In this document: positions 1 through 64,000 of the stretch, piece after piece
Numbering within the stretch: position 1 is the first letter of the stretch
Layout: each line of letters begins with the position of its first letter
NCBI RefSeq assembly: GCF_019175385.1
Contig: NC_083343.1
Coordinates: forward strand, 52,536,457 to 52,600,456
Length of the DNA: 64,000 nt
Direction: 5' to 3'
Source: Lycium barbarum
Lineage: Eukaryota > Streptophyta > Magnoliopsida > Solanales > Solanaceae
Notes under the pieces: generated by a model
Database searches by the model: none
What the model saw: only the letters and a program-made list of their open reading frames with translations
What the model was told of the DNA's origin: nothing
Program-made: the position numbers and the translations under genes

Positions 1-319
1 ACCTTGGCCCATATAGTTTCCATCACATGGCCAATGTGGCCCTTTTGAACTTTCATAAAATTTTTGTGAAATTCCCGTTCCGTCCCTCGACTTTTCTCAA
101 TATGAACATTTTACCCCTAGCCTTCCACATTGTTTCCATTGGTCATTTTGCAAATTTCTCCTCCTGCCCCTAGGCTCTCACATTATTTTCATACTAATAA
201 TGGTCATAAATAGTATTCTTAACAACTTGTGCATTAATGAAATATTTGAAATTGGTTTCGCCCTTAACTTTCTGCGACGACTTTAAAATATTCCAACGTC
301 CAAAATACGGGCTATAACA
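1..319 (-). mobile_element. LTR 5'-terminal fragment, Tekay-like (family E), minus strand
   Basis: Read on the minus strand from 319, the sequence begins TGTTATAGCCCGTATTTT, close to the LTR starts of families A, C and D (TGTTATATCCCG...). It runs off the left window edge, so only the first 319 bases of the LTR are visible. No coding region is seen. It abuts a scrap of a B-type LTR at 320, suggesting that it was inserted into that LTR. The candidate target duplicate GTAAT (320-324) cannot be checked because the other end is outside. Confidence 0.6.
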
Positions 320-388
320 GTAATGGTACGAGCGGTGCTCGGTGGTTAGCCCCGGGTACCCATCGCGGCCCCTAGCTGGGTCGTGACA
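320..388 (+). mobile_element. 3'-terminal scrap of a B-family-like LTR
   Basis: These 69 bases closely match the last 65-70 bases of the B LTRs at 10563, 19079 and 61928. They share GTGCTCGG, CCGGGTACCC and GGCCCCTAGCTGGGTCGTGACA-type wording and end in TGACA. There is no primer site after it, so it is the end of a 3' LTR or of a solo LTR. Confidence 0.65.
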
Positions 389-1503
389 GTCATCCTGCCC
401 TGAAAGAAAGTTTAGAGACTGTGCAAAATTGATGCAAAAGGACGGGAAGGTTGACGGACCGTCAACATGATCGACGGTCCGTCAATATACATTGACGATT
501 GAGGTTTTGCAGCTTGATTTTTGTCATCAAATCGTCAAAGTGCACCATCGATATTCAACGGTATTTTCAATGTGCAAAGACGGTCCGTCGAGTTGCAATC
601 CGACTTGGGACAGAACTAGTTTATTTATTTCGAGTTTTTGGCTTGTATAAATGCCCGATTAGGTTTTATTTTTCAGACATCTTGAGTTTAAGACTTGTAT
701 TGACCACTTTGAGTTTTTAGTACTTTTCAAGGGTTTCAATACTATTATATATTCGTTTATCTTCAATTCTCTTTGTATGTTCAAACAACATTTACACTTA
801 CTATGTTTTGCGTTTTTATCAATTCCATGAGTAGCTAAATTCCCTACTAAGGTTGTGGACTCAAGGATGAGTGTTTTGCGCATGGGTTTCTAGTTATGAT
901 ATATGCATAATGGATTGTTAGTGTTTGTTAGTTCTTCATTATTCATTGTTAGTTGATGGTTGCAAACATTAGCTTACGCCATAAATCTAGATTTATTTGG
1001 AAAAATAATTAGGGTTTGGTAAGAACTAATAACAAGAACTCAGGGCTTTAAACCTTGTTTAATAAATTCATTTAGGAATAAGAGGAATTTACTTAGCATA
1101 TTTAATCGTTCTTCATATAAACTCTTTTGTATTTGGGAAAATCATAAAGAGATATTATTCTTAACTATGGCAAAATATTATGAACTCCATTAGAGATTAA
1201 GTGCACTCATACAACGATCCATTATAAGTATATCATATTAGAACTCTAAGCATAACATTCATCAAGCGGGGACACAACCTAGGTTTCTTTTACCATACAT
1301 TACAATCCAAAGCAATTAGTCATAAACAACCAACTTTCTACAAACTTTATCGGAGTAAGACATTAGACCTAAATAAAGCATTCTATGATTTTAGAAACCT
1401 TTTCACACCACATCCCCTGTGGGATTCGACCCCAACCTTGTTGGGTTACTATATTTAACATTGTCCGCTTTACGCTAATAAAAGGTTTAATTTGAGCGTA
1501 TCA
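389..1503 (+). mobile_element. Athila 5' LTR, start not defined
   Basis: This AT-rich non-coding stretch lies just upstream of the primer site. It ends in ...GTATCA at 1503, a plausible CA terminus, followed by a short spacer and TGGCGCCGTTGCC. It holds palindromes built on GACGG(A/T)CCGTC near 451-485 and a half-related copy near 579-590. Short translated frames here look accidental. I could not recognise the LTR 5' end; the LTR may have been cut by the insertion that left the scrap at 320-388. Confidence 0.6.
646..652 (+). promoter_or_regulatory. TATA box candidate of the Athila LTR
   Basis: TATAAAT in the context TTGTATAAATGCCCG. It is the best TATA-like match in this LTR and lies about 160 bp after the palindrome cluster. 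Motif only; no start site can be shown. Confidence 0.4.
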
Positions 1504-1508
1504 AATTT

Positions 1509-1523
1509 TGGCGCCGTTGCCGC
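1509..1523 (+). other. Athila primer-binding site, tRNA-Asp type
   Basis: TGGCGCCGTTGCCGC follows the LTR end after a 5-base spacer. TGGCGCCGTTGCC is the primer site usual for Athila elements, attributed to tRNA-Asp. It differs from the TGGTATCAGAGC sites of all other elements in the window. Confidence 0.75.
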
Positions 1524-1621
1524 AATACCGTTTTGAAATTACTAAATAGTGTTTGATTTGACTAATGTCTTTTTCTTATTCCATCACACCTTGTTTGCTA
1601 TTCCTTGTCAATCAGGTGAAC

Positions 1622-2017
1622 ATGAATCAGAATTAGCGAAATCAACGTGCAGCAGCTGGTAATCAGGGTGGTCAATTGAATGATCCCGCGAATGAAACAG
1701 ATGAAGAGAATGCCTTTGCTGATCTTGTACCAGAGGAGGACTATGCATCTGCTATTGTTCATCCTCGGGTTGGAGCTGCAAGATTGACTCCTCACTCTAC
1801 TAGTTGTTGAAGCTTGAGGGCTACTTTCGAAACTCTACGGATAATGATCCTCAACGACATTTGCAGAACTTTGTGGATGTATGTGCTCATCACATCCAAA
1901 ACAATGTGTCACAAAATGCTATTCGGCTAAGGCTTTTCAAATATTCCTTAGCTGGAGAAGCAAGAACGTGGTTTGAGAAGCTGCTCCAGAATTCTATTAC
2001 TACATGGGCAGAGATGG
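1622..2017 (+). pseudogene. Athila gag, N-terminal remnant
   Basis: Gag is the structural particle protein. The ATG at 1622 opens a frame with an early TAG (1634) that ends with a TGA at 1808. A shifted frame then gives a Gag-like stretch (ending near TTWAEM) with the motifs NDPQRHL and LAGEARTWFEKL, typical of plant gypsy Gag. It is cut at 2017 by a solo LTR and resumes at 4471 in the same frame once one GATGG copy is removed. Decayed by stops and a frameshift. Confidence 0.75.
2013..2017 (+). repeat. Target duplication GATGG, left of solo LTR F
   Basis: GATGG here and at 4466-4470 bracket the solo LTR. Removing one copy and the LTR makes the Athila Gag reading continuous, which confirms the insertion. 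Confidence 0.85.
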
Positions 2018-2488
2018 TTTCAAATCTCAACCGGAGGGCTATGACGGACACCCAGAAGCTGACCCCCTAGATGCCACAAAACATACATAACATACTTGCC
2101 CCTGCTCATTCTGGGCCACCTGAGGGCGCTCACAAACTGATTTGCTGACTCATAGATATCATAGACTGGAGAGTCACAGTCCTAAAAAAGATATATATAT
2201 ATATATACATGCATCACTAAACTGAACCGGGGTGCGACCAAACAAGGCTACCCGATAAACTATGTAACCAAACATGTGCTGAGCGGGCCACACTGTCTGA
2301 CTGAATATAAGTGTCTATGAGGCTCTACTGACATACTGGACATGTTGTGGACGGGACAGGGCCTCCGCCCTACCCATAACATCGGGACACATACTCGGTC
2401 TAGACGGCAACTCCGACAAGAAAGGAGTGCTCCACTATCAAGTTGAAGAAGCAGCCTAAGGATGCGATCCGTTTTCTTGGCTATCTAA

Positions 2489-2575
2489 ACCTGCAAGCAT
2501 GAACGCAGCCCCCCTCCCCCCCTCCCCCGTACAATAGGGGAGTCAGTACAGATAATGTACTGAATATGTAAGGCA
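2489..2575 (-). other. Three-hairpin LTR module, F copy
   Basis: On the minus strand: hairpin 1 is CAGTAC-7 nt-GTACTG. Hairpin 2 is CTCCCC/GGGGAG with an unusual loop and an expanded G-rich 3' arm. Hairpin 3 is CTGCG-TTCATGCT-TGCAG with one G-U pair. It lies about 510 bp from the LTR 3' end. Confidence 0.6.
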
Positions 2576-2814
2576 TAAGAGTAACATACACATAGGAGTC
2601 ATGAAGATAATCTGAAAGTAATAAACTAAACTGACTGACTGAGTACATCTGTATGTCTGACTGTCTGAACATATCTGTATGAATGCATCTGTATGTTTGA
2701 CTATCTGAACATATCTATATATCTCTGCTTACTGAAAATGCCTCTGAGGGCGTATGATATGCAATGCATAGGTCATAGTGCCGAGGAACATTCAGCTCGA
2801 TCCCTATCCCATAT

Positions 2815-2890
2815 AGGCCCCTCTGGGCATAATAGCATAATGGCCCCTCCGGGCATAATAGCATAATGGCCCCTCCGGCCAGCCCCTTCG
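2815..2890 (+). repeat. Short tandem repeat inside solo LTR F
   Basis: About three units of roughly 29 bp, each with GGCCCCTC, GGGCATAATAG and CATAAT, the last one degenerate. Non-coding. Confidence 0.6.
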
Positions 2891-3825
2891 GGCATCATAA
2901 TCATCATGACTATGCACCAGCTAATCAGGTGGTAATGCGTATATAACGCCTCGCCCTTTCCCCATACCCCATATACATATAATATACACGTATATAACAC
3001 CTTATGGTCATGGTTCAATGTGCATATATGTAAATGAATGCAATGCATAAATATGAACTAACATTATCATGATACAAAACTCAAGACCCATGAACAGAAG
3101 GGACAATCATAACAAGGGGTATTGGATCATCAAGAACTGAGATACTCCTAGTACTTCTAAGAGTAGAATGATATGGAGACTCGATTACTCGTTGTTCGCT
3201 CATGTCATAGGATCATGCCAAAATGAAAGAAAGGGAAAGCGTTAACATACCTTCTTGGTCTTCTTAACTACTTACGTTTATCTTTCCGAGCTCGTAAATC
3301 TACATTTGAGAGAATTCATAATATCGTTAGACTTATCGTCGTATGCTATAACGAACTTTAAAATTAAACTACTTCATATCCTACCGAAAATCGGGCAGCA
3401 TCTCCCCTGTTTATATGCCTAGCCCGAAATCATAATCCAACAACCAACAACAACAACAATAATACCAACATCAACAACAACATCATCAATACCAAAATAC
3501 TCCATAAAACATCCCACATGATGTTTCTCCAATTTCTCAACCAATAAATTCGTTATACGACCATTTAATATCTTTATCTCCATAAACAAACCTAAATCAA
3601 TAAAGGAAGATTCATACCTTTCCTCCACTAGAACCACAATATCTTCACTTTCCACCTTGAGTTCAAGCCAAGATTCGCCGCAATACAATTTTATAACTGG
3701 AACCATAAGCTGCCTGGATCAGAATTCGGGAATTATACTTGATCCGGGCTAAAATTTGATGTTGGGAAGTTGTGGGAGGTTTTCAGAATGTTTGAGGTGT
3801 TTTCTTGGTGTTTTGGATGAAGAAA

Positions 3826-3854
3826 GGGGGGGGGGGGGGGGGGTAAGCCCCCCC
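3826..3854 (+). repeat. G18 tract followed by C7
   Basis: Eighteen consecutive G from 3826, then TAAG, then seven C. It is a likely length-variable or error-prone site and could form a hairpin or a G-rich structure. Confidence 0.8.
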
Positions 3855-4470
3855 GTATATAGAGTTCCAGAATCTGCCCAAACCGACATAAAAATTTGTC
3901 AGCGCGTTCGAGGTGCCTTCTGGCGCGTTCGCGCTGGCTTAATTTTCTGCGTGCACATTCGTTCAGTAAAAAGGTCATAACTTTCGATCCCGATATCGTG
4001 TGAGGGCCCACGACCTACGGTTGGAAAGATAATTCAATTATCTACAACTTTCATTCTAGGTGTGATTCAAAATTCCAAATATATAATGGCGTTATGGCCT
4101 CTCCAAGTCAGATCATCCGAAAACGTATCCTTCAATCATCCTTTTGGAGGGCTTATGCCCATATTTGGCTTAAGGGTCCTTCTTAAGACTTGCTCAAATT
4201 CCCATTTAGTACTCATATAACGTTTCTTATGTCCTTTATAAAATCCCGGCATGTGAGCCCCACCTTAACTTACGGTTACGAGGGCTATTCATCAAGTAAC
4301 GCATTAACTGATTTACACCATACGGTCTCCAATGCCATATATATGTTATTCTTATACTCGTATAATATAATCTTCATCTCTAATCCTTGTATAACTTTAC
4401 TCTCCCTTGAGCTCGTACTCAGCCATCTACAGTCTTGGTAACGCGAAATTTTTCGTGGTGTAACAGATGG

Positions 4471-5150
4471 TAGCAGTCTTTCTCAAGAAGTGGTATCCTC
4501 CTAGCAAGAAGGCTGAGATCCGTGACAAAATCTATGAATTCAAGCAGTGACCGGGGGAACAATTATACGAATCTTGGGAGATATTTAAAGAATATCTGCA
4601 GAAATTTCTAAATCATGATTTTTTGGAGAACATATTAATGGAGAAGTTCTACCGAGGACTGGATCCTATAACACAGTCAATTGCGAACAATGCAGCTGAT
4701 GCTTGTTTTATGGATAAAACTTACACTCGAGTTACCAACATACTTACCAGATTGACTACACACAATCAAGCTTGGCACTCGAACAATGCTAATGTTATAC
4801 CCTACGGGAATGCTATGATCCAGAATATGGTAAAGGAGAATCAGAATACTAAGCAGACACTAGCTCAGCTTGCAACAAATATCTCTTTACTGACCAAGAA
4901 GTTTGATGAGAACCAGATTAAGAAGGTAAATGTTTGCGAAGATGCTTCAAGTATGCCGAAGAGGATGTACGAAGTCCAAGAGGGTCCATATCAAGAGGGA
5001 CCTCCTATGCAGGTTGAAGATACTAACTATGTGAACAGCTCTCAAAGGGGTTATCAAAGGCAGAATTACCAAGTGGGTTACCAGAATCAAAATGAATGGA
5101 GACCTCAGCAAGGCCAAGGTTCTTACAACAACAGCCAGGGGAACTAAAAT
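4471..5150 (+). pseudogene. Athila gag, central and C-terminal part
   Basis: Continues the Gag frame after the solo LTR (AVFLKKWYPPSKKAEI). There is a TGA at 4547, then an open stretch containing EKFYRGLDPITQSI, the FYRGL signature typical of Athila Gag, and a Gln/Tyr/Asn-rich tail ending at a TAA at 5145-5147. No zinc knuckle is seen, as is usual for Athila Gag. Downstream the same low-complexity NNYGG/GNYNN coding continues beyond the stop. Confidence 0.75.
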
Positions 5151-5741
5151 AATAATTATGGTGGCGAAAACCAAGGGAATTACAACAACAACAATAATTT
5201 CAGAAATAAGAGTTTCAATCCATATATTCCACAAAAAGGGCAGTCAAACGACCAAAGTAGTTTGAGGGTTGAAGCAATGCTTGAAAAGGTTCTGGGAAAT
5301 CAAACCAAGTCTAAAAAGATGTTATCCGGGCTAACAGAGATAGTGGGGTCTCATACAGCAGCTATTCAAAAGCTCGAGTTGCAGATGCGAGATATTTCTA
5401 GAGAGCAGCACCCTCCTAAAAAAAGAAGACTTCATAGTGACACTATTCTGAATCCAAAGAATAGAGGAGGCAGTGTTGACTGTGTGTTTGCTATTAGTAC
5501 TAGGAGTGGTAAAAAACTCCAAAGTGCTGAAAAGAAGGGTATTGATCTCGGGCCAATTAATGAAGAGAAAAAGGTGTAGTCCGATGCACCAATTATCGTT
5601 GATGAGATTCCTAATGAAGAGAAAGTTGCTGATATTCCAGAAAGTTCAAAAGTGGCTGATGACAAGAGTAAGCAGACTGTAAAAAGGGCTCTCCGCCCTT
5701 TGACTCAGATTTTAAAATCTAAACCTTCCTTTACTTAATGT
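5151..5741 (+). pseudogene. Athila gag-pro linker remnant
   Basis: The open stretch 5262-5579 reads MLEKVLGNQTKSKKMLSGL, then a coiled-coil-like segment and AISTRSGKKL. The ISTRSGK wording is characteristic of the region between Athila Gag and protease. Stops at 5577-5579 and near 5737 break the frame. It is part of a single ancestral gag-pol coding sequence. Confidence 0.65.
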
Positions 5742-6475
5742 TTGGTGAAGAAGAAGGAAGATGCTAAGTTCGAGAAATTTTATGATCAGCTGAAGCGGTT
5801 ATCTCTGAACTTTCCATTCTTGGATGCTGTTAAGACGATGCCCGGTTTTGCTAAGTATTTGAAGGACTTGTTGACCAAGAAGAAGACGGTGCAACATGAA
5901 ATCATGAGTTTGACTCACATTGTGAGTTCGATTATTTCCACAACTACCGTTCAGACTAAGAGAGATCCTGGGTTGTTTAACATTCCTTGTTCTGTTGGGT
6001 ACCATGACTTTACTCGCGCTCTGATTGATAATGGGGCGAGTATAAATTTGATGCCACTTGCTATCTACTAGCAATCAGGTTTGGGGAAGCTAAGGCCAAC
6101 TACTATGAGATTACAGATGGCTGATAGATCTATTAAGAGGTCGGTTGGCGTGGTTGATGATGTTATTGTGCGGGTTGGTTATTCTTGACTGTGTTGTTCA
6201 TCGGAACATTCCTATTATTCTGGGAGACCTTTCCTTGCTACGGGAAGAGCTCTTATGGATTCGAAAAAGAATGAAATAAAATTCCGAGTCAATGATGAGA
6301 AAGTTACTTTTCAGGCAAATAAGGGGATGAAGTTACCTAGTGCTTATGAGAGCATTTCAGTGATTGATTCTTTTGATGTTATTGGTGAAGTTGTGGAATT
6401 CAAGATGGGAGAGAAGTGTTTGGGAGAAGCTCTTGCTACGATTCTTGTAAATTTTGATGCTGAAGATATGTAGGG
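5742..6475 (+). pseudogene. Athila retropepsin (protease) remnant
   Basis: The aspartic protease would cut the Gag-Pol polyprotein. MPGFAKYLKDLL precedes the active-site region LIDNGASINLMPLAIY (about 6021-6068). The first D is present but the usual D-x-G triplet reads D-N-G. A TAG at 6069 and a frameshift near 6180 break it. The C-terminal part is readable at 6255-6473, up to a TAG. Confidence 0.7.
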
Positions 6476-7452
6476 TTATGTGGAGAGGTTAATTCGTTTG
6501 CTGGGTTAGGCTCATATTCTTACAACCCAAAGAAGCTTACTCTTGATCTGGAAAATAGAACAACTCCTCTAGCAAATCCTTCTATCGTTGAGCCACCGAA
6601 GCTTGAGCTTAAGCAGGTCCCATCACATTTGAAGTATGAGTTCTTTGGTCCAAATAATATGTTATCAATGATTGTTTCAGCATTACTGACTGAGGAGTAG
6701 ATCTAGAGGCTGGTAGAGATATTGCGTGAGTATAGGCGTGCTATTGGTTGGACTATAACAGACATTCGGGGGATTCCTTCTGGGATCTTTGAGCATAAAA
6801 TCTAGTTAGAGGAGGATGGCAAGCCGAGTGTGGAACATTAACGGAGACTGAATGAAAATATGCAAAAAGTCGCCAAGAAAGAAATCATCAAGTGGTTAGA
6901 TGCTGGAGTGGTTTACCCTATTGCTGACAGCAATTGGGTGAGCCCAGTTTAATGTGTTCCAAAAAAGGGCGGTATCACAGTGGTGCCCAATGCAAAGAAT
7001 GAGCTGATTCCGACGAGGACTGTGACAGGTTGGAGAGTTTGCATGGATTATCTCATGCTTAACACTGCTACTTGCAAGGATCACTTCCCCATGCCTTTTA
7101 TTGATCAAATGCTTGATCGGCTAGTGGGGCGGTCTTACTATTGCTTCCTTGACGGGCATTCGGGCTACAATCAGATGAATATTTCCCTTGAGGATCAGGA
7201 GAAGACTATATTTACTTGTCCTTATAGGACATTCACTTTTAGCAGGATGCCCTTCGGTCTTTCCAATGCACCGGCTACCTTTCAGCAGTGTATAATGACG
7301 ATATTTTCTGATATGGTGGAAGACTTTCTTGAAGTCTTTATGGATGATTTCTCGATTGTTGATGATTCCTTTGATGACTGTCTTGACCATCTGGGTCGAG
7401 TGCGTAAACAATGTGAGAAGACTAGTTTGGTGCTGAATTGGGAGAAGTGCCA
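6476..7452 (+). pseudogene. Athila reverse transcriptase, N-terminal part
   Basis: The reverse transcriptase copies element RNA to DNA. Weak coding from 6560 (PSHLKYEFFGPNN-like) with several TAG stops leads into a clean stretch from 6980. That stretch has WRVCMDYLMLN, FPMPFIDQMLDRL, FLDGHSGYNQ, SRMPFGLSNAPATFQ and the catalytic VFMDDFSI (FMDD at 7337-7348). It is interrupted at NWEKCH by the family A insertion; the protein continues at 58050. Confidence 0.85.
7448..7452 (+). repeat. Target duplication TGCCA, left end of A complex
   Basis: TGCCA at 7448-7452 and 58050-58054 flank 50.6 kb that starts TGTTATATCC and ends GGGTCGTGACA. Removing the insert rejoins the Athila RT reading. Confidence 0.9.
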
Positions 7453-9527
7453 TGTTATATCCGGTATTTTGCACGTTCGGATAAATTGGGATAATCAAGA
7501 CAAGTTAAGGACAAGGCTACAATTTTATCTTGTTTAATATATAAGTTGTTCATGAAAATATTGACGCGGAAATATTGAGGAACGCTAAGGGCAAAATTGG
7601 AAATTTGGAGAATAGTTTCATAAATTTCAAATTGTCATGAAATAAAAGTGGGCTTGGAATGGAAAGAAAAAAAAATTGGGCTTGAATTAATTGGCCAAGG
7701 TGGCCGTCCACCTTAGTGGGCCAAGGCCCATGTGAGAGCCCATTACATGCTATTAAAAGATGACAAAGTCATCTTATTTATCATCTTCACTTTAGAAAGT
7801 TCAAGAAAATTTGAGAGACAAAAAAATGAAGGGTCATTCGGCCAAGGTGCTCAAAAATTGAGCCTTCAATTTTGATCCCAAAAAAAATATTTCCTCCTAG
7901 CATTCCTACTAATTTGAAGGTCCTCTTCAACGTGGTATATATTTAAGCAAGAAAACCACTCTTGCTGGCAAGTGGAAAATTGAAGAAAAGGTAAGAATTT
8001 CTATTCTTTTACATGTTATGGAAGATTTATATATGTTATAGTGAGTAGAATTGAATGAAAATCATGGAAATGTTATGTGTTGTGTGTGGGCCGTGTGGGT
8101 GTGTTGTGTGTGTGTGGACGTGTGGTGTAAATTGGTGGAGGAAGGATGAATTAATTTTATTTATCATGTTAGTTGTGTTGTTGTGGCCTTTATAATGTAA
8201 ATGAAGGTTTAATGGTTCAAGTCGGCATTGAAATTTGTTGTGGGTTGTTGTAGGAACTTAATGCGATTTTAATATGGTTTTATGTAATTGTGAAAATGGA
8301 GTTGCTAAAGTGTGCATTGTTATTGTAGTTTATGAATTTGAAAGAAGAAAATGTGTTGTTGTATTTGGATGCTTTTGGATGGAATGGAGGTTGGTTGGAT
8401 TGTTTTGAATGTTATGCGAATAGTTTGAAATGTACTTGAATATGTAAGCAATTGTGAATTGAACGTAAATGGAAAGTCGTCAAGTTTATAGAAAGAAGTT
8501 GTTTACGTTGGAATGTGTTTTGAATTGATTGTCGATATTGTTGGAATAACTGTTGGCATTGTTGTATTTTTGGCCGAGTTGAATTCTCGGGGATGGTGCA
8601 TTTACAGGGGAAATGCTGCCGAAATTTCTGTAGATTAAGTGTTGGTTTAAAATTGGACTCTAAGTGTTGATGGCTAATGTTTGATATGTATGAATATTGT
8701 TGTAGATCTTGCGAAGTCAAAGACTTAAGTTTGTATTAGCGTAGAAAGCGGGCAAGGTATGTAAGGCTTAACCTTTTCTTCTTTGGCATGATCCTTATGA
8801 AATAAGCATATGACGTATATGTATGACTTCAGAAGGATCCTTATTCTTAGAGCCACTAGGATGGCTAACGTTCTTGATTTCCTATAAGCTGTTCCGTATG
8901 GTTTTGATATGTATCCATGACGTTCGATGATGTGTATCTATGATGTCCGAAGTTTGGCCAATATGTCCCGAATAGCATGTGAGAAACAAACGATATGACT
9001 ATAGTTTTGACCTTCCAAATGTTAACATATTCGATTGTTCCATCGGGCCTTTGATATGTTTGATATGTACATAAGATTCCAAAAGTTATATTTGATTTGA
9101 TCCATAACGATATCCAAAAGATTTTGACATGATTATGGTTGTGATTTTCCAAAAATGGCTTCTGAAACGCTTATAGAACGTTCTGTACTTCAAAAGCTCG
9201 TAACTTTCTTATGCCAATTTCGATCGACCCGAAACTTGTTTTTGAGTCCTCAGATGTCGGTAAATATATTTGTCCATCGAGTCTTGGAGTTTATTCATTC
9301 AGTTATATGCATATGGTTTTGATACGTATCTATGACTTTTGAAGCTCTATTTGAGATGTTCCAAGTTGTCTACGATTCTTGTCCATTTTCGATATGGGTA
9401 CGCTCGATATAATCGAGCTTATTATATGAAAGAATAACGAGATAAGCATAAAGAATTTTGTTTCTAAAGAGTTCTGTAAGTTTTGATGTCCCTAACTTTC
9501 GTAAGAAATCTCGGATTTGCTTGAATG
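7453..9527 (+). mobile_element. Family A 5' LTR, 5' two-thirds only
   Basis: Colinear with the central LTR at 48414 and the 3' LTR at 54538, with scattered substitutions. The match stops after TTGCTTGAATG at 9527, where the sequence switches to a B-family LTR. About 1.4 kb of the A LTR, the A primer site and the A leader are missing. The switch has a 3-base overlap (ATG, 9525-9527). Only accidental ORFs are seen. Confidence 0.85.
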
Positions 9528-10563
9528 ATGGCACTAGAATGATGATGATGTTATTCTTTGCCTACACTCACCTTATGTACTAGTCCTTTCAAGGTGAGGC
9601 AGAATGTCCATGATGGTTCCATAATGTAATCGGGGGATCATGACCTTACGTCACCCCGATAAAGTAAAGTTGATCATGAGTCTTATATACACATTATGAT
9701 AAGATAAGTATTTTATGATAAGCATATTACTATGAGTATTTACGTTAAGCATGTCATGATTGCATTCACACCGGGCCTAATTGGCCGGGCAGACACCGCT
9801 TCGGTGGGCGGCGATACGGATACACCACGACCTACGGGCGTGGGCAGACACCACTAGTGGGTGGCATGAGATGGTATCCCGGACGCGGGAGGCCTGGACG
9901 CGGGCTAATATTAATGATTATCACACCGTTCCGACATGGACGGGCAGCTTGCATATGATGCATACATGTTATGATGATGAGTATGAGTAAGATAGCATGT
10001 ATTACTTCATTTATGATTATCAGTCAGATCCAGATGTCTCATGTTGACGTTATCCTCATATTATTGATGTTCCTTTCATTATGTATGCCTCTCATACTCG
10101 GTACAATATTCGTACTGACGTCCTTTCTTCGGACGCTGTGTTCATGCCCACAGGTAGACAGGCAGGAGAGCTTGGCCCAGGTCCTCAGTAGCTGTCAGCT
10201 GATAGATAGCACTCCATTGTTCGGAGGTGCTTATGGCTATTCTTTTGATGTACATTCATATATGCATATTTTGGGCATGACGGAGTCTTGTTCCGTCTAT
10301 GTATTCATTATGTTAGTAGAGACTCGTAGATACGCAGTGTGGGTTAGATGGTCTCACAAGATGTTTTCATATGAATGTATATTATTTTGATGGCCAAGAG
10401 GCAAATGTATATAAAGAATTTATGTTTTAATTAAATATGATTTTCCTACAATTGGTATGTAAAATTGTTAAAAGAGTATCAAATGAGCAAGACAAGCAGT
10501 AGAGTAAGCAGTGCTCGGTAATTGCTCCGGGTACCCGTCGCAGCCCCTAGCTGGGTCTTGACA
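9525..10563 (+). mobile_element. B1 5' LTR, 3' part only
   Basis: Colinear with the last 1036 bases of the B1 3' LTR (18044-19079). It contains the GGCCGGGCAGACACC repeats, the B form of the three-hairpin module and the end GGTCTTGACA (one substitution from GGTCGTGACA). The translated frames here also appear in the 3' LTR and are not genes. Confidence 0.85.
10095..10160 (+). other. Three-hairpin LTR module, B1 5' copy
   Basis: Hairpin 1 is GGTAC-7 nt-GTACT. Hairpin 2 is GTCC-TTTCTTC-GGAC, different in sequence from the CCCC/GGGG of A, C and D but still paired. Hairpin 3 is CTGTG-TTCATGCC-CACAG, with A-U replacing G-C on both sides. Confidence 0.7.
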
Positions 10564-10567
10564 AAAG

Positions 10568-10579
10568 TGGTATCAGAGC
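10568..10579 (+). other. B1 primer-binding site, initiator tRNA-Met type
   Basis: TGGTATCAGAGC, four bases after the LTR end. It is the standard plant initiator-Met primer site. Confidence 0.9.
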
Positions 10580-10620
10580 ACTTCACCCTAGGAAGTGTCT
10601 ACGAGCCGTGTCTAGTAGAG

Positions 10621-10662
10621 TCTTGTTTATGGTGTGTTGCGCGCCACGCTAATAAACAAGAG
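10621..10662 (+). other. Leader stem-loop with GCGCGC loop, B1
   Basis: Outer stem CTTGTTTAT/ATAAACAAG, inner GTGTG/CACGC (one G-U), apical loop TT + GCGCGC. It lies 41 bases after the primer site and upstream of gag. It resembles the position and logic of a retroviral dimerisation initiation site; the function is inferred. Confidence 0.7.
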
Positions 10663-10768
10663 GCTACAGGGCATTTAGGAAAATGACCATCCTTCTTCTC
10701 ATAAGATCGTGCGATAGAGCCATGTCTAGGATTATATCATTCCTAAAAGTACGTTATGGTTTCAGAAA

Positions 10769-12346
10769 ATGCCACTGAAAGGAAAAGCTACAGCTGCCCA
10801 GAAAGGCAAGGCTACGACGAAGAAGCGGGCCGAAAGGGAGCCTCTGGCGGAGGTAGAGGAAAGTGAATCGCAAAGTGAGGCCGCGCCCAATGTAGAAGAG
10901 CAGGGAGGAGCCTCAGCTCCGATTCCTCCACCGGGTGCTTCGGGTCAACAAGTGTCCGAGGCCATACATTTATTGACGCAGTTGGTTGCCGCTCAGGCAC
11001 AACGACAGAATGCGGGCCCAAGTGATCGTTCGGCTAGTACAAGAGCCCGTGATTTCCTTACTCTAAACCCTCCAGAATTTTTCGGGTCGAAACCGGATGA
11101 GGACCCATAAGGTTTTATCGATGAGATGTTGCGGACGCTGAAACTTATGCATGCTTCTGAGACCGAATCCGTGGAGTTGGCCTCATATAGACTTCGCGAC
11201 GTGGCGGTGCTATGGTATAAGAATTGGGTGATAACAAGAGGAGAGAATGCTCCACCTCCCGTTTGGCAAGAGTTTGTGGATGCCTTTATTCGTCACTACT
11301 TGCCACCTGAAGTCCGCCGAGGTAGAGCGGACAGGTTCTTGAATTTGAAACAGGGAAGCATGAGTGCCCGAGAGTATAGTATGCAATTTAACTCATTGGC
11401 CCGGTATGCTCCGACTATGGTGGCTGACATGGGAGACCGAGTCTATAGATTTGTGAGTGGTTTGGGGCCACATCTATACAGATATTGTTTGACAGCCTCT
11501 TTACAAGATGGGATGGATATTTCCCGGATACAGGCCCATGCTCAGAACCTCGAGGAACGACAACGACAGCAGAGAAGTGATCGTGAGGGTGACAGAAGAC
11601 AAGGTAAGAGGGCTAGATCTATGGGGGAGAGCAGTGAGTACCGAGGGGGACCGAGACAGACGCATTCCAGGCACTCAGGTCAGTCAGCAACCAGTGCACC
11701 TCCCAGATTCTCGGATAGGAGATTTGATCGTTCTTTTCAGTCAGGCCAGGGGCAGAGTTCGAGGGCCTCATATTCGCAGTCTAGGGGAGACTTTAGCCAG
11801 AGGAGACCTTCAGTACCGCGGTGTAGCCAGTGTGGCAAATTACATTCCGGACAGTGTCGTCAGGGTTCGGATGCTTGCTATGCTTGCGGGCAGGTTGGTC
11901 ATATGATGAGAGATTGCCCTTCAGCGAGAGATAGAGCGGGGACTCAGCCCACAGGTTTAGCAGCGGGTTCTTCTTCAGCACGCCCGACAACCCATACTCC
12001 TCAGACTACAGCAGGCAGAGGCAGAGGTAGAGGGGGAGCGTCTACTTCAGGTGCTGTTCAGCCCAGTGTATATGCCTTAGCTGGGCGACAGGATCTTGAG
12101 TCTTCCCCAGATGTTGTCACAGGTACCTTGACTATATTTTCCCGTGACGTATATGCTCTGATTGATCCGGGTTCTACCTTCTCATATATTACTCCATATA
12201 TCGCTGATTGTGTTGGGGTGAGACCTGAGCTAATTAAACCTTTCGAGGTATTCACTCCGGTTGGTGATCCTGTAATAGCGAGGCAAGTATATAAGAACTG
12301 TGTAGTCATTATATGTGATCATCAGACAAGGGCTGATTTGATTTAA
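10769..12346 (+). pseudogene. B1 gag and protease, two stops
   Basis: Starts at MPLKGKATAAQKGKA, the same opening as the A, B2 and D1 Gags. A basic and Pro-rich N terminus leads to the Gag domain (DFLTLNPPEFFGSKPDEDP, then LASYRLRDVAVLWY and FIRHYLPPEVRR). An RG/SR-rich linker follows, then two Cys knuckles: CSQCGKLHSGQC (nt about 11821) and CYACGQVGHMMRDC (CX2CX4HX4C, about 11875). A GRGRGRGG tract precedes the retropepsin site YALIDPGSTFSY (nt 12161). Stops at 11108-11110 and 12344-12346 interrupt an otherwise continuous frame that goes on into RT. Protease is in the same frame as gag, as usual for Tekay. Confidence 0.9.
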
Positions 12347-13486
12347 CTTGAGATGATAGATTTTGACGTAATTATGGGTATGGACTGGTCGGCATCGTGC
12401 TATGCTAATGTTTGTTGCCGAACAAAGGTAGTTCGATTCCAATTTCCGAGAGAGCCCATACTCGAGTGGAAGGGTAATATAGTTTCCCCAAAGGGTAGGT
12501 TTATTTCCTACCTTAAGACGAGAAAGATGATAGCCAAAGGTTATATTTGTCATCTAGTTCGGGTTCATGACACGGAAGCGGAAGTGCCAACTTTCCAGTT
12601 TATCCCGGTAGTGAATGAATTCCCAGATGTGTTTCCTGACGAGTTACCAGGCCTTCCTCCAGAAAGGGAGATTGATTTCGCCATTGATGTATTACCAAAC
12701 ACCGAACCTATTTCTATTCCTCCATATCGAATGGCTCCAGCAGAACTGAAAGAGCTAAAAGCACAGCTAAAAGATTTACTTGAGAAGGGGTTTATAAGGC
12801 CTAGTTCCTCGCCATGGGGAGCACCAGTCTTGTTCGTAAGGAAGAAGGACGGTTCGTTACGAATGTGTATTGATTACAGACAACTGAACAAAGTGACGGT
12901 GAAGAACAAATATCCCCTTCCTAGAATTGACGACTTGTTCGATCAATTGCAAGGTGCTAAATGGTTCTCCAAGATAGATCTGAGATCGGGTTATCATCAG
13001 GTGAGAATTAGGGAAGCAGATATTCCCAAGACTGCCTTCATGACAAGATATGGTCACTACGAGTTACGAGTAATATCGTTCGAGTTGACGAATGCCCCGG
13101 CAGTGTTCATGAATTTAATGAATAATGTGTTCAGGCCGTTCTTGGACCTTTTTGTGATAGTGTTTATCGACGATATCCTGGTATATTCTTGCACAGAATT
13201 AGAACATGCAGATCATCTAAGAATTGTTCTTAGCGTTCTTCGAGATCGGGAATTGTATGCAAAGTTTTCGAAGTGCGAGTTTTGTCTAAACTCAGTGGCA
13301 TTTCTAGGTCATGTTATTTCAGATGATGGTATCCGAGTCGACACTCAGAAAATAGAAGCTGTGAAGACTTGGCCAAGACCTACGACGCCTACAGAAGTTC
13401 GTAGTTTCCTTGGGTTAGCAGGATATTATAGAAGATTTGTAGAGGGCTTCTCATCTATTTCAGCCCCATTGACAAAGTTAACCTAG
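12347..13486 (+). pseudogene. B1 reverse transcriptase domain
   Basis: Same frame as gag. [20 protein letters not shown] opens the RT. Then come [60 protein letters not shown] and the catalytic [10 protein letters not shown] (FIDD nt 13163-13174). The usual FGLTNAP glycine is replaced by glutamate, which would probably disable the enzyme. The domain ends at a TAG (13484-13486) after [14 protein letters not shown], in the connection region. Confidence 0.9.
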
Positions 13487-13942
13487 AAGTCGGCTAAATT
13501 CCAGTGGAGTGATGCCTGTGAGCGTAGCTTTCAAGAGTTGAAAAACAGGTTGACCTCAGCGCCAGTGCTAACACTTCCAGAAGGATCAGATGGCTATGTA
13601 GTATATTGTGACGCCTCCGGTGTGGGATTAGGATGTGTATTGATGCAGAATGGGAAAGTTATTGCATATGCTTCGAGACAGTTGCGAAAACATGAACAGA
13701 ATTATCCCACTCATGATCTTGAGCTAGCTGCGGTCATTCATGCATTGAAAATATGGAGACACTACTTATATGGTGTGCACGTGGACATCTATACGGATCA
13801 AAAAATCCTTCAATATATTTTCAAACAGAAGGAGTTGAACTTGCGGCAAAGGTGATGGCTGGAATTACTGAAGGATTACGATGTGAACATTCTATATCAT
13901 CCAGGGAAGGCGAATGTAGTAACGGATGCACTTAGCCGCTGA
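13487..13942 (+). pseudogene. B1 RNase H domain
   Basis: Degrades the RNA strand of the RNA-DNA hybrid. [17 protein letters not shown] holds the first acidic residue, [20 protein letters not shown] the Glu, and [12 protein letters not shown] the next Asp. After a TGA (13853-13855) the same frame continues through YHPGKANVVTDALSR to another TGA (13940-13942). Both stops are TGA, consistent with decay at methylated CpG. Confidence 0.85.
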
Positions 13943-15355
13943 TCGATGGGTAGTTTGTGTGGAGTTCCTTCGGAAAAGCGAGAAATGGTTCGTGAGGTCC
14001 ATCGGTTAGCAAGTCTCGGCGTACGGCCAATTGATTCAGGAGATGCAGGTATTAGCGTCAATGACCCCACAGTTTCATCATTGAGTCTAGAAGTGAAGGA
14101 ACGGCAATATGAAGACCCTCAGTTAAGCCACTATCGAGATCTATCTCAGGAAAAGGAAAAGTCTCCATTCGAAGTTTCCATAGAAGGGGTTCTTAGATAT
14201 CGAGGCCGGCTATGTGTACCGAATGTGGCAAACTTGCGCCAACGGATTTTAGAGGAAGCACATTATTCCCGGTATTCTATTCACCCAGGTGCAACTAAGA
14301 TGTACCATGATCTTAAATCGATATATTGGTGGGATGGCATGAAGCGAGGCATAGCAGAATTTGTAGCACAGTGCCCAAATTGCCAGCAAGTGAAGGCTGA
14401 GCATCAAAAGCCAGGAGGCTTATTGCAAGCAATGGAAATCCCTACGTGGAAATGGGAAGAAATTAATATGGATTTTGTGGTAGGATTACCCCGTACGCGA
14501 GGGAAGTACGATTCTATATGGGTGATCGTGGATAGACTCACGAAAGCAGCTCATTTTCTCCCCGTTAGAACCACATATTCAGCGGAAGATTATGCTAAAT
14601 TGTATCTCAAGGAGATTGTACGACTTCACGGTATTCCTTTGGCCATTATCACAGACAGAGGGGCACAGTTCACAGCCAAGTTCTGGCAGTCCTTCCAAGT
14701 AGGTCTAGGTACCCAAGTTAAGCTCAGCACGGCATTCCATCCGCAGACCGACGGACAAGCCGAGCGTACTATTCAGACCTTGGAAGATATGCTACGAGCG
14801 TGTGTGCTGGACTTTGGTGGTAGTTGGGATGAGCATTTGCCTCTTATCGAATTTGCCTACAACAATAGCTATCATTACAGCATTCAAATGGCCCCGTATG
14901 AGGCCTTATATGGAAGAAAATGCAGATCTCCAATTGCATGGTTTGAAACCGGAGAAGTACAATTGATAGGCCCCGACTTGATCCAACAAGCAGTTGAAAA
15001 GGTTAAAGTGATTCGAGACCGACTGTTAACAGCTCAAAGTCGCCAAAAGTCTTATGCAGATAATCGCTGACGACACTTGGAATTTCAAGTGGGCGATTGG
15101 GTGTTCCTGAAGGTATCGCCGATGAAGGGAGTGATGAGATTTGGCAAGAAGGGAAAGCTAGGTCCCAGATATATTGGACCCTACCAAATCATTCGCCAGG
15201 TGAGTCGAGTAGCCTATGAATTGGACTTGCCTTCAGAGCTCGAATCCGTGCATCCAGTGTTCCATGTTTCGATGCTCCGCAAGTGTATTGGAGACCCAAC
15301 ACGAATAGTTTCGGTTGATGATGTGCAAGTAACAGAGAAGCTAACATACGAGTAA
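13943..15355 (+). pseudogene. B1 integrase core
   Basis: Inserts element DNA into the genome. The HHCC zinc-binding part (HYSRYSIHPGATKMYHDL ... CPNCQQVK) lies near nt 14262-14395. The catalytic DDE core follows: MDFVVGLPRTRG, IITDRGAQFTAKFW and HPQTDGQAERTIQTLE. Next is FAYNNSYHYSIQMAPYEALYG, then, beyond a TGA (15068-15070), the GPY/F region LGPRYIGPYQIIRQV. A TAA at 15353-15355 separates it from the chromodomain. Confidence 0.9.
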
Positions 15356-15544
15356 ATTCCCATTGCCATTTTGGATAGACAAGTACGAAGGCTTCGGAAT
15401 AAAGAGGTTGCTTCAGTCAAAGTTCTATGGCGGAACAATAATCGGGAAGAAATGACTTGGGAAGCGGAGGAGAAGATGAAATATATGTACCCCCATTTGT
15501 TCCAATCCCCAGAAGAGATTCAAGATGAGACGTCGATGGTGTAA
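15356..15544 (+). pseudogene. B1 C-terminal chromodomain
   Basis: The same frame continues for 62 codons to the natural end (TAA 15542-15544): ILDRQVRRLRNKEVASVKVL, then WRNNNREEMTWEAEEKMKYM. This is the chromodomain of chromoviral integrases, known to favour insertion into heterochromatin through histone marks. That fits the nesting seen here. Confidence 0.8.
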
Positions 15545-15710
15545 GGTATGTATGTTTTAATTTTATGTTTTTGGTCGTGTGTGGCCATAAATGTGTTGAT
15601 ATTGTGATATGGCCCTGTGAGGCGAAGATATTGTGGGTTGTTGTAATGGAAAGGTAGTGTCGAAATTACAAGGGAAACTCTGGCAAAATTTTCCAGAATC
15701 CCCGAGTGTC

Positions 15711-15732
15711 GAACATTCGAGGACGAATGTTC
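15711..15732 (+). other. Pre-polypurine hairpin, B1
   Basis: GAACATTCG-AGGA-CGAATGTTC, perfect 9-bp arms, one base before the polypurine tract. Confidence 0.8.
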
Positions 15733-15733
15733 C

Positions 15734-15748
15734 AAAAGGGGGGAAGAA
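15734..15748 (+). other. B1 polypurine tract
   Basis: AAAAGGGGGGAAGAA directly before the TG of the 3' LTR; primes plus-strand DNA synthesis. Confidence 0.9.
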
Positions 15749-15865
15749 TGTTACACCTCGGAAATTTCTCCGTACTTGTATAATGAGTGGAATGATGAAG
15801 AGTTTGAGTGAATGATGTTTTATTAAGTTGGGAATGGCTAATTAAGAATGATGTTTCAGCCCAGT

Positions 15866-16140
15866 GGTCGTATATGGCACTATACGGCCCGTAATGTGAT
15901 TTACGGACCGTATAGTGCAATCGTCCTTCAGCTTGCCAAAAATCTCAAGTTCTGCCAAGTGTTGAATATGGTTAAATACGACCCAGTTTACGGCCCGTAA
16001 ACTGGTTTACGGACCGTAAACCAGGTCGTAAACTGCCATGCTCCTCAGCCAAAACTTTCTGTTTTTGAAATGATTAAATACGGCCATGGAGGACGAACCG
16101 TAAATCAAAATACGGTCCGTATATAGTGGTTTACGACCAC
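15866..16140 (+). repeat. ACGGNCCGT palindrome cluster, B1 copy 1
   Basis: Repeated palindromes TATACGGCCCGTA, TTTACGGACCGTA, GTTTACGGCCCGTAAAC and related forms, spaced about 105 bp as part of a degenerate tandem unit. Upstream of the presumed TATA region. Confidence 0.75.
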
Positions 16141-16854
16141 TGTTTATCCCGACAAGAATTCATTAAAGACCAGATTTTGTGATTTTAAAAAGGGACTTAG
16201 ACTTCATATTATTTCATTATTCATCCAACAACTCAAGAGACCTCTAGAACTCTCCAAATATTTCCTCCACAAGAATTCAAGAGAATCAAAGGGAATATCA
16301 AGATCATCACCACTAAATTCATGAAAATAAGTGTAAGAACACATCAAAGGATCCTCTAAGTCAAGAAATTCCCAAGAAGGTGGAACTAGGGTTTTGGTTA
16401 ATTGAAGTATTTCAACTTAAGGATTGTTCAACCATCATCCAAGGTAAGTTTCATGATTATTCCATGTTGTTTGAAGTATTGGAAAGCTTAGACACTTGAA
16501 ATGTAGAAGAACATAGAAATGAGTCATTATTGAGTGAATAGTGACATAAATGAATGATAGTGGAATTGGACTATGAATATTGAAGTGTTGTGAGTACTAA
16601 TACGTTATAAATGATGTTTATATCACGAAACAAGCATTAAATGCATGAAAACACAAGGATGAGCTAGAAGTAGAAATAAGGGAAAATTGGAGGAAAATTG
16701 TGGATTTTGCCAAATGTACGTAAATGACGATTGTCGATTATGATATTGCGAATAATATTATGAATATTGGGAGTTGATATAGAACGTGAGAAAAGTAGTA
16801 TGAGCGAAGGAAGCATTGTCCGACTTCTCCTAGAATTAGCGACACGTTCTTAAA
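15896..16854 (+). repeat. Tandem duplication in B1 3' LTR, copy 1
   Basis: First of two directly adjacent copies of about 959 bp. Copy 1 runs from GTGATTTACGGACC to CACGTTCTTAAA. Confidence 0.8.
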
Positions 16855-17809
16855 GTGATTTACGGACCGTATAGTGCAGTCGTCCTCCAGCTTGTCAAAA
16901 ATCTCAACTTTCTGTAAATGTTGAATATGGTTAAACACGACCCAGTTTACGGCCCGTAAACTGGTTTACAGATCGTAAACCAGGTCGTAAACTACCATGT
17001 CCATCAGCCAAAACTTTCTGTTTTTGGAATGCTTAAAAACGACCACAGTGGACGGACCGTAAATCAAAATACGGTCCGTATATGGTGGTTTACGACCACT
17101 GTTCATCCCGACAAGAATTCATTAATGATCAGATTTGTGATTTTTAAAGGGGACCTAAGCCTCATTTCAACTCATTATTCATTCAACCAACTCAAGAGAC
17201 TTCTAGAACCCTCCAAATATTTCCTCAATAAGAATTCAAGAGAATCAAAGGAGATATCAAGATTATCAAAACCAAATTCATAAAAATAAGTGTAAGAACA
17301 CATCAAAGGATCTTCTAAGTCAAGAAATTCCCAAGAAGGTGGAACTAGGGTTTTGGCTAATTGAAGTATTTCAACTTAAGGATTGTTCAACCATCATCCA
17401 AGGTAAGTTTCATGATTATTCCATATTGTTTGAAGTATTGGAAAGCTTAGACACTTGAAATGTGAAAGAACATAGAATGGGTCATTATTGAGTGAATAGT
17501 GATATAAATGAATGATAGTGGAATTGAACTATGAATGTTGAAGTGTTGTAAGTACAAATACGTTATAAATGATGTTTATATCATGAAACAAGCATTAAAT
17601 GCATGAAAACGCATGGATGAGTTAGAAGTAGAAATAAGGGAAAATTGGAGGAAAATGGTGGATTTTGCCAAATGTACGTAAATGACGATTGTCGATTATG
17701 ATATTGCGAGTAATATTATGAATGTTGGGAGTTGATATAAAACATGAGAAAAATGGTATGAGCGAAGGAAGCGTTGTCCGACTTTTCCTAGAATTAGCGA
17801 TGTGTTCTT
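16855..17809 (+). repeat. Tandem duplication in B1 3' LTR, copy 2
   Basis: Begins GTGATTTACGGACC again and ends GTGTTCTT, then continues into sequence shared with B2. The two copies have diverged by scattered substitutions. B2 has a single copy. Confidence 0.8.
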
Positions 17810-18610
17810 GTAGTTAGTTTACTAATGTTGATACGAATTCTCTTATGAAGGTAACGACGTGATATCGATGGAGAACAAGTGAGCGATATCTTAGGTAAAC
17901 GACCAAGGTATGTGAGGCTAGTCCTTCTTTCTAATGGCATGAATCTTTTAGCTTGAATCCCTACTCCTTTCATGAATTGTTACATTCTAAGAAGTTAAAA
18001 GCTTATACCTATGAATGTCTAAATGAGATAAGTTATACGATATGATGACACTAGAATGATGATGATGTTATTCCTTGCCTACACTCACCTTATGTACTAG
18101 TCCTTTCAAGGTGAGGCAGAATGTCCATGATGGTTCCATAATGTAATTGGGGGATCACGACCTTACGTCACCCCGATAAAGTAAAGTTGATCATAAGTCT
18201 TATATACGCATTATGATAAGATAAGTATTTTATGATAAGCATATTACTATGAGCATTTACGTTAAGCATGTCACATTGCATTCACACCGGGCCTAGTAGG
18301 CCGGGCAGACACCCCTTCGGCGGGCGGCGATACGGATACACTACGACCTATGGGCGTGTGCAGACACCACTAGTGGGCGGCATAAGATGGTACCCCGGAC
18401 GCGGGAGGCCTGGACGCGGGCTACTATTATTGATTATCACACCGTTCCGACATGGACGGGCAGCTTGCATATGATGCATACATGTTATGATGATGAGTAT
18501 GAGTAAGACAGCATGTATTACATCATTTATGATTATCAGTCAGATCCAGATGTCTCATGTTGGCGTTATCCTCATATTATTGATGTTCCTTTCATTATGT
18601 ATGCCTCTTA

Positions 18611-18676
18611 TACTCGGTACAATATTCGTACTGACGTCCTTTCTTCGGACGCTGTGTTCATGCCCACAGATAGACA
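18611..18676 (+). other. Three-hairpin LTR module, B1 3' copy
   Basis: As the 5' copy: GTCC/GGAC in hairpin 2 and CTGTG/CACAG in hairpin 3. Confidence 0.7.
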
Positions 18677-19079
18677 GGGAGGAGAGCTTGGCCCAGGTCC
18701 TCAGTAGCTGTCAGCTGATAGATAGCACTCCATTGTTCGGAGGTGCTTATGGCTATTCTTTTGATGTACATTCATATATGCATATTTTGGGCATGACGGA
18801 GTCTTGTTCCGTCTATGTATTCATTATGTTAGTAGAGGCTCGTAGATACGCAGTGTGGGTTAGATGGTCTCACAAGATATTTTCATATGTATGTATATTA
18901 TTTTGATGGCCAAGAGGCAAATGTATATAAAGTATTTATGTTTTAATTAAATATAATTTTCCTACAATTGGTATGTAAAATTGATAAAAGAGTATCAAAT
19001 GAGCAAGACAAGCAGTAGAGTAAGGAGTGCTCGGTAATTGCTCCGGGTACCCGTCGCGGCCCCTAGCTGGGTCGTGACA

Positions 19080-19084
19080 GCTGT
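19080..19084 (+). repeat. Right target duplicate GCTGT of B1
   Basis: GCTGT follows the B1 LTR end. The uninterrupted A leader has the same GCTGT at 52085-52089, which fixes the insertion point. The left copy is gone. Confidence 0.75.
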
Positions 19085-20342
19085 GCTATTAGGATGATTT
19101 CTTTCTGACCGACTGTTATGCTTTCAGTGATGCCTCCGAAGAAGGCGACGGCTGCCCAGAAGGGCAAAGCAGTGGCAGGAGAGACTAGCCAGATACATAG
19201 AGTTACTCGGGCTCGTGCTCAGACTATGCCCGATATAGCACCCCAGTCAAATGGTTCTGCTACACCCCCACCATTGGAGGAGCCTGGAGCAGCAGTCGCT
19301 GCCACCATGGATCAGGGGCCGGCTCCACCAGTAGCCCTAGAGGCTCCAGCGCCCGAGCCTCCATCTCCTCAGCCAGGGGCGGAGGATAGGGCAATGAGGG
19401 ATGATGTACAATTATTGATGAGGCTAGTAGCAGGGCAGGCTCGCAGACGCGGGCTAGGGGTGATGATGTGGATAGATGCGACAGTTTGATGGTTCGTGAT
19501 TTCTTGACCTGCAATTCCCCAGAGTTCTACGGTTCCAAACCCGAGGAGGATCCCTAGGACTTGATTCAACAGATGAAGCGTACGCTGACATTAGTCAGAG
19601 CTTCTGAGAATGAGTCTGTCGAGCTAGCTTCATATAGACTGCGTGATGTGGCGGTTAATTGGTATGAGTCCTGGGAGCTGTCCAGAGGCGAGGATGCTCC
19701 TCCAGCTGTATGGGACAAGTTTACAGCCGCCTTTCTCGGCCATTTTCTGCCTCCCGAGATGTGGCGAGCGAGGGTTGACAGATTTTTGCAGCTGAGAGAG
19801 AGGGGCAGGAGTGTTCGGGAGTACAACCTAGAGTGTGACTCCCTAGCCAGATATGCGCCCACCATCGTAGCTGATACGACTGACAGGATGCACCGGTATG
19901 TGATAGGGTTGGATGATTACCTGGTTGATAGTTGTATGTCGATGGCATCTCAGTCCGGGATGGATATAGCACGGTTGCAGGCTTACGCATAGGGAATGGA
20001 GGACCGACATAGAGGGCGTTAGCCCGATAGGGATTGTGACTGGAGATTGCCCATGAGGGCTAGACCAGCTGGTTATTCTGGGGAGTTTCGAGGCGGGCAG
20101 CCTCAACAGCACATTAGACAGTCTTCTCAGCCAGCGCGAAGTGCACCCCCGCAATCTACTGGTGAGAGATTTGATAGCACAGGATACTCAGGAGCTGGAC
20201 AAAGTTCCAGGGCTTCGGGTTCGCAAGTAAGCAGAGGTGTCAGTCAGTCAAAGCCACCCATGCCTTTGTGTTCTTACTGTGGGAAGCCTCACCCAGTGAG
20301 GTGTTATCGTGCTATGGGTGCCTGTTTTTTTTTGTGGCCGTC
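19085..20342 (+). pseudogene. Family A gag copy 1, N-terminal part, interrupted
   Basis: MPPKKATAAQKGKAVAGETS opens at 19130 (upstream in-frame Met at 19118). A Pro/Ala-rich region follows, then a one-base loss in a G run near 19456 shifts the frame. Next are EFYGSKPEEDP, a TAG (19555-19557), and an open Gag domain (ASYRLRDVAVNWYESWELSR, HFLPPEMWRARVDRF, SLARYAPTIVADTTDRMHRY) up to a TAG at 19990. The first knuckle CSYCGKPHPVRC is present. One extra T in a T run shifts the second knuckle. The gene is cut at 20342 by element C and resumes at 47616. Confidence 0.85.
20338..20342 (+). repeat. Target duplication CCGTC, left end of element C
   Basis: CCGTC here and at 47611-47615. In the uninterrupted copy 2 the same place reads GGCCGTCAGGACC (53341-53353). 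Confidence 0.9.
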
Positions 20343-21671
20343 TGTTATATCTCGTATTTTTGGACTAGAAAATTTTATCGTCTATCATGAGCAAATTTAC
20401 CCGAGCCCGGAAAATTCGATCATATCCAAGGATGAAAATCAAGAGCTCGGTGTATACAAGGAATGAGGTCCCAAAATTATTTAAGACGAAAAAGTGTGAC
20501 GACGATGATCGAAAATAATATTTTATGTGTGACAAATGAGGTCATGAACTAGTGTTATATCACATGGTCGTGGTAATGGGTATACGAAGTGTACTAAAAA
20601 TAATTGTTATTAAAGTGAATTGAGATCAAGAAATTAATTATGTGCATAACGGATTAATTATTGAATAAAGTGGGAGAGTAAGAAATTAATTATGATATTA
20701 ATTCAATTACATGGATAAGTGGCATTTATGTGGGTCAACGTGGAATAAGGGAGGATAATGGGCTTATGACTATGCACTTTTGTAATGAGTAGGTGGCAGC
20801 CATAGGACATGATGTGTATTAAAGATAGGAATGTTAGGTAAGGGGCCTACGTTGCTAATAAAGAAAAAGGGGGACAGTAGTTCATTTAGTGGAAAATCCA
20901 CTAGGTTTCGTACAAGTATTGTTGTAATATTGTGGTGAGGCAGCAACGTAAATATGGTTGACAAAGAGGAGCAACACTTCATTAGGCAGCAACATAATTT
21001 TTTTTAGGACCATTAGCAGCGTTCCTTTCATATCAACCATTGATCGAAGTATAATTCGTTACAAGGACATCATACGGATTTTGCACACTTTGTTCTATTT
21101 TATTGCGTTGTTGAATTCGGGCTTTCTTCAAAGGGAAGTAAAGTGGAAGAAGATCATTTTTTGGCATATAAGGTAAGAACTATTCTCTACTAGATAAATT
21201 TAAGTTCGTTGAGGTCATAGCTAAATTGTGGGACGAGAAATACGAAAATTATACCGTAAATTGTATTTTATGTTGTTGTTGGCTCATGGGCTGTTTGTTG
21301 GACTGTTTTGTGGGTTATGTAAACATTGTTATGGACGGAAATTATGTTATACGACATGATTATGATAATGAGTAGATGAAGTGTATCCAAAATGATTTAT
21401 TATTTAACTAAATTGAGTGCAAAAACTAATTATGTGGATAATTGGTAATGTTGGATTTTAGTGGGAGACTAAAAAATTTATTTAACTATTCAATTGTGGA
21501 TAAATATTGAAGTGGACCATATCCACGTGGAAGAGTAGAAATTAATGACTAAGGTTTGATATTATGTATGTGGCTTCTGTGGAAATGAAGATTTAAAAGT
21601 TATACGGACCCTAAGGTCAACAAGAGACAACACATAACCCTCTTTTGCTTACATAAAAGGAGAGGTGACGT

Positions 21672-21705
21672 GGTAGCTATAATAAAGGACAGCAACATAG
21701 CTACC
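21672..21705 (+). repeat. Inverted repeat near C TATA-like box
   Basis: Nine-base arms GGTAGCTAT and ATAGCTACC separated by 16 bases. Confidence 0.6.
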
Positions 21706-23261
21706 TTGAAAAAAAAATCATCTTGAAAGGGCCCTTAACTTTCCAGCAATATATGAGACCTCTAGTTTACTTGAACTAATATCTTGTTTCTAAAGGAAGT
21801 GAGCAGCAACATAGTTACTATTTGAGGAAGAAAAACGTTGAGCAACAACCTCCTTTCATGATGATATATGCAGTATGCAGCAAGCACTTTAAATTGGAGG
21901 TTATATTTTGGCAACAAGGTACGTATGCAACAATGTGGTACTCATTTTCAAATTGTAGTAGTCGAATGTTTCTTGGAAACTCGAGAAGGAGCGGGCTAGT
22001 TATGTTGTTTAAGATTGGACTGCTAGATGAAAGAATTACGAAAACTATATCGGAAATCGGATAAATTGTTATTGTTATCATGTGGGCTGTTTGGTGGGTG
22101 TTATAAATTGTTTGGTGAGCTGAAATATTGTGAAACGTGTTGTAGCTATTGTTATCCTGCTTGTTGTTATACAATGTATATACGAAAATAAAGGAGTGTA
22201 TACAAGTATCGATATAGGAATTGATGGAATAAACGCGAACTTACGAATAGAATTATCAATTGATATAGTTGGAGTTGTGGGCTGTTTTTCTTGTTTTAAA
22301 TATATGATATAAAGCCGAGATTTGTGGTAAATGATGTCCTTATCACATTGGGAATATTTTTACGGTTAAGAAGAAAACATACGAAAAGGTGCCATGGAGT
22401 ATACGGATTGTAATTCGAGCTTGTCGCTCGTTATAGAGTATTATGAAATTGTTATGGACATGCATGTTGTGTTTTTGGGATTTATTTGTTGTTGGGCTGA
22501 TATACCAAATTGGGAGATACTAATAGTATAGAGGAGATGTTGCCCGTCTCGTTTTAGAATTAAGTCATCAATTAATATATATAATATGCGAAAAGCCTTC
22601 TTAAGTCACGTGCATATTCTTACGATTATAGGTTTATCATATTAATTGTGGAAGTTCTTGGCTGGACTGAGCTCTTGAACGACGTAAGGTATGTAAAGCC
22701 TATCCTTCCTTTCCTTCTTTTGGCATGTCCTAGACGTAAGTGATGAATGACATGAGCTTTGGGATAATTCCATTCATAAGTTCCAAATATGATTCATGAT
22801 TCTTATTCACTTCTTGATGTTAGAGCTTTTAAAGTAGTTAAGCCACTGCCCTCGAGCTTTCTATATGTTGTATGGTATAATCGTATGTATAAATCTCTAT
22901 TCCTAAAGGCTCTATAATGACTAATGTCCTTAACTTTCATAAGCTGTCTCGTATTGATTTGATACCTGTCTATGATCCCTGAGACGTTATTTAATATAGT
23001 TCATAATGATATTCAAAGAGCCATTAGGATGGCTAATGTTCTTGATTTCCAGAAACTATTTTATTATGTCTTGATACGTGTATATAATCCTTGAGGTTCT
23101 ATTTTTATATAATCCACAACGACATTCGAAAGGTTTTTGATATGACTATTGTCTTGGTTTTCAAATGATGATTCGTTTTGATTATTCTATTGAGTCTCAG
23201 ATATGATTTAATTTGTATATGGTTTCTCACTACTCTGCTCGTGCATGCCTCAATACATCTT

Positions 23262-23540
23262 TCACTGAGTCCCGGGCCAGGACATGTTTTCGTGCACAGA
23301 TCCACTGCATTATTCAACGAGTCCCTCACTAGAGGGCCGGGACACGTTATATATATGTATATGATGATATGATGACATGATGATATGATGATATGGGGAT
23401 GGCGGCCAGGATGGCACATGATGATCTTATTCACCGAGTCCCTCACTAGAGGGCCGGGACACGTTACATATATACATGATGATGATATGATTTTATTTAC
23501 CGAGTCCCTCACTAGAGAGCCGAGACACGTTATACATATG
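23262..23540 (+). repeat. GTCCCTC/GAGGGCC hairpin array, C 5' LTR
   Basis: Three clear copies of CGAGTCCCTCACTAGAG(G/A)G-type hairpins, each followed by CCGGGACACGTTA-like sequence, plus one divergent leading copy (GTCCCGGGCCAGGACATG). They are spaced irregularly by ATGATGATATG-type filler. Confidence 0.7.
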
Positions 23541-23706
23541 CATATGAAAAGGATGATTCTCTAATGGTGACATTAAGTTTCATAACGCGTTAAGTCTGAT
23601 GTTGACACCATGATTTATGATTCAAAGGTAAGCCTTGTGGTTTTCTGGTTATTGTACTGATTTTCTGTACTCCTCACTTCAGTATGATCCTGTTTATTGT
23701 ATTTAT

Positions 23707-23790
23707 GCTTTACATGCTCAGTACATATTTCGTACTGACCCTTTTTCTTCGGGGGGCTGCGTTTATGCCCGCAGGTACAGATGCTTACGT
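23707..23790 (+). other. Three-hairpin LTR module, C copy
   Basis: CTCAGTAC-ATATTTC-GTACTGA, a weaker hairpin 2 (CCC/GGG around TTCTTC), and CTGCG-TTTATGCC-CGCAG. Confidence 0.7.
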
Positions 23791-24368
23791 TGGTAACCCG
23801 CCAACTTAGGAGTCCTATTCAGCTATCTTGGAGAGCTCCCTTGTTCCGGAGCCTAGATTTTGGTACAGAATCTGTTGTGGTGTATATGTATTTTATCCAG
23901 GGGTACGGCGGGGCCCTGTCCCGTCATATGATACTGTTGTTACTCTTAGAGGTCTGTAGACATATGTGTGGGTTGTGTATCGATGTTGTTCAGTTGTGTC
24001 TATATGGCTTATGTTTTGGGACGTTCCCATTCGTAGTGGCAGCCTTCTCGGCTTGCGTAGATATATATATGTTTTGAGAAGTAATGTGTTACGATAGCCT
24101 TGTCGGCTCGTTTATGGAGGGGATGTTCCTTTATATATTTTGAAAGCCTTGTCGGCTTATGTACTATAATGTCTGTTGAAAGTTGTACCTCCCCAGGAGA
24201 CAGGTTGTTGTGATACGTCTAAATAATGTGACAGTTTTGAGACGACGTCTTGCCTTGGTATTGATAAGTCTGTATTATGCTAGTTGTGGATGATTATAGT
24301 TAACAGGTACATACGAGTGTCCAGCTCGGGCACTAGTCACGGCCTACGTGGTTGGGTCATGACAAAAG

Positions 24369-24380
24369 TGGTATCAGAGC
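24369..24380 (+). other. Element C primer-binding site
   Basis: TGGTATCAGAGC, four bases after the LTR end. Confidence 0.9.
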
Positions 24381-24420
24381 AGTTCGTCCTTGGAGTATCT
24401 ACAGACCGTGTCTAGTAGAG

Positions 24421-24462
24421 TCTTGTTTATCGGTGTGTTGTGCACCACACCTATAAACAGGA
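24421..24462 (+). other. Leader stem-loop with GTGCAC loop, C
   Basis: Outer stem CTTGTTTAT/ATAAACAGG (with a G-U pair), inner GGTGTG/CACACC (six perfect pairs), loop TT + GTGCAC. Confidence 0.7.
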
Positions 24463-25546
24463 AGCTATAGGACATTTAGGATGTTACCTTTCTTTCATAT
24501 CTAAGATCGTGCGATAGAGCCCAGCCATAGGAAATGAAATTCCCTTTAATAACATTTGATTTCAGCTGAAGAACGATATCAACAGATGAAAGCGACCGAT
24601 GACATTGGAAGCTACACAACACGCAGGTAATAAATGGTGCGAAGGAGGTATGTCAGATAAGGTAAGAATAATGGAATACGATCGAAATATAAAGTTGAAG
24701 GATGAAAGAGAAGGTAGATACGAAGATATAACAGGACAGGTCATTAAAGGGTCAATTATGTCCTGAGGTGCGATATGACAGGTAAGTCCTGACACCTTTG
24801 TAACTTATATTTTGAATTGGGAGCCCCTGTGTGTCTATGATACGATATGATATGTGCGTATATATGTTGGCCCTGTGAGGCATTGTTGGTATTTCCTGCG
24901 TGTAGGTTTTGGGATAGTAAGAAGTACAGAGGAAACTCTGCCCAAATTTTCCCAGAAATAGGAAAAAGAAGAGAATGAGATATAGGTTCATAATATGTCT
25001 TGAAAGTCGGTACCGAGAGGTGAAGATTTATCATGTCGGACTAAAGCTTTAAAAGATACCCCCCATGTCATCCGTAAGAGGCACCATTCTTATTTGATAA
25101 ATTTTATTTCGAAGAAGCATATATGAGCAACAAAGTTTGGAATTCATTTGAATGGACCAGAATATTTTCCAACCACATTTTGCCTTAGAACAAGCTCGTG
25201 TTGAAGGGCAAAAACGTCTAGAAATTAAGCTTCACTTTATTGGAAGAGTACAAAGCATACAACAAGTAGTTTGTAAACTAAATAATTCGTTCACGACTCA
25301 AGAATAAACCTGGAGGTAAACCATGTGAATCAAGCACTAAGAAGTCCTATGGTGCTTGTCGGATTCTAGTTTTCTTCTGGTGGTGGTTGGAGAATGCTTC
25401 ATAGTAACATTTTATTAGTTCTTAATCAACTAATTGGAGATGGAATTTGTGGAAGGAAAACTTAAACTTGTGGGCTGTCTAGGATCATGTATTTCATATG
25501 TTGTTGGTGAAATGCTAGGATGACTCAGAAGGGCTTGTGATACTAA

Positions 25547-25551
25547 GAGCT
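25547..25551 (+). repeat. Target duplication GAGCT, left of D1
   Basis: GAGCT here and at 35020-35024 flank D1 exactly. Confidence 0.9.
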
Positions 25552-26130
25552 TGTCACGACCCAGCCCCGTGGGCCGCGACTGGTGCCCTTCCGGGACACC
25601 CCAAACGAACTCACACCCAGATCATCGTAATCAGACTCGACCAAACTCAACGTACTCTATTCGAACTCAACATCGTAATCAGATCTCTACCGAACACTTA
25701 TCCTAAGCAGTCGCCCGTACAGATCAGACAAATCACAAATCAGAAAGGAGGCGGAATATACATCGCCAAATTTCACACACACACATCAGAAGGGTGGCGG
25801 AATGCACATCGCCCCCAAGTACATACACATACATACAAACTCAGAGGCCGACTTGGCCATAGCAGCGTACGTGCCGCTTAAGAATGCAAAACAGACTCAC
25901 ATACAAACACACCGGACCCACGACCCACAAATCTGACTACAGGCCTCTAGACAAAACAGAACATATGAACATATGACGGGACAGGGCCCCGCCGTACCCA
26001 CACATCCACAAATGTACAGAATACAGACACAACAAAAGACATGTACCAAAGTAGGCTCCGGATCAAAGGGGAGCTCTCCAACACAGCAGAATGAGTAGCC
26101 TAAACTGGAGGGCCACCCAAACGAGCTTCT

Positions 26131-26203
26131 GTACCTGCGGGCATGAAACACAGCCCCCGAAGAAACGGGGGTCAGTACGGGAGAAGTACTGAGTATGTAA
26201 AGC
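26131..26203 (-). other. Three-hairpin LTR module, D1 3' LTR
   Basis: On minus: AGTAC-TTCTCCC-GTACT; CCCCC-GTTTCTTC-GGGGG; CTGTG-TTTCATGCC-CGCAG. The last has a U-G pair and is intermediate between the C/A form (CTGCG/CGCAG) and the B form (CTGTG/CACAG). Confidence 0.7.
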
Positions 26204-28288
26204 AGAAGGTACAGAAATCACAAACACAGCTGGAGTCAGAAAGAACCAACACACCAACATCGCAAACAAAGCAAACCTGTGCGGGAGGCGAACGTACAAA
26301 TGCAAATCAAATCATGTATAGGGTTTAGGAACGTGGTCACCCCCCGACGCTGGTGCCACAACACATCATAACTCCAGAAGGTTTCAAATCTCCGTACAAT
26401 CTCCAGACACATCATATCATACACACATCATATCATCAGAACGTATCAAATGCCATATCACATCATAACTCCATAAACGGTAACCGGCCCTATGGCGAGG
26501 CCTCGGAAACCGTAACACATCATAACTCCCGAATATATTATAGTGCGCACGATCACAAAGTCGGCCCGGGTACCGACGAACGAAGTCATAGCAGGCAGCA
26601 CGAACAGAGTAGTGCAGAAATCATATGCATATCAAAAATAATTTGTCGGACTTAACATATAGTTTACGTAGAGGTATATACTGACGCCCGAAGGATCGGA
26701 GTAGGAATCAGACTGATCAAAGTATGCGTATAAAAGTTACGAAGTTCCAAACTGCCAAAATCGCAAGAAAACTGTTCATAAGTCATTTTCCGAAAATCTC
26801 ACATCATTCAAAGTACAAAACGTACATTAATGGCATAGAAAGTTTCAAACACATCCTTGGGTCCTAAACAGACGGTTGCGGATCATAACGGACACAAATG
26901 AATCAAACAAACCGAATAAGGGGAGCCTCGGGGCTCGCGGGCCCACCTCGAGTCAAATTGAGGTGGCGCACACAAATCACAGACTTTCGGCTCCATAGAG
27001 CCATCTACAAAAGTTTCGAAGAGTTTCGGACACAACAGCACAAGTTATGGAGGTACGAACATTCTTTTAACCAAATGTGACAAAGAGGGTTCAATCGCGC
27101 TGAGTGAATAGTGCTCGAACTTGAACCTCGATTTCCAAGAGTAGGATTATTCCCGAGGGGCCGATCTTAACCTAGTATATCTAGGACATGCCAAAAGAAT
27201 GATAGGTAGGCTTTACATACTTGGTTGGCGCCTTACGCTCCTCAAATCGCAATTCCTGTTTCGTCCAGAAACTGCAAATGGTCACTTTTACCAGTTACTA
27301 TTCATGAGAATTAACATTTTAGTCTTTGGGCTATATTTGGCTACCGAAATTTCGGCAGCACTTCCCCTATAAATCTAACACCCCCGAGACTTAGCTCGGC
27401 TCAAAATGTAACAACATCAACAGCCCAAACATCAATACACAATACGAATCACAATCAAACACACTAACTTCACAATTGCACCTCATTCCATAAGTTGGTA
27501 ATCCTATTTCCAAACTTCACAATTTCAACTCAAATCCACATTATTGTATTCATTCATTCAAGGTTATTCCATTACATAACAAACAAGTTCCAAACCACAT
27601 ACAAACATCCCCAAAGTTCACTACTTTCCAATTTTCATTCAAAACACCAAAAGTTACGACGAATGTTCTAACTTGCGTCGTTTCATTCCAAACTCATTAT
27701 CATCAACCATAAATCATATTTAAAGTCTTTAGTATCATATATATACTATGATATACACAAATATACCAAAGGTATACACTTTCCGATAACGTCCGAAATT
27801 ATTTTCTAACACCAACTCAATTCCTTAATCAATCCTTTACAACATAATGACCACAACAACACATCATTCAAGCTAAATAAGATCAAATTCTTATGCCTTA
27901 AACCTTATAAAACCCACGGCCAAACACACTCTTTTTGCACACACACGCCATGCACAAACACAACACCATTCCAAAATCTTCATGCCAATTCAATCACTAA
28001 CACATATGTATCCATTTCATAGCATTAAAACATAAAGATCTTACCTTTTTCTTGAATTTCCGATTTGCCGCAAACGAGCACCTTACGCCAATCTAATTAT
28101 ACCACCACGAAGAGCACCTCGAACTCATCAATCATTCCAAAAGAGACTAGGTGATTGGATTAGAAACAAGCCACGAATTTTTTTTTTTTCTCTTTCTTTT
28201 TCGGCCGAGAGCACCTTCAATGGTGTTCTTGAGATTTTTTTTTTTTGATCTTGATAAAGCTAACATATATCATATATATCCACTCCTA

Positions 28289-28311
28289 GGTCATGTGCAT
28301 AGCACATGACC
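28289..28311 (-). repeat. Perfect palindrome beside D1 TATA-like region
   Basis: GGTCATGTGC-ATA-GCACATGACC, ten-base arms with E-box-like CATGTG/CACATG. On the element strand it lies just upstream of GGATATATATGATATATG. Repeated in the other LTR about 6425 bp to the right. Confidence 0.65.
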
Positions 28312-28596
28312 TTAATAAATGGACTTGGACTTGCTCCCTTGGGCCGGCCAATTCACTTCCTTTGGGCCTCAATTTTTGTATTCCATTTTCTTAGCCCAAT
28401 TCATAAAATGTCCCGTTTTGTAATTCCCGAAACTAATTTCCGAAGTTCCAATTTTACCCTCGGCCTTCCCCGACGTCTTAACATTAATAACTCCATAACC
28501 AACATATTCATATTCACCAAAATCAAAATATTTCCTCAACACACAAGTCTTCTTTATTTCTTGATTTCCCGTTATACGAAAATACGGGACATAACA

Positions 28597-28610
28597 TTCT
28601 CCCCCCCTTT
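28597..28610 (-). other. D1 polypurine tract
   Basis: Minus reading AAAGGGGGGGAGAA, immediately before the 3' LTR. Confidence 0.9.
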
Positions 28611-28612
28611 AG

Positions 28613-28632
28613 AACATTCGTCCTCGAATGTT
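28613..28632 (-). other. Pre-polypurine hairpin, D1
   Basis: AACATTCG-AGGA-CGAATGTT on the element strand, the same arms and loop as in B1, C and A. Confidence 0.8.
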
Positions 28633-29921
28633 GAATCGACCTCAAGGGTGTCGTACTACTCCGGGAGGGTTCTCTTGATAGGTCCTTTATTGATTTCTCC
28701 GACATGTCTTCTTTACCAATACTAGGGTAGATTTTTCACATCACTGACCCAAATACCTTCATAATACATTTTCTCATACTCTACGTAATCACCGAACTCT
28801 GCACTATATTCTCGTAAGGGACGGACGCTTTCCAGACATCATCGACAATATCATCTTCTTTTCACACTCCTGAGTTTCCTTACCACATCGTCGTAATCTC
28901 ACTTTACTTCATATCAGACACTTCATGCCCAACAGATTCAGAACTAAAACCGAACGGATTCATAATCGGAAGCAGACATACTCAACTATGGCGGTTGGAT
29001 TCGTAGTCAACATCGAAGGTACGAAAGCATATCAGACACATCTGAGATCGGAGTCAGACGTATAAAGGCGTATCAAACGAACTCGTAGGCAGAATCACAC
29101 ACACTAAGATATACCAAACAGATTCACAATCAAAGCCAGTCGTACGGAATCATATCGAACAAACCCGAATTCAGAAGCAAACATACAGAGTGGTTTCATA
29201 CCGAATCGTGATCAGACAAACCGAAGGGTATCAAACACACACGCGGTCAAAATCAAACGCATCGAAGCATATCAGACGGATTTATATCCAGAGTCAGACC
29301 CATAGAGGTGCGCCAGACAGAAACGGATTCGGAATCAAAGCGCACAAAAGGTTCATCGGACGGGAACCTAGTCGAGCGCAGAAGTACAGAGGTGTACTAG
29401 GTAGAGCCTCATCGGAATCGGAAGTGCAGAAGCACCACAGATGGGATGTCAATTTAGAATCAAATCATTCATATTAAAGCTCCAATAATTCATGAGAATG
29501 CCCCTTGATTTGCAAACTCATTCACCAAGTCGTCACACAATTTACCTTGCGTCTTACGTATCGATTCCTTCAAATTTCCAATTACTCACACTGCTTATCT
29601 TTTCTTTATCACAACATTAGTCGCCGGGCTCAGCTCTTAGCCCTCCTAGGCACCAAATGAGAATCATACACACACATACACATACATATACACCTACACA
29701 CGTTTACTCATACCTTACCGGCGAACATCTCTGGCTGTTATTCAAATTCGTTCAATTTCCCAAGAGGTGTTGTATCCTTTCCTTTTCGCCCATTTAGTCC
29801 GCCTCGTTCCGCGCGACTCTCGAAAGGGCACTAATTATTCTCCACACATTCTATTCCCCTTTGGTTACCCCAAATTCCCATTCACGTTAATCATACTTAC
29901 ACTTGTGCAAAATTTTGCGTT
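28633..29921 (-). mobile_element. D1 non-coding interior between 5S-like segment and polypurine tract
   Basis: No protein motif seen on either strand. The middle is a degenerate 41-bp tandem array (28930-29445). The remainder is pyrimidine-rich on plus and unremarkable. This segment replaces the pol genes of an autonomous element. Confidence 0.7.
28930..29445. repeat. Degenerate 41-bp tandem array, about 12-13 units
   Basis: Successive units begin at about 28955, 28996, 29038, 29079, 29120 and so on. Several are exactly 41 bases (for instance those ending TATCAAAC, TACCAAAC, TATCGAAC and GCCAGAC). Two differ in length by 1-2 bases and one is 35 bases. Recurrent words are TATCA(G/A)AC, GGATTC and AATC(G/A)(G/A)AG. 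Not a multiple of three, and frames are broken, so not coding. Confidence 0.7.
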
Positions 29922-30024
29922 ACTTCCCAGGGGGTCACCCATCCCAGAATTGCTCTGGCTTGAGCACGCTTAACCCTGAAACTTTTACACATTTTGACGC
30001 GTTAGGGCTGATATAATTTCGCCA
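29922..30024 (-). other. 5S-rRNA-like segment in D1
   Basis: On minus, 103 bases align without a gap to positions 1-103 of the plant 5S rRNA as I remember it, about 69 identities by hand. The best parts are GTTAAGCGTG (box A region) and GGATGGGTGA plus CTGGGAAGT (intermediate element and box C). The last 17 bases of 5S are absent. Same strand as the element, about 270 bp after the gag stop. A diverged derived copy, not a working 5S gene. Confidence 0.75.
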
Positions 30025-30128
30025 ACTGCCTCGCACGACCTTTGCCACGTAATTTTAGGCCAAACGGGGTCTTAGCAAATTTTTTCGGAAATTTTTCGTA
30101 GCGGGTCCCACTCTAACCCAAAGAGGTC
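30025..30128 (-). other. Block upstream of the 5S-like segment, shared with family A
   Basis: On minus this block (GACCTCTTTGGGTTAGAG ... ATTACGTGGC) matches 53759-53860 and 48027-48128 in family A, including GAGTG.GACCCG.TACGA and CCCCG. It shows that the 5S-like insert and its 5' flank share one origin. Confidence 0.65.
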
Positions 30129-30293
30129 GTTTGCTTTTCTGGCTGTGAGGTCTATCGTTCTAGTCTTCCAAATCCCATATTTTTCCCCCCCACATGTACA
30201 GATAACTGCCTCGGATATTTTCATTAATTCGGATTCTTACCTTACCTTTACTGACACACACAAAAGTATATCGCATAATACTGAGGTACAAAC

Positions 30294-31778
30294 CTACCAT
30301 TGCACATATTCATTAAACAAAAAGGTTAGTAATATACCTGGGTCTGTGTCTGGGGGTGCCTCTGGGTCCCGACGACCAGTCAAAGCGTAGATGCAGTTCG
30401 AGGGACCGCTAGAATCTGAAGCCCCACCACGGCCTCTACCGCGGCCCGCTGGTGCTGGCATACCTCGCCCCGTAGAGCGCGTGGCCGAAGGGGTAGATGA
30501 CGAACCAGCAACGGATCTCATCGGCGGTGCTGTGCTGCCGGAACCGCCTGCCCACGGACAATCCCGCATGATATGGCCCTGGCGGCCGCAAGCAAAACTG
30601 GCCCCCGTGGCCCTGAAGCACTCACCTGGGTGCGATCTTCCGCAATACGAACACTGGGGTATGGGTGGCCTAAACTGACTGGGACCCCTGCTCGCCTGAG
30701 GACCTGGGGCTCTGGAACTCTGGTCTGCCCTGGACGGTCCTGCTCCCTCGAACCTCTTACCAACAGACTGTGTGTCCCGGCCTGACGGAGGAAAGTACCC
30801 GCTGGACTGATACTGCGGCTGCCCGTCCCGTGAATCTCCAGGATACCCCGCTGATCTGGCCCTCTTGGGCCGTCTCCCATCATACTCTCGGCTGGGCCGA
30901 TCTGCTCGGTGCCGGTTCTCCATCCCCTGGGCGTAGGCCTGTAGACGGGCAATGTCCATATCTGTCTGCAATGATACCGCCATGCACCCGTCAATCAAGT
31001 AACGATCCAGCCCCATAACATACCTATGCATCCGATCTGTCATATCTGCCACCACGGCAGGGGCATACCGGGCCAGGGAATCAAACTCCAAATTATATTC
31101 ACGGACGCTCCGACCCCTCTGCTGCAGATGCAAAAACCGATCAGCTCGCTCCCGTCGTAACTCTGGGGGCAGAAAGTGGCGGGTGAAAGCAGTCACAAAC
31201 TGATCCCACATAGCTGGAGGAGCACCCTCACCCCGGGATAGCTCCCAAGTCTCATACCAATGCGCGGCAACATCCCGAAGTCTATGCGAAGCTAGCTCAA
31301 CCGACTCGGTCTCTGACGCCCTGACCAAGTCTAATGCACGCCGCATCCCCCGAATGAAGTCATGGGGGTCCTCGTCAGGCTTAGACCCGAAAAACTCTGG
31401 AGGGCCGCATAACAAGAACTCCCGAACTCTCAGGCTTTCCCGCCTGTCCTCATCATCATCGTCCCTCCGCCCGCGCCTGCGAGCCTGTCCGGCTACAATC
31501 GTGGTCAGCAACTGTATAGCCTCCCTCAGGGTCCTATCCTCCGCCCCTGGCTGAGGAGCTGGAGTCTCAGGAGCGGGTACACGGACCTCTGGAGCTGCTG
31601 AAGGTCCCGCTCCAGGCTGTACTAATGGGGGTGTAGCAGACCCCTCAGAATGAGGTGTAACCTCCGGCAAATCATAAACACGAGCCCGAGTAGCCCGTTG
31701 TGCCTGACTGGTCTCTCCCATCTTCGCCTTGCCCTTCTGGGCCGCCGTTGCCTTCTTCGGAGGCACCACTGCAAACAC
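30294..31778 (-). CDS. gag: Gag protein of element D1 (intact, no pol)
   Basis: Particle protein of 494 residues, uninterrupted. Opens MFAVVPPKKATAAQKGKA; the Met three codons before VPPKK is the only usable one in frame. Ala/Pro-rich N terminus, then the Gag domain from about residue 118 (EFLLCGPPEFFGSKPDEDP, ELASHRLRDVAAHWYETWEL, RHFLPPELRRERADRFL, SLARYAPAVVADMTDRMHRY). An RS/Q-rich linker is followed by knuckle 1 CSYCGRSHPGEC and knuckle 2 SFACGRQGHIMRDC, in which the first Cys is Ser. After GRGRGRGG and YALTGRRDPEAPPD the protein ends at ILLTFLFNEYVQW, where an autonomous element would enter protease. So it is Gag only. It probably needs reverse transcriptase and integrase from a B-like element. 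Confidence 0.9.
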   Translation of the reverse strand: MFAVVPPKKATAAQKGKAKMGETSQAQRATRARVYDLPEVTPHSEGSATPPLVQPGAGPSAAPEVRVPAPETPAPQPGAEDRTLREAIQLLTTIVAGQARRRGRRDDDDEDRRESLRVREFLLCGPPEFFGSKPDEDPHDFIRGMRRALDLVRASETESVELASHRLRDVAAHWYETWELSRGEGAPPAMWDQFVTAFTRHFLPPELRRERADRFLHLQQRGRSVREYNLEFDSLARYAPAVVADMTDRMHRYVMGLDRYLIDGCMAVSLQTDMDIARLQAYAQGMENRHRADRPSREYDGRRPKRARSAGYPGDSRDGQPQYQSSGYFPPSGRDTQSVGKRFEGAGPSRADQSSRAPGPQASRGPSQFRPPIPQCSYCGRSHPGECFRATGASFACGRQGHIMRDCPWAGGSGSTAPPMRSVAGSSSTPSATRSTGRGMPAPAGRGRGRGGASDSSGPSNCIYALTGRRDPEAPPDTDPGILLTFLFNEYVQW

Positions 31779-31877
31779 AACAACGGGTCAGATCAGAATG
31801 ACCCTATTAACACAGCTCTATCGCACGATCTAAGATTCCAAAGAAAGGGCTACACAACATCCTAGATGTCCTGTAGC

Positions 31878-31922
31878 TCCTTGTTTATAGATGTGGTGCA
31901 CAACACATCGATAAACAAGACT
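31878..31922 (-). other. Leader stem-loop with GTGCAC loop, D1
   Basis: On minus: CTTGTTTAT/ATAAACAAG outer stem and GATGTG/CACATC inner stem, both perfect, loop TT + GTGCAC. The best-formed copy in the window. Confidence 0.75.
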
Positions 31923-31960
31923 CTACTAGACACGGCCTGTAGACATTCCGAGGACAAACC

Positions 31961-31972
31961 GCTCTGATACCA
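31961..31972 (-). other. D1 primer-binding site
   Basis: Plus reading GCTCTGATACCA, that is TGGTATCAGAGC on the element strand, four bases from the 5' LTR. Confidence 0.9.
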
Positions 31973-31976
31973 CTTT

Positions 31977-34900
31977 TGTCACGACCCAGCCCCGTGGGCC
32001 GCGACTGGTGCCCTTCCGGGACACCCCAAACGAACTCACACCCAGATCATCGTAATCAGACTCGACCAAACTCAACGTACGCTATTCGAACTCAACATCG
32101 TAATCAGATCTCTACCGAACACTTATCCTAAGCAGTCACCCGTACAGATCAGACAAATCACAAATCAGAAAGGAGGCGGAATATACATCGCCAAATTTCA
32201 CACACACACATCAGAAGGGTGGCGGAATGCACATCGCCCCCAAGTACATACACATACATACAAACTCAGAGGCCGACTTGGCCATAGCAGCGTACGGGCC
32301 GCTTAAGAATGCAAAACAGACTCACATACAAACACACCGGACCCACGACCCACAAATCTGACTACAGGCCTCTAGACAAAACAGAACATATGAACATATG
32401 ACGGGACAGGGCCCCGCCGTACCCACACATCCACAAATGTACAGAATACAGACACAACAAAAGACATGTACCAAAGTAGGCTCCGGATCAAAGGGGAGCT
32501 CTCCAACACAGCAGAATGAGTAGCCTAAACTGGAGGGCCACCCAAACGAGCTTCTGTACCTGCGGGCATGAAACACAGCCCCCGAAGAAACGGGGGTCAG
32601 TACGGGAGAAGTACTGAGTATGTAAAGCAGAAGGTACAGAAATCACAAACACAGCTGGAGTCAGAAAGAACCAACACACCAACATCGCAAACAAAGCAAA
32701 CCTGTGCGGGAGGCGAACGTACAAATGCAAATCAAATCATGTATAGGGTTTAGGAACGTGGTCACCCCCCGACGCTGGTGCCACAACACATCATAACTCC
32801 AGAAGGTTTCAAATCTCCGTACAATCTCCAGACACATCATATCACACACACATCATATCATCAGAACGTATCAAATGCCATATCACATCATAACTCCATA
32901 AACGGTAACCGGCCCTATGGCGAGGCCTCGGAAACCGTAACACATCATAACTCCCGAATATATTATAGTGCGCACGATCACAAAGTCGGCCCGGGTACCG
33001 ACGAACGAAGTCATAGCAGGCAGCACGAACAGAGTAGTGCAGAAATCATATGCATATCAAAAATAATTTGTCGGACTTAACATATAGTTTACGTAGAGGT
33101 ATATACTGACGCCCGAAGGATCGGAGTAGGAATCAGACTGATCAAAGTATGCGTATAAAAGTTACGAAGTTCCAAACTGCCAAAATCGCAAGAAAACTGT
33201 TCATAAGTCATTTTCCGAAAATCTCACATCATTCAAAGTACAAAACGTACATTAATGGCATAGAAAGTTTCAAACACATCCTTGGGTCCTAAACAGACGG
33301 TTGCGGATCATAACGGACACAAATGAATCAAACAAACCGAATAAGGGGAGCCTCGGGGCTCGCGGGCCCACCTCGAGTCAAATTGAGGTGGCGCACACAA
33401 ATCACAGACTTTCGGCTCCATAGAGCCATCTACAAAAGTTTCGAAGAGTTTCGGACACAACAGCACAAGTTATGGAGGTACGAACATTCTTTTAACCAAA
33501 TGTGACAAAGAGGGTTCAATCGCGCTGAGTGAATAGTGCTCGAACTTGAACCTCGATTTCCAAGAGTAGGATTATTCCCGAGGGGCCGATCTTAACCTAG
33601 TATATCTAGGACATGCCAAAAGAATGATAGGTAGGCTTTACATACTTGGTTGGCGCCTTACGCTCCTCAAATCGCAATTCCCGTTTCGTCCAGAAACTGC
33701 AAATGGTCACTTTTACCAGTTACTATTCATGAGAATTAACATTTTAGTCTTTGGGCTATATTTGGCTACCGAAATTTCGGCAGCACTTCCCCTATAAATC
33801 TAACACCCCCGAGACTTAGCTCGGCTCAAAATATAACAACATCAACAGCCCAAACATCAATACACAATACGAATCACAATCAAACACACTAACTTCACAA
33901 TTGCACCTCATTCCATAAGTTGGTAATCCTATTTCCAAACTTCACAATTTCAACTCAAATCCACATTATTGTATTCATTCATTCAAGGTTATTCCATTAC
34001 ATAACAAACAAGTTCCAAACCACATACAAACATCCCCAAAGTTCACTACTTTCCAATTTTCATTCAAAACACCAAAAGTTACGACGAACGTTCTAACTTG
34101 CGTCGTTTCATTCCAAACTCATTATCATCAACCATAAATCATATTTAAAGTCTTTAGTATCATATATATACTATGATATACACAAATATACCAAAGGTAT
34201 ACACTTTCCGATAACGTCCGAAATTATTTTCTAACACCAACTCAATTCCTTAATCAATCCTTTACAACATAATGACCACAACAACACATCATTCAAGCTA
34301 AATAAGATCAAATTCTTATGCCTTAAACCTTATAAAACCCACGGCCAAACACACTCTTTTTGCACACACACGCCATGCACAAACACAACACCATTCCAAA
34401 ATCTTCATGCCAATTCAATCACTAACACATATGTATCCATTTCATAGCATTAAAACATAAAGATCTTACCTTTTTCTTGAATTTCCGATTTGCCGCAAAC
34501 GAGCACCTTACGCCAATCTAATTATACCACCACGAAGAGCACCTCGAACTCATCAATCATTCCAAAAGAGACTAGGTGATTGGATTAGAAACAAGCCACG
34601 AATGTTTTTTTTCTCTTTCTTTTTCGGCCGAGAGCACCTTCAATGGTGTTCTTGAGATTTTTTTTTTTTGATCTTGATAAAGCTAACATATATCATATAT
34701 ATCCACTCCTAGGTCATGTGCATAGCACATGACCTTAATAAATGGACTTGGACTTGCTCCCTTGGGCCGGCCAATTCACTTCCTTTGGGCCTCAATTTTT
34801 GTATTCCATTTTCTTAGCCCAATTCATAAAATGTACCGTTTTGTAATTCCCGAAACTAATTTCCGAAGTTCCAATTTTACCCTCGGCCTTCCCCGACGTC

Positions 34901-35019
34901 TTAACATTAATAACTCCATAACCAACATATTCATATTCACCAAAATCAAAATATTTCCTCAACACACAAGTCTTCTTTATTTCTTGATTTCCCGTTATAC
35001 GAAAATACGGGACATAACA
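31977..35019 (-). mobile_element. D1 5' LTR (right copy)
   Basis: 3043 bp, nearly identical to 25552-28596. The few visible differences include a T-run length change near 34604. Confidence 0.92.
32556..32628 (-). other. Three-hairpin LTR module, D1 5' LTR
   Basis: Identical to the copy at 26131-26203. Confidence 0.7.
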
Positions 35020-35024
35020 GAGCT
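35020..35024 (+). repeat. Target duplication GAGCT, right of D1
   Basis: Pairs with 25547-25551. Confidence 0.9.
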
Positions 35025-37065
35025 GATTTAGGAAAAGGTGGCAACTCTTAACAAAACATTTTATTGGGGTATCGAGTGAACCGATAAGTAGGGATAAATT
35101 ACGACGAGTTTACAGTTAAAAGGAGTAGTAGTATGATTGGGATAAAAGTACGAAGGAAGAAGAGTTATGACAAATTATGAAGGTATTGATAAGACAGTTT
35201 GTGAGATATTAAGGATAAGGTTTATCAGAAAGGATGAAGGGTTAAGTACGCCTAGTCCACAGAGTTTAATTAAAAGTTGTGAATAAGGCTAAGAAGTGTT
35301 ACGTTATAGGATGGATTACGAACAGGATGTAATGTGAATACTATAAGGATTGCTATAGAAATGAGTAAAACCTAACAAGAAGGTAACTAAAGAATGCGAT
35401 GTGATTGGTGTGAAACGGAAAAGCAAATGCAGAACGAATAAGAAAGACTTACGGAGTTCTATAGGGAAAGCTCAGAATAGAGATCAAGTAGTAACAAAAG
35501 TGAAAGCGAGCACAAGAAGAGAAGGAGTTAATAGAAGGAGGAAGATAAGAAGAAAGTGAGTGGGATTACATTGTAGCGATGGGTTATGACATGTATAGCC
35601 AAGAAAACGAGTAATATAAGTGACGGAACTATGAAAGACCAAACTATAGCAAGATGAGCAACGAGGTAGAATGAGTGCCAGAAAAAGGATTGGGATGAAA
35701 GAATAAATAGGGATGAACAGAATACGTTTTGAAAATGAGAAAGGGATTATGCATAAGTAGTGTTTTCTGAAGGGTACAGAGGTAGCATGAGATTCCTCGT
35801 GTACAGAATAAAAGATGGACATAGACTGGGGAAAGGTGTAATACGACGACAAGGCGATAAGATAAGACTATCATTAAGACGAACTTGACATGATTTTGAG
35901 TAAGTTAGAAGTTAGTGTTGGGTACACAACAACGGTAAAAGAGCATAAGGCATAAAGGAGTACTGCGCGTATATGACTTCACCTCGGAAATAGTGAAATC
36001 CTGAAAGGACAAGGACTGTAGGCCTGAGGAACAAATGGTGTATTGTAAATTTATTAAAGAAAACAGATAATATAGGATTGGGATAAAGATAATATTACAA
36101 GAGAACTTTGGACACTTATCATCAGAATATAAGTACTACCTAATCGAGAATTTGGGACGACTACAAATACTAAATAATTATTGATTGGAGTAAGTGGAAT
36201 GTGGCCTTGGATGAGTTGCTACATTGGTTGGATTATTCGATTACGGATTATCAGATGAGATTTTATACTATATATAGAGAGGTTCTCGTCATTTCATGAT
36301 TTTGTTAAGATCTCGTACGTGATTAATCAAAGTTATAAATTATAAAGAAAGGATATGGATATGGTATAGTACACCAAGTGAATTGGAAAAGGGATCAAAT
36401 AAATTTGAGATTGGAAATAGGGACATCGAGCAGAATACAAACAGATAATAGCATAAGTACACCCTTAAGAGGGGAAGCGGGTGTGAGAAATGCAAGTGTA
36501 AGATGGAAACAATTGACACTGCAATATATTTGATATGGATGCTTACACTTCAAGTGAGATCCCTTGCTGAAACAAGTTAGCAAGATCTGAAAGCCAGCAA
36601 TAAATGAATAGAAGTAAGAATGGTACTTGAAACAGTGCCGAGAATTATTTGTAAAGACCTTGAATGATAAGACATTAGGAAGTAGGTCTTATTGAAAGAA
36701 ATAGTATGATAAGAGAATGGTAACGAGTAACTTAAGAGATGTTATAAAGGAAAGCAATGCTATACTAGATTAGAGGCTAAGATTTGGCAATAGAGCTGTG
36801 CGCTAATGATATTGCGACTTATAAGTACAAAAGTGATGGGATAGAAAATCCCTTATAGCAGGATATGAGAAAATCAAAGGGGTGAATAAAGGAAAGGGAA
36901 GGGAGTATGACAACATAGGCTACGAGCTGTACGGATGAAATATGTAAAGCAGAATGAATCAGGAGAAGGAAAGACTACGACTAAGATTGGACATTCTTTC
37001 TATAAGTTATACAAGAATAGTTATGCAACCTACGAATATTTTTATGATAAGAATGAGACTAGTTT
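35025..37065 (+). mobile_element. Element C internal region, right non-coding part
   Basis: About 2 kb, strikingly purine-rich on the plus strand (many GAAAG, AAGGA, GGAAG words). Stops are frequent in all plus frames. Minus-strand frames (for example 35484-35852) are short and of low complexity, so I do not call them genes. No polymerase, protease or integrase motif is seen. Ends at the pre-polypurine hairpin. Confidence 0.7.
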
Positions 37066-37085
37066 AACATTCGAGGACGAATGTT
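37066..37085 (+). other. Pre-polypurine hairpin, C
   Basis: AACATTCG-AGGA-CGAATGTT, two bases before the tract. Confidence 0.8.
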
Positions 37086-37087
37086 CT

Positions 37088-37101
37088 AAAGGGGGGAAGG
37101 A
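37088..37101 (+). other. Element C polypurine tract
   Basis: AAAGGGGGGAAGGA directly before the TG of the 3' LTR. Confidence 0.9.
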
Positions 37102-39898
37102 TGTTATATCCCGTATTTTTGGACTAGAAAATTTAATCGTCTGTCTAGAGCAAATTTACCCGAGCCCGGAAAATTCGATCATATCCAAGGATGAAAATCA
37201 AGAGGTCGGTGTATACAAGGAATGAGGTCCCAAAATTATTTAAGACGAAAAAGTGTGACGACGATGATCGAAAATAATATTTTATGTGTGGCAAATGAGG
37301 TCATGAACTAGTGTTATATCACATGATCGTGGTAATGGATATACGAAGTGTACTAAAAATAATTGTTATTAAAGTGAATTGAGATCAAGAAATTAGTTAT
37401 GTGCATAACGGATTAATTATTGAATAAAGTGGGAGAGTAAGAAATTAATTATGATATTAATTCAATTACATGGATAAGTGGCATTTATGTGGGTCAACGT
37501 GGAATAAGGGAGGATAATGGGCTTATGACTATGAACTTTTGTAATGAGTAGGTGGCAGCCATAGGACATGATGTGTATTAAATATAGGAATGTTAGGTAA
37601 GGGGCCTACGTTGCTAATAAAGAAAAAGGGGGACAGTAGTTCATTTAGTGGAAAATCCACTAGGTTTCGTACAAGTATTGTTGTAATATTGTGGTGAGGC
37701 AGCAACGTAAATATGGTTGACAAAGAGGAGCAACACTTCATTAGGCAGCAACATAATTTTTTTAGGACCATTAGCAGCGTTCCTTTCATATCAACCATTG
37801 ATCGAAGTATAATTCGTTACAAGGACATCATACGGATTTTGCACACTTTATTCTATTTTATCGTGTTGTTGAATTCGGGCTTTCTTCAAAGGGAAGTAAA
37901 GTGGATGAAGATCGTTTTTTGGCATATAAGGTAAGAACTATTCTCTACTAGATATATTTAAGTTCGTTGAGGTCATAGCTAAATTGTGAGACGAGAAATA
38001 CGAAAATTATACCGTAAATTGTATTTGATGTTGTTATTGGCTCATGGGCTGTTTGTTGGACTGTTTTGTGGGTTATGTAAACATTGTTATGGACGGAAAT
38101 TATGTTATACGACATGATTATGATAATGAGTAGATGAAGTGTATCCAAAATGATTTATTATTTAACTAAATTGAGTGCAAAAACTAATTATGTGGATAAT
38201 TGGTAATGTTGAATTTTAGTGGGAGACTAAAAAATTTATTTAACTATTCAATTGTGGATAAATATTGAAGTGGACCATATCCACGTGGAAGAGTAGAAAC
38301 TAATGACTAAGGTTTGATATTATGTATGTGGCTTCTGTGGAAATGAAGATTTAAAAGTTATTCGGACCCCAAGGTCAACAAGAGACAACACATAACCCAC
38401 TTTTGCTTACATAAAAGAAGAGGTGACGTGGTAGCTATAATAAAGGACAGCAACATAGCTACCTTGAAAAAAAAATCATCTTGAAAGGGCCCTTAACTTT
38501 CCAGCGATATATGAGACCACTAGTTTACTTGAAGTAATACCTTGTTTCTAAAGGAAGTGAGCAGCAACATAGTTACTATTTGAGGAAGAAAAACGTTGAG
38601 CAACAACCTCCTTTCATGATGATATGTGCAGTATGCAGCAAGCACTTTAAATTGGAGGTTATATTTTGGCAACAAGTTACGTATGCAGCAATGTGGTACT
38701 CATTTTCAAATTGTAGTAGTCGAATGTTTCTTGGAAGCTCGAGAAGGATCGGACTAGTTATGTTGTTTAAGATTGGACTGCTAGATGAAAGAATTACGAA
38801 AACTATATCGGAAATCGGATAAATTGTTATTGTTATCATGTGGGTTGTTTGGTGGGTGTTATAAATTGTTTGGTGAGTAGAAATATCGTGAAACGTGCTG
38901 TAGCTATTGTTATCCTGCTTGTTGTTATACAATGTATATACGAAAATAAAGGAGTGTATACAAGTATCGATATAGGAATTGATGGAATAAACGCGAACTT
39001 ACGAATAGAATTATCAATTGATATAGTTGGAGTTTTGGCTGTTTTTCTTGTTGTAAATATATGATATAAAGCCGAGATTTGTGGTAAATGATGTCCTTAT
39101 CACATTGGGAATATTTTTACGGTTAAGAAGAAAACATACGAAAAGGTGCCATGGAGTATACGGATTGTAATTCGAGCTTGTCGCTCGTTATAGAGTATTA
39201 TGAAATTGTTATGGACATGCATGTTGTGTTTTTGGGATTTATTTGTTGTTGGGCTGATATACCAAATTGGGAGATGCTAATAGTATAGAGGAGATGCTGC
39301 CCGTCTCGTTTTAGAATTAAGTCATCAATTAATATATAGGATATGCGAAAAGCCTTCTTAAGTCACGTGCATATTCTTACGATTATAGGTTTATCATATT
39401 AATTGTGGAAGTTCTTGGCTGGACTGAGCTCTTGAACGACGTAAGGTATGTAAAGCCTATCCTTCCTTTCCTTCTTTTGGCATGTCCTAGACGTAAGTGA
39501 TGAATGACATGAGCTTTGGGATAATTCCATTCATAAGTTCCAAATATGATTCATAATTCTTATTCACTTCTTGATGTTAGAGCTTTTAAAGTAGTTAAGC
39601 CACTACCCTCGAGCTTTCTATATGTTGTATGGTATAATCGTATGTATAAGTCTCTATTCCTAAAGGCTCTATAATGACTAATGTCCTTAACTTTCATAAG
39701 CTGTCTCGTATTGATTTGATACCTGTCTATGATCCCTGAGACGTTATTTAATATAGTTCATAATGATATTCAAAGAGCCACTAGGATGGCTAATGTTCTT
39801 GATTTCCAGAAACTATTATATTATGTCTTGATACGTGTATATAATCCTTGAGGTTCTATTTTTATATAATCCACAGCGACATTCGAAAGGTATTTGAT
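37102..39898 (+). mobile_element. Element C 3' LTR, left part
   Basis: Colinear with the 5' LTR 20343 to about 23138, with scattered substitutions. Cut after GGTATTTGAT by the start of D2. The hairpin array and three-hairpin module of the 5' LTR are missing from this copy, lost with the D2 right end. Confidence 0.9.
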
Positions 39899-40180
39899 TG
39901 TTATATCCCGCGTTTTTGCGCATTTAGAAAATTGGGAATAATTTTGACTTGTAAGAAATAAGGTCATGTTTTTATTTTATTTAACATATGTGATATTCAT
40001 GAAAGATATTGATGCGGAAATACGGAGGATGGCTAAGGGCAAAATTGGAATTTTGGAAATTGGTTTCGGGAATTACAAATAAGATCTTGATGAATTGGGC
40101 TAAAAAAAAAAAAGAGAATTGAGGCCCAAATTGGGAGGCTTGGCCGGCCATGGTCCATGGTCTTGGCCCAAGCCCATAAG

Positions 40181-40210
40181 ATTAGTCATGTGAGTTATCA
40201 TGTGACTAAT
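40181..40210 (+). repeat. Inverted repeat beside D2 TATA-like region
   Basis: Arms ATTAGTCA and TGACTAAT, 14 bases apart. Confidence 0.55.
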
Positions 40211-42236
40211 TAATATATGAGGGACAAGTCTTCATTTTCACCCTAGAACTTTCAAGACATTAAAACAAAGAGAGAGAAAGGGAGCCAAGAGCAAGGGTTT
40301 CGGCCCTAGCAAGAAAAAAGAAGAAAAAAAAAATTCTAGCCTTCAATCTTGATCCAAAAATTATAATTTTCTAGAAGTATTACCATCTCAAGGATGCTCT
40401 TCAACATGGTATAAATTTTAAGGCAAGAAAGTGCTTGTGTTGCCAAGTGGAAGTTTGAAGAAAAAAAAAGGTAAGATTTCTATTCTTTTATGTTATGGAA
40501 GAAGTATATATGTTATAATGATTAGAATTGAATGAGAATTATGGAATTGAGATGTGTATGTATTTGGCCGTGTGGATGTGTGAAAGTGTAGGTGGCCGTG
40601 TGTTATGGGGAGGATAAGGAAGATGAATTAAAGTTCATTTAGTTTGTTAGTTGTGTCGTTGTGACATTTATGACGTAAATAAAGGTTTAACGAGTTAAGT
40701 CGGCATTGAAATTGGTTATGCGTCGTTATGGGAAATTATGTGATTTTGGTATATTTTTATGCAATTATGGAAGTAAGATTCTAAATGTGAATTATGGATA
40801 TTGTTAATGAATTTGGAAGGAAACAATGTGAGTTAGTAGGTTCGTCGTAGTTGTTGACGCTTCAGATAGAATATGGAAAGTGGCGGATTGCTTGAATTCA
40901 TGTATATTGCTTGGAATATTATTGGAATACGTTTGAATAACCTTGAATGAGAAAATGAATACGATAATGTTGATGTTAGTTTGATGTTGTGAAGTTCGAA
41001 TGAAAGTTGTCGCTTTATGTAGAAAAGAAGAATATTGACGTTAGACCTATTTTGTTGTGATTTGTGATGTCTTTGGTATTGTGGGTTGTTGTTGATTATA
41101 TATTGAGCCGAGCTAAGCCTCGGGGATGTTATATGTATAGGGGAAGTGCTGCCGAAATTTCGGTAGACAAATATAAAGTTAAGTGAATTCTTAAAGTCTT
41201 GTAATTCCTAATTGGTAACTTTGACCATTTGTAGATTCTGAGCGAAACGGAGTTTGATTTTGGGCAAGCGTAAGGAGCGCGAAAGGTATGTAAGGCTACC
41301 CCATTCCTTCTTTTGGCATGTCCTAGGTATACTAGGTCGATATTTGAGCCCCGGAGGCAATTCTGTTCATGGAAATCCGAATTGAAAATCGAGTACTATT
41401 CATTCAATTGAATTGAACTATAAAACTCATATTTTGTTGAAAAGTGATAAAATGTCCGAAACTTTTGTAAATGTAATCGAATCGCTTCGAAACTCCTATG
41501 TATGATTCCATAGACCCCAAATGTCCGTGATTCATGTCCGCCACCTCGACTCGACCCGAGGTGGGCCCGCTAACCCCGAGATTCCTTTGTTTGCTCTATT
41601 AGGCTCGTTTTTGTATAATGTCGGCAATGGACTTTTGATTATGAATTTGGCTATCGTAAAATAATGTTTTGATTGCCACGATATTCTAAATTATATTTTG
41701 AACCATAAATACCATTTTGGAAATACTTTTGTGAGATTAACCCCGTATTGGCTAATGGTTCAAACTACTTTGACTAATGAGTTAACATATGATTTTATCA
41801 AGTTTCAAAAGGTGTTTTGATATATAAATTGCATTGTTTGCTCACGACTCCGCTCGTGCCCTTGTTATGACTTCGTTCACCGGTTCCCGGGCCGGTTATG
41901 GTTCGTGCGCGCTATGATAAATTCGGCCGTATGCTGTGTTACGGTTCCCGAGACCTCGCCATAGGGCCGGGTTCCGTTTGGAGTTATGCTGTGATATGGC
42001 TGGTGATATGTTATGATGATATGTGTGTTTGGAGTTGTACGGAGATTTGAAACCTTCTGGAGTATGCTGTGTGTGGCACCAGCGTCGGAGTGGTGACCAC
42101 GTTCCTGAGCCCTTTGCATGATTTTTACTTGCATGACATATATACATATGTTTTCAGCACAGACTCTGATGTACTGATTTGGTATTTTCTCTCTGTACCT
42201 TTTTATGTCAGTTATGGTTCGTATTTCTGTACTCTA

Positions 42237-42316
42237 TGCTTTACATGCTCAGTACATCTTTCGTACTGACCCCCTTTCTTCGGGGGGGCTGCGTTTCATG
42301 CCCGCAGGTACAGAGG
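42237..42316 (+). other. Three-hairpin LTR module, D2 copy 1
   Basis: AGTAC-ATCTTTC-GTACT; CCCCC-TTTCTTC-GGGGG; CTGCG-TTTCATGCC-CGCAG. All three stems perfect. Confidence 0.75.
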
Positions 42317-42827
42317 TTCGTGATCCGCCAGTGTAGGCCACATATTCTGCTATCACAGAGTGCTCCTTTTGATCCGGAGCCCACATTTTGGTACATATGT
42401 CTTTTGCTACGTATATGTCTCTGTACATTTGACTAATTGGGTACGGCGGGGCCCTGTCCCGTCATATGTCTTCGTTGTGATTTGTAGAGGCCTGTAGTCA
42501 TATTGTGGGTCATGGGTCAAGTGCGTGTGTTCGCTTTGTTTATGATTTACGTCTTAATGCGGTCCTATCTGTTATGGCGGCCAGGGTGGCCCATATGTTT
42601 GTATATGTGTATATAATCGGCGATGTGTATTCCGCCGCCCCTTTTGACTTTGGATATGATATTTTTGGCACGCGTGACCGCTTAAGACAATATTTGATTT
42701 TGAATCTGTTTTAATGATTAATATGAGATCTGAGATAATCTATAATATGACGATTTGGTATGTTTGTCTGTCCGGGTGCCCAAGTAGGGCGCCAGTCGCG
42801 ACCCACGGGGCTGGGTCGTGACAGAAG

Positions 42828-42839
42828 TGGTATCAGAGC
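42828..42839 (+). other. D2 primer-binding site, copy 1
   Basis: TGGTATCAGAGC after the LTR end. Confidence 0.9.
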
Positions 42840-43441
42840 GGTTTGTCCTCGGAATGTCTATAGGTCGTGTCTGATAGAGTCCTGTTTATCGGTGTGTTAT
42901 GCACCACATCTATAAACAGGAGGCTACAGGACATTTAGGGTGTTCCCTTTCTTTGAATCTTAGATCGTGCGATAGAGCCAGCCGTAGGAAATGAATCCCT
43001 TCTACTAACCCTTAATTTCAGCTGGAGAACGGTATCGGTGTAAGACAATGACTGATGATATTGGAAGCTACACAGTACACAGGTAAGCAATGGTATGGAA
43101 GATGTATGCTGGGTAAGGTGTTTGAAATACGATTGAAATATAAAGTTGAAGATTGAACAGAAAAGTAAACAGGAAAGTGCCTCCGATGCCGTTTGAGTTA
43201 GGCATGTGAGGTAAGTTTCAACATTTTCATACTTTTATTTGAAATTGTTAGCCCTGTGTGGCTATGACACGACATGATACGATATATATATATATATACG
43301 TATATGTGTTGGCCCTGTGAGGCATGGTTGGTATTTTCTGCGTGCAGGTTTTAGGATAGTAAGAAATACAGAGGAACCTCTGCCCAAATTTTTCCAGAAA
43401 TATAAAAAGGAGAATAAGATATAAGTTCTTATAAGGCGCAC
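42840..43441 (+). mobile_element. D2 internal region, copy 1, truncated
   Basis: Non-coding, nearly identical to 46349-46935. Homology ends at TTCTTA (43431). About ten extra bases (TAAGGCGCAC) join it to the second LTR; they form a small fold-back with the GCGC of the LTR. Confidence 0.8.
42880..42921 (+). other. Leader stem-loop, D2 copy 1
   Basis: CCTGTTTAT/ATAAACAGG outer stem, GGTGTG/CACATC inner stem, loop reads TTATGCAC, so the hexamer palindrome is broken by one base in this copy only. Confidence 0.65.
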
Positions 43442-46332
43442 TTTTTGCGCATTTAGAAAATTGGGAATAATTTTGACTTGTAAGAAATAAGGTCATGTTT
43501 TTATTTTATTTAACATATGTGATATTCATGAAAGATATTGATGCGGAAATACGGAGGATGGCTAAGGGCAAAATTGGAATTTTGGAAATTGGTTTCGGGA
43601 ATTACAAATAAGATCTTGATGAATTGGGATAAAAAAAATAAGAGAATTGAGGCCCAAATTGGGAGGCTTGGCCGGCCATGGTCCATGGTCTTGGCCCAAG
43701 CCCATAAGATTAGTCATGTGAGTTATCATGCGACTAATTAATATATGAGGGACAAGTCTTCATTTTCACCCTAGAACTTTCAAGACATTAAAACAAAGAG
43801 AGAGAAAGGGAGCCAAGAGCAAGGGTTTCGGCCCTAGCAAGAAAAAAGAAGAATTGTTTTTTCTAGGCTTCAATCTTGATCCAAAAATTATAATTTTCTA
43901 GAAGTATTACCATCTCAAGGATGCTCTTCAACATGGTATAATTTTTAAGGCAAGAAAGTGCTTGTGTTGCCAAGTGGAAGTTTGAAGAAAAAAAAAAGGT
44001 AAGATTTCTATTCTTTTATGTTATGGAAGAAGTATATATGTTATAATGATTAGAATTGAATGAGAATTATGGAATTGAGATGTGGATGTATGAAAGTGTA
44101 GGTGGCCGTGTGTTATGGGGAGGATAAGGAAGATGAATTAAAGTTCATTTAGTTTGTTAGTTGTGTCGTTGAGACATTTATGACGTAAATAAAGATTTAA
44201 TGAGTTAAGTCGGCATTGGAATTGGTTATGCGTCGTTATGGGAAATTATGTGATTTTGGTATATTTTTATGCAATTATGGAAGTAAGATTCTAAATGTGA
44301 ATTATGGATATTGTTAATGAATTTGGAAGGAAACAATGTGAGTTAGTAGGTTCGTCATAGTTGTTGACGCTTCGGATAGAATATGGAAAGTGGCTGATTG
44401 CTTGAATTCATGTATATTGCTTGGAATATTATTGGAATACGTTTGAATAACCTTGAATGAGAAAATGAATACGATAATGTTGATGTTAGTTTGATGTTGT
44501 GAAGTTCAAATGAAAGTTGTCGCTTTATGTAGAAAAGAAGAATATTGACGTTAGACCTATTTTGTTGTGATTTGTGATGTCTTTGGTATTGTGGGTTGTT
44601 GTTGATGATATATTGAGCCGAGCTAAGCCTCGGGGATGTTATATGTATAGGGGAAGTTCTGCCAAAATTTCGGTAGACAAATATAAAGTTGAGTGAATTC
44701 TTAAAGTCTTGCAATTCCTAATTGGTAACTTTGACCATTTGTAGATTCTGAGCGAAACGGAGTTTGATTTTGGGCAAGCGTAACGAGCGCGAAAGGTATG
44801 TAAGGCTACCCCATTCCTTCTTTTGGCATGTCCTAGGTATACTAGGTCGATATTTGAGCCCCGGAGGCAATTCTGTTCATGGAAATCCGAATTGGAAATC
44901 GAGTACTATTCATTCAATTGAATTGAACTATAAAACTCATATTTTGTTGAAAAGTGATAAAATGTCCGAAACTTTTGTAAATGTAATCGAATCGCTTCGA
45001 AACTCCTATGTATGATTCCATAGACCCCAAATGTCTGTGATTCATGTCCGCCACCTCGACTCGACCCGAGGTGGGCCCGCTAACCCCGAGATTCCTTTGT
45101 TTGCTCTATTAGGCTCGTTTTTGTATAATGTCGGCAATGGACTTTTGATTATGAATTTGGCTATCGTAAAATAATGTTTTGATTGCCACGATATTCTAAA
45201 TTATATTTTCAAGCATAAATACCATTTTGGAAATACTTTTGTGAGATTAACCCCGTATTGGCTAATGGTTCGAACTACTTTAACTAATGAGTTAACATAT
45301 GATTTTATCAAGTTTCAAAAGGTGTTTTGATAAATAAATTGCATTGTTTGCTCACGACTCCGCTCGTGCCCTTGTTATGACTTCGTTCACCGGTTCCCGG
45401 GCCGGTTATGGTTCGTGCGCGCTATGATAAATTCGGCCGTATGCTGTGTTACGGTTCCCGAGACCTCGCCATAGGGCCGGGTTCCGTTTGGAGTTATTCT
45501 GTGATATGGCTGGTGATATGTTATGATGATATGTGTCTTTGGAGCTGTACGGAGATTTGAAACCTTCTGGAGTATGCTGTGTGTGGCACCAGCGTCGGAG
45601 TGGTGACCACGTTCCTGAGCCCTTTGCATGATTTTTTCTTGCATGACATATATACATATGTTTTCAGCACAGACTCTGATGTACTGATTTGGTATTTTCT
45701 CTCTGTACCTTTTTATGTCAGTTATGGTTCGTATTTCTGTACTCTATGCTTTACATGCTCAGTACATCTTTCGTACTGACCCCCTTTCTTCGGGGGGGCT
45801 GCGTTTCATGCCCGCAGGTACAGAGGTTCGTGATCTGCCAGTGTAGGCCACATATTCTGCTATCACAGAGTGCTCCTTTTGATCCGGAGCTCACATTTTG
45901 GTACATATGTCTTTTGCTACGTATATGTCTCTGTACATTTGACTAATTGGGTACGGCGGGGCCCTGTCCCGTCATATGTCTTCGTTTTGATTTGTAGAGG
46001 CCTGTAGTCATATTGTGGGTCATGGGTCAAGTGCGTGTGTTCGCTTTGTTTATGATTTACGTCTTAATGCGGTCCTATCTGTTATGGCGGCCAGGGTGGC
46101 CCATATGTTTGTATATGTGTATATAATCGGCGATGTGTATTCCGCCGCCCCTTTTGACTTTGGATATGATATTTTTTGCACGCGTGACCGCTTAAGACAA
46201 TATTTGATTTTGAATCTATTTTAATGATTAATATGAGATCTGAGATAATCTATAATATGACGATTTGGTATGTTTGTCTGTCCGGGTGCCCAAGTAGGGC
46301 GCCAGTCGCGGCCCACGGGCTGGGTCGTGACA
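43442..46332 (+). mobile_element. D2 LTR, copy 2, 5'-truncated
   Basis: Starts in TTTTTGCGCATTTAG, so it lacks the first 14-15 bases of copy 1. Otherwise very similar to copy 1, apart from a few substitutions and a short deletion near 44090. Confidence 0.9.
45747..45826 (+). other. Three-hairpin LTR module, D2 copy 2
   Basis: Same sequence as at 42237-42316. Confidence 0.75.
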
Positions 46333-46336
46333 GAAG

Positions 46337-46348
46337 TGGTATCAGAGC
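46337..46348 (+). other. D2 primer-binding site, copy 2
   Basis: TGGTATCAGAGC. Confidence 0.9.
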
Positions 46349-47303
46349 GGTTTGTCCTCGGAATGTCTACAGGTCGTGTCTCGTAGAGTCCTGTTTATCG
46401 GTGTGTTGTGCACCACATCTATAAACAGGAGGCTACAGGACATTTAGGGTGTTCCCTTTCTTTGAATCTTAGATCGTGCGATAGAGCCAGCCGTAGGAAA
46501 TGAATCCCTTCTACTAACCCTTAATTTCAGCTGGAGAACGGTATCGGTGTAAGACAGTGACTGAGGATATTGGAAGCTACACAGTACACAGGTAAGCAAT
46601 GGTATGGAAGATGTATGCTGGGTAAGGTGTTTGAAATACGATTGAAATATAAAGTTGAAGATTGAACAGAAAAGTAAACAGGAAAGTGCCTCCGATGCCG
46701 TTTGAGTTAGGCATGTGAGGTAAGTTTCAACATTTTCATACTTTTATTTGAAATTGTTAGCCCTGTGTGGCTATGACACGACATGATACGATATATATAT
46801 ATACGTATATGTGTTGGCCCTGTGAGGCATGGTTGGTATTTTCTGCGTGCAGGTTTTAGGATAGTAAGAAATACAGAGGAACCTCTGCCCAAATTTTTCC
46901 AGAAATATAAAAAGGAGAATAAGATATAAGTTCTTAATATGTCTTGAAAGTCGATACCGATAGGGGTAAATCTATTATGTTGGCTTAAAGTTCAAGAGAT
47001 ACCCTCCATGTCATTCGCGAGAAGCCTCATCCTTATTTGGGAAATTTTATTTCGAGGAAGCCTATATGAGCAGCGATTCGCAACTTATTTAAACGGACTA
47101 GAATATGTTCCAACCCCATTTTGCTTTAGAAAAGCCTGCGTCGAAGGGAAAAAATGTCCAACGATTAAGTTTCATTTTATTGGAAGGATACGAAGTGTAT
47201 GACAGGAAGTTGAGAATTAAATGGTTCGCTCACGACTCAAAAATATAAATATAAATATGGTGGTAATTTTGTGAATTAAGATTCCGCGATGTTCGTTGGA
47301 CTC
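46349..47303 (+). mobile_element. D2 internal region, copy 2
   Basis: Non-coding and related to 24381 onward in element C, including the part (AATATGTCTTGAAAGTCG and beyond) missing from copy 1. Ends at GACTCTAG, fused at TAG to the C LTR. Confidence 0.8.
46389..46431 (+). other. Leader stem-loop with GTGCAC loop, D2 copy 2
   Basis: CCTGTTTAT/ATAAACAGG, GGTGTG/CACATC, loop TT + GTGCAC. Confidence 0.7.
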
Positions 47304-47610
47304 TAGATATATATATGTTTTGAGAAGTAATGTGTTACGATAGCCTTGTCGGCTCGTTTATGGCGAGGATGTTCCCTTATATATTATGAAAGCCTTGTCG
47401 GCTTATGTACTATAATGTCTGTTGAAAGCTATACCTCCCCAGGAGACAGGTTGTTGTGATACGTCTAAATAATGCGACAGTTTTGAGACGACGTCTTGCC
47501 TTGGTATTGATAAGTCTGTATTATGCTAGTTGTGGATGATTATAGTTAATACGTACATACGAGTGTCCAGCTCGGGCACTAGTCACGGCCTACGGGGTTG
47601 GGTCGTGACA
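47304..47610 (+). mobile_element. Element C 3' LTR, right end
   Basis: Matches the last 307 bases or so of the C 5' LTR (from TAGATATATATATG, 24058). About 0.9 kb of C LTR between 39898 and here is missing relative to the 5' LTR. Confidence 0.88.
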
Positions 47611-47615
47611 CCGTC
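47611..47615 (+). repeat. Target duplication CCGTC, right of element C
   Basis: Pairs with 20338-20342. Confidence 0.9.
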
Positions 47616-47920
47616 AGGACCATGTTTTGAGGGAGTGCCCGTTTAAGAATGGTTCCCGTGGTTCAGCGCAGCCCACTGGGTCGGTTGCTGGTTCATCTCC
47701 CCCTTCTGTAGCTATGCGGTCGACACCGGCAGGCCGCGGTAGAGGTCGTTGCGGAGCTCCCGGTTCTAGCGGTCCTTCAAACCGCACGTATGCTTTGGCC
47801 AGCCGGCAGGATCAGGAGGCGTCACCCGATGTAGTTACAGGTATACTACTTATCTTCTTCCGAAATGTATATGTGTTGATTAATATAATTTTTCCCTGGT
47901 TACTAGTGGAATTCGGATAA
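47616..47920 (+). pseudogene. Family A gag copy 1, C-terminal part
   Basis: Resumes the interrupted second Cys knuckle (DHVLRECP-type), then SAQPTGSVAGSSPPS, GRGRGR and TYALASRQDQEASPDVVTGI. It ends ILLIFFRNVYVLI...VEFG with a TAA at 47918-47920, just where protease would begin. The C terminus is nearly identical to that of copy 2 at 53652. Confidence 0.85.
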
Positions 47921-48128
47921 AACCCGAATAGATATAACCGTTTGAGGTAGCTATTCATACAGATAAAAAGTGAATGTTGAGAATTTAAAAGGCTAAGTCG
48001 GTACCTACATAATCAAAAAAATAAAAGACCCTCTTTAGATCGGAGTGAGACCCGTTACGAGAACCTTCCGGAAATTGTTAAGGCCCCGACTTGCCCTAGA
48101 TTACGTGAAAAGGGCTGTCCGGGGAAGT
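47921..48128 (+). mobile_element. Family A copy 1, spacer before 5S-like segment
   Basis: Non-coding. Its last 100 bases (48027-48128) are the block shared with copy 2 and D1. Confidence 0.65.
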
Positions 48129-48212
48129 GGGTGCAATTATACTAGCATTAACGCATCGAAATGCATTAAAGTTTTGAGGTTAACCGTACTAGGGCCAGAG
48201 CAATTTTGGGAT
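48129..48212 (+). other. 5S-rRNA-like segment, A copy 1, truncated
   Basis: Corresponds to 5S positions 1-84. The box A region is mutated (AACCGTA for AAGCGTG). Box C is deleted by a 390-bp loss that begins after GGGAT. Confidence 0.7.
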
Positions 48213-48377
48213 ACTGGTTACACCACTAATTAAGGCTAGAAAGTCCTAGTACAACGATGTCCGGGAATAGAAAGACAGCGAGTACGAAAAAGGGGATAGC
48301 AATTGTAACGTTTGGAAATTTTTGAAGGAAAGACAGAGACCTCCCCGAAGTATTATGAGACCCCATAAGGTCAGTTA
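48213..48377 (+). mobile_element. Family A copy 1, pre-polypurine spacer
   Basis: Short non-coding stretch matching 54337-54500 of copy 2. No gene seen. Confidence 0.7.
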
Positions 48378-48397
48378 AACATTCGAGGACGAATGTT
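48378..48397 (+). other. Pre-polypurine hairpin, A copy 1
   Basis: AACATTCG-AGGA-CGAATGTT, perfect arms. Confidence 0.8.
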
Positions 48398-48399
48398 CT

Positions 48400-48413
48400 A
48401 AAGGAGGGGAGGA
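48400..48413 (+). other. Polypurine tract, A copy 1
   Basis: AAAGGAGGGGAGGA before the central LTR. Confidence 0.9.
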
Positions 48414-48715
48414 TGTTATATCCCGTATTTTGCACGTTCGGATAAATTGGGATAATCAAGACAAGTTAAGGACAAGGCTACAATTTTATCTTGTTTAATA
48501 TATAAGTTGTTCATGAAAATATTGACGCGGAAATATTGAGGAAGGCTAAGGGAAAAATTGGAAATTTGGAGAATAGTTTCATAAATTGCAAATTGTCATG
48601 AAATAAAAGTGGGCTTGGAATGAAAAAAAAAAAATTGGGCTTGAATTAATTGGCCAAGGTGGCCATCCACCTTAGTGGGCCAAGGCCCGTGTGAGAGCCC
48701 ATTACATGCTATTAA

Positions 48716-48734
48716 AAGATGACAAAGTCATCTT
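48716..48734 (+). repeat. Inverted repeat at the A TATA-like region
   Basis: AAGATGAC-AAA-GTCATCTT, eight-base arms, directly after CTATTA. Confidence 0.6.
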
Positions 48735-50680
48735 ATTTATCATCTTCACTTTAGAAAGTTCAAGAAAATTTGAGAGACAAAAAAATGAAGGGCCATTCGG
48801 CGAAGGTGCTCAAAAATTGAGCCTTCAATTTTGATCCCAAAAAAAATAATTCCTCCTAGCATTCCTACTAATTTGAAGGTCCACTTCAACGTGGTATAAT
48901 TATTTAAGCAAGAAAACTTCTCTTGGTGGCAAGTGGAAAATTGATGAAAAGGTGATAATTTCTATTCTTTTACATGTTATGGAAGATTTATATATGTTAT
49001 AGTGAGTCGAATTGAATGAAAATCATGGAAATGTTATGTGTTGTGTGTGGGCCGTGTGGGTGTGTTGTATGTGTGTGGCAGTGTGGTGTAAATTGGTGGA
49101 GGAAGGATGAATTAATTTTATTTAGCATGTTAGTTGTGTTGTTGTGGCCTTTATAATGTAAATGAAGGTTTAATGGTTCAAGTCGGCATTGAAATTTGTT
49201 GTGGGTTGTTGTAGGAACTTAATGCGATTTTAATATGGTTTTATGTAATTGTGGAAATGGAGTTGCTAAAGTGTGCATTGTTATTGTAGTTTATGAATTT
49301 GAAAGAAGAAAATGTCTTGTTGTAGTTCTTGTTGTATTTGGATGGTTTTGGATGGAATGGAGGTTGGTTGGATAGTTTTGAATGTTATGCGAATAGTTTG
49401 AAATGTACTTGAATATGTAAGCAATTGTGAATTGAACGTAAATGGAAAGTCGTCAAGTTTATAGAAAGAAGTTGTTAATGTTGGAATGTGTTTTGAATTG
49501 ATTGTCGATATTGTTGGATTGTTGGAATAACTGTTGGCACTGTTGTATTTTTGGCCCAGTTGAATTCTCGGGGATGGTGCATTTACAGGGGAAATGCTGC
49601 CGAAATTTCTGTAGATTAAGTGTTGGCTTAAAATTGGACTCTAAGTGTTGATGGCTAATGTTTGATATGTATGAATATTGTTGTAGATCTTGCGAAGTCA
49701 AAGACTAAAGTTCGGATTAGCGTAGAAAGCGGGCAAGGTATGTAAGGCTTAACCTTTTCTTCTTTGGAATGATCCTTATGAAATAAGTATATGACGTATA
49801 TGTATGACTTCAGAAAGATCCTTATTCTTAGAGCCACTAGGATGCCTAACGTTCTTGATTTCCTATAAGCTGTTCCGTATGGTTTTGATATGTATCCATG
49901 ACGTTCGATGATGTGTATCTATGATGTCCAAAGTTTGGCCAATATGTCCCGAATAGCATGTGAGAAACAAATGATATAACTACAGTTTTGACCTTCCAAA
50001 TGTTAACATATTCGATTGTTCCATCGGGCCTTTCATATGTTTGATATGTACATAAGATTCCAAAAGTTCTATTTGATTTGATCCATAACGATATCCAAAA
50101 GATTTTGACATGATTATGGTTGTGATTTTCCAAAAATGGTTTCTGAAACGCTTATAGAACACGTTCTGTACTTCAAACGCTCGTAACTTTCTTATGCTAA
50201 TTCCGATCGAACTTGTTTCTGAGTCCTCAGATGTTGGTAAATATATTTGTCCATCGAGTCTTGGAGTTTTATTCATTCAGTTATATGCATATGATTTTGA
50301 TACGTATCTATGACTTTTCAAGCTCTATTTGAGATGTTCCGAGTTGTCTACTATTCTTGTCCATTTTCGATATGGGTACGCTCGATATAATCGAGCTTAT
50401 TATATGAATGAATAACGAGATAAGCATAAAGAATTTTGTTTCTAAAGAGTTCTGTATGTTTTGATGTCCCTAACTTTCGTAAGAAATCTCGGATTTGCTT
50501 GAATGTCCGTAAAAGTTCTGTGGTAAAAATGTCCGAAACTCTCACATACTAACTCCGATTGATTCGGGACGTGTTTATGATCTTCAAATGTCGGTAAGTG
50601 TACCTATCTATTGAGTCTGGATATGTGTGCATATGGGTTCTTACTGCTCTGTTCGTGCGAGCCTCAGTATGTTATTCACT

Positions 50681-51075
50681 GCGGCCCGGGCCAGGTTCTG
50701 TTATCGTGCATCTTCCTCTACATTTTTCACCGCGTCCCTCTCCCTTACGGGCCGGGTTCTGTTATATGTATGTCTGTATATGATGATATGGGGATGGCGG
50801 CCAGGATGGCATATGATGATTCTGTTCACCACGTTCCGCAATAGAGGGCCGAGATCTGTTATCTGCATATACGGTACATGATTCTGACATGCATTGATTA
50901 CCCTGTCCACCGCGTCCCTCACTAAAGGGCCGGGATCTGTTACACGCATATATGGTATCTGATTTTGGCATCGGATGATTCAGTCCACCGCGTCCCTTAC
51001 CAGAGGGTCGGGATCTGTTATAAGATTCTGTTCACCGCGTCCCTCACTAGAGGGTCGAGATCTGTTATATGTATA
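50681..51075 (+). repeat. GTCCCTC/GAGGGCC hairpin array, A central LTR
   Basis: Six or so copies of CACCGCGTCCCTCACTA(G/A)A-type hairpins followed by GGGCCGGGATCTGTTA, with irregular spacing. Repeated at 56799-57190. The short frames here on both strands are by-products of the repeat. Confidence 0.7.
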
Positions 51076-51420
51076 GATACGATATATGATTCTGATATGT
51101 TTGGTTTGTATCTGGAAAGTAAGCATTTTGGCATTATGTATCCTCTGTACTTCTTCGGACATATGATATCAACATACATGATCTGTGTCTGGAAAATAAA
51201 TATTCTGACATTCCAGATCCGTACTTCTTCTGACATATGACTTCGGCATATACGATCTGCGTTTGGAAAACAATCATTCTGATATTCTGGGTCTGCACTT
51301 TTCTGACATATGACATCTGCATATATGATTTGTGATTGGGGAAAATAGCGCTTTGGTAATCTGGATAATGTACTTACTTTTGTATCGTTGTTCCGGTTAT
51401 GGTTCTGCTTTCTGTATTTC

Positions 51421-51500
51421 ATGCCTTACATACTCAGTACATATTCCGTACTGACCCCCTTTCTTCGGGGGCTGCGTTTCATGCCCGCAAGTATAGACGC
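51421..51500 (+). other. Three-hairpin LTR module, A central LTR
   Basis: CAGTAC-ATATTCC-style loop-GTACTG; CCCCC-TTTCTTC-GGGGG; CTGCG/CGCAA with one mismatch. Confidence 0.7.
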
Positions 51501-51935
51501 TTATTGTGGTGATCCACCAGCCTAGGGTGTCCATTCTGCTACTTTGGAGTGCTCCTTTGATCCGGAGCCCACACTTTTGGTACAGATCATTCTGTTGTAC
51601 ATATTTATGTGTATATGACTATTCAGGGGTACGGCGGGGCCTTGTCCCGTCACATGTTTCTGTTGTCTTTGTTAGAGGCTTGTAGACATGTATGTGGGTC
51701 GTGGGTCGCATGTGATCAGTGACGTCTATGTGGTTTGTGTCCGGCTTTCCTATACCCTACGATAACCTGATCAATTTATGTGTTATAATATAAGTAATGA
51801 TTTAAATGATATGTATATGGTTTTGTATTCACGAAGTCCTTAATAGGAAACACAAGTGAAATTTGGTCAGTAGGTATGTATGAGTGTCCATCTCGGGCAC
51901 TAGTCGCGGCCTACGGGGTTGGGTCGTGACAAAAG

Positions 51936-51947
51936 TGGTATCAGAGC
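51936..51947 (+). other. Family A primer-binding site, copy 2
   Basis: TGGTATCAGAGC, four bases after the LTR. Confidence 0.9.
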
Positions 51948-51987
51948 GGTTTGTCCTCGGAATGTCTATAGGCCGTGTCTAGTAGAG

Positions 51988-52030
51988 TCTTGTTTGTCGG
52001 TGTGTTGTGCACCACATCTATAAACAGGAG
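51988..52030 (+). other. Leader stem-loop with GTGCAC loop, A
   Basis: CTTGTTTGT/ATAAACAGG outer stem (with G-U pairs), GGTGTG/CACATC inner stem, loop TT + GTGCAC. Confidence 0.7.
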
Positions 52031-52122
52031 GCTACAGGACATTTAGGGTGTTACCTTTCTTTGGATCTTAGATCGTGCGATAGAGCTGTGCTATTAGGAT
52101 GATTTGTTTCTGACCGACTGTT

Positions 52123-53652
52123 ATGCTTTCAGGGATGTCTCCGAAGAAGGCGACGGCTGCCCAGAAGGGCAAAGCAGTGGCAGGAGAGACCAACCAGATA
52201 CAGAGAGTTACTCGGGCTCGTGCTCAGACTATGCCCGATATAGCACCCCAGTCAGAGGGTTCTGCTACACCCCCACCATTGGAGGAGCCTGGAGCAGCAG
52301 CCGCTGCCACCATGGATCAGGGGGCGGCTCCACCAGTAGCCCCAGAGGCTCCAGCTCCCGAGCCTCCAGCTCCTCAGCCAGGGGCGGAGGATAGGGCGAT
52401 GAGGGATGCTGTACAGTTATTGACGAGGCTAGTAGCAGGGCAGGCTCGCAGACGCGGGCTAGGGGGTGATGATGTGGATAGATGCGACAGTTTGAGGGTT
52501 CGTGATTTCTTGACCTGCAATCCCCCAGAGTTCTATGGTTCCAAACCCGAGGAGGATCCCTAGGACTTCATTCGACAGATGCAGCGTACGCTGAGATTAG
52601 TCAGAGCTTCTGAGACTGAGTCTGTTGAGCTGGCTTCATATAGACTGCGTGATGTGGCGGTTAATTGGTATGAGTCCTGGGAGCTGTCCAGAGGCGAGGA
52701 TGCTCCTCCAGCTGTATGGGATGAGTTTACAGCCGCCTTTCTCGGCCATTTTCTGCCTCTCGAGATCCGACGAGCGAGGGTTGACAGATTTTTGCAGCTG
52801 AGACAGAGGGGCAGGAGTGTTCGGGAGTACAGCCTAGAGTGTGACTCCCTAGCCAGATATACGCCCAGCATCGTAGCTGATACGACTGACAGGATGCACC
52901 GGTATGTGATAGGGTTGGATGATTACCTGGTTGATAGTTGTATGTCGATGGCATCTCAGTCCGGGATGGATATTGCATGGTTGCAGGCATACGCACTGGG
53001 AATGGAGGACCGACATAGAGGGCGTCAGCCCGATATGGATTGTGACAGGAGATTGCCCAAGAGAGCTAGACCAGCTGGTTATTCTGGGGAGTTTTGAGGC
53101 GGGCAGCCTCAACAGCACATTAGACAGCCTTCTCAGCCAGCGCGAAGTGCACCCCCGCAATCTACTGGTGAGAGATTTGATAGCACAGGATACTCAGGAG
53201 CTGGACAAAGTTCCAGGGCTTCGGGTTCGCAAGTAAGTACAGGTGTCAGTCAGTCAAAGCTACCCATGCCTAGGTGTTCTTACTGTGGGAAGCCTCACCC
53301 AGGGAGGTGTTATTGTGCTATGGGTGCCTGTTTTTTTTGTGGCCGTCAGGACCATGTTTTGAGGGAGTGCCCGTTTCAGAATGGTACCCGTGGTTCAGCC
53401 CAGCCCACTGGGTCGGTTGCTGGTTCATCTCCCCCTTCTGTAGCTATGCGGTCGACACCGGCAGGCCGCGGTAGAGGTCGTTGCAGAGCTCCCGGTTCTA
53501 GCGGTCCTTCAAACCGCACGTATGCTTTGGCCAGCCGGCAGGATCAGGAGGCGTCACCAGATGTAGTTACAGGTATACTACTTATCTTCTTCCGAAATGT
53601 ATATGTGTTGATAAATATAATTTTTCCCTGGTTACTAGTGGAATTCGGATAA
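52123..53652 (+). pseudogene. Family A gag copy 2, two stops
   Basis: One frame from 52123 (or the Met of MSPKKATAAQKG at 52135) to a TAA at 53650-53652, about 509 codons. It has a TAG at 52561-52563, right after FYGSKPEEDP, and a TGA at 53095-53097. Ala/Pro-rich N terminus, Gag domain (ASYRLRDVAVNWYESWELSR, GLDDYLVDSCMSMASQSGMD), knuckles CSYCGKPHPGRC and CFFCGRQDHVLREC (intact CX2CX4HX4C), GRGRGR, then the same short tail as copy 1 (GILLIFFRNVYVLI). It stops short of protease. The first stop is shared with copy 1, so it predates the duplication of the internal region. Confidence 0.88.
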
Positions 53653-53860
53653 AACCCGAATAGATAGAACCGTTTGAGGTAGCTATTCATACAGATAAAA
53701 AGTGAATGTTGATAATTTAAAAGGCTAAGTCGGTACCTACATAATCAGAAAAATAAAAGACCCTCTTTAGATCAGAGTGAGACCCGTTACGAGAACCTTC
53801 CGGAAATTGTTAAGGCCCCGACTTGCCCTAGATTACGTGAGAAGGGTTGTGCGGGGAAGT
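53653..53860 (+). mobile_element. Family A copy 2, spacer before 5S-like segment
   Basis: Non-coding. 53759-53860 is conserved with D1 30128-30025 (minus). Confidence 0.65.
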
Positions 53861-53963
53861 GGGTGCAATTATACCAGTATTAACGCATCGAAATGCATTA
53901 AAGTTTTGAGGTTAAGCGTGCTAGGGCCAGAGCAATTTTGGGATGGGTGACTCCCTGGGAAGT
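53861..53963 (+). other. 5S-rRNA-like segment, A copy 2 (full 103 bases)
   Basis: Aligns gap-free to positions 1-103 of the plant 5S rRNA as remembered, about 76 identities by hand. It starts GGGTGC, has ATACCAG at 11-17, GTTAAGCGTG at 51-60, GGATGGGTGA at 81-90 and CTGGGAAGT at 95-103, then diverges. Sense to gag, 209 bp after the gag stop. A derived copy: positions 31-50 are poorly kept. Confidence 0.8.
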
Positions 53964-54501
53964 GTACTAAAATTTCAACAAATATAGATATAAGAGACAA
54001 ATAGGAAATTTGGGGGTAACCTAAAGGAAATTAGAATATGCGGAGTGATTAGAAACCTTAAAAAGGTCGGGTAGATTGAGGTAGAATAGGCCGGTGAAAA
54101 AGAAGACAGAGCAACATAGCTTTGGAATGAGAGTATGTTTGAATAAGCGTTTGGGGAATGTTTTGTAAACGAAATGGTAGTAAATGTATATGTATGCATA
54201 TGACATTCCATTTATGACTGTATCGATCGGCAGGTGGGCCCCAGCAGTCAGTGTTGCGATATATGAAAGACATTGACTGAACGGAATTTAAAAGACAAAG
54301 CGAGAGATATGGTACAGATGTTACAAGTAGACTGATACTGGTTCCACCAATAATTAAGGCTAGAAAGTCCTAGTACAACGATGTCCGGGAATAGAAAGAA
54401 AGCGAGTACGAAAAAGGGGATAGCAATTGTAACGTTTGGAAATTTTTGAAGGAAAGACAGAGACCTCCCCGAAGTATTATGAGACCCCATAAGGTCATTT
54501 A
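53964..54501 (+). mobile_element. Family A copy 2, non-coding 3' interior
   Basis: No protein motif. Contains about 390 bp absent from copy 1 (53946-54335). Minus-strand frames here are low-complexity and unsupported. Confidence 0.65.
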
Positions 54502-54521
54502 AAAATTCGAGGACGAATGTT
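54502..54521 (+). other. Pre-polypurine hairpin, A copy 2
   Basis: AAAATTCG-AGGA-CGAATGTT; two mismatched bases in the left arm, otherwise as in the other elements. Confidence 0.7.
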
Positions 54522-54523
54522 CT

Positions 54524-54537
54524 AAAGGGGGGGAGGA
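54524..54537 (+). other. Polypurine tract, A copy 2
   Basis: AAAGGGGGGGAGGA before the 3' LTR. Confidence 0.9.
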
Positions 54538-56798
54538 TGTTATATCCCGTATTTTGCACGTTTGGATAAATTGGGATAATCAAGACAAGTTAAGGACAAG
54601 GCTACAATTTTATCTTGTTTAATATATAAGTTGTTCAAGAAAATATTGACGTAGAAAATTGAGGAAGGATTAGGGAAAAATTGAAAATTTGGAGAATTGT
54701 TTCATAAATTGCAAATTGTCATGAAATAAAAGTGGGCTTCGAATGAAAAGAAAAAAAATTGGGCTTGAATTAATTGGCCAAGGTGGCCATCCACCTTAGT
54801 GGACCAAGGCCCATGTGAGAGCCCATTACATGCTATTAAAAGATGACAAAGTCATCTTATTTATCATCTTCACTTTAGAAAGTTCAAGAAAATTTGAGAG
54901 ACAAAAAATTGAAGGGCCATTCGGCGAAGGTGCTCAACAATTGAGCCTTCAATTTTGATCCCAAAAAAAATAATTCCTCCTAGCATTCCTACTAATTTGA
55001 AGGTCCACTTCAACGTGGTATAATTATTTAAGCAAGAAAACCACTCTTGGTGGCAAGTGGAAAATTGAGGAAAAGGTGATAATTTCTATTCTTTTACATG
55101 TTATGGAAGATTTATATATGTTATAGTGAGTCGAATTGAATGAAAATCATGGAAATGTTATGTGTTGTGTGTGGGCCGTGTAGGTGTGTTGTATGTGTGT
55201 GGCCGTGTGGTGTAAATTAGTGGAGGAAGGATGAATTAATTTTATTTAGCGTGTTAGTTGTGTTGTTGTGGCCTTTATAATGTAAATGAAGGTTTAATGG
55301 TTCAAGTCGGCATTGAAATTTGTTGTGGGTTGTTGTAGGAACTTAATGCGATTTTAATATGGTTTTATGTAATTGTGGAAATGGAGTTGCTAAGGTGTGC
55401 ATTGTTATTGTATTTTATGAATTTGAAAGAAGAAAATGTGTTGTTGTAGTTCTTGTTGTATTTGGATGGTTTTGGATGGAATGGAGGTTGGTTGGATTGT
55501 TTTGAATGTTATGCGAATAGTTTGAAATGTACTTGAATATGTAAGCAATTGTGAATTGAACGTAAATGGAAAGTCGTCAAGTTTATAGAAAGAAGTTGTT
55601 AACGTTGGAATGTGTTTTGAATTGATTGTCGATATTGTTGGAATAAATGTTGGCATTGTTGTATTTTTGGCCGAGTTGAATTCTCAGGGATGGTGCATTT
55701 ACAGGGGAAATGTTGCCGAAATTTCTGTAGATTAAGTGTTGGCTTAAAATTGGACTCTAAGTGTTGATGGCTAATGTTTGATATGTATGAATATTGTTGT
55801 AGATCTTGAGAAGTCAAAGACTTAAGTTCGGATTAGCGTAGAAAGCGGGCAAGGTATGTAAGGCTTAACATTTTCTTCTTTGGCATGATCCTTATGAAAT
55901 AAGTATATGACGTATATGTATGACTTCAGAAAGATCCTTATTCTTAGAGCCACTAGGATGGCTTACGTTCTTGATTTCCTATAAGCTGTTCCGTATGGCT
56001 TTGATATGTATCCATGACGTTCAATGATGTGTATCTATGATGTCCGAAGTTTGGCCAATATGTCCCGAATAGCATGTGAGAAACAAACGATATGACTATA
56101 GTTTTGACCTTCCAAATGTTAACATATTTTATTGTTCCATCGGGCCTTTGATATGTTTGATATGTACATAAGATTCCAAAAGTTCTATTTGATTTGATCC
56201 ATAATGATATCCAAAAGATTTTGACATGATTATGGTTGTGATTTTCCAAAAATGGCTTCTGAAACGCTTATAGAACGTTCTGTACTTCAAAAGCTCGTAA
56301 CTTTCTTATGCTAATTTCGATCGACCCGAAACTTGTTTCTGAGTCCTCAGATGTCGGTAAATATATTTGTCCATCAAGTCTTGGAGTTTATTCATTCATT
56401 TATATGCATATGGTTTTGATACGTATCTATGACTTTTGAAGCTCTATTTGATATGTTCCGAGTTGTCTACGATTCTTGTCCATTTTCGATATGGGTACGC
56501 TCGATATAATCGAGCTTATTATATGAATGAATAACGAGATAAGCATAAAGAATTTTGTTTCTAAAGAGTTCTGTAAGTTTTGATGTCCCTAACTTTCGTA
56601 AGAATCTCGGATTTGCTTGAATGTCCATAAAAGTTTTGTGGTAAAAATGTCCGAAACTCTCACATACTAACTCCGATTGATTCGAGACGTGTTTATGATC
56701 TTCAAATGTCGGTAAGTGTACCTATCTATTGAGTCTGGATATTTGTGCATATGGGTTCTTACTGCTCTGTTCGTGCGAGCCTCAGTATGTTATTCACT

Positions 56799-57190
56799 GC
56801 GCCCCGGGCCAGGTTCTGTTATCATGCATCTTCCTCTGCATTGTTCACCGCGTCCCTCTCCCTTGCGGGCCGGGTTCTGTTATATGTATGTCTGTATATG
56901 ATGATATGGGGATGGCGGCCAGGATGGCATATGATGATTCTGTTCACCGCGTTCCGCAATAGAGGGTCGGGATCTGTTATCTGCATATACAGTACATGAC
57001 TCTGACATACATTGATTACCCTGTCCACCGCGTCCCTCACTAAAGGGCCGGGATCTGTTACATGCATATATGGTATCTGATTTTGGCATCGGATGATTCG
57101 GTCCACCGCGTCCCTTACCTGAGGGCCGGGATCTGTTATAAGATTATGTTCACCGCGTCCCTCACTAGAGGGCCGGGATCTGTTATATGT
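56799..57190 (+). repeat. GTCCCTC/GAGGGCC hairpin array, A 3' LTR
   Basis: Same arrangement as at 50681-51075, with substitutions mostly outside the CCCTC/GAGGG stems. Confidence 0.7.
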
Positions 57191-57540
57191 ATAGATACGA
57201 TATATGATTCTGATATGTTTGGTTTGTATCTGGAAAGTAAGCATTTTGGCATTATGTATCCTCTGTATTTCTTCTGACATATGATATCAGCATACATGAT
57301 CTGTGTCTGGAAAACAAATATTCTGACATTCCGGATCCGTACTTCTTCTGACATATGACTTCGGCATATACGATCTGCGTTTGGAAAACAATCATTCTGA
57401 TATTTTGGGTCTGCACTTTTCTAACATATGACATCTGCATATATGATTTGTGATTGGGGAAAATAGCGCTTTGGTAATCTGGATAATGTACTTACTTTTG
57501 TATCGTTGTTCCGGTTATGGTTCTGCTTTCTGTATTTCAT

Positions 57541-57617
57541 TCCTTACATACTCAATATATATTCCGTACTGAACCCCTTTCTTCGAGGGCTGCGTTTCAT
57601 GCCCGCAGGTACAGACG
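57541..57617 (+). other. Three-hairpin LTR module, A 3' LTR
   Basis: Hairpin 1 has lost pairing (CAATATATATTCCGTACTG); hairpin 3 is intact CTGCG/CGCAG. Confidence 0.6.
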
Positions 57618-58049
57618 CTTATTGTGGTGATCCGCCAGCCTAGGGTGTCCATTCTTCTACTTTGGAGTGCTCCTTTGATCCGGAGCCCACACTTTTGGTA
57701 CAGATCTTACCGTTGTACATATTTATGTGTATATGACTATTCAGGGGTATGGCGGGGCCCTGTCCCGTCATATGTTTCTATTGTCTTTGTTAAAGGCCTG
57801 TAGACATGTTTGTGGGTCGTGGGTCGCATGTGATCAGTGACGTCTATATGGTTTGTGTCCGGCATTCCTATACACTACGATAACCTAATCAATTTATGTG
57901 TTATAATATAAGTAACGATTTAAATGATATGTTTATGGTTTTGTATTCACGAAGTCCTTAATAGGAAACGCAAGTGAAATTTGGTTAGTTGGTATGTACG
58001 AATGTCCATCTCGGGCACTAGTCGCGGCCTACGGGGTTGGGTCGTGACA

Positions 58050-58054
58050 TGCCA
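58050..58054 (+). repeat. Target duplication TGCCA, right of A complex
   Basis: Pairs with 7448-7452. Confidence 0.9.
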
Positions 58055-58740
58055 CTTCGTGATAAATGAAGGGATCGTCCTTGGGCATAAAATCTCTGAA
58101 AAAGGTATTGAGGTTGATCAAGCGTAGATCGATGTGATATTAAGCTTTCTCCACCTATCTCAGTTAAGGGTGTCCGGAGCTTCTTGGGACACGCTGGTTT
58201 CTATTGGTGTTTCATTAAGGTTTTCTCAAAATTTCTAACCTGATGTGTAAGCTTCTTGAAAAAAAGGCTAAGTTCGAATTTGATGAGAAGTGTCGAAAGG
58301 CATTCAATGAATTGAAGGAGCATTTGACCACAACTCCTATTATTGTTTCTCCATACTGGTCTCTGCCATTCAAGTTGATCTGTGATGTGAGCGGTTTTGC
58401 TATAGGTGTGCTTGGCCAGAGACATAATAAAATCGTGCACCCTATCTATTATGCTAGTAGAACGTTGAATGCGGCTCAGATGAATTACACGGTGACTGAG
58501 CAAGAGCTGCTTGCTATAGTCTTTGCTTTTGACAAATTTCGAGCTTATTTGTTGGGGTCCAAAATTTTGGTGTACACAGATCATGCTACATTGAGGTACC
58601 TAAAGGCAAAGAAGGAAGCTAAGCCGCGACTGATCTAATGGGTGCTATTGTTGCAAGAGTTTGATTTCGAGGCGAATGACCGCAAGGGAAGTTAGAATCA
58701 GGTTGCTGATCATCTCTCCCGGCTTAAAGAAGCCGGGAGA
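58055..58740 (+). pseudogene. Athila RT C-terminus and RNase H
   Basis: FVINEGIVLGHKISEKGIEV continues the interrupted RT. Stops and shifts near 58125-58240 break the connection region. RNase H is open at 58243-58638: [34 protein letters not shown] (catalytic Glu region) and [11 protein letters not shown] (Asp). The first acidic region appears one residue short of the family norm. After a TAA the frame continues through NQVADHLSRL. Confidence 0.85.
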
Positions 58741-59450
58741 CCTTCAGATAAGCTAGATATTGATGACGCATTTCCAGATAAACAGGTGTTGTCAGTGTTA
58801 ATGAAGGTGGCACCATGGTATGCAGATATTGCCAACTATTTGGTAACAATCATAATTCCAGAGGAGATCAAGTTCTACCAAAAGAAAAAGTTTTTGTGAG
58901 ATGCTCATCAATACTATTGGATGAGCCATACTTGTTCAGAACATGCACTGATAGCATCATTCGACATTGTGTTCCTGAGAGTGAAGTGGTGGTGATTCTA
59001 AAGGTATTCCACGACTCTCCGATTGCGTGTCATCATAGTGATAACAGGATTGCTGCTAAAGTTCTTGAATGTGGTTACTATTGGCCCACTCTCTTTCATT
59101 ATACAAATCTGTTGGTGCGGTCTTGTGATTAGTGTCAGAGACAAGGGAGTATAGGTAGGAGGCAAGAGATGCCTATGAACTTTGTAATGGAAGTGGAGGT
59201 GTTCGATGTCCGGGGTATTGATTTTATGGGGCCCTTTGTGAGCTCTTGTGGCAGGAAGTATATCTTGGTTGTTGTGGATTATGTATCTAAATGGGTAGAA
59301 GCGGTGACTTTACCTAATAATGAAGCCAAGAGTGTCATGGTGTTCCTAAAGAAAAACATATTTACTCGATTTGGTACCCCGAGGGCTATAATCAGTGATG
59401 GTGGTTCTCACTTCTGCAATAGAGCCTTTGCGGGATTGATGGAGAAGTAT
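58741..59450 (+). pseudogene. Athila integrase, truncated by B2
   Basis: HHCC-type zinc region (CHHSDNRIAAKVLECGYYWP ... CD, stop, CQRQG) near 59030-59150. The catalytic core follows: [30 protein letters not shown], then [20 protein letters not shown] with the second Asp. Cut after LMEKY at 59450 by element B2. Stops at 58897-58899 and 59130-59132. Confidence 0.85.
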
Positions 59451-59595
59451 TGTTACACCTCGGAAATTTTTCCGTACTTGTGTGATGAGTAGAACAATGA
59501 AGGACTTGAGTGTATGGTGTTTTACTAAGTCGAGAATGGCTAATTTTGCATTTTTGGAAATAATAAAGTTGCAGAAAAAAAATTCACCCAGTGGT

Positions 59596-59960
59596 CGTAT
59601 ATGGCACTATACGGCCCGTAAAGTGATTTACGGACCGTATAGTGCAATCGTCTTTCATTACGTCAAAAATCTCAAGATTCTGTTAAGTGTTGAAATGGTT
59701 AAAGACGACCCAGTTTACGGCCCGTAAACTGGTTTACGGACCGTAAGCCAGGTCGTAAACTGCCATGTCCCTCAGCCAAGACTTCCTGTAAATGGTGAAA
59801 ATGATTAAAAACGACTTGGAGGACGGCCCGTAAACTGGTTTACGGACCGTAAACCTCAGTCGTAAAGTGCCATGACACTCAGCCAAACCTTTTGTTCTTG
59901 AATTTCTTAAACATGATCATGGAAGACGGACCGTAAACCACAATACGGTCCGTAAACTGC
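59596..59960 (+). repeat. ACGGNCCGT palindrome cluster, B2
   Basis: Palindromes TATACGGCCCGTA, GTTTACGGCCCGTAAAC and TTTACGGACCGTAA, then TACGGTCCGTAAA, in about 105-bp units. Confidence 0.75.
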
Positions 59961-61460
59961 AATTTACGACCACTGTTCACCCGACGAGAAATCATTAAAC
60001 ATCAGCTTTTGAGTTATTAAAAGGAACTTAGGCCTCATTTTATTTCATTCTTCATTCATACAACTCAAGAACACTCTAGAACTCTCCAAATACTTCCTCC
60101 ATAAGAATCCAAGAGAATCAACGAAAAAGCTAAAGATCAACAACACAAAACGTATGAAATCAAGTGCAAGAACACATCAAAGGATCATCTAAGTCAAGTA
60201 ATTCCCAAGAAAGTGAAACTAGGGTTTTGTTTAAGTGAAGAATTTCAACTCAAGGGTTGTTCAACCACTATCCAAGGTAAGTTTCATGATCATTCTATGT
60301 TGTTTGAAGTATTGAAAAGCATAGACACTTGAAATGTAGAAGAACATAGAAATGGACCATTATTGAGTGAATAGTGCCATAAATGAATGATAGTGGGATT
60401 GAATTATGAATGTTGAAGTGTTGTGAATACAAATACGTTATAAATGATGTTTATATCATGAAACAAGCGTTAAACGCATGAAAATGCAAGGACGAGTCAT
60501 AAGGCTAATTATGAGGGAAATTGGAGGAAAATGGTGGATTTTGCTAAATGTACGTAAACGACGATTGTTGATTTCGATATTTTGAGTAATGCTATGAATG
60601 TTGGGAGTTAATATAAAACATGGGAAAAATAGTATAAACAAGAGAAGCACTGTCCGACTTCTCTTAGAATTAGCGACGCGTTCTTGTAGTTAGTATGCTA
60701 ATGTTGATATGAATTCTTTATGAAGGTAACGACGCGATATTGAAGGAGAACGAGTGAGCGATATCTTAGCTAAACGACCAAGGTATGTGAGGCTAGTCCC
60801 TTCTTCCTGATGGCATGAATCTTGTAGCACGAAATTCCTATTCTTTTCATGAGTTCTTATAGTCCGAAAGGCTAAGAGTCTAACTCCTTAATGTCTATAT
60901 AAGATGAGGAATGCGATATGATGATGCTAGTATAATGACGATGTTAATTATCGCTTACACTCACCTTATGTACTAGTTCCTTCAAGGTGAGGCAGAGTAT
61001 CAATAGTTGTTCCATAATGGAATCGGGGGATCACGACCTTACGTCACCCCGATAGAATAAAGTTGATCTTGAGCCTTATGCATGTATTACAATGAGATAA
61101 GTATTTTATGATGAGTATATTATTATTATGAGCATTTCACACCGTGCCTAGTTGGCCGGGCAGTCACCGCCAAGGCGGGCAGCTATACGGATACACCATG
61201 ACCTTCGGGCATGGGCAGACACCACTAGTGAGCGGCATGAGATGGTACCCGGGATGCGGGAGGCCTGGACGCGGGCTAAAATTATTGATTATCACACCGT
61301 TCCGACATGGACGGGCAGCTTGCATATGATGCATATATGTTATGAGGATGAGTACGAGTAAGATGGCACGCATGATTTCCTTTATGATTATCAGATAGAT
61401 CCAGATATTTCATGTTGATGTTATCACTATATTGTTGATGTTTTCTTTCATTGTTTATGC

Positions 61461-61532
61461 TTCTCATACTCAGTACAACATTCGTACTGACGTCCTTTCT
61501 TCGGACGCTGTGTTCATGCCCACAGGTAGACA
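61461..61532 (+). other. Three-hairpin LTR module, B2
   Basis: AGTAC-AACATTC-GTACT (one more pair than B1), GTCC-TTTCTTC-GGAC, CTGTG-TTCATGCC-CACAG. Confidence 0.7.
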
Positions 61533-61932
61533 GAGAGGAGAGCTTGGCCCAGATCCTCAGTAGTAGTCAGCTGGTTGAAAGCACTCCATTGTTCGGAGGT
61601 GCATAGGATTATCCTTTTGGTATATATGTATATTTTGGGCACGACGGAGTCTTGTTCCGTCCATGTATATACAGTATGTTAGTAGAGGCTCGTAGATACG
61701 CAGTGTGGGTTAGATGGTCTCACAAGACGTTTTCATATGCATGTATATTATTTTGATGGCCGAAAGGCAATTGTATATAAAGTATTTATGTTTGCTTAAT
61801 TATGATTTTCCTACAACTGGTATGTAAATTGATAAAAGAGTATTAAATGAGCAAGATAAGTAGTAGAGTGAGCGGTGCTCGGTAACTAGCTCCGGGTACC
61901 CGTCGCGGCCCCTAACTGGGTCGTGACAGAAG

Positions 61933-61944
61933 TGGTGTCAGAGC
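61933..61944 (+). other. B2 primer-binding site, one substitution
   Basis: TGGTGTCAGAGC, one base different from the TGGTATCAGAGC found in every other Tekay-type element here. Confidence 0.8.
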
Positions 61945-61984
61945 AGTTCGTCCTAGGAAGTGTCTACGAGCCGTGTCTAGTAGG

Positions 61985-62027
61985 GTCTTGTTTATGGCGT
62001 GTTGCGCGCCACGCTAATAAACAAAAG
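61985..62027 (+). other. Leader stem-loop with GCGCGC loop, B2
   Basis: CTTGTTTAT/ATAAACAAA outer stem, inner GCGTG/CACGC (perfect, where B1 has a G-U), loop TT + GCGCGC. Confidence 0.7.
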
Positions 62028-62133
62028 GCTACAGGGCATTTAGGAAAATGACCATCCTTCTTCTCATGAAATCGTGCGATAGAGCCATGCTTAGGATTAT
62101 GTTGTTCCTAAAAGTGCGTTATGGTTTCAGAAA

Positions 62134-64000
62134 ATGCCGCCAAAGGGAAAAGCTACAGCTGCCCAGAAGGGCAAAGCTACGATAAAGAGGCAGGCGGAAA
62201 GAGAGCCTCCGGCAAATGTAGAGGAAAGCGAATCGCAAAGTGAGGTCGTGCCCAATGTAGGACAGCAGGGAGGAGCCTCAGCTCCGATTCCTCCATCGAG
62301 TGTTTCGGGTCAACAAGTGTCCAAGGCCATCCATTTATTGACACAATTGGTTGCCGCTCAGGCACAACGACAGGATGCGGGTCCAAGGGATCGTTCAGCT
62401 AGCACGAGAGCCCGTGACTTTATGGCCTTAAATCCTCCAGAATTCTTTGGGTCAAAGCCAGATGAAGATCCGCAAAATTTTATCGATGAGATGTTGAGGA
62501 CTTTAGAGATTATCCATGCTTCCGAGACCGAATCCGTGGAGTTGGCTTCTTATAGAATCCGCGATGTGGCGGTGTTATGGTATAAGAATTGGGTGATAAC
62601 AAGAGGAAAAAATGTTCCACCTCCCGTGTGGCAAGAGTTTGTAGATGCCTTTATTCGTCACTACTTGCCACCCGAAGTCCGCCGAGCTAGAGCGGAAAAG
62701 TTCCTGAATTTAAAGCAAAGGGGTATGAGTGCCCGAGAGTATAGCATGCAATTCAACTCATTGGCTCGATATGCTCCGACTATGGTGGCCGACATGGGAG
62801 ACAGGATCTATAGATTTGTGAGTGGTCTGGGGCCACATTTGTACAGAGATTGTTTGACGGCCTCCTTGCAAGACGGGATGGATATTTCCCGGATACAGGC
62901 CCATGCTCAGAATCTCGAGGAACGACAACGACAGCAAAGAAGTGATCGTGATGGTGACAGAAGACAAGGTAAGAGGGCTAGATCTATGGGAGAGAACAGT
63001 GAGTATAGAGAGGGACCGAGACAGACACATCCCAGGCGCTCAGGTCAGTCCGTGACTAGTGCGCCTCCCAGATTCTCAGACGGAAGGTTCGATCGCTCTT
63101 TCCAGTCAGGGCAGGGTCAGAGTTCGAGGGCCCCAAGTTCTCAGTATCAGGGAGATTTTAGTCAGAGGAGACCTCCAGTACCGCGGTGTAGCCAGTGTGG
63201 CAAATTACATTCCGGACGGTGTCGTCAGGGTTCGGATGCTTGTTATGCTTGCGGGCAAGTTGGTCACATGATGAGAGATTGCCCCTCAGCGAGAGATAGA
63301 GCTGGGACTCAGCCTACAGGCTCAGCAGCGGGTTCTTCTTCAGCACGCCCGACAACACAGACTCCTCAGACTACAGCAGGTAGAGGCAGAGGTAGAGGGG
63401 GAGCATCTACTTCAGGTGCTGTTCAGCCCCGTGTGTATGCTTTAGCTGGGCGACAGGATCTCGAGTCTTCCCCAGATGTTGTCACAGGTACCCTGACTAT
63501 ATTTTCCCGTGACGTATATGCTCTGATTGATCCAGGTTCTACCTTCTCATATATTACTCCGTATATCGCTGATTGTGTTGGGGTGAGACCCGAGCCAATT
63601 AAACCTTTCGAAGTATTCACTCCGGTTGGTGATCCTGTAATAGCGAGGCAAGTATATAAGAACTGTGTAGTCCTTATACGTGATCGTCAGACAAAGGCTG
63701 ATTTGATTGAACTTGAGATGATAGATTTTGACGTAATTATGGGTATGGACTGGTTGGCGTCATGCTATACTAATGTTTGTTGCCGGACAAAGGTAGTTCG
63801 ATTCAAATTTCCGGGAGAGCCCATACTCGAGTGGAAGGGTAATACAGTTTCCCCAAAGGGTAGGTTTATTTCCTACCTTAAGGCGAGAAAGATGATAGCC
63901 AAGGGTTATATTTGTCATCTAGTTCGGGTTCATGACACGGAAGCGGGAGTGCCAACTTTCCAGTCTGTCCCGGTAGTGAATGAATTCCCAGATGTGTTTC
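62134..64000 (+). CDS. gag-pol: B2 gag-pol polyprotein, N-terminal 622 codons, open to window edge
   Basis: From the ATG at 62134 (MPPKGKATAAQKGKA) I read 622 codons with no stop or frameshift to the window end. Gag domain: DFMALNPPEFFGSKPDEDP, LASYRIRDVAVLWYKNWVIT, YLPPEVRRARAEKFLNL and SLARYAPTMVADMGDRIYRF. Knuckles: CSQCGKLHSGRC and CYACGQVGHMMRDC. GRGRGRGG is followed by the retropepsin site YALIDPGSTFSYIT and [10 protein letters not shown]. The RT begins at VVNEFPDVF, where the window stops. Gag and Pol are in a single frame, as in other plant chromoviruses. This is the best candidate here for an enzyme source, but RT, RNase H, integrase and 3' LTR cannot be judged. Confidence 0.92.
   Translation, partial: MPPKGKATAAQKGKATIKRQAEREPPANVEESESQSEVVPNVGQQGGASAPIPPSSVSGQQVSKAIHLLTQLVAAQAQRQDAGPRDRSASTRARDFMALNPPEFFGSKPDEDPQNFIDEMLRTLEIIHASETESVELASYRIRDVAVLWYKNWVITRGKNVPPPVWQEFVDAFIRHYLPPEVRRARAEKFLNLKQRGMSAREYSMQFNSLARYAPTMVADMGDRIYRFVSGLGPHLYRDCLTASLQDGMDISRIQAHAQNLEERQRQQRSDRDGDRRQGKRARSMGENSEYREGPRQTHPRRSGQSVTSAPPRFSDGRFDRSFQSGQGQSSRAPSSQYQGDFSQRRPPVPRCSQCGKLHSGRCRQGSDACYACGQVGHMMRDCPSARDRAGTQPTGSAAGSSSARPTTQTPQTTAGRGRGRGGASTSGAVQPRVYALAGRQDLESSPDVVTGTLTIFSRDVYALIDPGSTFSYITPYIADCVGVRPEPIKPFEVFTPVGDPVIARQVYKNCVVLIRDRQTKADLIELEMIDFDVIMGMDWLASCYTNVCCRTKVVRFKFPGEPILEWKGNTVSPKGRFISYLKARKMIAKGYICHLVRVHDTEAGVPTFQSVPVVNEFPDVF

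Follow-up and report, generated by a model that had tools for sequence, protein, structure and literature searches.

How does a piece of 5S rRNA come to lie in the interior of LTR retrotransposons, and what might it do there? The question is raised by a window of 64,000 nucleotides of Lycium barbarum DNA, the whole stretch analysed here, in which a sequence-only reading had noticed a 103-base 5S-like segment in gag-encoding, pol-less elements of two families, A and D1, together with a shortened third copy. We compared these segments with the host 5S gene (119 nt) taken from the host's own genome (1.67 Gb), in which the 5S rDNA comprises at least 47 genes, 44 of the 47 matches listed being on C6.

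5S-derived segments in the window

In element A2 the segment occupies 53861..53963 (+), corresponds to 5S nt 1-103 and is identical to the host gene at 78/103 positions without a gap (blastn E 5e-16). Element D1 carries its copy at 29922..30024 (-), again ungapped, with 70/103 identities to the host gene; here nt 51-103 are 85% identical to host 5S (blastn E 3e-12). Both loci had thus been read correctly, in coordinates as in orientation. Ungapped identity to host 5S across the window averages 25 (sd 4.3), and no unrelated place exceeds 47. The copy in A1 (48129..48212, +) is indeed truncated, being cut by a deletion after 84 nt; it keeps 64 identities in the 103-column frame and is still significant by blastn (E 1e-4). 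This deletion reaches the pre-LTR region, since at 48210-48212 the likeness to A2 jumps from 53944 to 54334.

A covariance search gave a more divided answer. With Infernal and RF00001 the A2 segment scores 31.9 bits, with E 4.6e-5 when 251 bases are searched and 0.012 when the search extends to the whole window and all families; the D1 segment scores 22.8 bits, the corresponding E values being 0.013 (271 bases) and 3.1 (whole window). Both fall short of the gathering score of 38. An Rfam scan of the window at the gathering score returned no match, and a sensitive scan together with the host's own 5S was needed. Infernal thus supports A2 weakly and D1, taken by itself, not at all, so that it is blastn, together with its relatives in the genome, that carries the case for D1. 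Sixteen of these relatives, part of the 20 longer samples described below, were given to Rfam, and 5/16 reach the gathering score, the best with 53.1 bits (L087).

The A2 element is bounded by an A-type LTR at 48304..51931 (+), which begins with TGTAACG, ends with GTGACA and also serves as the 3' LTR of A1, and by its own 3' LTR at 54428..58049 (+), both delimited by self-comparison with the ends read. Its primer binding site (PBS), TGGTATCAGAGC at 51936..51947 (+), is one that we take to be of the initiator-Met tRNA type. The gag frame (52123..53652, +; PF03732 in the ORF 52579-53097) contains two in-frame stops before its end, and the segment follows in sense 208 bp past the stop that ends the frame (53652). 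A conserved module, delimited by blastn with genome copies and by alignment, encloses the segment at 53715..54142 (+), and the polypurine tract (PPT), placed by eye, lies at 54411..54420 (+). Within the segment, box A would run from about 53910-53924 and the IE from about 53927-53932, limits that we assume from the known 5S promoter; the box C pattern is at 53941-53963 (all +).

A1 and A2 form a tandem LTR-internal-LTR-internal-LTR chain with one LTR in common, and the stretch 48129-58049 itself reads as a tandem LTR-internal-LTR-internal chain with the shared LTR. Elsewhere in the genome, at G000:C2 65915752-65925702 and at several C1 places, box-C/segment matches lie about 4-7 kb apart on one strand, a spacing that suggests further LTR-sharing tandem chains. 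The gag of A1 is split by a nested block at 20343-47610 (TGTTATATC...GTGACA), flanked by a CCGTC duplication at 20338-20342 and 47611-47615; the A2-like stretch 19079-20342 resumes at 47611.

Element D1 spans 25552-35019 and includes an open gag of 494 codons (30294..31778, -; PF03732). Its 5' LTR (31977..35019, -) and 3' LTR (25552..28596, -) differ at 9 of 3,042 positions, and the target duplication (TSD) is AGCTC. Here the segment begins 269 bp past the gag stop, within a conserved module at 29746..30175 (-) recognised by blastn with genome copies, and the sense orientation given by the sequence-only reading is confirmed in both elements. The placement between gag and polypurine tract also holds, with the addition that the D1 segment is followed by a further 1.3 kb, in which none of the proteins tested found a match, before the polypurine tract AAAGGGGGGGAGAA (28597..28610, -, placed by eye) is reached. 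Loose TCCGTTTGATA-like repeats are visible by eye after the segment, at 28700-29500 (minus).

Outside A1, A2 and D1 the segment was not found in the window: the modules of 20 genome copies match the window by blastn at the three reported places only, and the B element, which encodes protease, RT and integrase, lacks the segment, as had been claimed. A tandem pair at 39913-43431 and 43442-46936, 97.8% alike, consists of an LTR and a short internal part in which neither gag nor the 5S module was matched. At 4516-4621 (minus) there is a match to the plant snoRNA R71 of 37.9 bits, below its gathering score of 40.

A genome-wide module and its origin

A search for further segments of this kind had been proposed, and it found the module throughout the genome. 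Box A and box C cores, both exact and in this order, occur together 8,088 times, and box C (23 positions, at most one mismatch) 9,534 times, rDNA included in both counts; the reversed controls gave 0 in each case. The two boxes are 18 apart, as in the host gene, in 99/100 listed exact cores and 16 apart in one. For closer comparison we took 60 of 100 listed box-C places, all chosen by exact box C from 4.4-45.1 Mb of C1, 20 of them at 1.3-1.4 kb and 40 at 483 bp. With the 5S part removed, all 60 samples are linked by homology (blastn E up to 1e-3) in the upstream and in the downstream flank, each flank forming one group. No Cassandra copy was recognised among them.

The segment lies in the internal domain, between the PBS or gag and the 3' LTR, in 7/7 elements seen with both sides (A1, A2, D1, L069, L090, L091 and L093). 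The view over several kilobases comprises the three elements of the window and five 8-kb loci, eight in all, so that a 5S segment placed in an LTR may occur elsewhere in the genome. In L093 gag precedes the segment. Three of the 8-kb loci without a gag match (L069, L090, L091) show an LTR, a PBS, 0.66-0.91 kb and then the segment, without a match to the proteins tested in the internal domain; the next LTR begins a further 1.9 kb (L069) or 2.2 kb (L091) on. In L092, again without a gag match, the PBS was unmatched and an LTR pair is not shown. The segment thus extends beyond gag-encoding elements.

Among the 20 longer samples, gag lies within about 1 kb upstream of the segment in eight, and RT or integrase was found beside it in none, "no pol" here referring to tblastn queries with pieces of RT and integrase that come from the window itself. 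Of the 60 best A- and D-type loci (1.5 kb on each side), 51 contain gag and four contain a C-terminal part of integrase 3' of the segment on the same strand, between segment and 3' LTR (L011:2732-2897, L023:2366-2536, L031:335-153, L033:81-1). From the lack of pol beside the module and these remnants 3' of it, we conclude that the module sits after gag, where pol is missing. Apparent RT matches (w7RT) in six A-type loci do not represent pol but a stretch at the LTR, 24-28 residues long. The loci L009 and L053 correspond to copies in the window itself. The 40 best D1 matches, chosen as such, are all 100% identical over 121 nt.

Identity to the host gene is graded, from 95/103 (L108) and 92/103 (L129) to 70 in D1 and lower values in shifted copies, and the flanks are homologous throughout this gradient. 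A2 and D1 have derived changes in common as well as homologous flanks, which argues for a single acquisition; the segment is thus present in both families, as had been said, by one event and not two. It does not represent a full-length 5S: the 5' junction falls at 5S nt 1, similarity stops at nt 103/104, and the closing helix I is not kept. No rDNA spacer is found at either junction, which rules out an origin from rDNA with its spacer.

The junctions point to a single capture of 5S nt 1-103/104, probably via template switching. A Ty3/gypsy-type ancestor would have taken up nt 1-103 of host 5S rRNA in sense, its reverse transcriptase moving from the element RNA into 5S rRNA at nt 103, running off the 5' end at nt 1 and returning to the element RNA. 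Entry at nt 103 and run-off at the 5' end would leave the junctions and the sense orientation that are observed. To judge from the junctions, the switch would have fallen in the region of pol loss, whichever of loss and capture came first. The earlier idea of a template switch that replaced pol thus fits the junctions, exactly at nt 1 and at nt 103, and the 3' integrase remnants; its reading of the segment as a relic does not agree with the constraint described below. A SINE3 insertion is a possible source of the segment. By eye we recognised no SINE tail beside it, and family-wide module sequence flanks it on both sides; an old SINE3 insertion could have shed its signs. Whatever its source, the insert has spread with the element through several gag-bearing and gag-less non-autonomous families.

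Constraint on the promoter boxes and their possible function

Box A, IE and box C occur in the order and spacing of 5S, the layout of a type-1 Pol III promoter. The 30 best A-type and 30 best D-type loci were not accepted as a measure of conservation, having been selected by the segment itself; the box-C-anchored sample and counts took their place. On a tree built from flank columns only (62 rows: the 60 samples, A2 and D1), the parsimony steps per site are 1.69 in the box A core (50-62) and 2.67 in the IE, against 5.14 in the spacer 73-79, 5.14 in 5S 1-49, 5.92 in the upstream flank and 6.53 in the downstream flank. None of the other unconditioned windows, of 321 in all, has a value as low as that of the box A core, and the lowest value outside the 5S part is 3.85. 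Box A at host spacing is missing in 3/60 samples, and no host-like TATA at -28 was seen by eye upstream in 22 rows. A2 and D1 agree at 48/53 sites of nt 51-103 and at 35 of the first 50, with 67% agreement over the internal region.

Having served for the sampling, box C was not judged on the flank tree, and counts were made. Exact box C is kept in 12/24 exact flank matches and the exact flank in 12/100 exact box C matches; the corresponding figures for the A..C core and the flank are 9/13 against 9/100. By exact matches, box C outnumbers a flank motif of equal information content about fourfold, a ratio that mixes decay with fixed family differences, since the motif, picked by the author from box-C-selected samples, suits types A, D and F more closely than types E and H. 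Genome-wide, the 9,534 matches to box C with at most one mismatch compare with 6,071 to the flank motif with at most two. As the copies are related, p-values for such counts overstate independence.

At the level of sequence, these comparisons show box A, the IE and the box spacing to be under purifying selection, the remainder having drifted; for box C the counts suggest the same. The segment agrees with a TFIIIA/Pol III promoter under selection, of the Cassandra kind without being Cassandra, and of the functions proposed earlier that of a Pol III promoter is favoured, with box A and IE slow, the adjoining spacers fast and the spacing host-like. A terminator-like TTTT follows in D1 at 29909..29912 (-), 10-13 nt past 5S nt 103. 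It sits within a palindrome, GCAAAATTTTGC (29907-29918, minus), directly after the segment. Such a T4 starts at +9 or +10 past nt 103 in 15/16 D-like samples, against 0.46% of background windows, and occurs within 25 nt of the segment in 3/44 samples outside the D group; the T4 of the D group may be one inherited change.

We favour, with somewhat better than even confidence, the reading that 5S nt 1-103 was captured and that selection has held its boxes for TFIIIA/TFIIIC binding and recruitment of Pol III. Such binding would bring Pol III to the interior of the element and yield a short sense RNA, starting at segment nt 1 and reading toward the 3' LTR; in D-type elements the T4 near 113-116 would presumably make it 5S-sized. 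Because it would start downstream of R, U5, PBS and gag, such a transcript could not be the full genomic RNA, unlike that of Cassandra, and the promoter would have to help the element otherwise. TFIIIC/Pol III occupancy might keep the element open or insulated, or the short RNA might act in trans. The constraint on the promoter is supported by the comparisons above; its use we infer. A bolder form of this proposal, to which we give tentative credence with the balance against it, is that a large lineage of non-autonomous Ty3/gypsy-type elements traded pol for the captured promoter and now works with two promoters. One, in the LTR, would let Pol II make the genomic RNA; the other, internal and used by Pol III, would give a short sense RNA (5S-sized in D-type) or a TFIIIC roadblock needed by the element for spreading. 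To our knowledge, no two-polymerase life cycle has been described for LTR retrotransposons.

It is unlikely, in our judgement, that the segment acts instead as RNA within the Pol II genomic transcript, as a partial 5S mimic for TFIIIA, L5 or Gag in export or packaging. The sense orientation and the fixed spot in the internal domain are in its favour, as is a plant precedent: in the excerpts of one report, an exonised 5S insertion seems to influence the splicing of TFIIIA transcripts (PMC3409069). Pairing was counted in 20 rows, namely A2, D1 and 18 of the 20 longer samples, L071 and L078 being left out because of shifts. Helix IV/V is 68% paired, above all 500 shuffles, with relatedness uncontrolled; helix III reaches 86%, from 30 two-sided cells, and helix II 71%, neither of them above shuffles, and helix I is paired in 41% of cells, at shuffle level. 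Minimum free energy folds of seven element copies do not give the host 5S fold, the cut at nt 103 itself removing helix I, and the slow boxes and fast spacers track a DNA promoter and not the stems. Since the complete 5S fold is not kept, a promoter acting as DNA is favoured, and the earlier suggestion of an RNA-level role (TFIIIA/L5 binding, export) is weakened, with the helix IV/V pairs indicating that a partial RNA role may remain.

Equally doubtful is a passive relic, captured once and hitch-hiking ever since, whose conservation would reflect recent expansion and the sampling by box C. All 60 samples have one module in common, as expected of one capture, and young families are nearly identical. 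This explanation has to contend with box A, which played no part in the sampling and is the slowest of the 321 windows on the flank-based tree, with equal-information counts that favour the boxes, and with the closer agreement of A2 and D1 at nt 51-103 than over the internal region. We regard it as very improbable that the boxes are kept 5S-like by gene conversion, be the donor 5S rDNA or another 5S-bearing element: box C equals the host sequence in 18/20 longer samples, themselves sampled by box C, yet conversion should replace whole tracts, and most samples depart from the host at positions 63-66 and 73-79, which lie between conserved boxes and show letters shared across a family. A similarity due to chance or to an unrelated repeat, to which the scores of the window copies under the RF00001 gathering threshold might have pointed, is refuted by the E of 5e-16 to the host gene and by graded relatives that rise to 95/103 (L108) and 53.1 bits (L087).

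Comparison with known systems

TR-GAG elements consist of LTRs and gag only. D1 resembles them in having LTRs, PBS, PPT and gag and no pol, the gag of A2 being broken, and differs in its 5S-derived part, which the excerpts we drew on do not mention for TR-GAG. The internal domains of the gag-less L069, L090 and L091, with no match to the proteins tested, recall the large retrotransposon derivatives, or LARDs, for which the available part of the source mentions no 5S promoter in the interior (PMC7215508). SINE3, the 5S-headed SINEs (PMC10886601, in part), likewise place a 5S-derived Pol III promoter in a mobile element; here the segment lies within an LTR element, between family-wide flanks. 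Ajax and Helenus, termed "TRIMp3", are non-autonomous LTR elements with a captured piece of a small-RNA-gene promoter, that of Ajax, in nemerteans, being derived from 5S and limited to the box region, as excerpts of the same source describe them (PMC10886601). As in our elements, their promoter motifs are conserved and the RNA fold is not; in contrast to ours, the promoter piece lies in the LTRs of elements of 0.3-1.3 kb.

The closest comparison is with Cassandra, a 5S-bearing TRIM of vascular plants (PMC10853983, PMC7215508), whose boxes are slow, spacers fast and spacing fixed (PMC10853983), as far as the excerpts of these papers go. Both are non-autonomous LTR elements with conserved A, IE and C boxes, variable spacers and no larger indels, and both form tandem LTR-internal arrays. 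Cassandra has a Met PBS and a PPT, and so do A2 and D1, where TGGTATCAGAGC follows the 5' LTR and the PPT precedes the 3' LTR, if the tRNA type is what we assume. Cassandra carries its 5S in the middle of both LTRs, in elements of 0.56-0.97 kb without coding remains, whereas here the segment is internal, the LTRs measure 3.0-3.6 kb (A2, D1) and gag is often present; the contrast drawn by the sequence-only reading is supported by the internal position in seven elements. In the literature covered, seen partly in excerpts and with most subscription papers and Repbase outside its scope, large or gag-bearing LTR elements are not reported to hold a 5S promoter in their internal domain.

Elements such as these can be a source of dispersed "5S" signals in plant genomes. 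The Pol III promoter pieces described in LTR retrotransposons are promoters in the LTRs of miniature elements; here a 5S piece has been kept in thousands of copies at a position from which genomic RNA cannot start. This raises the question of what a Pol II retroelement gains from Pol III factors, be it occupancy, insulation or a trans-acting RNA.
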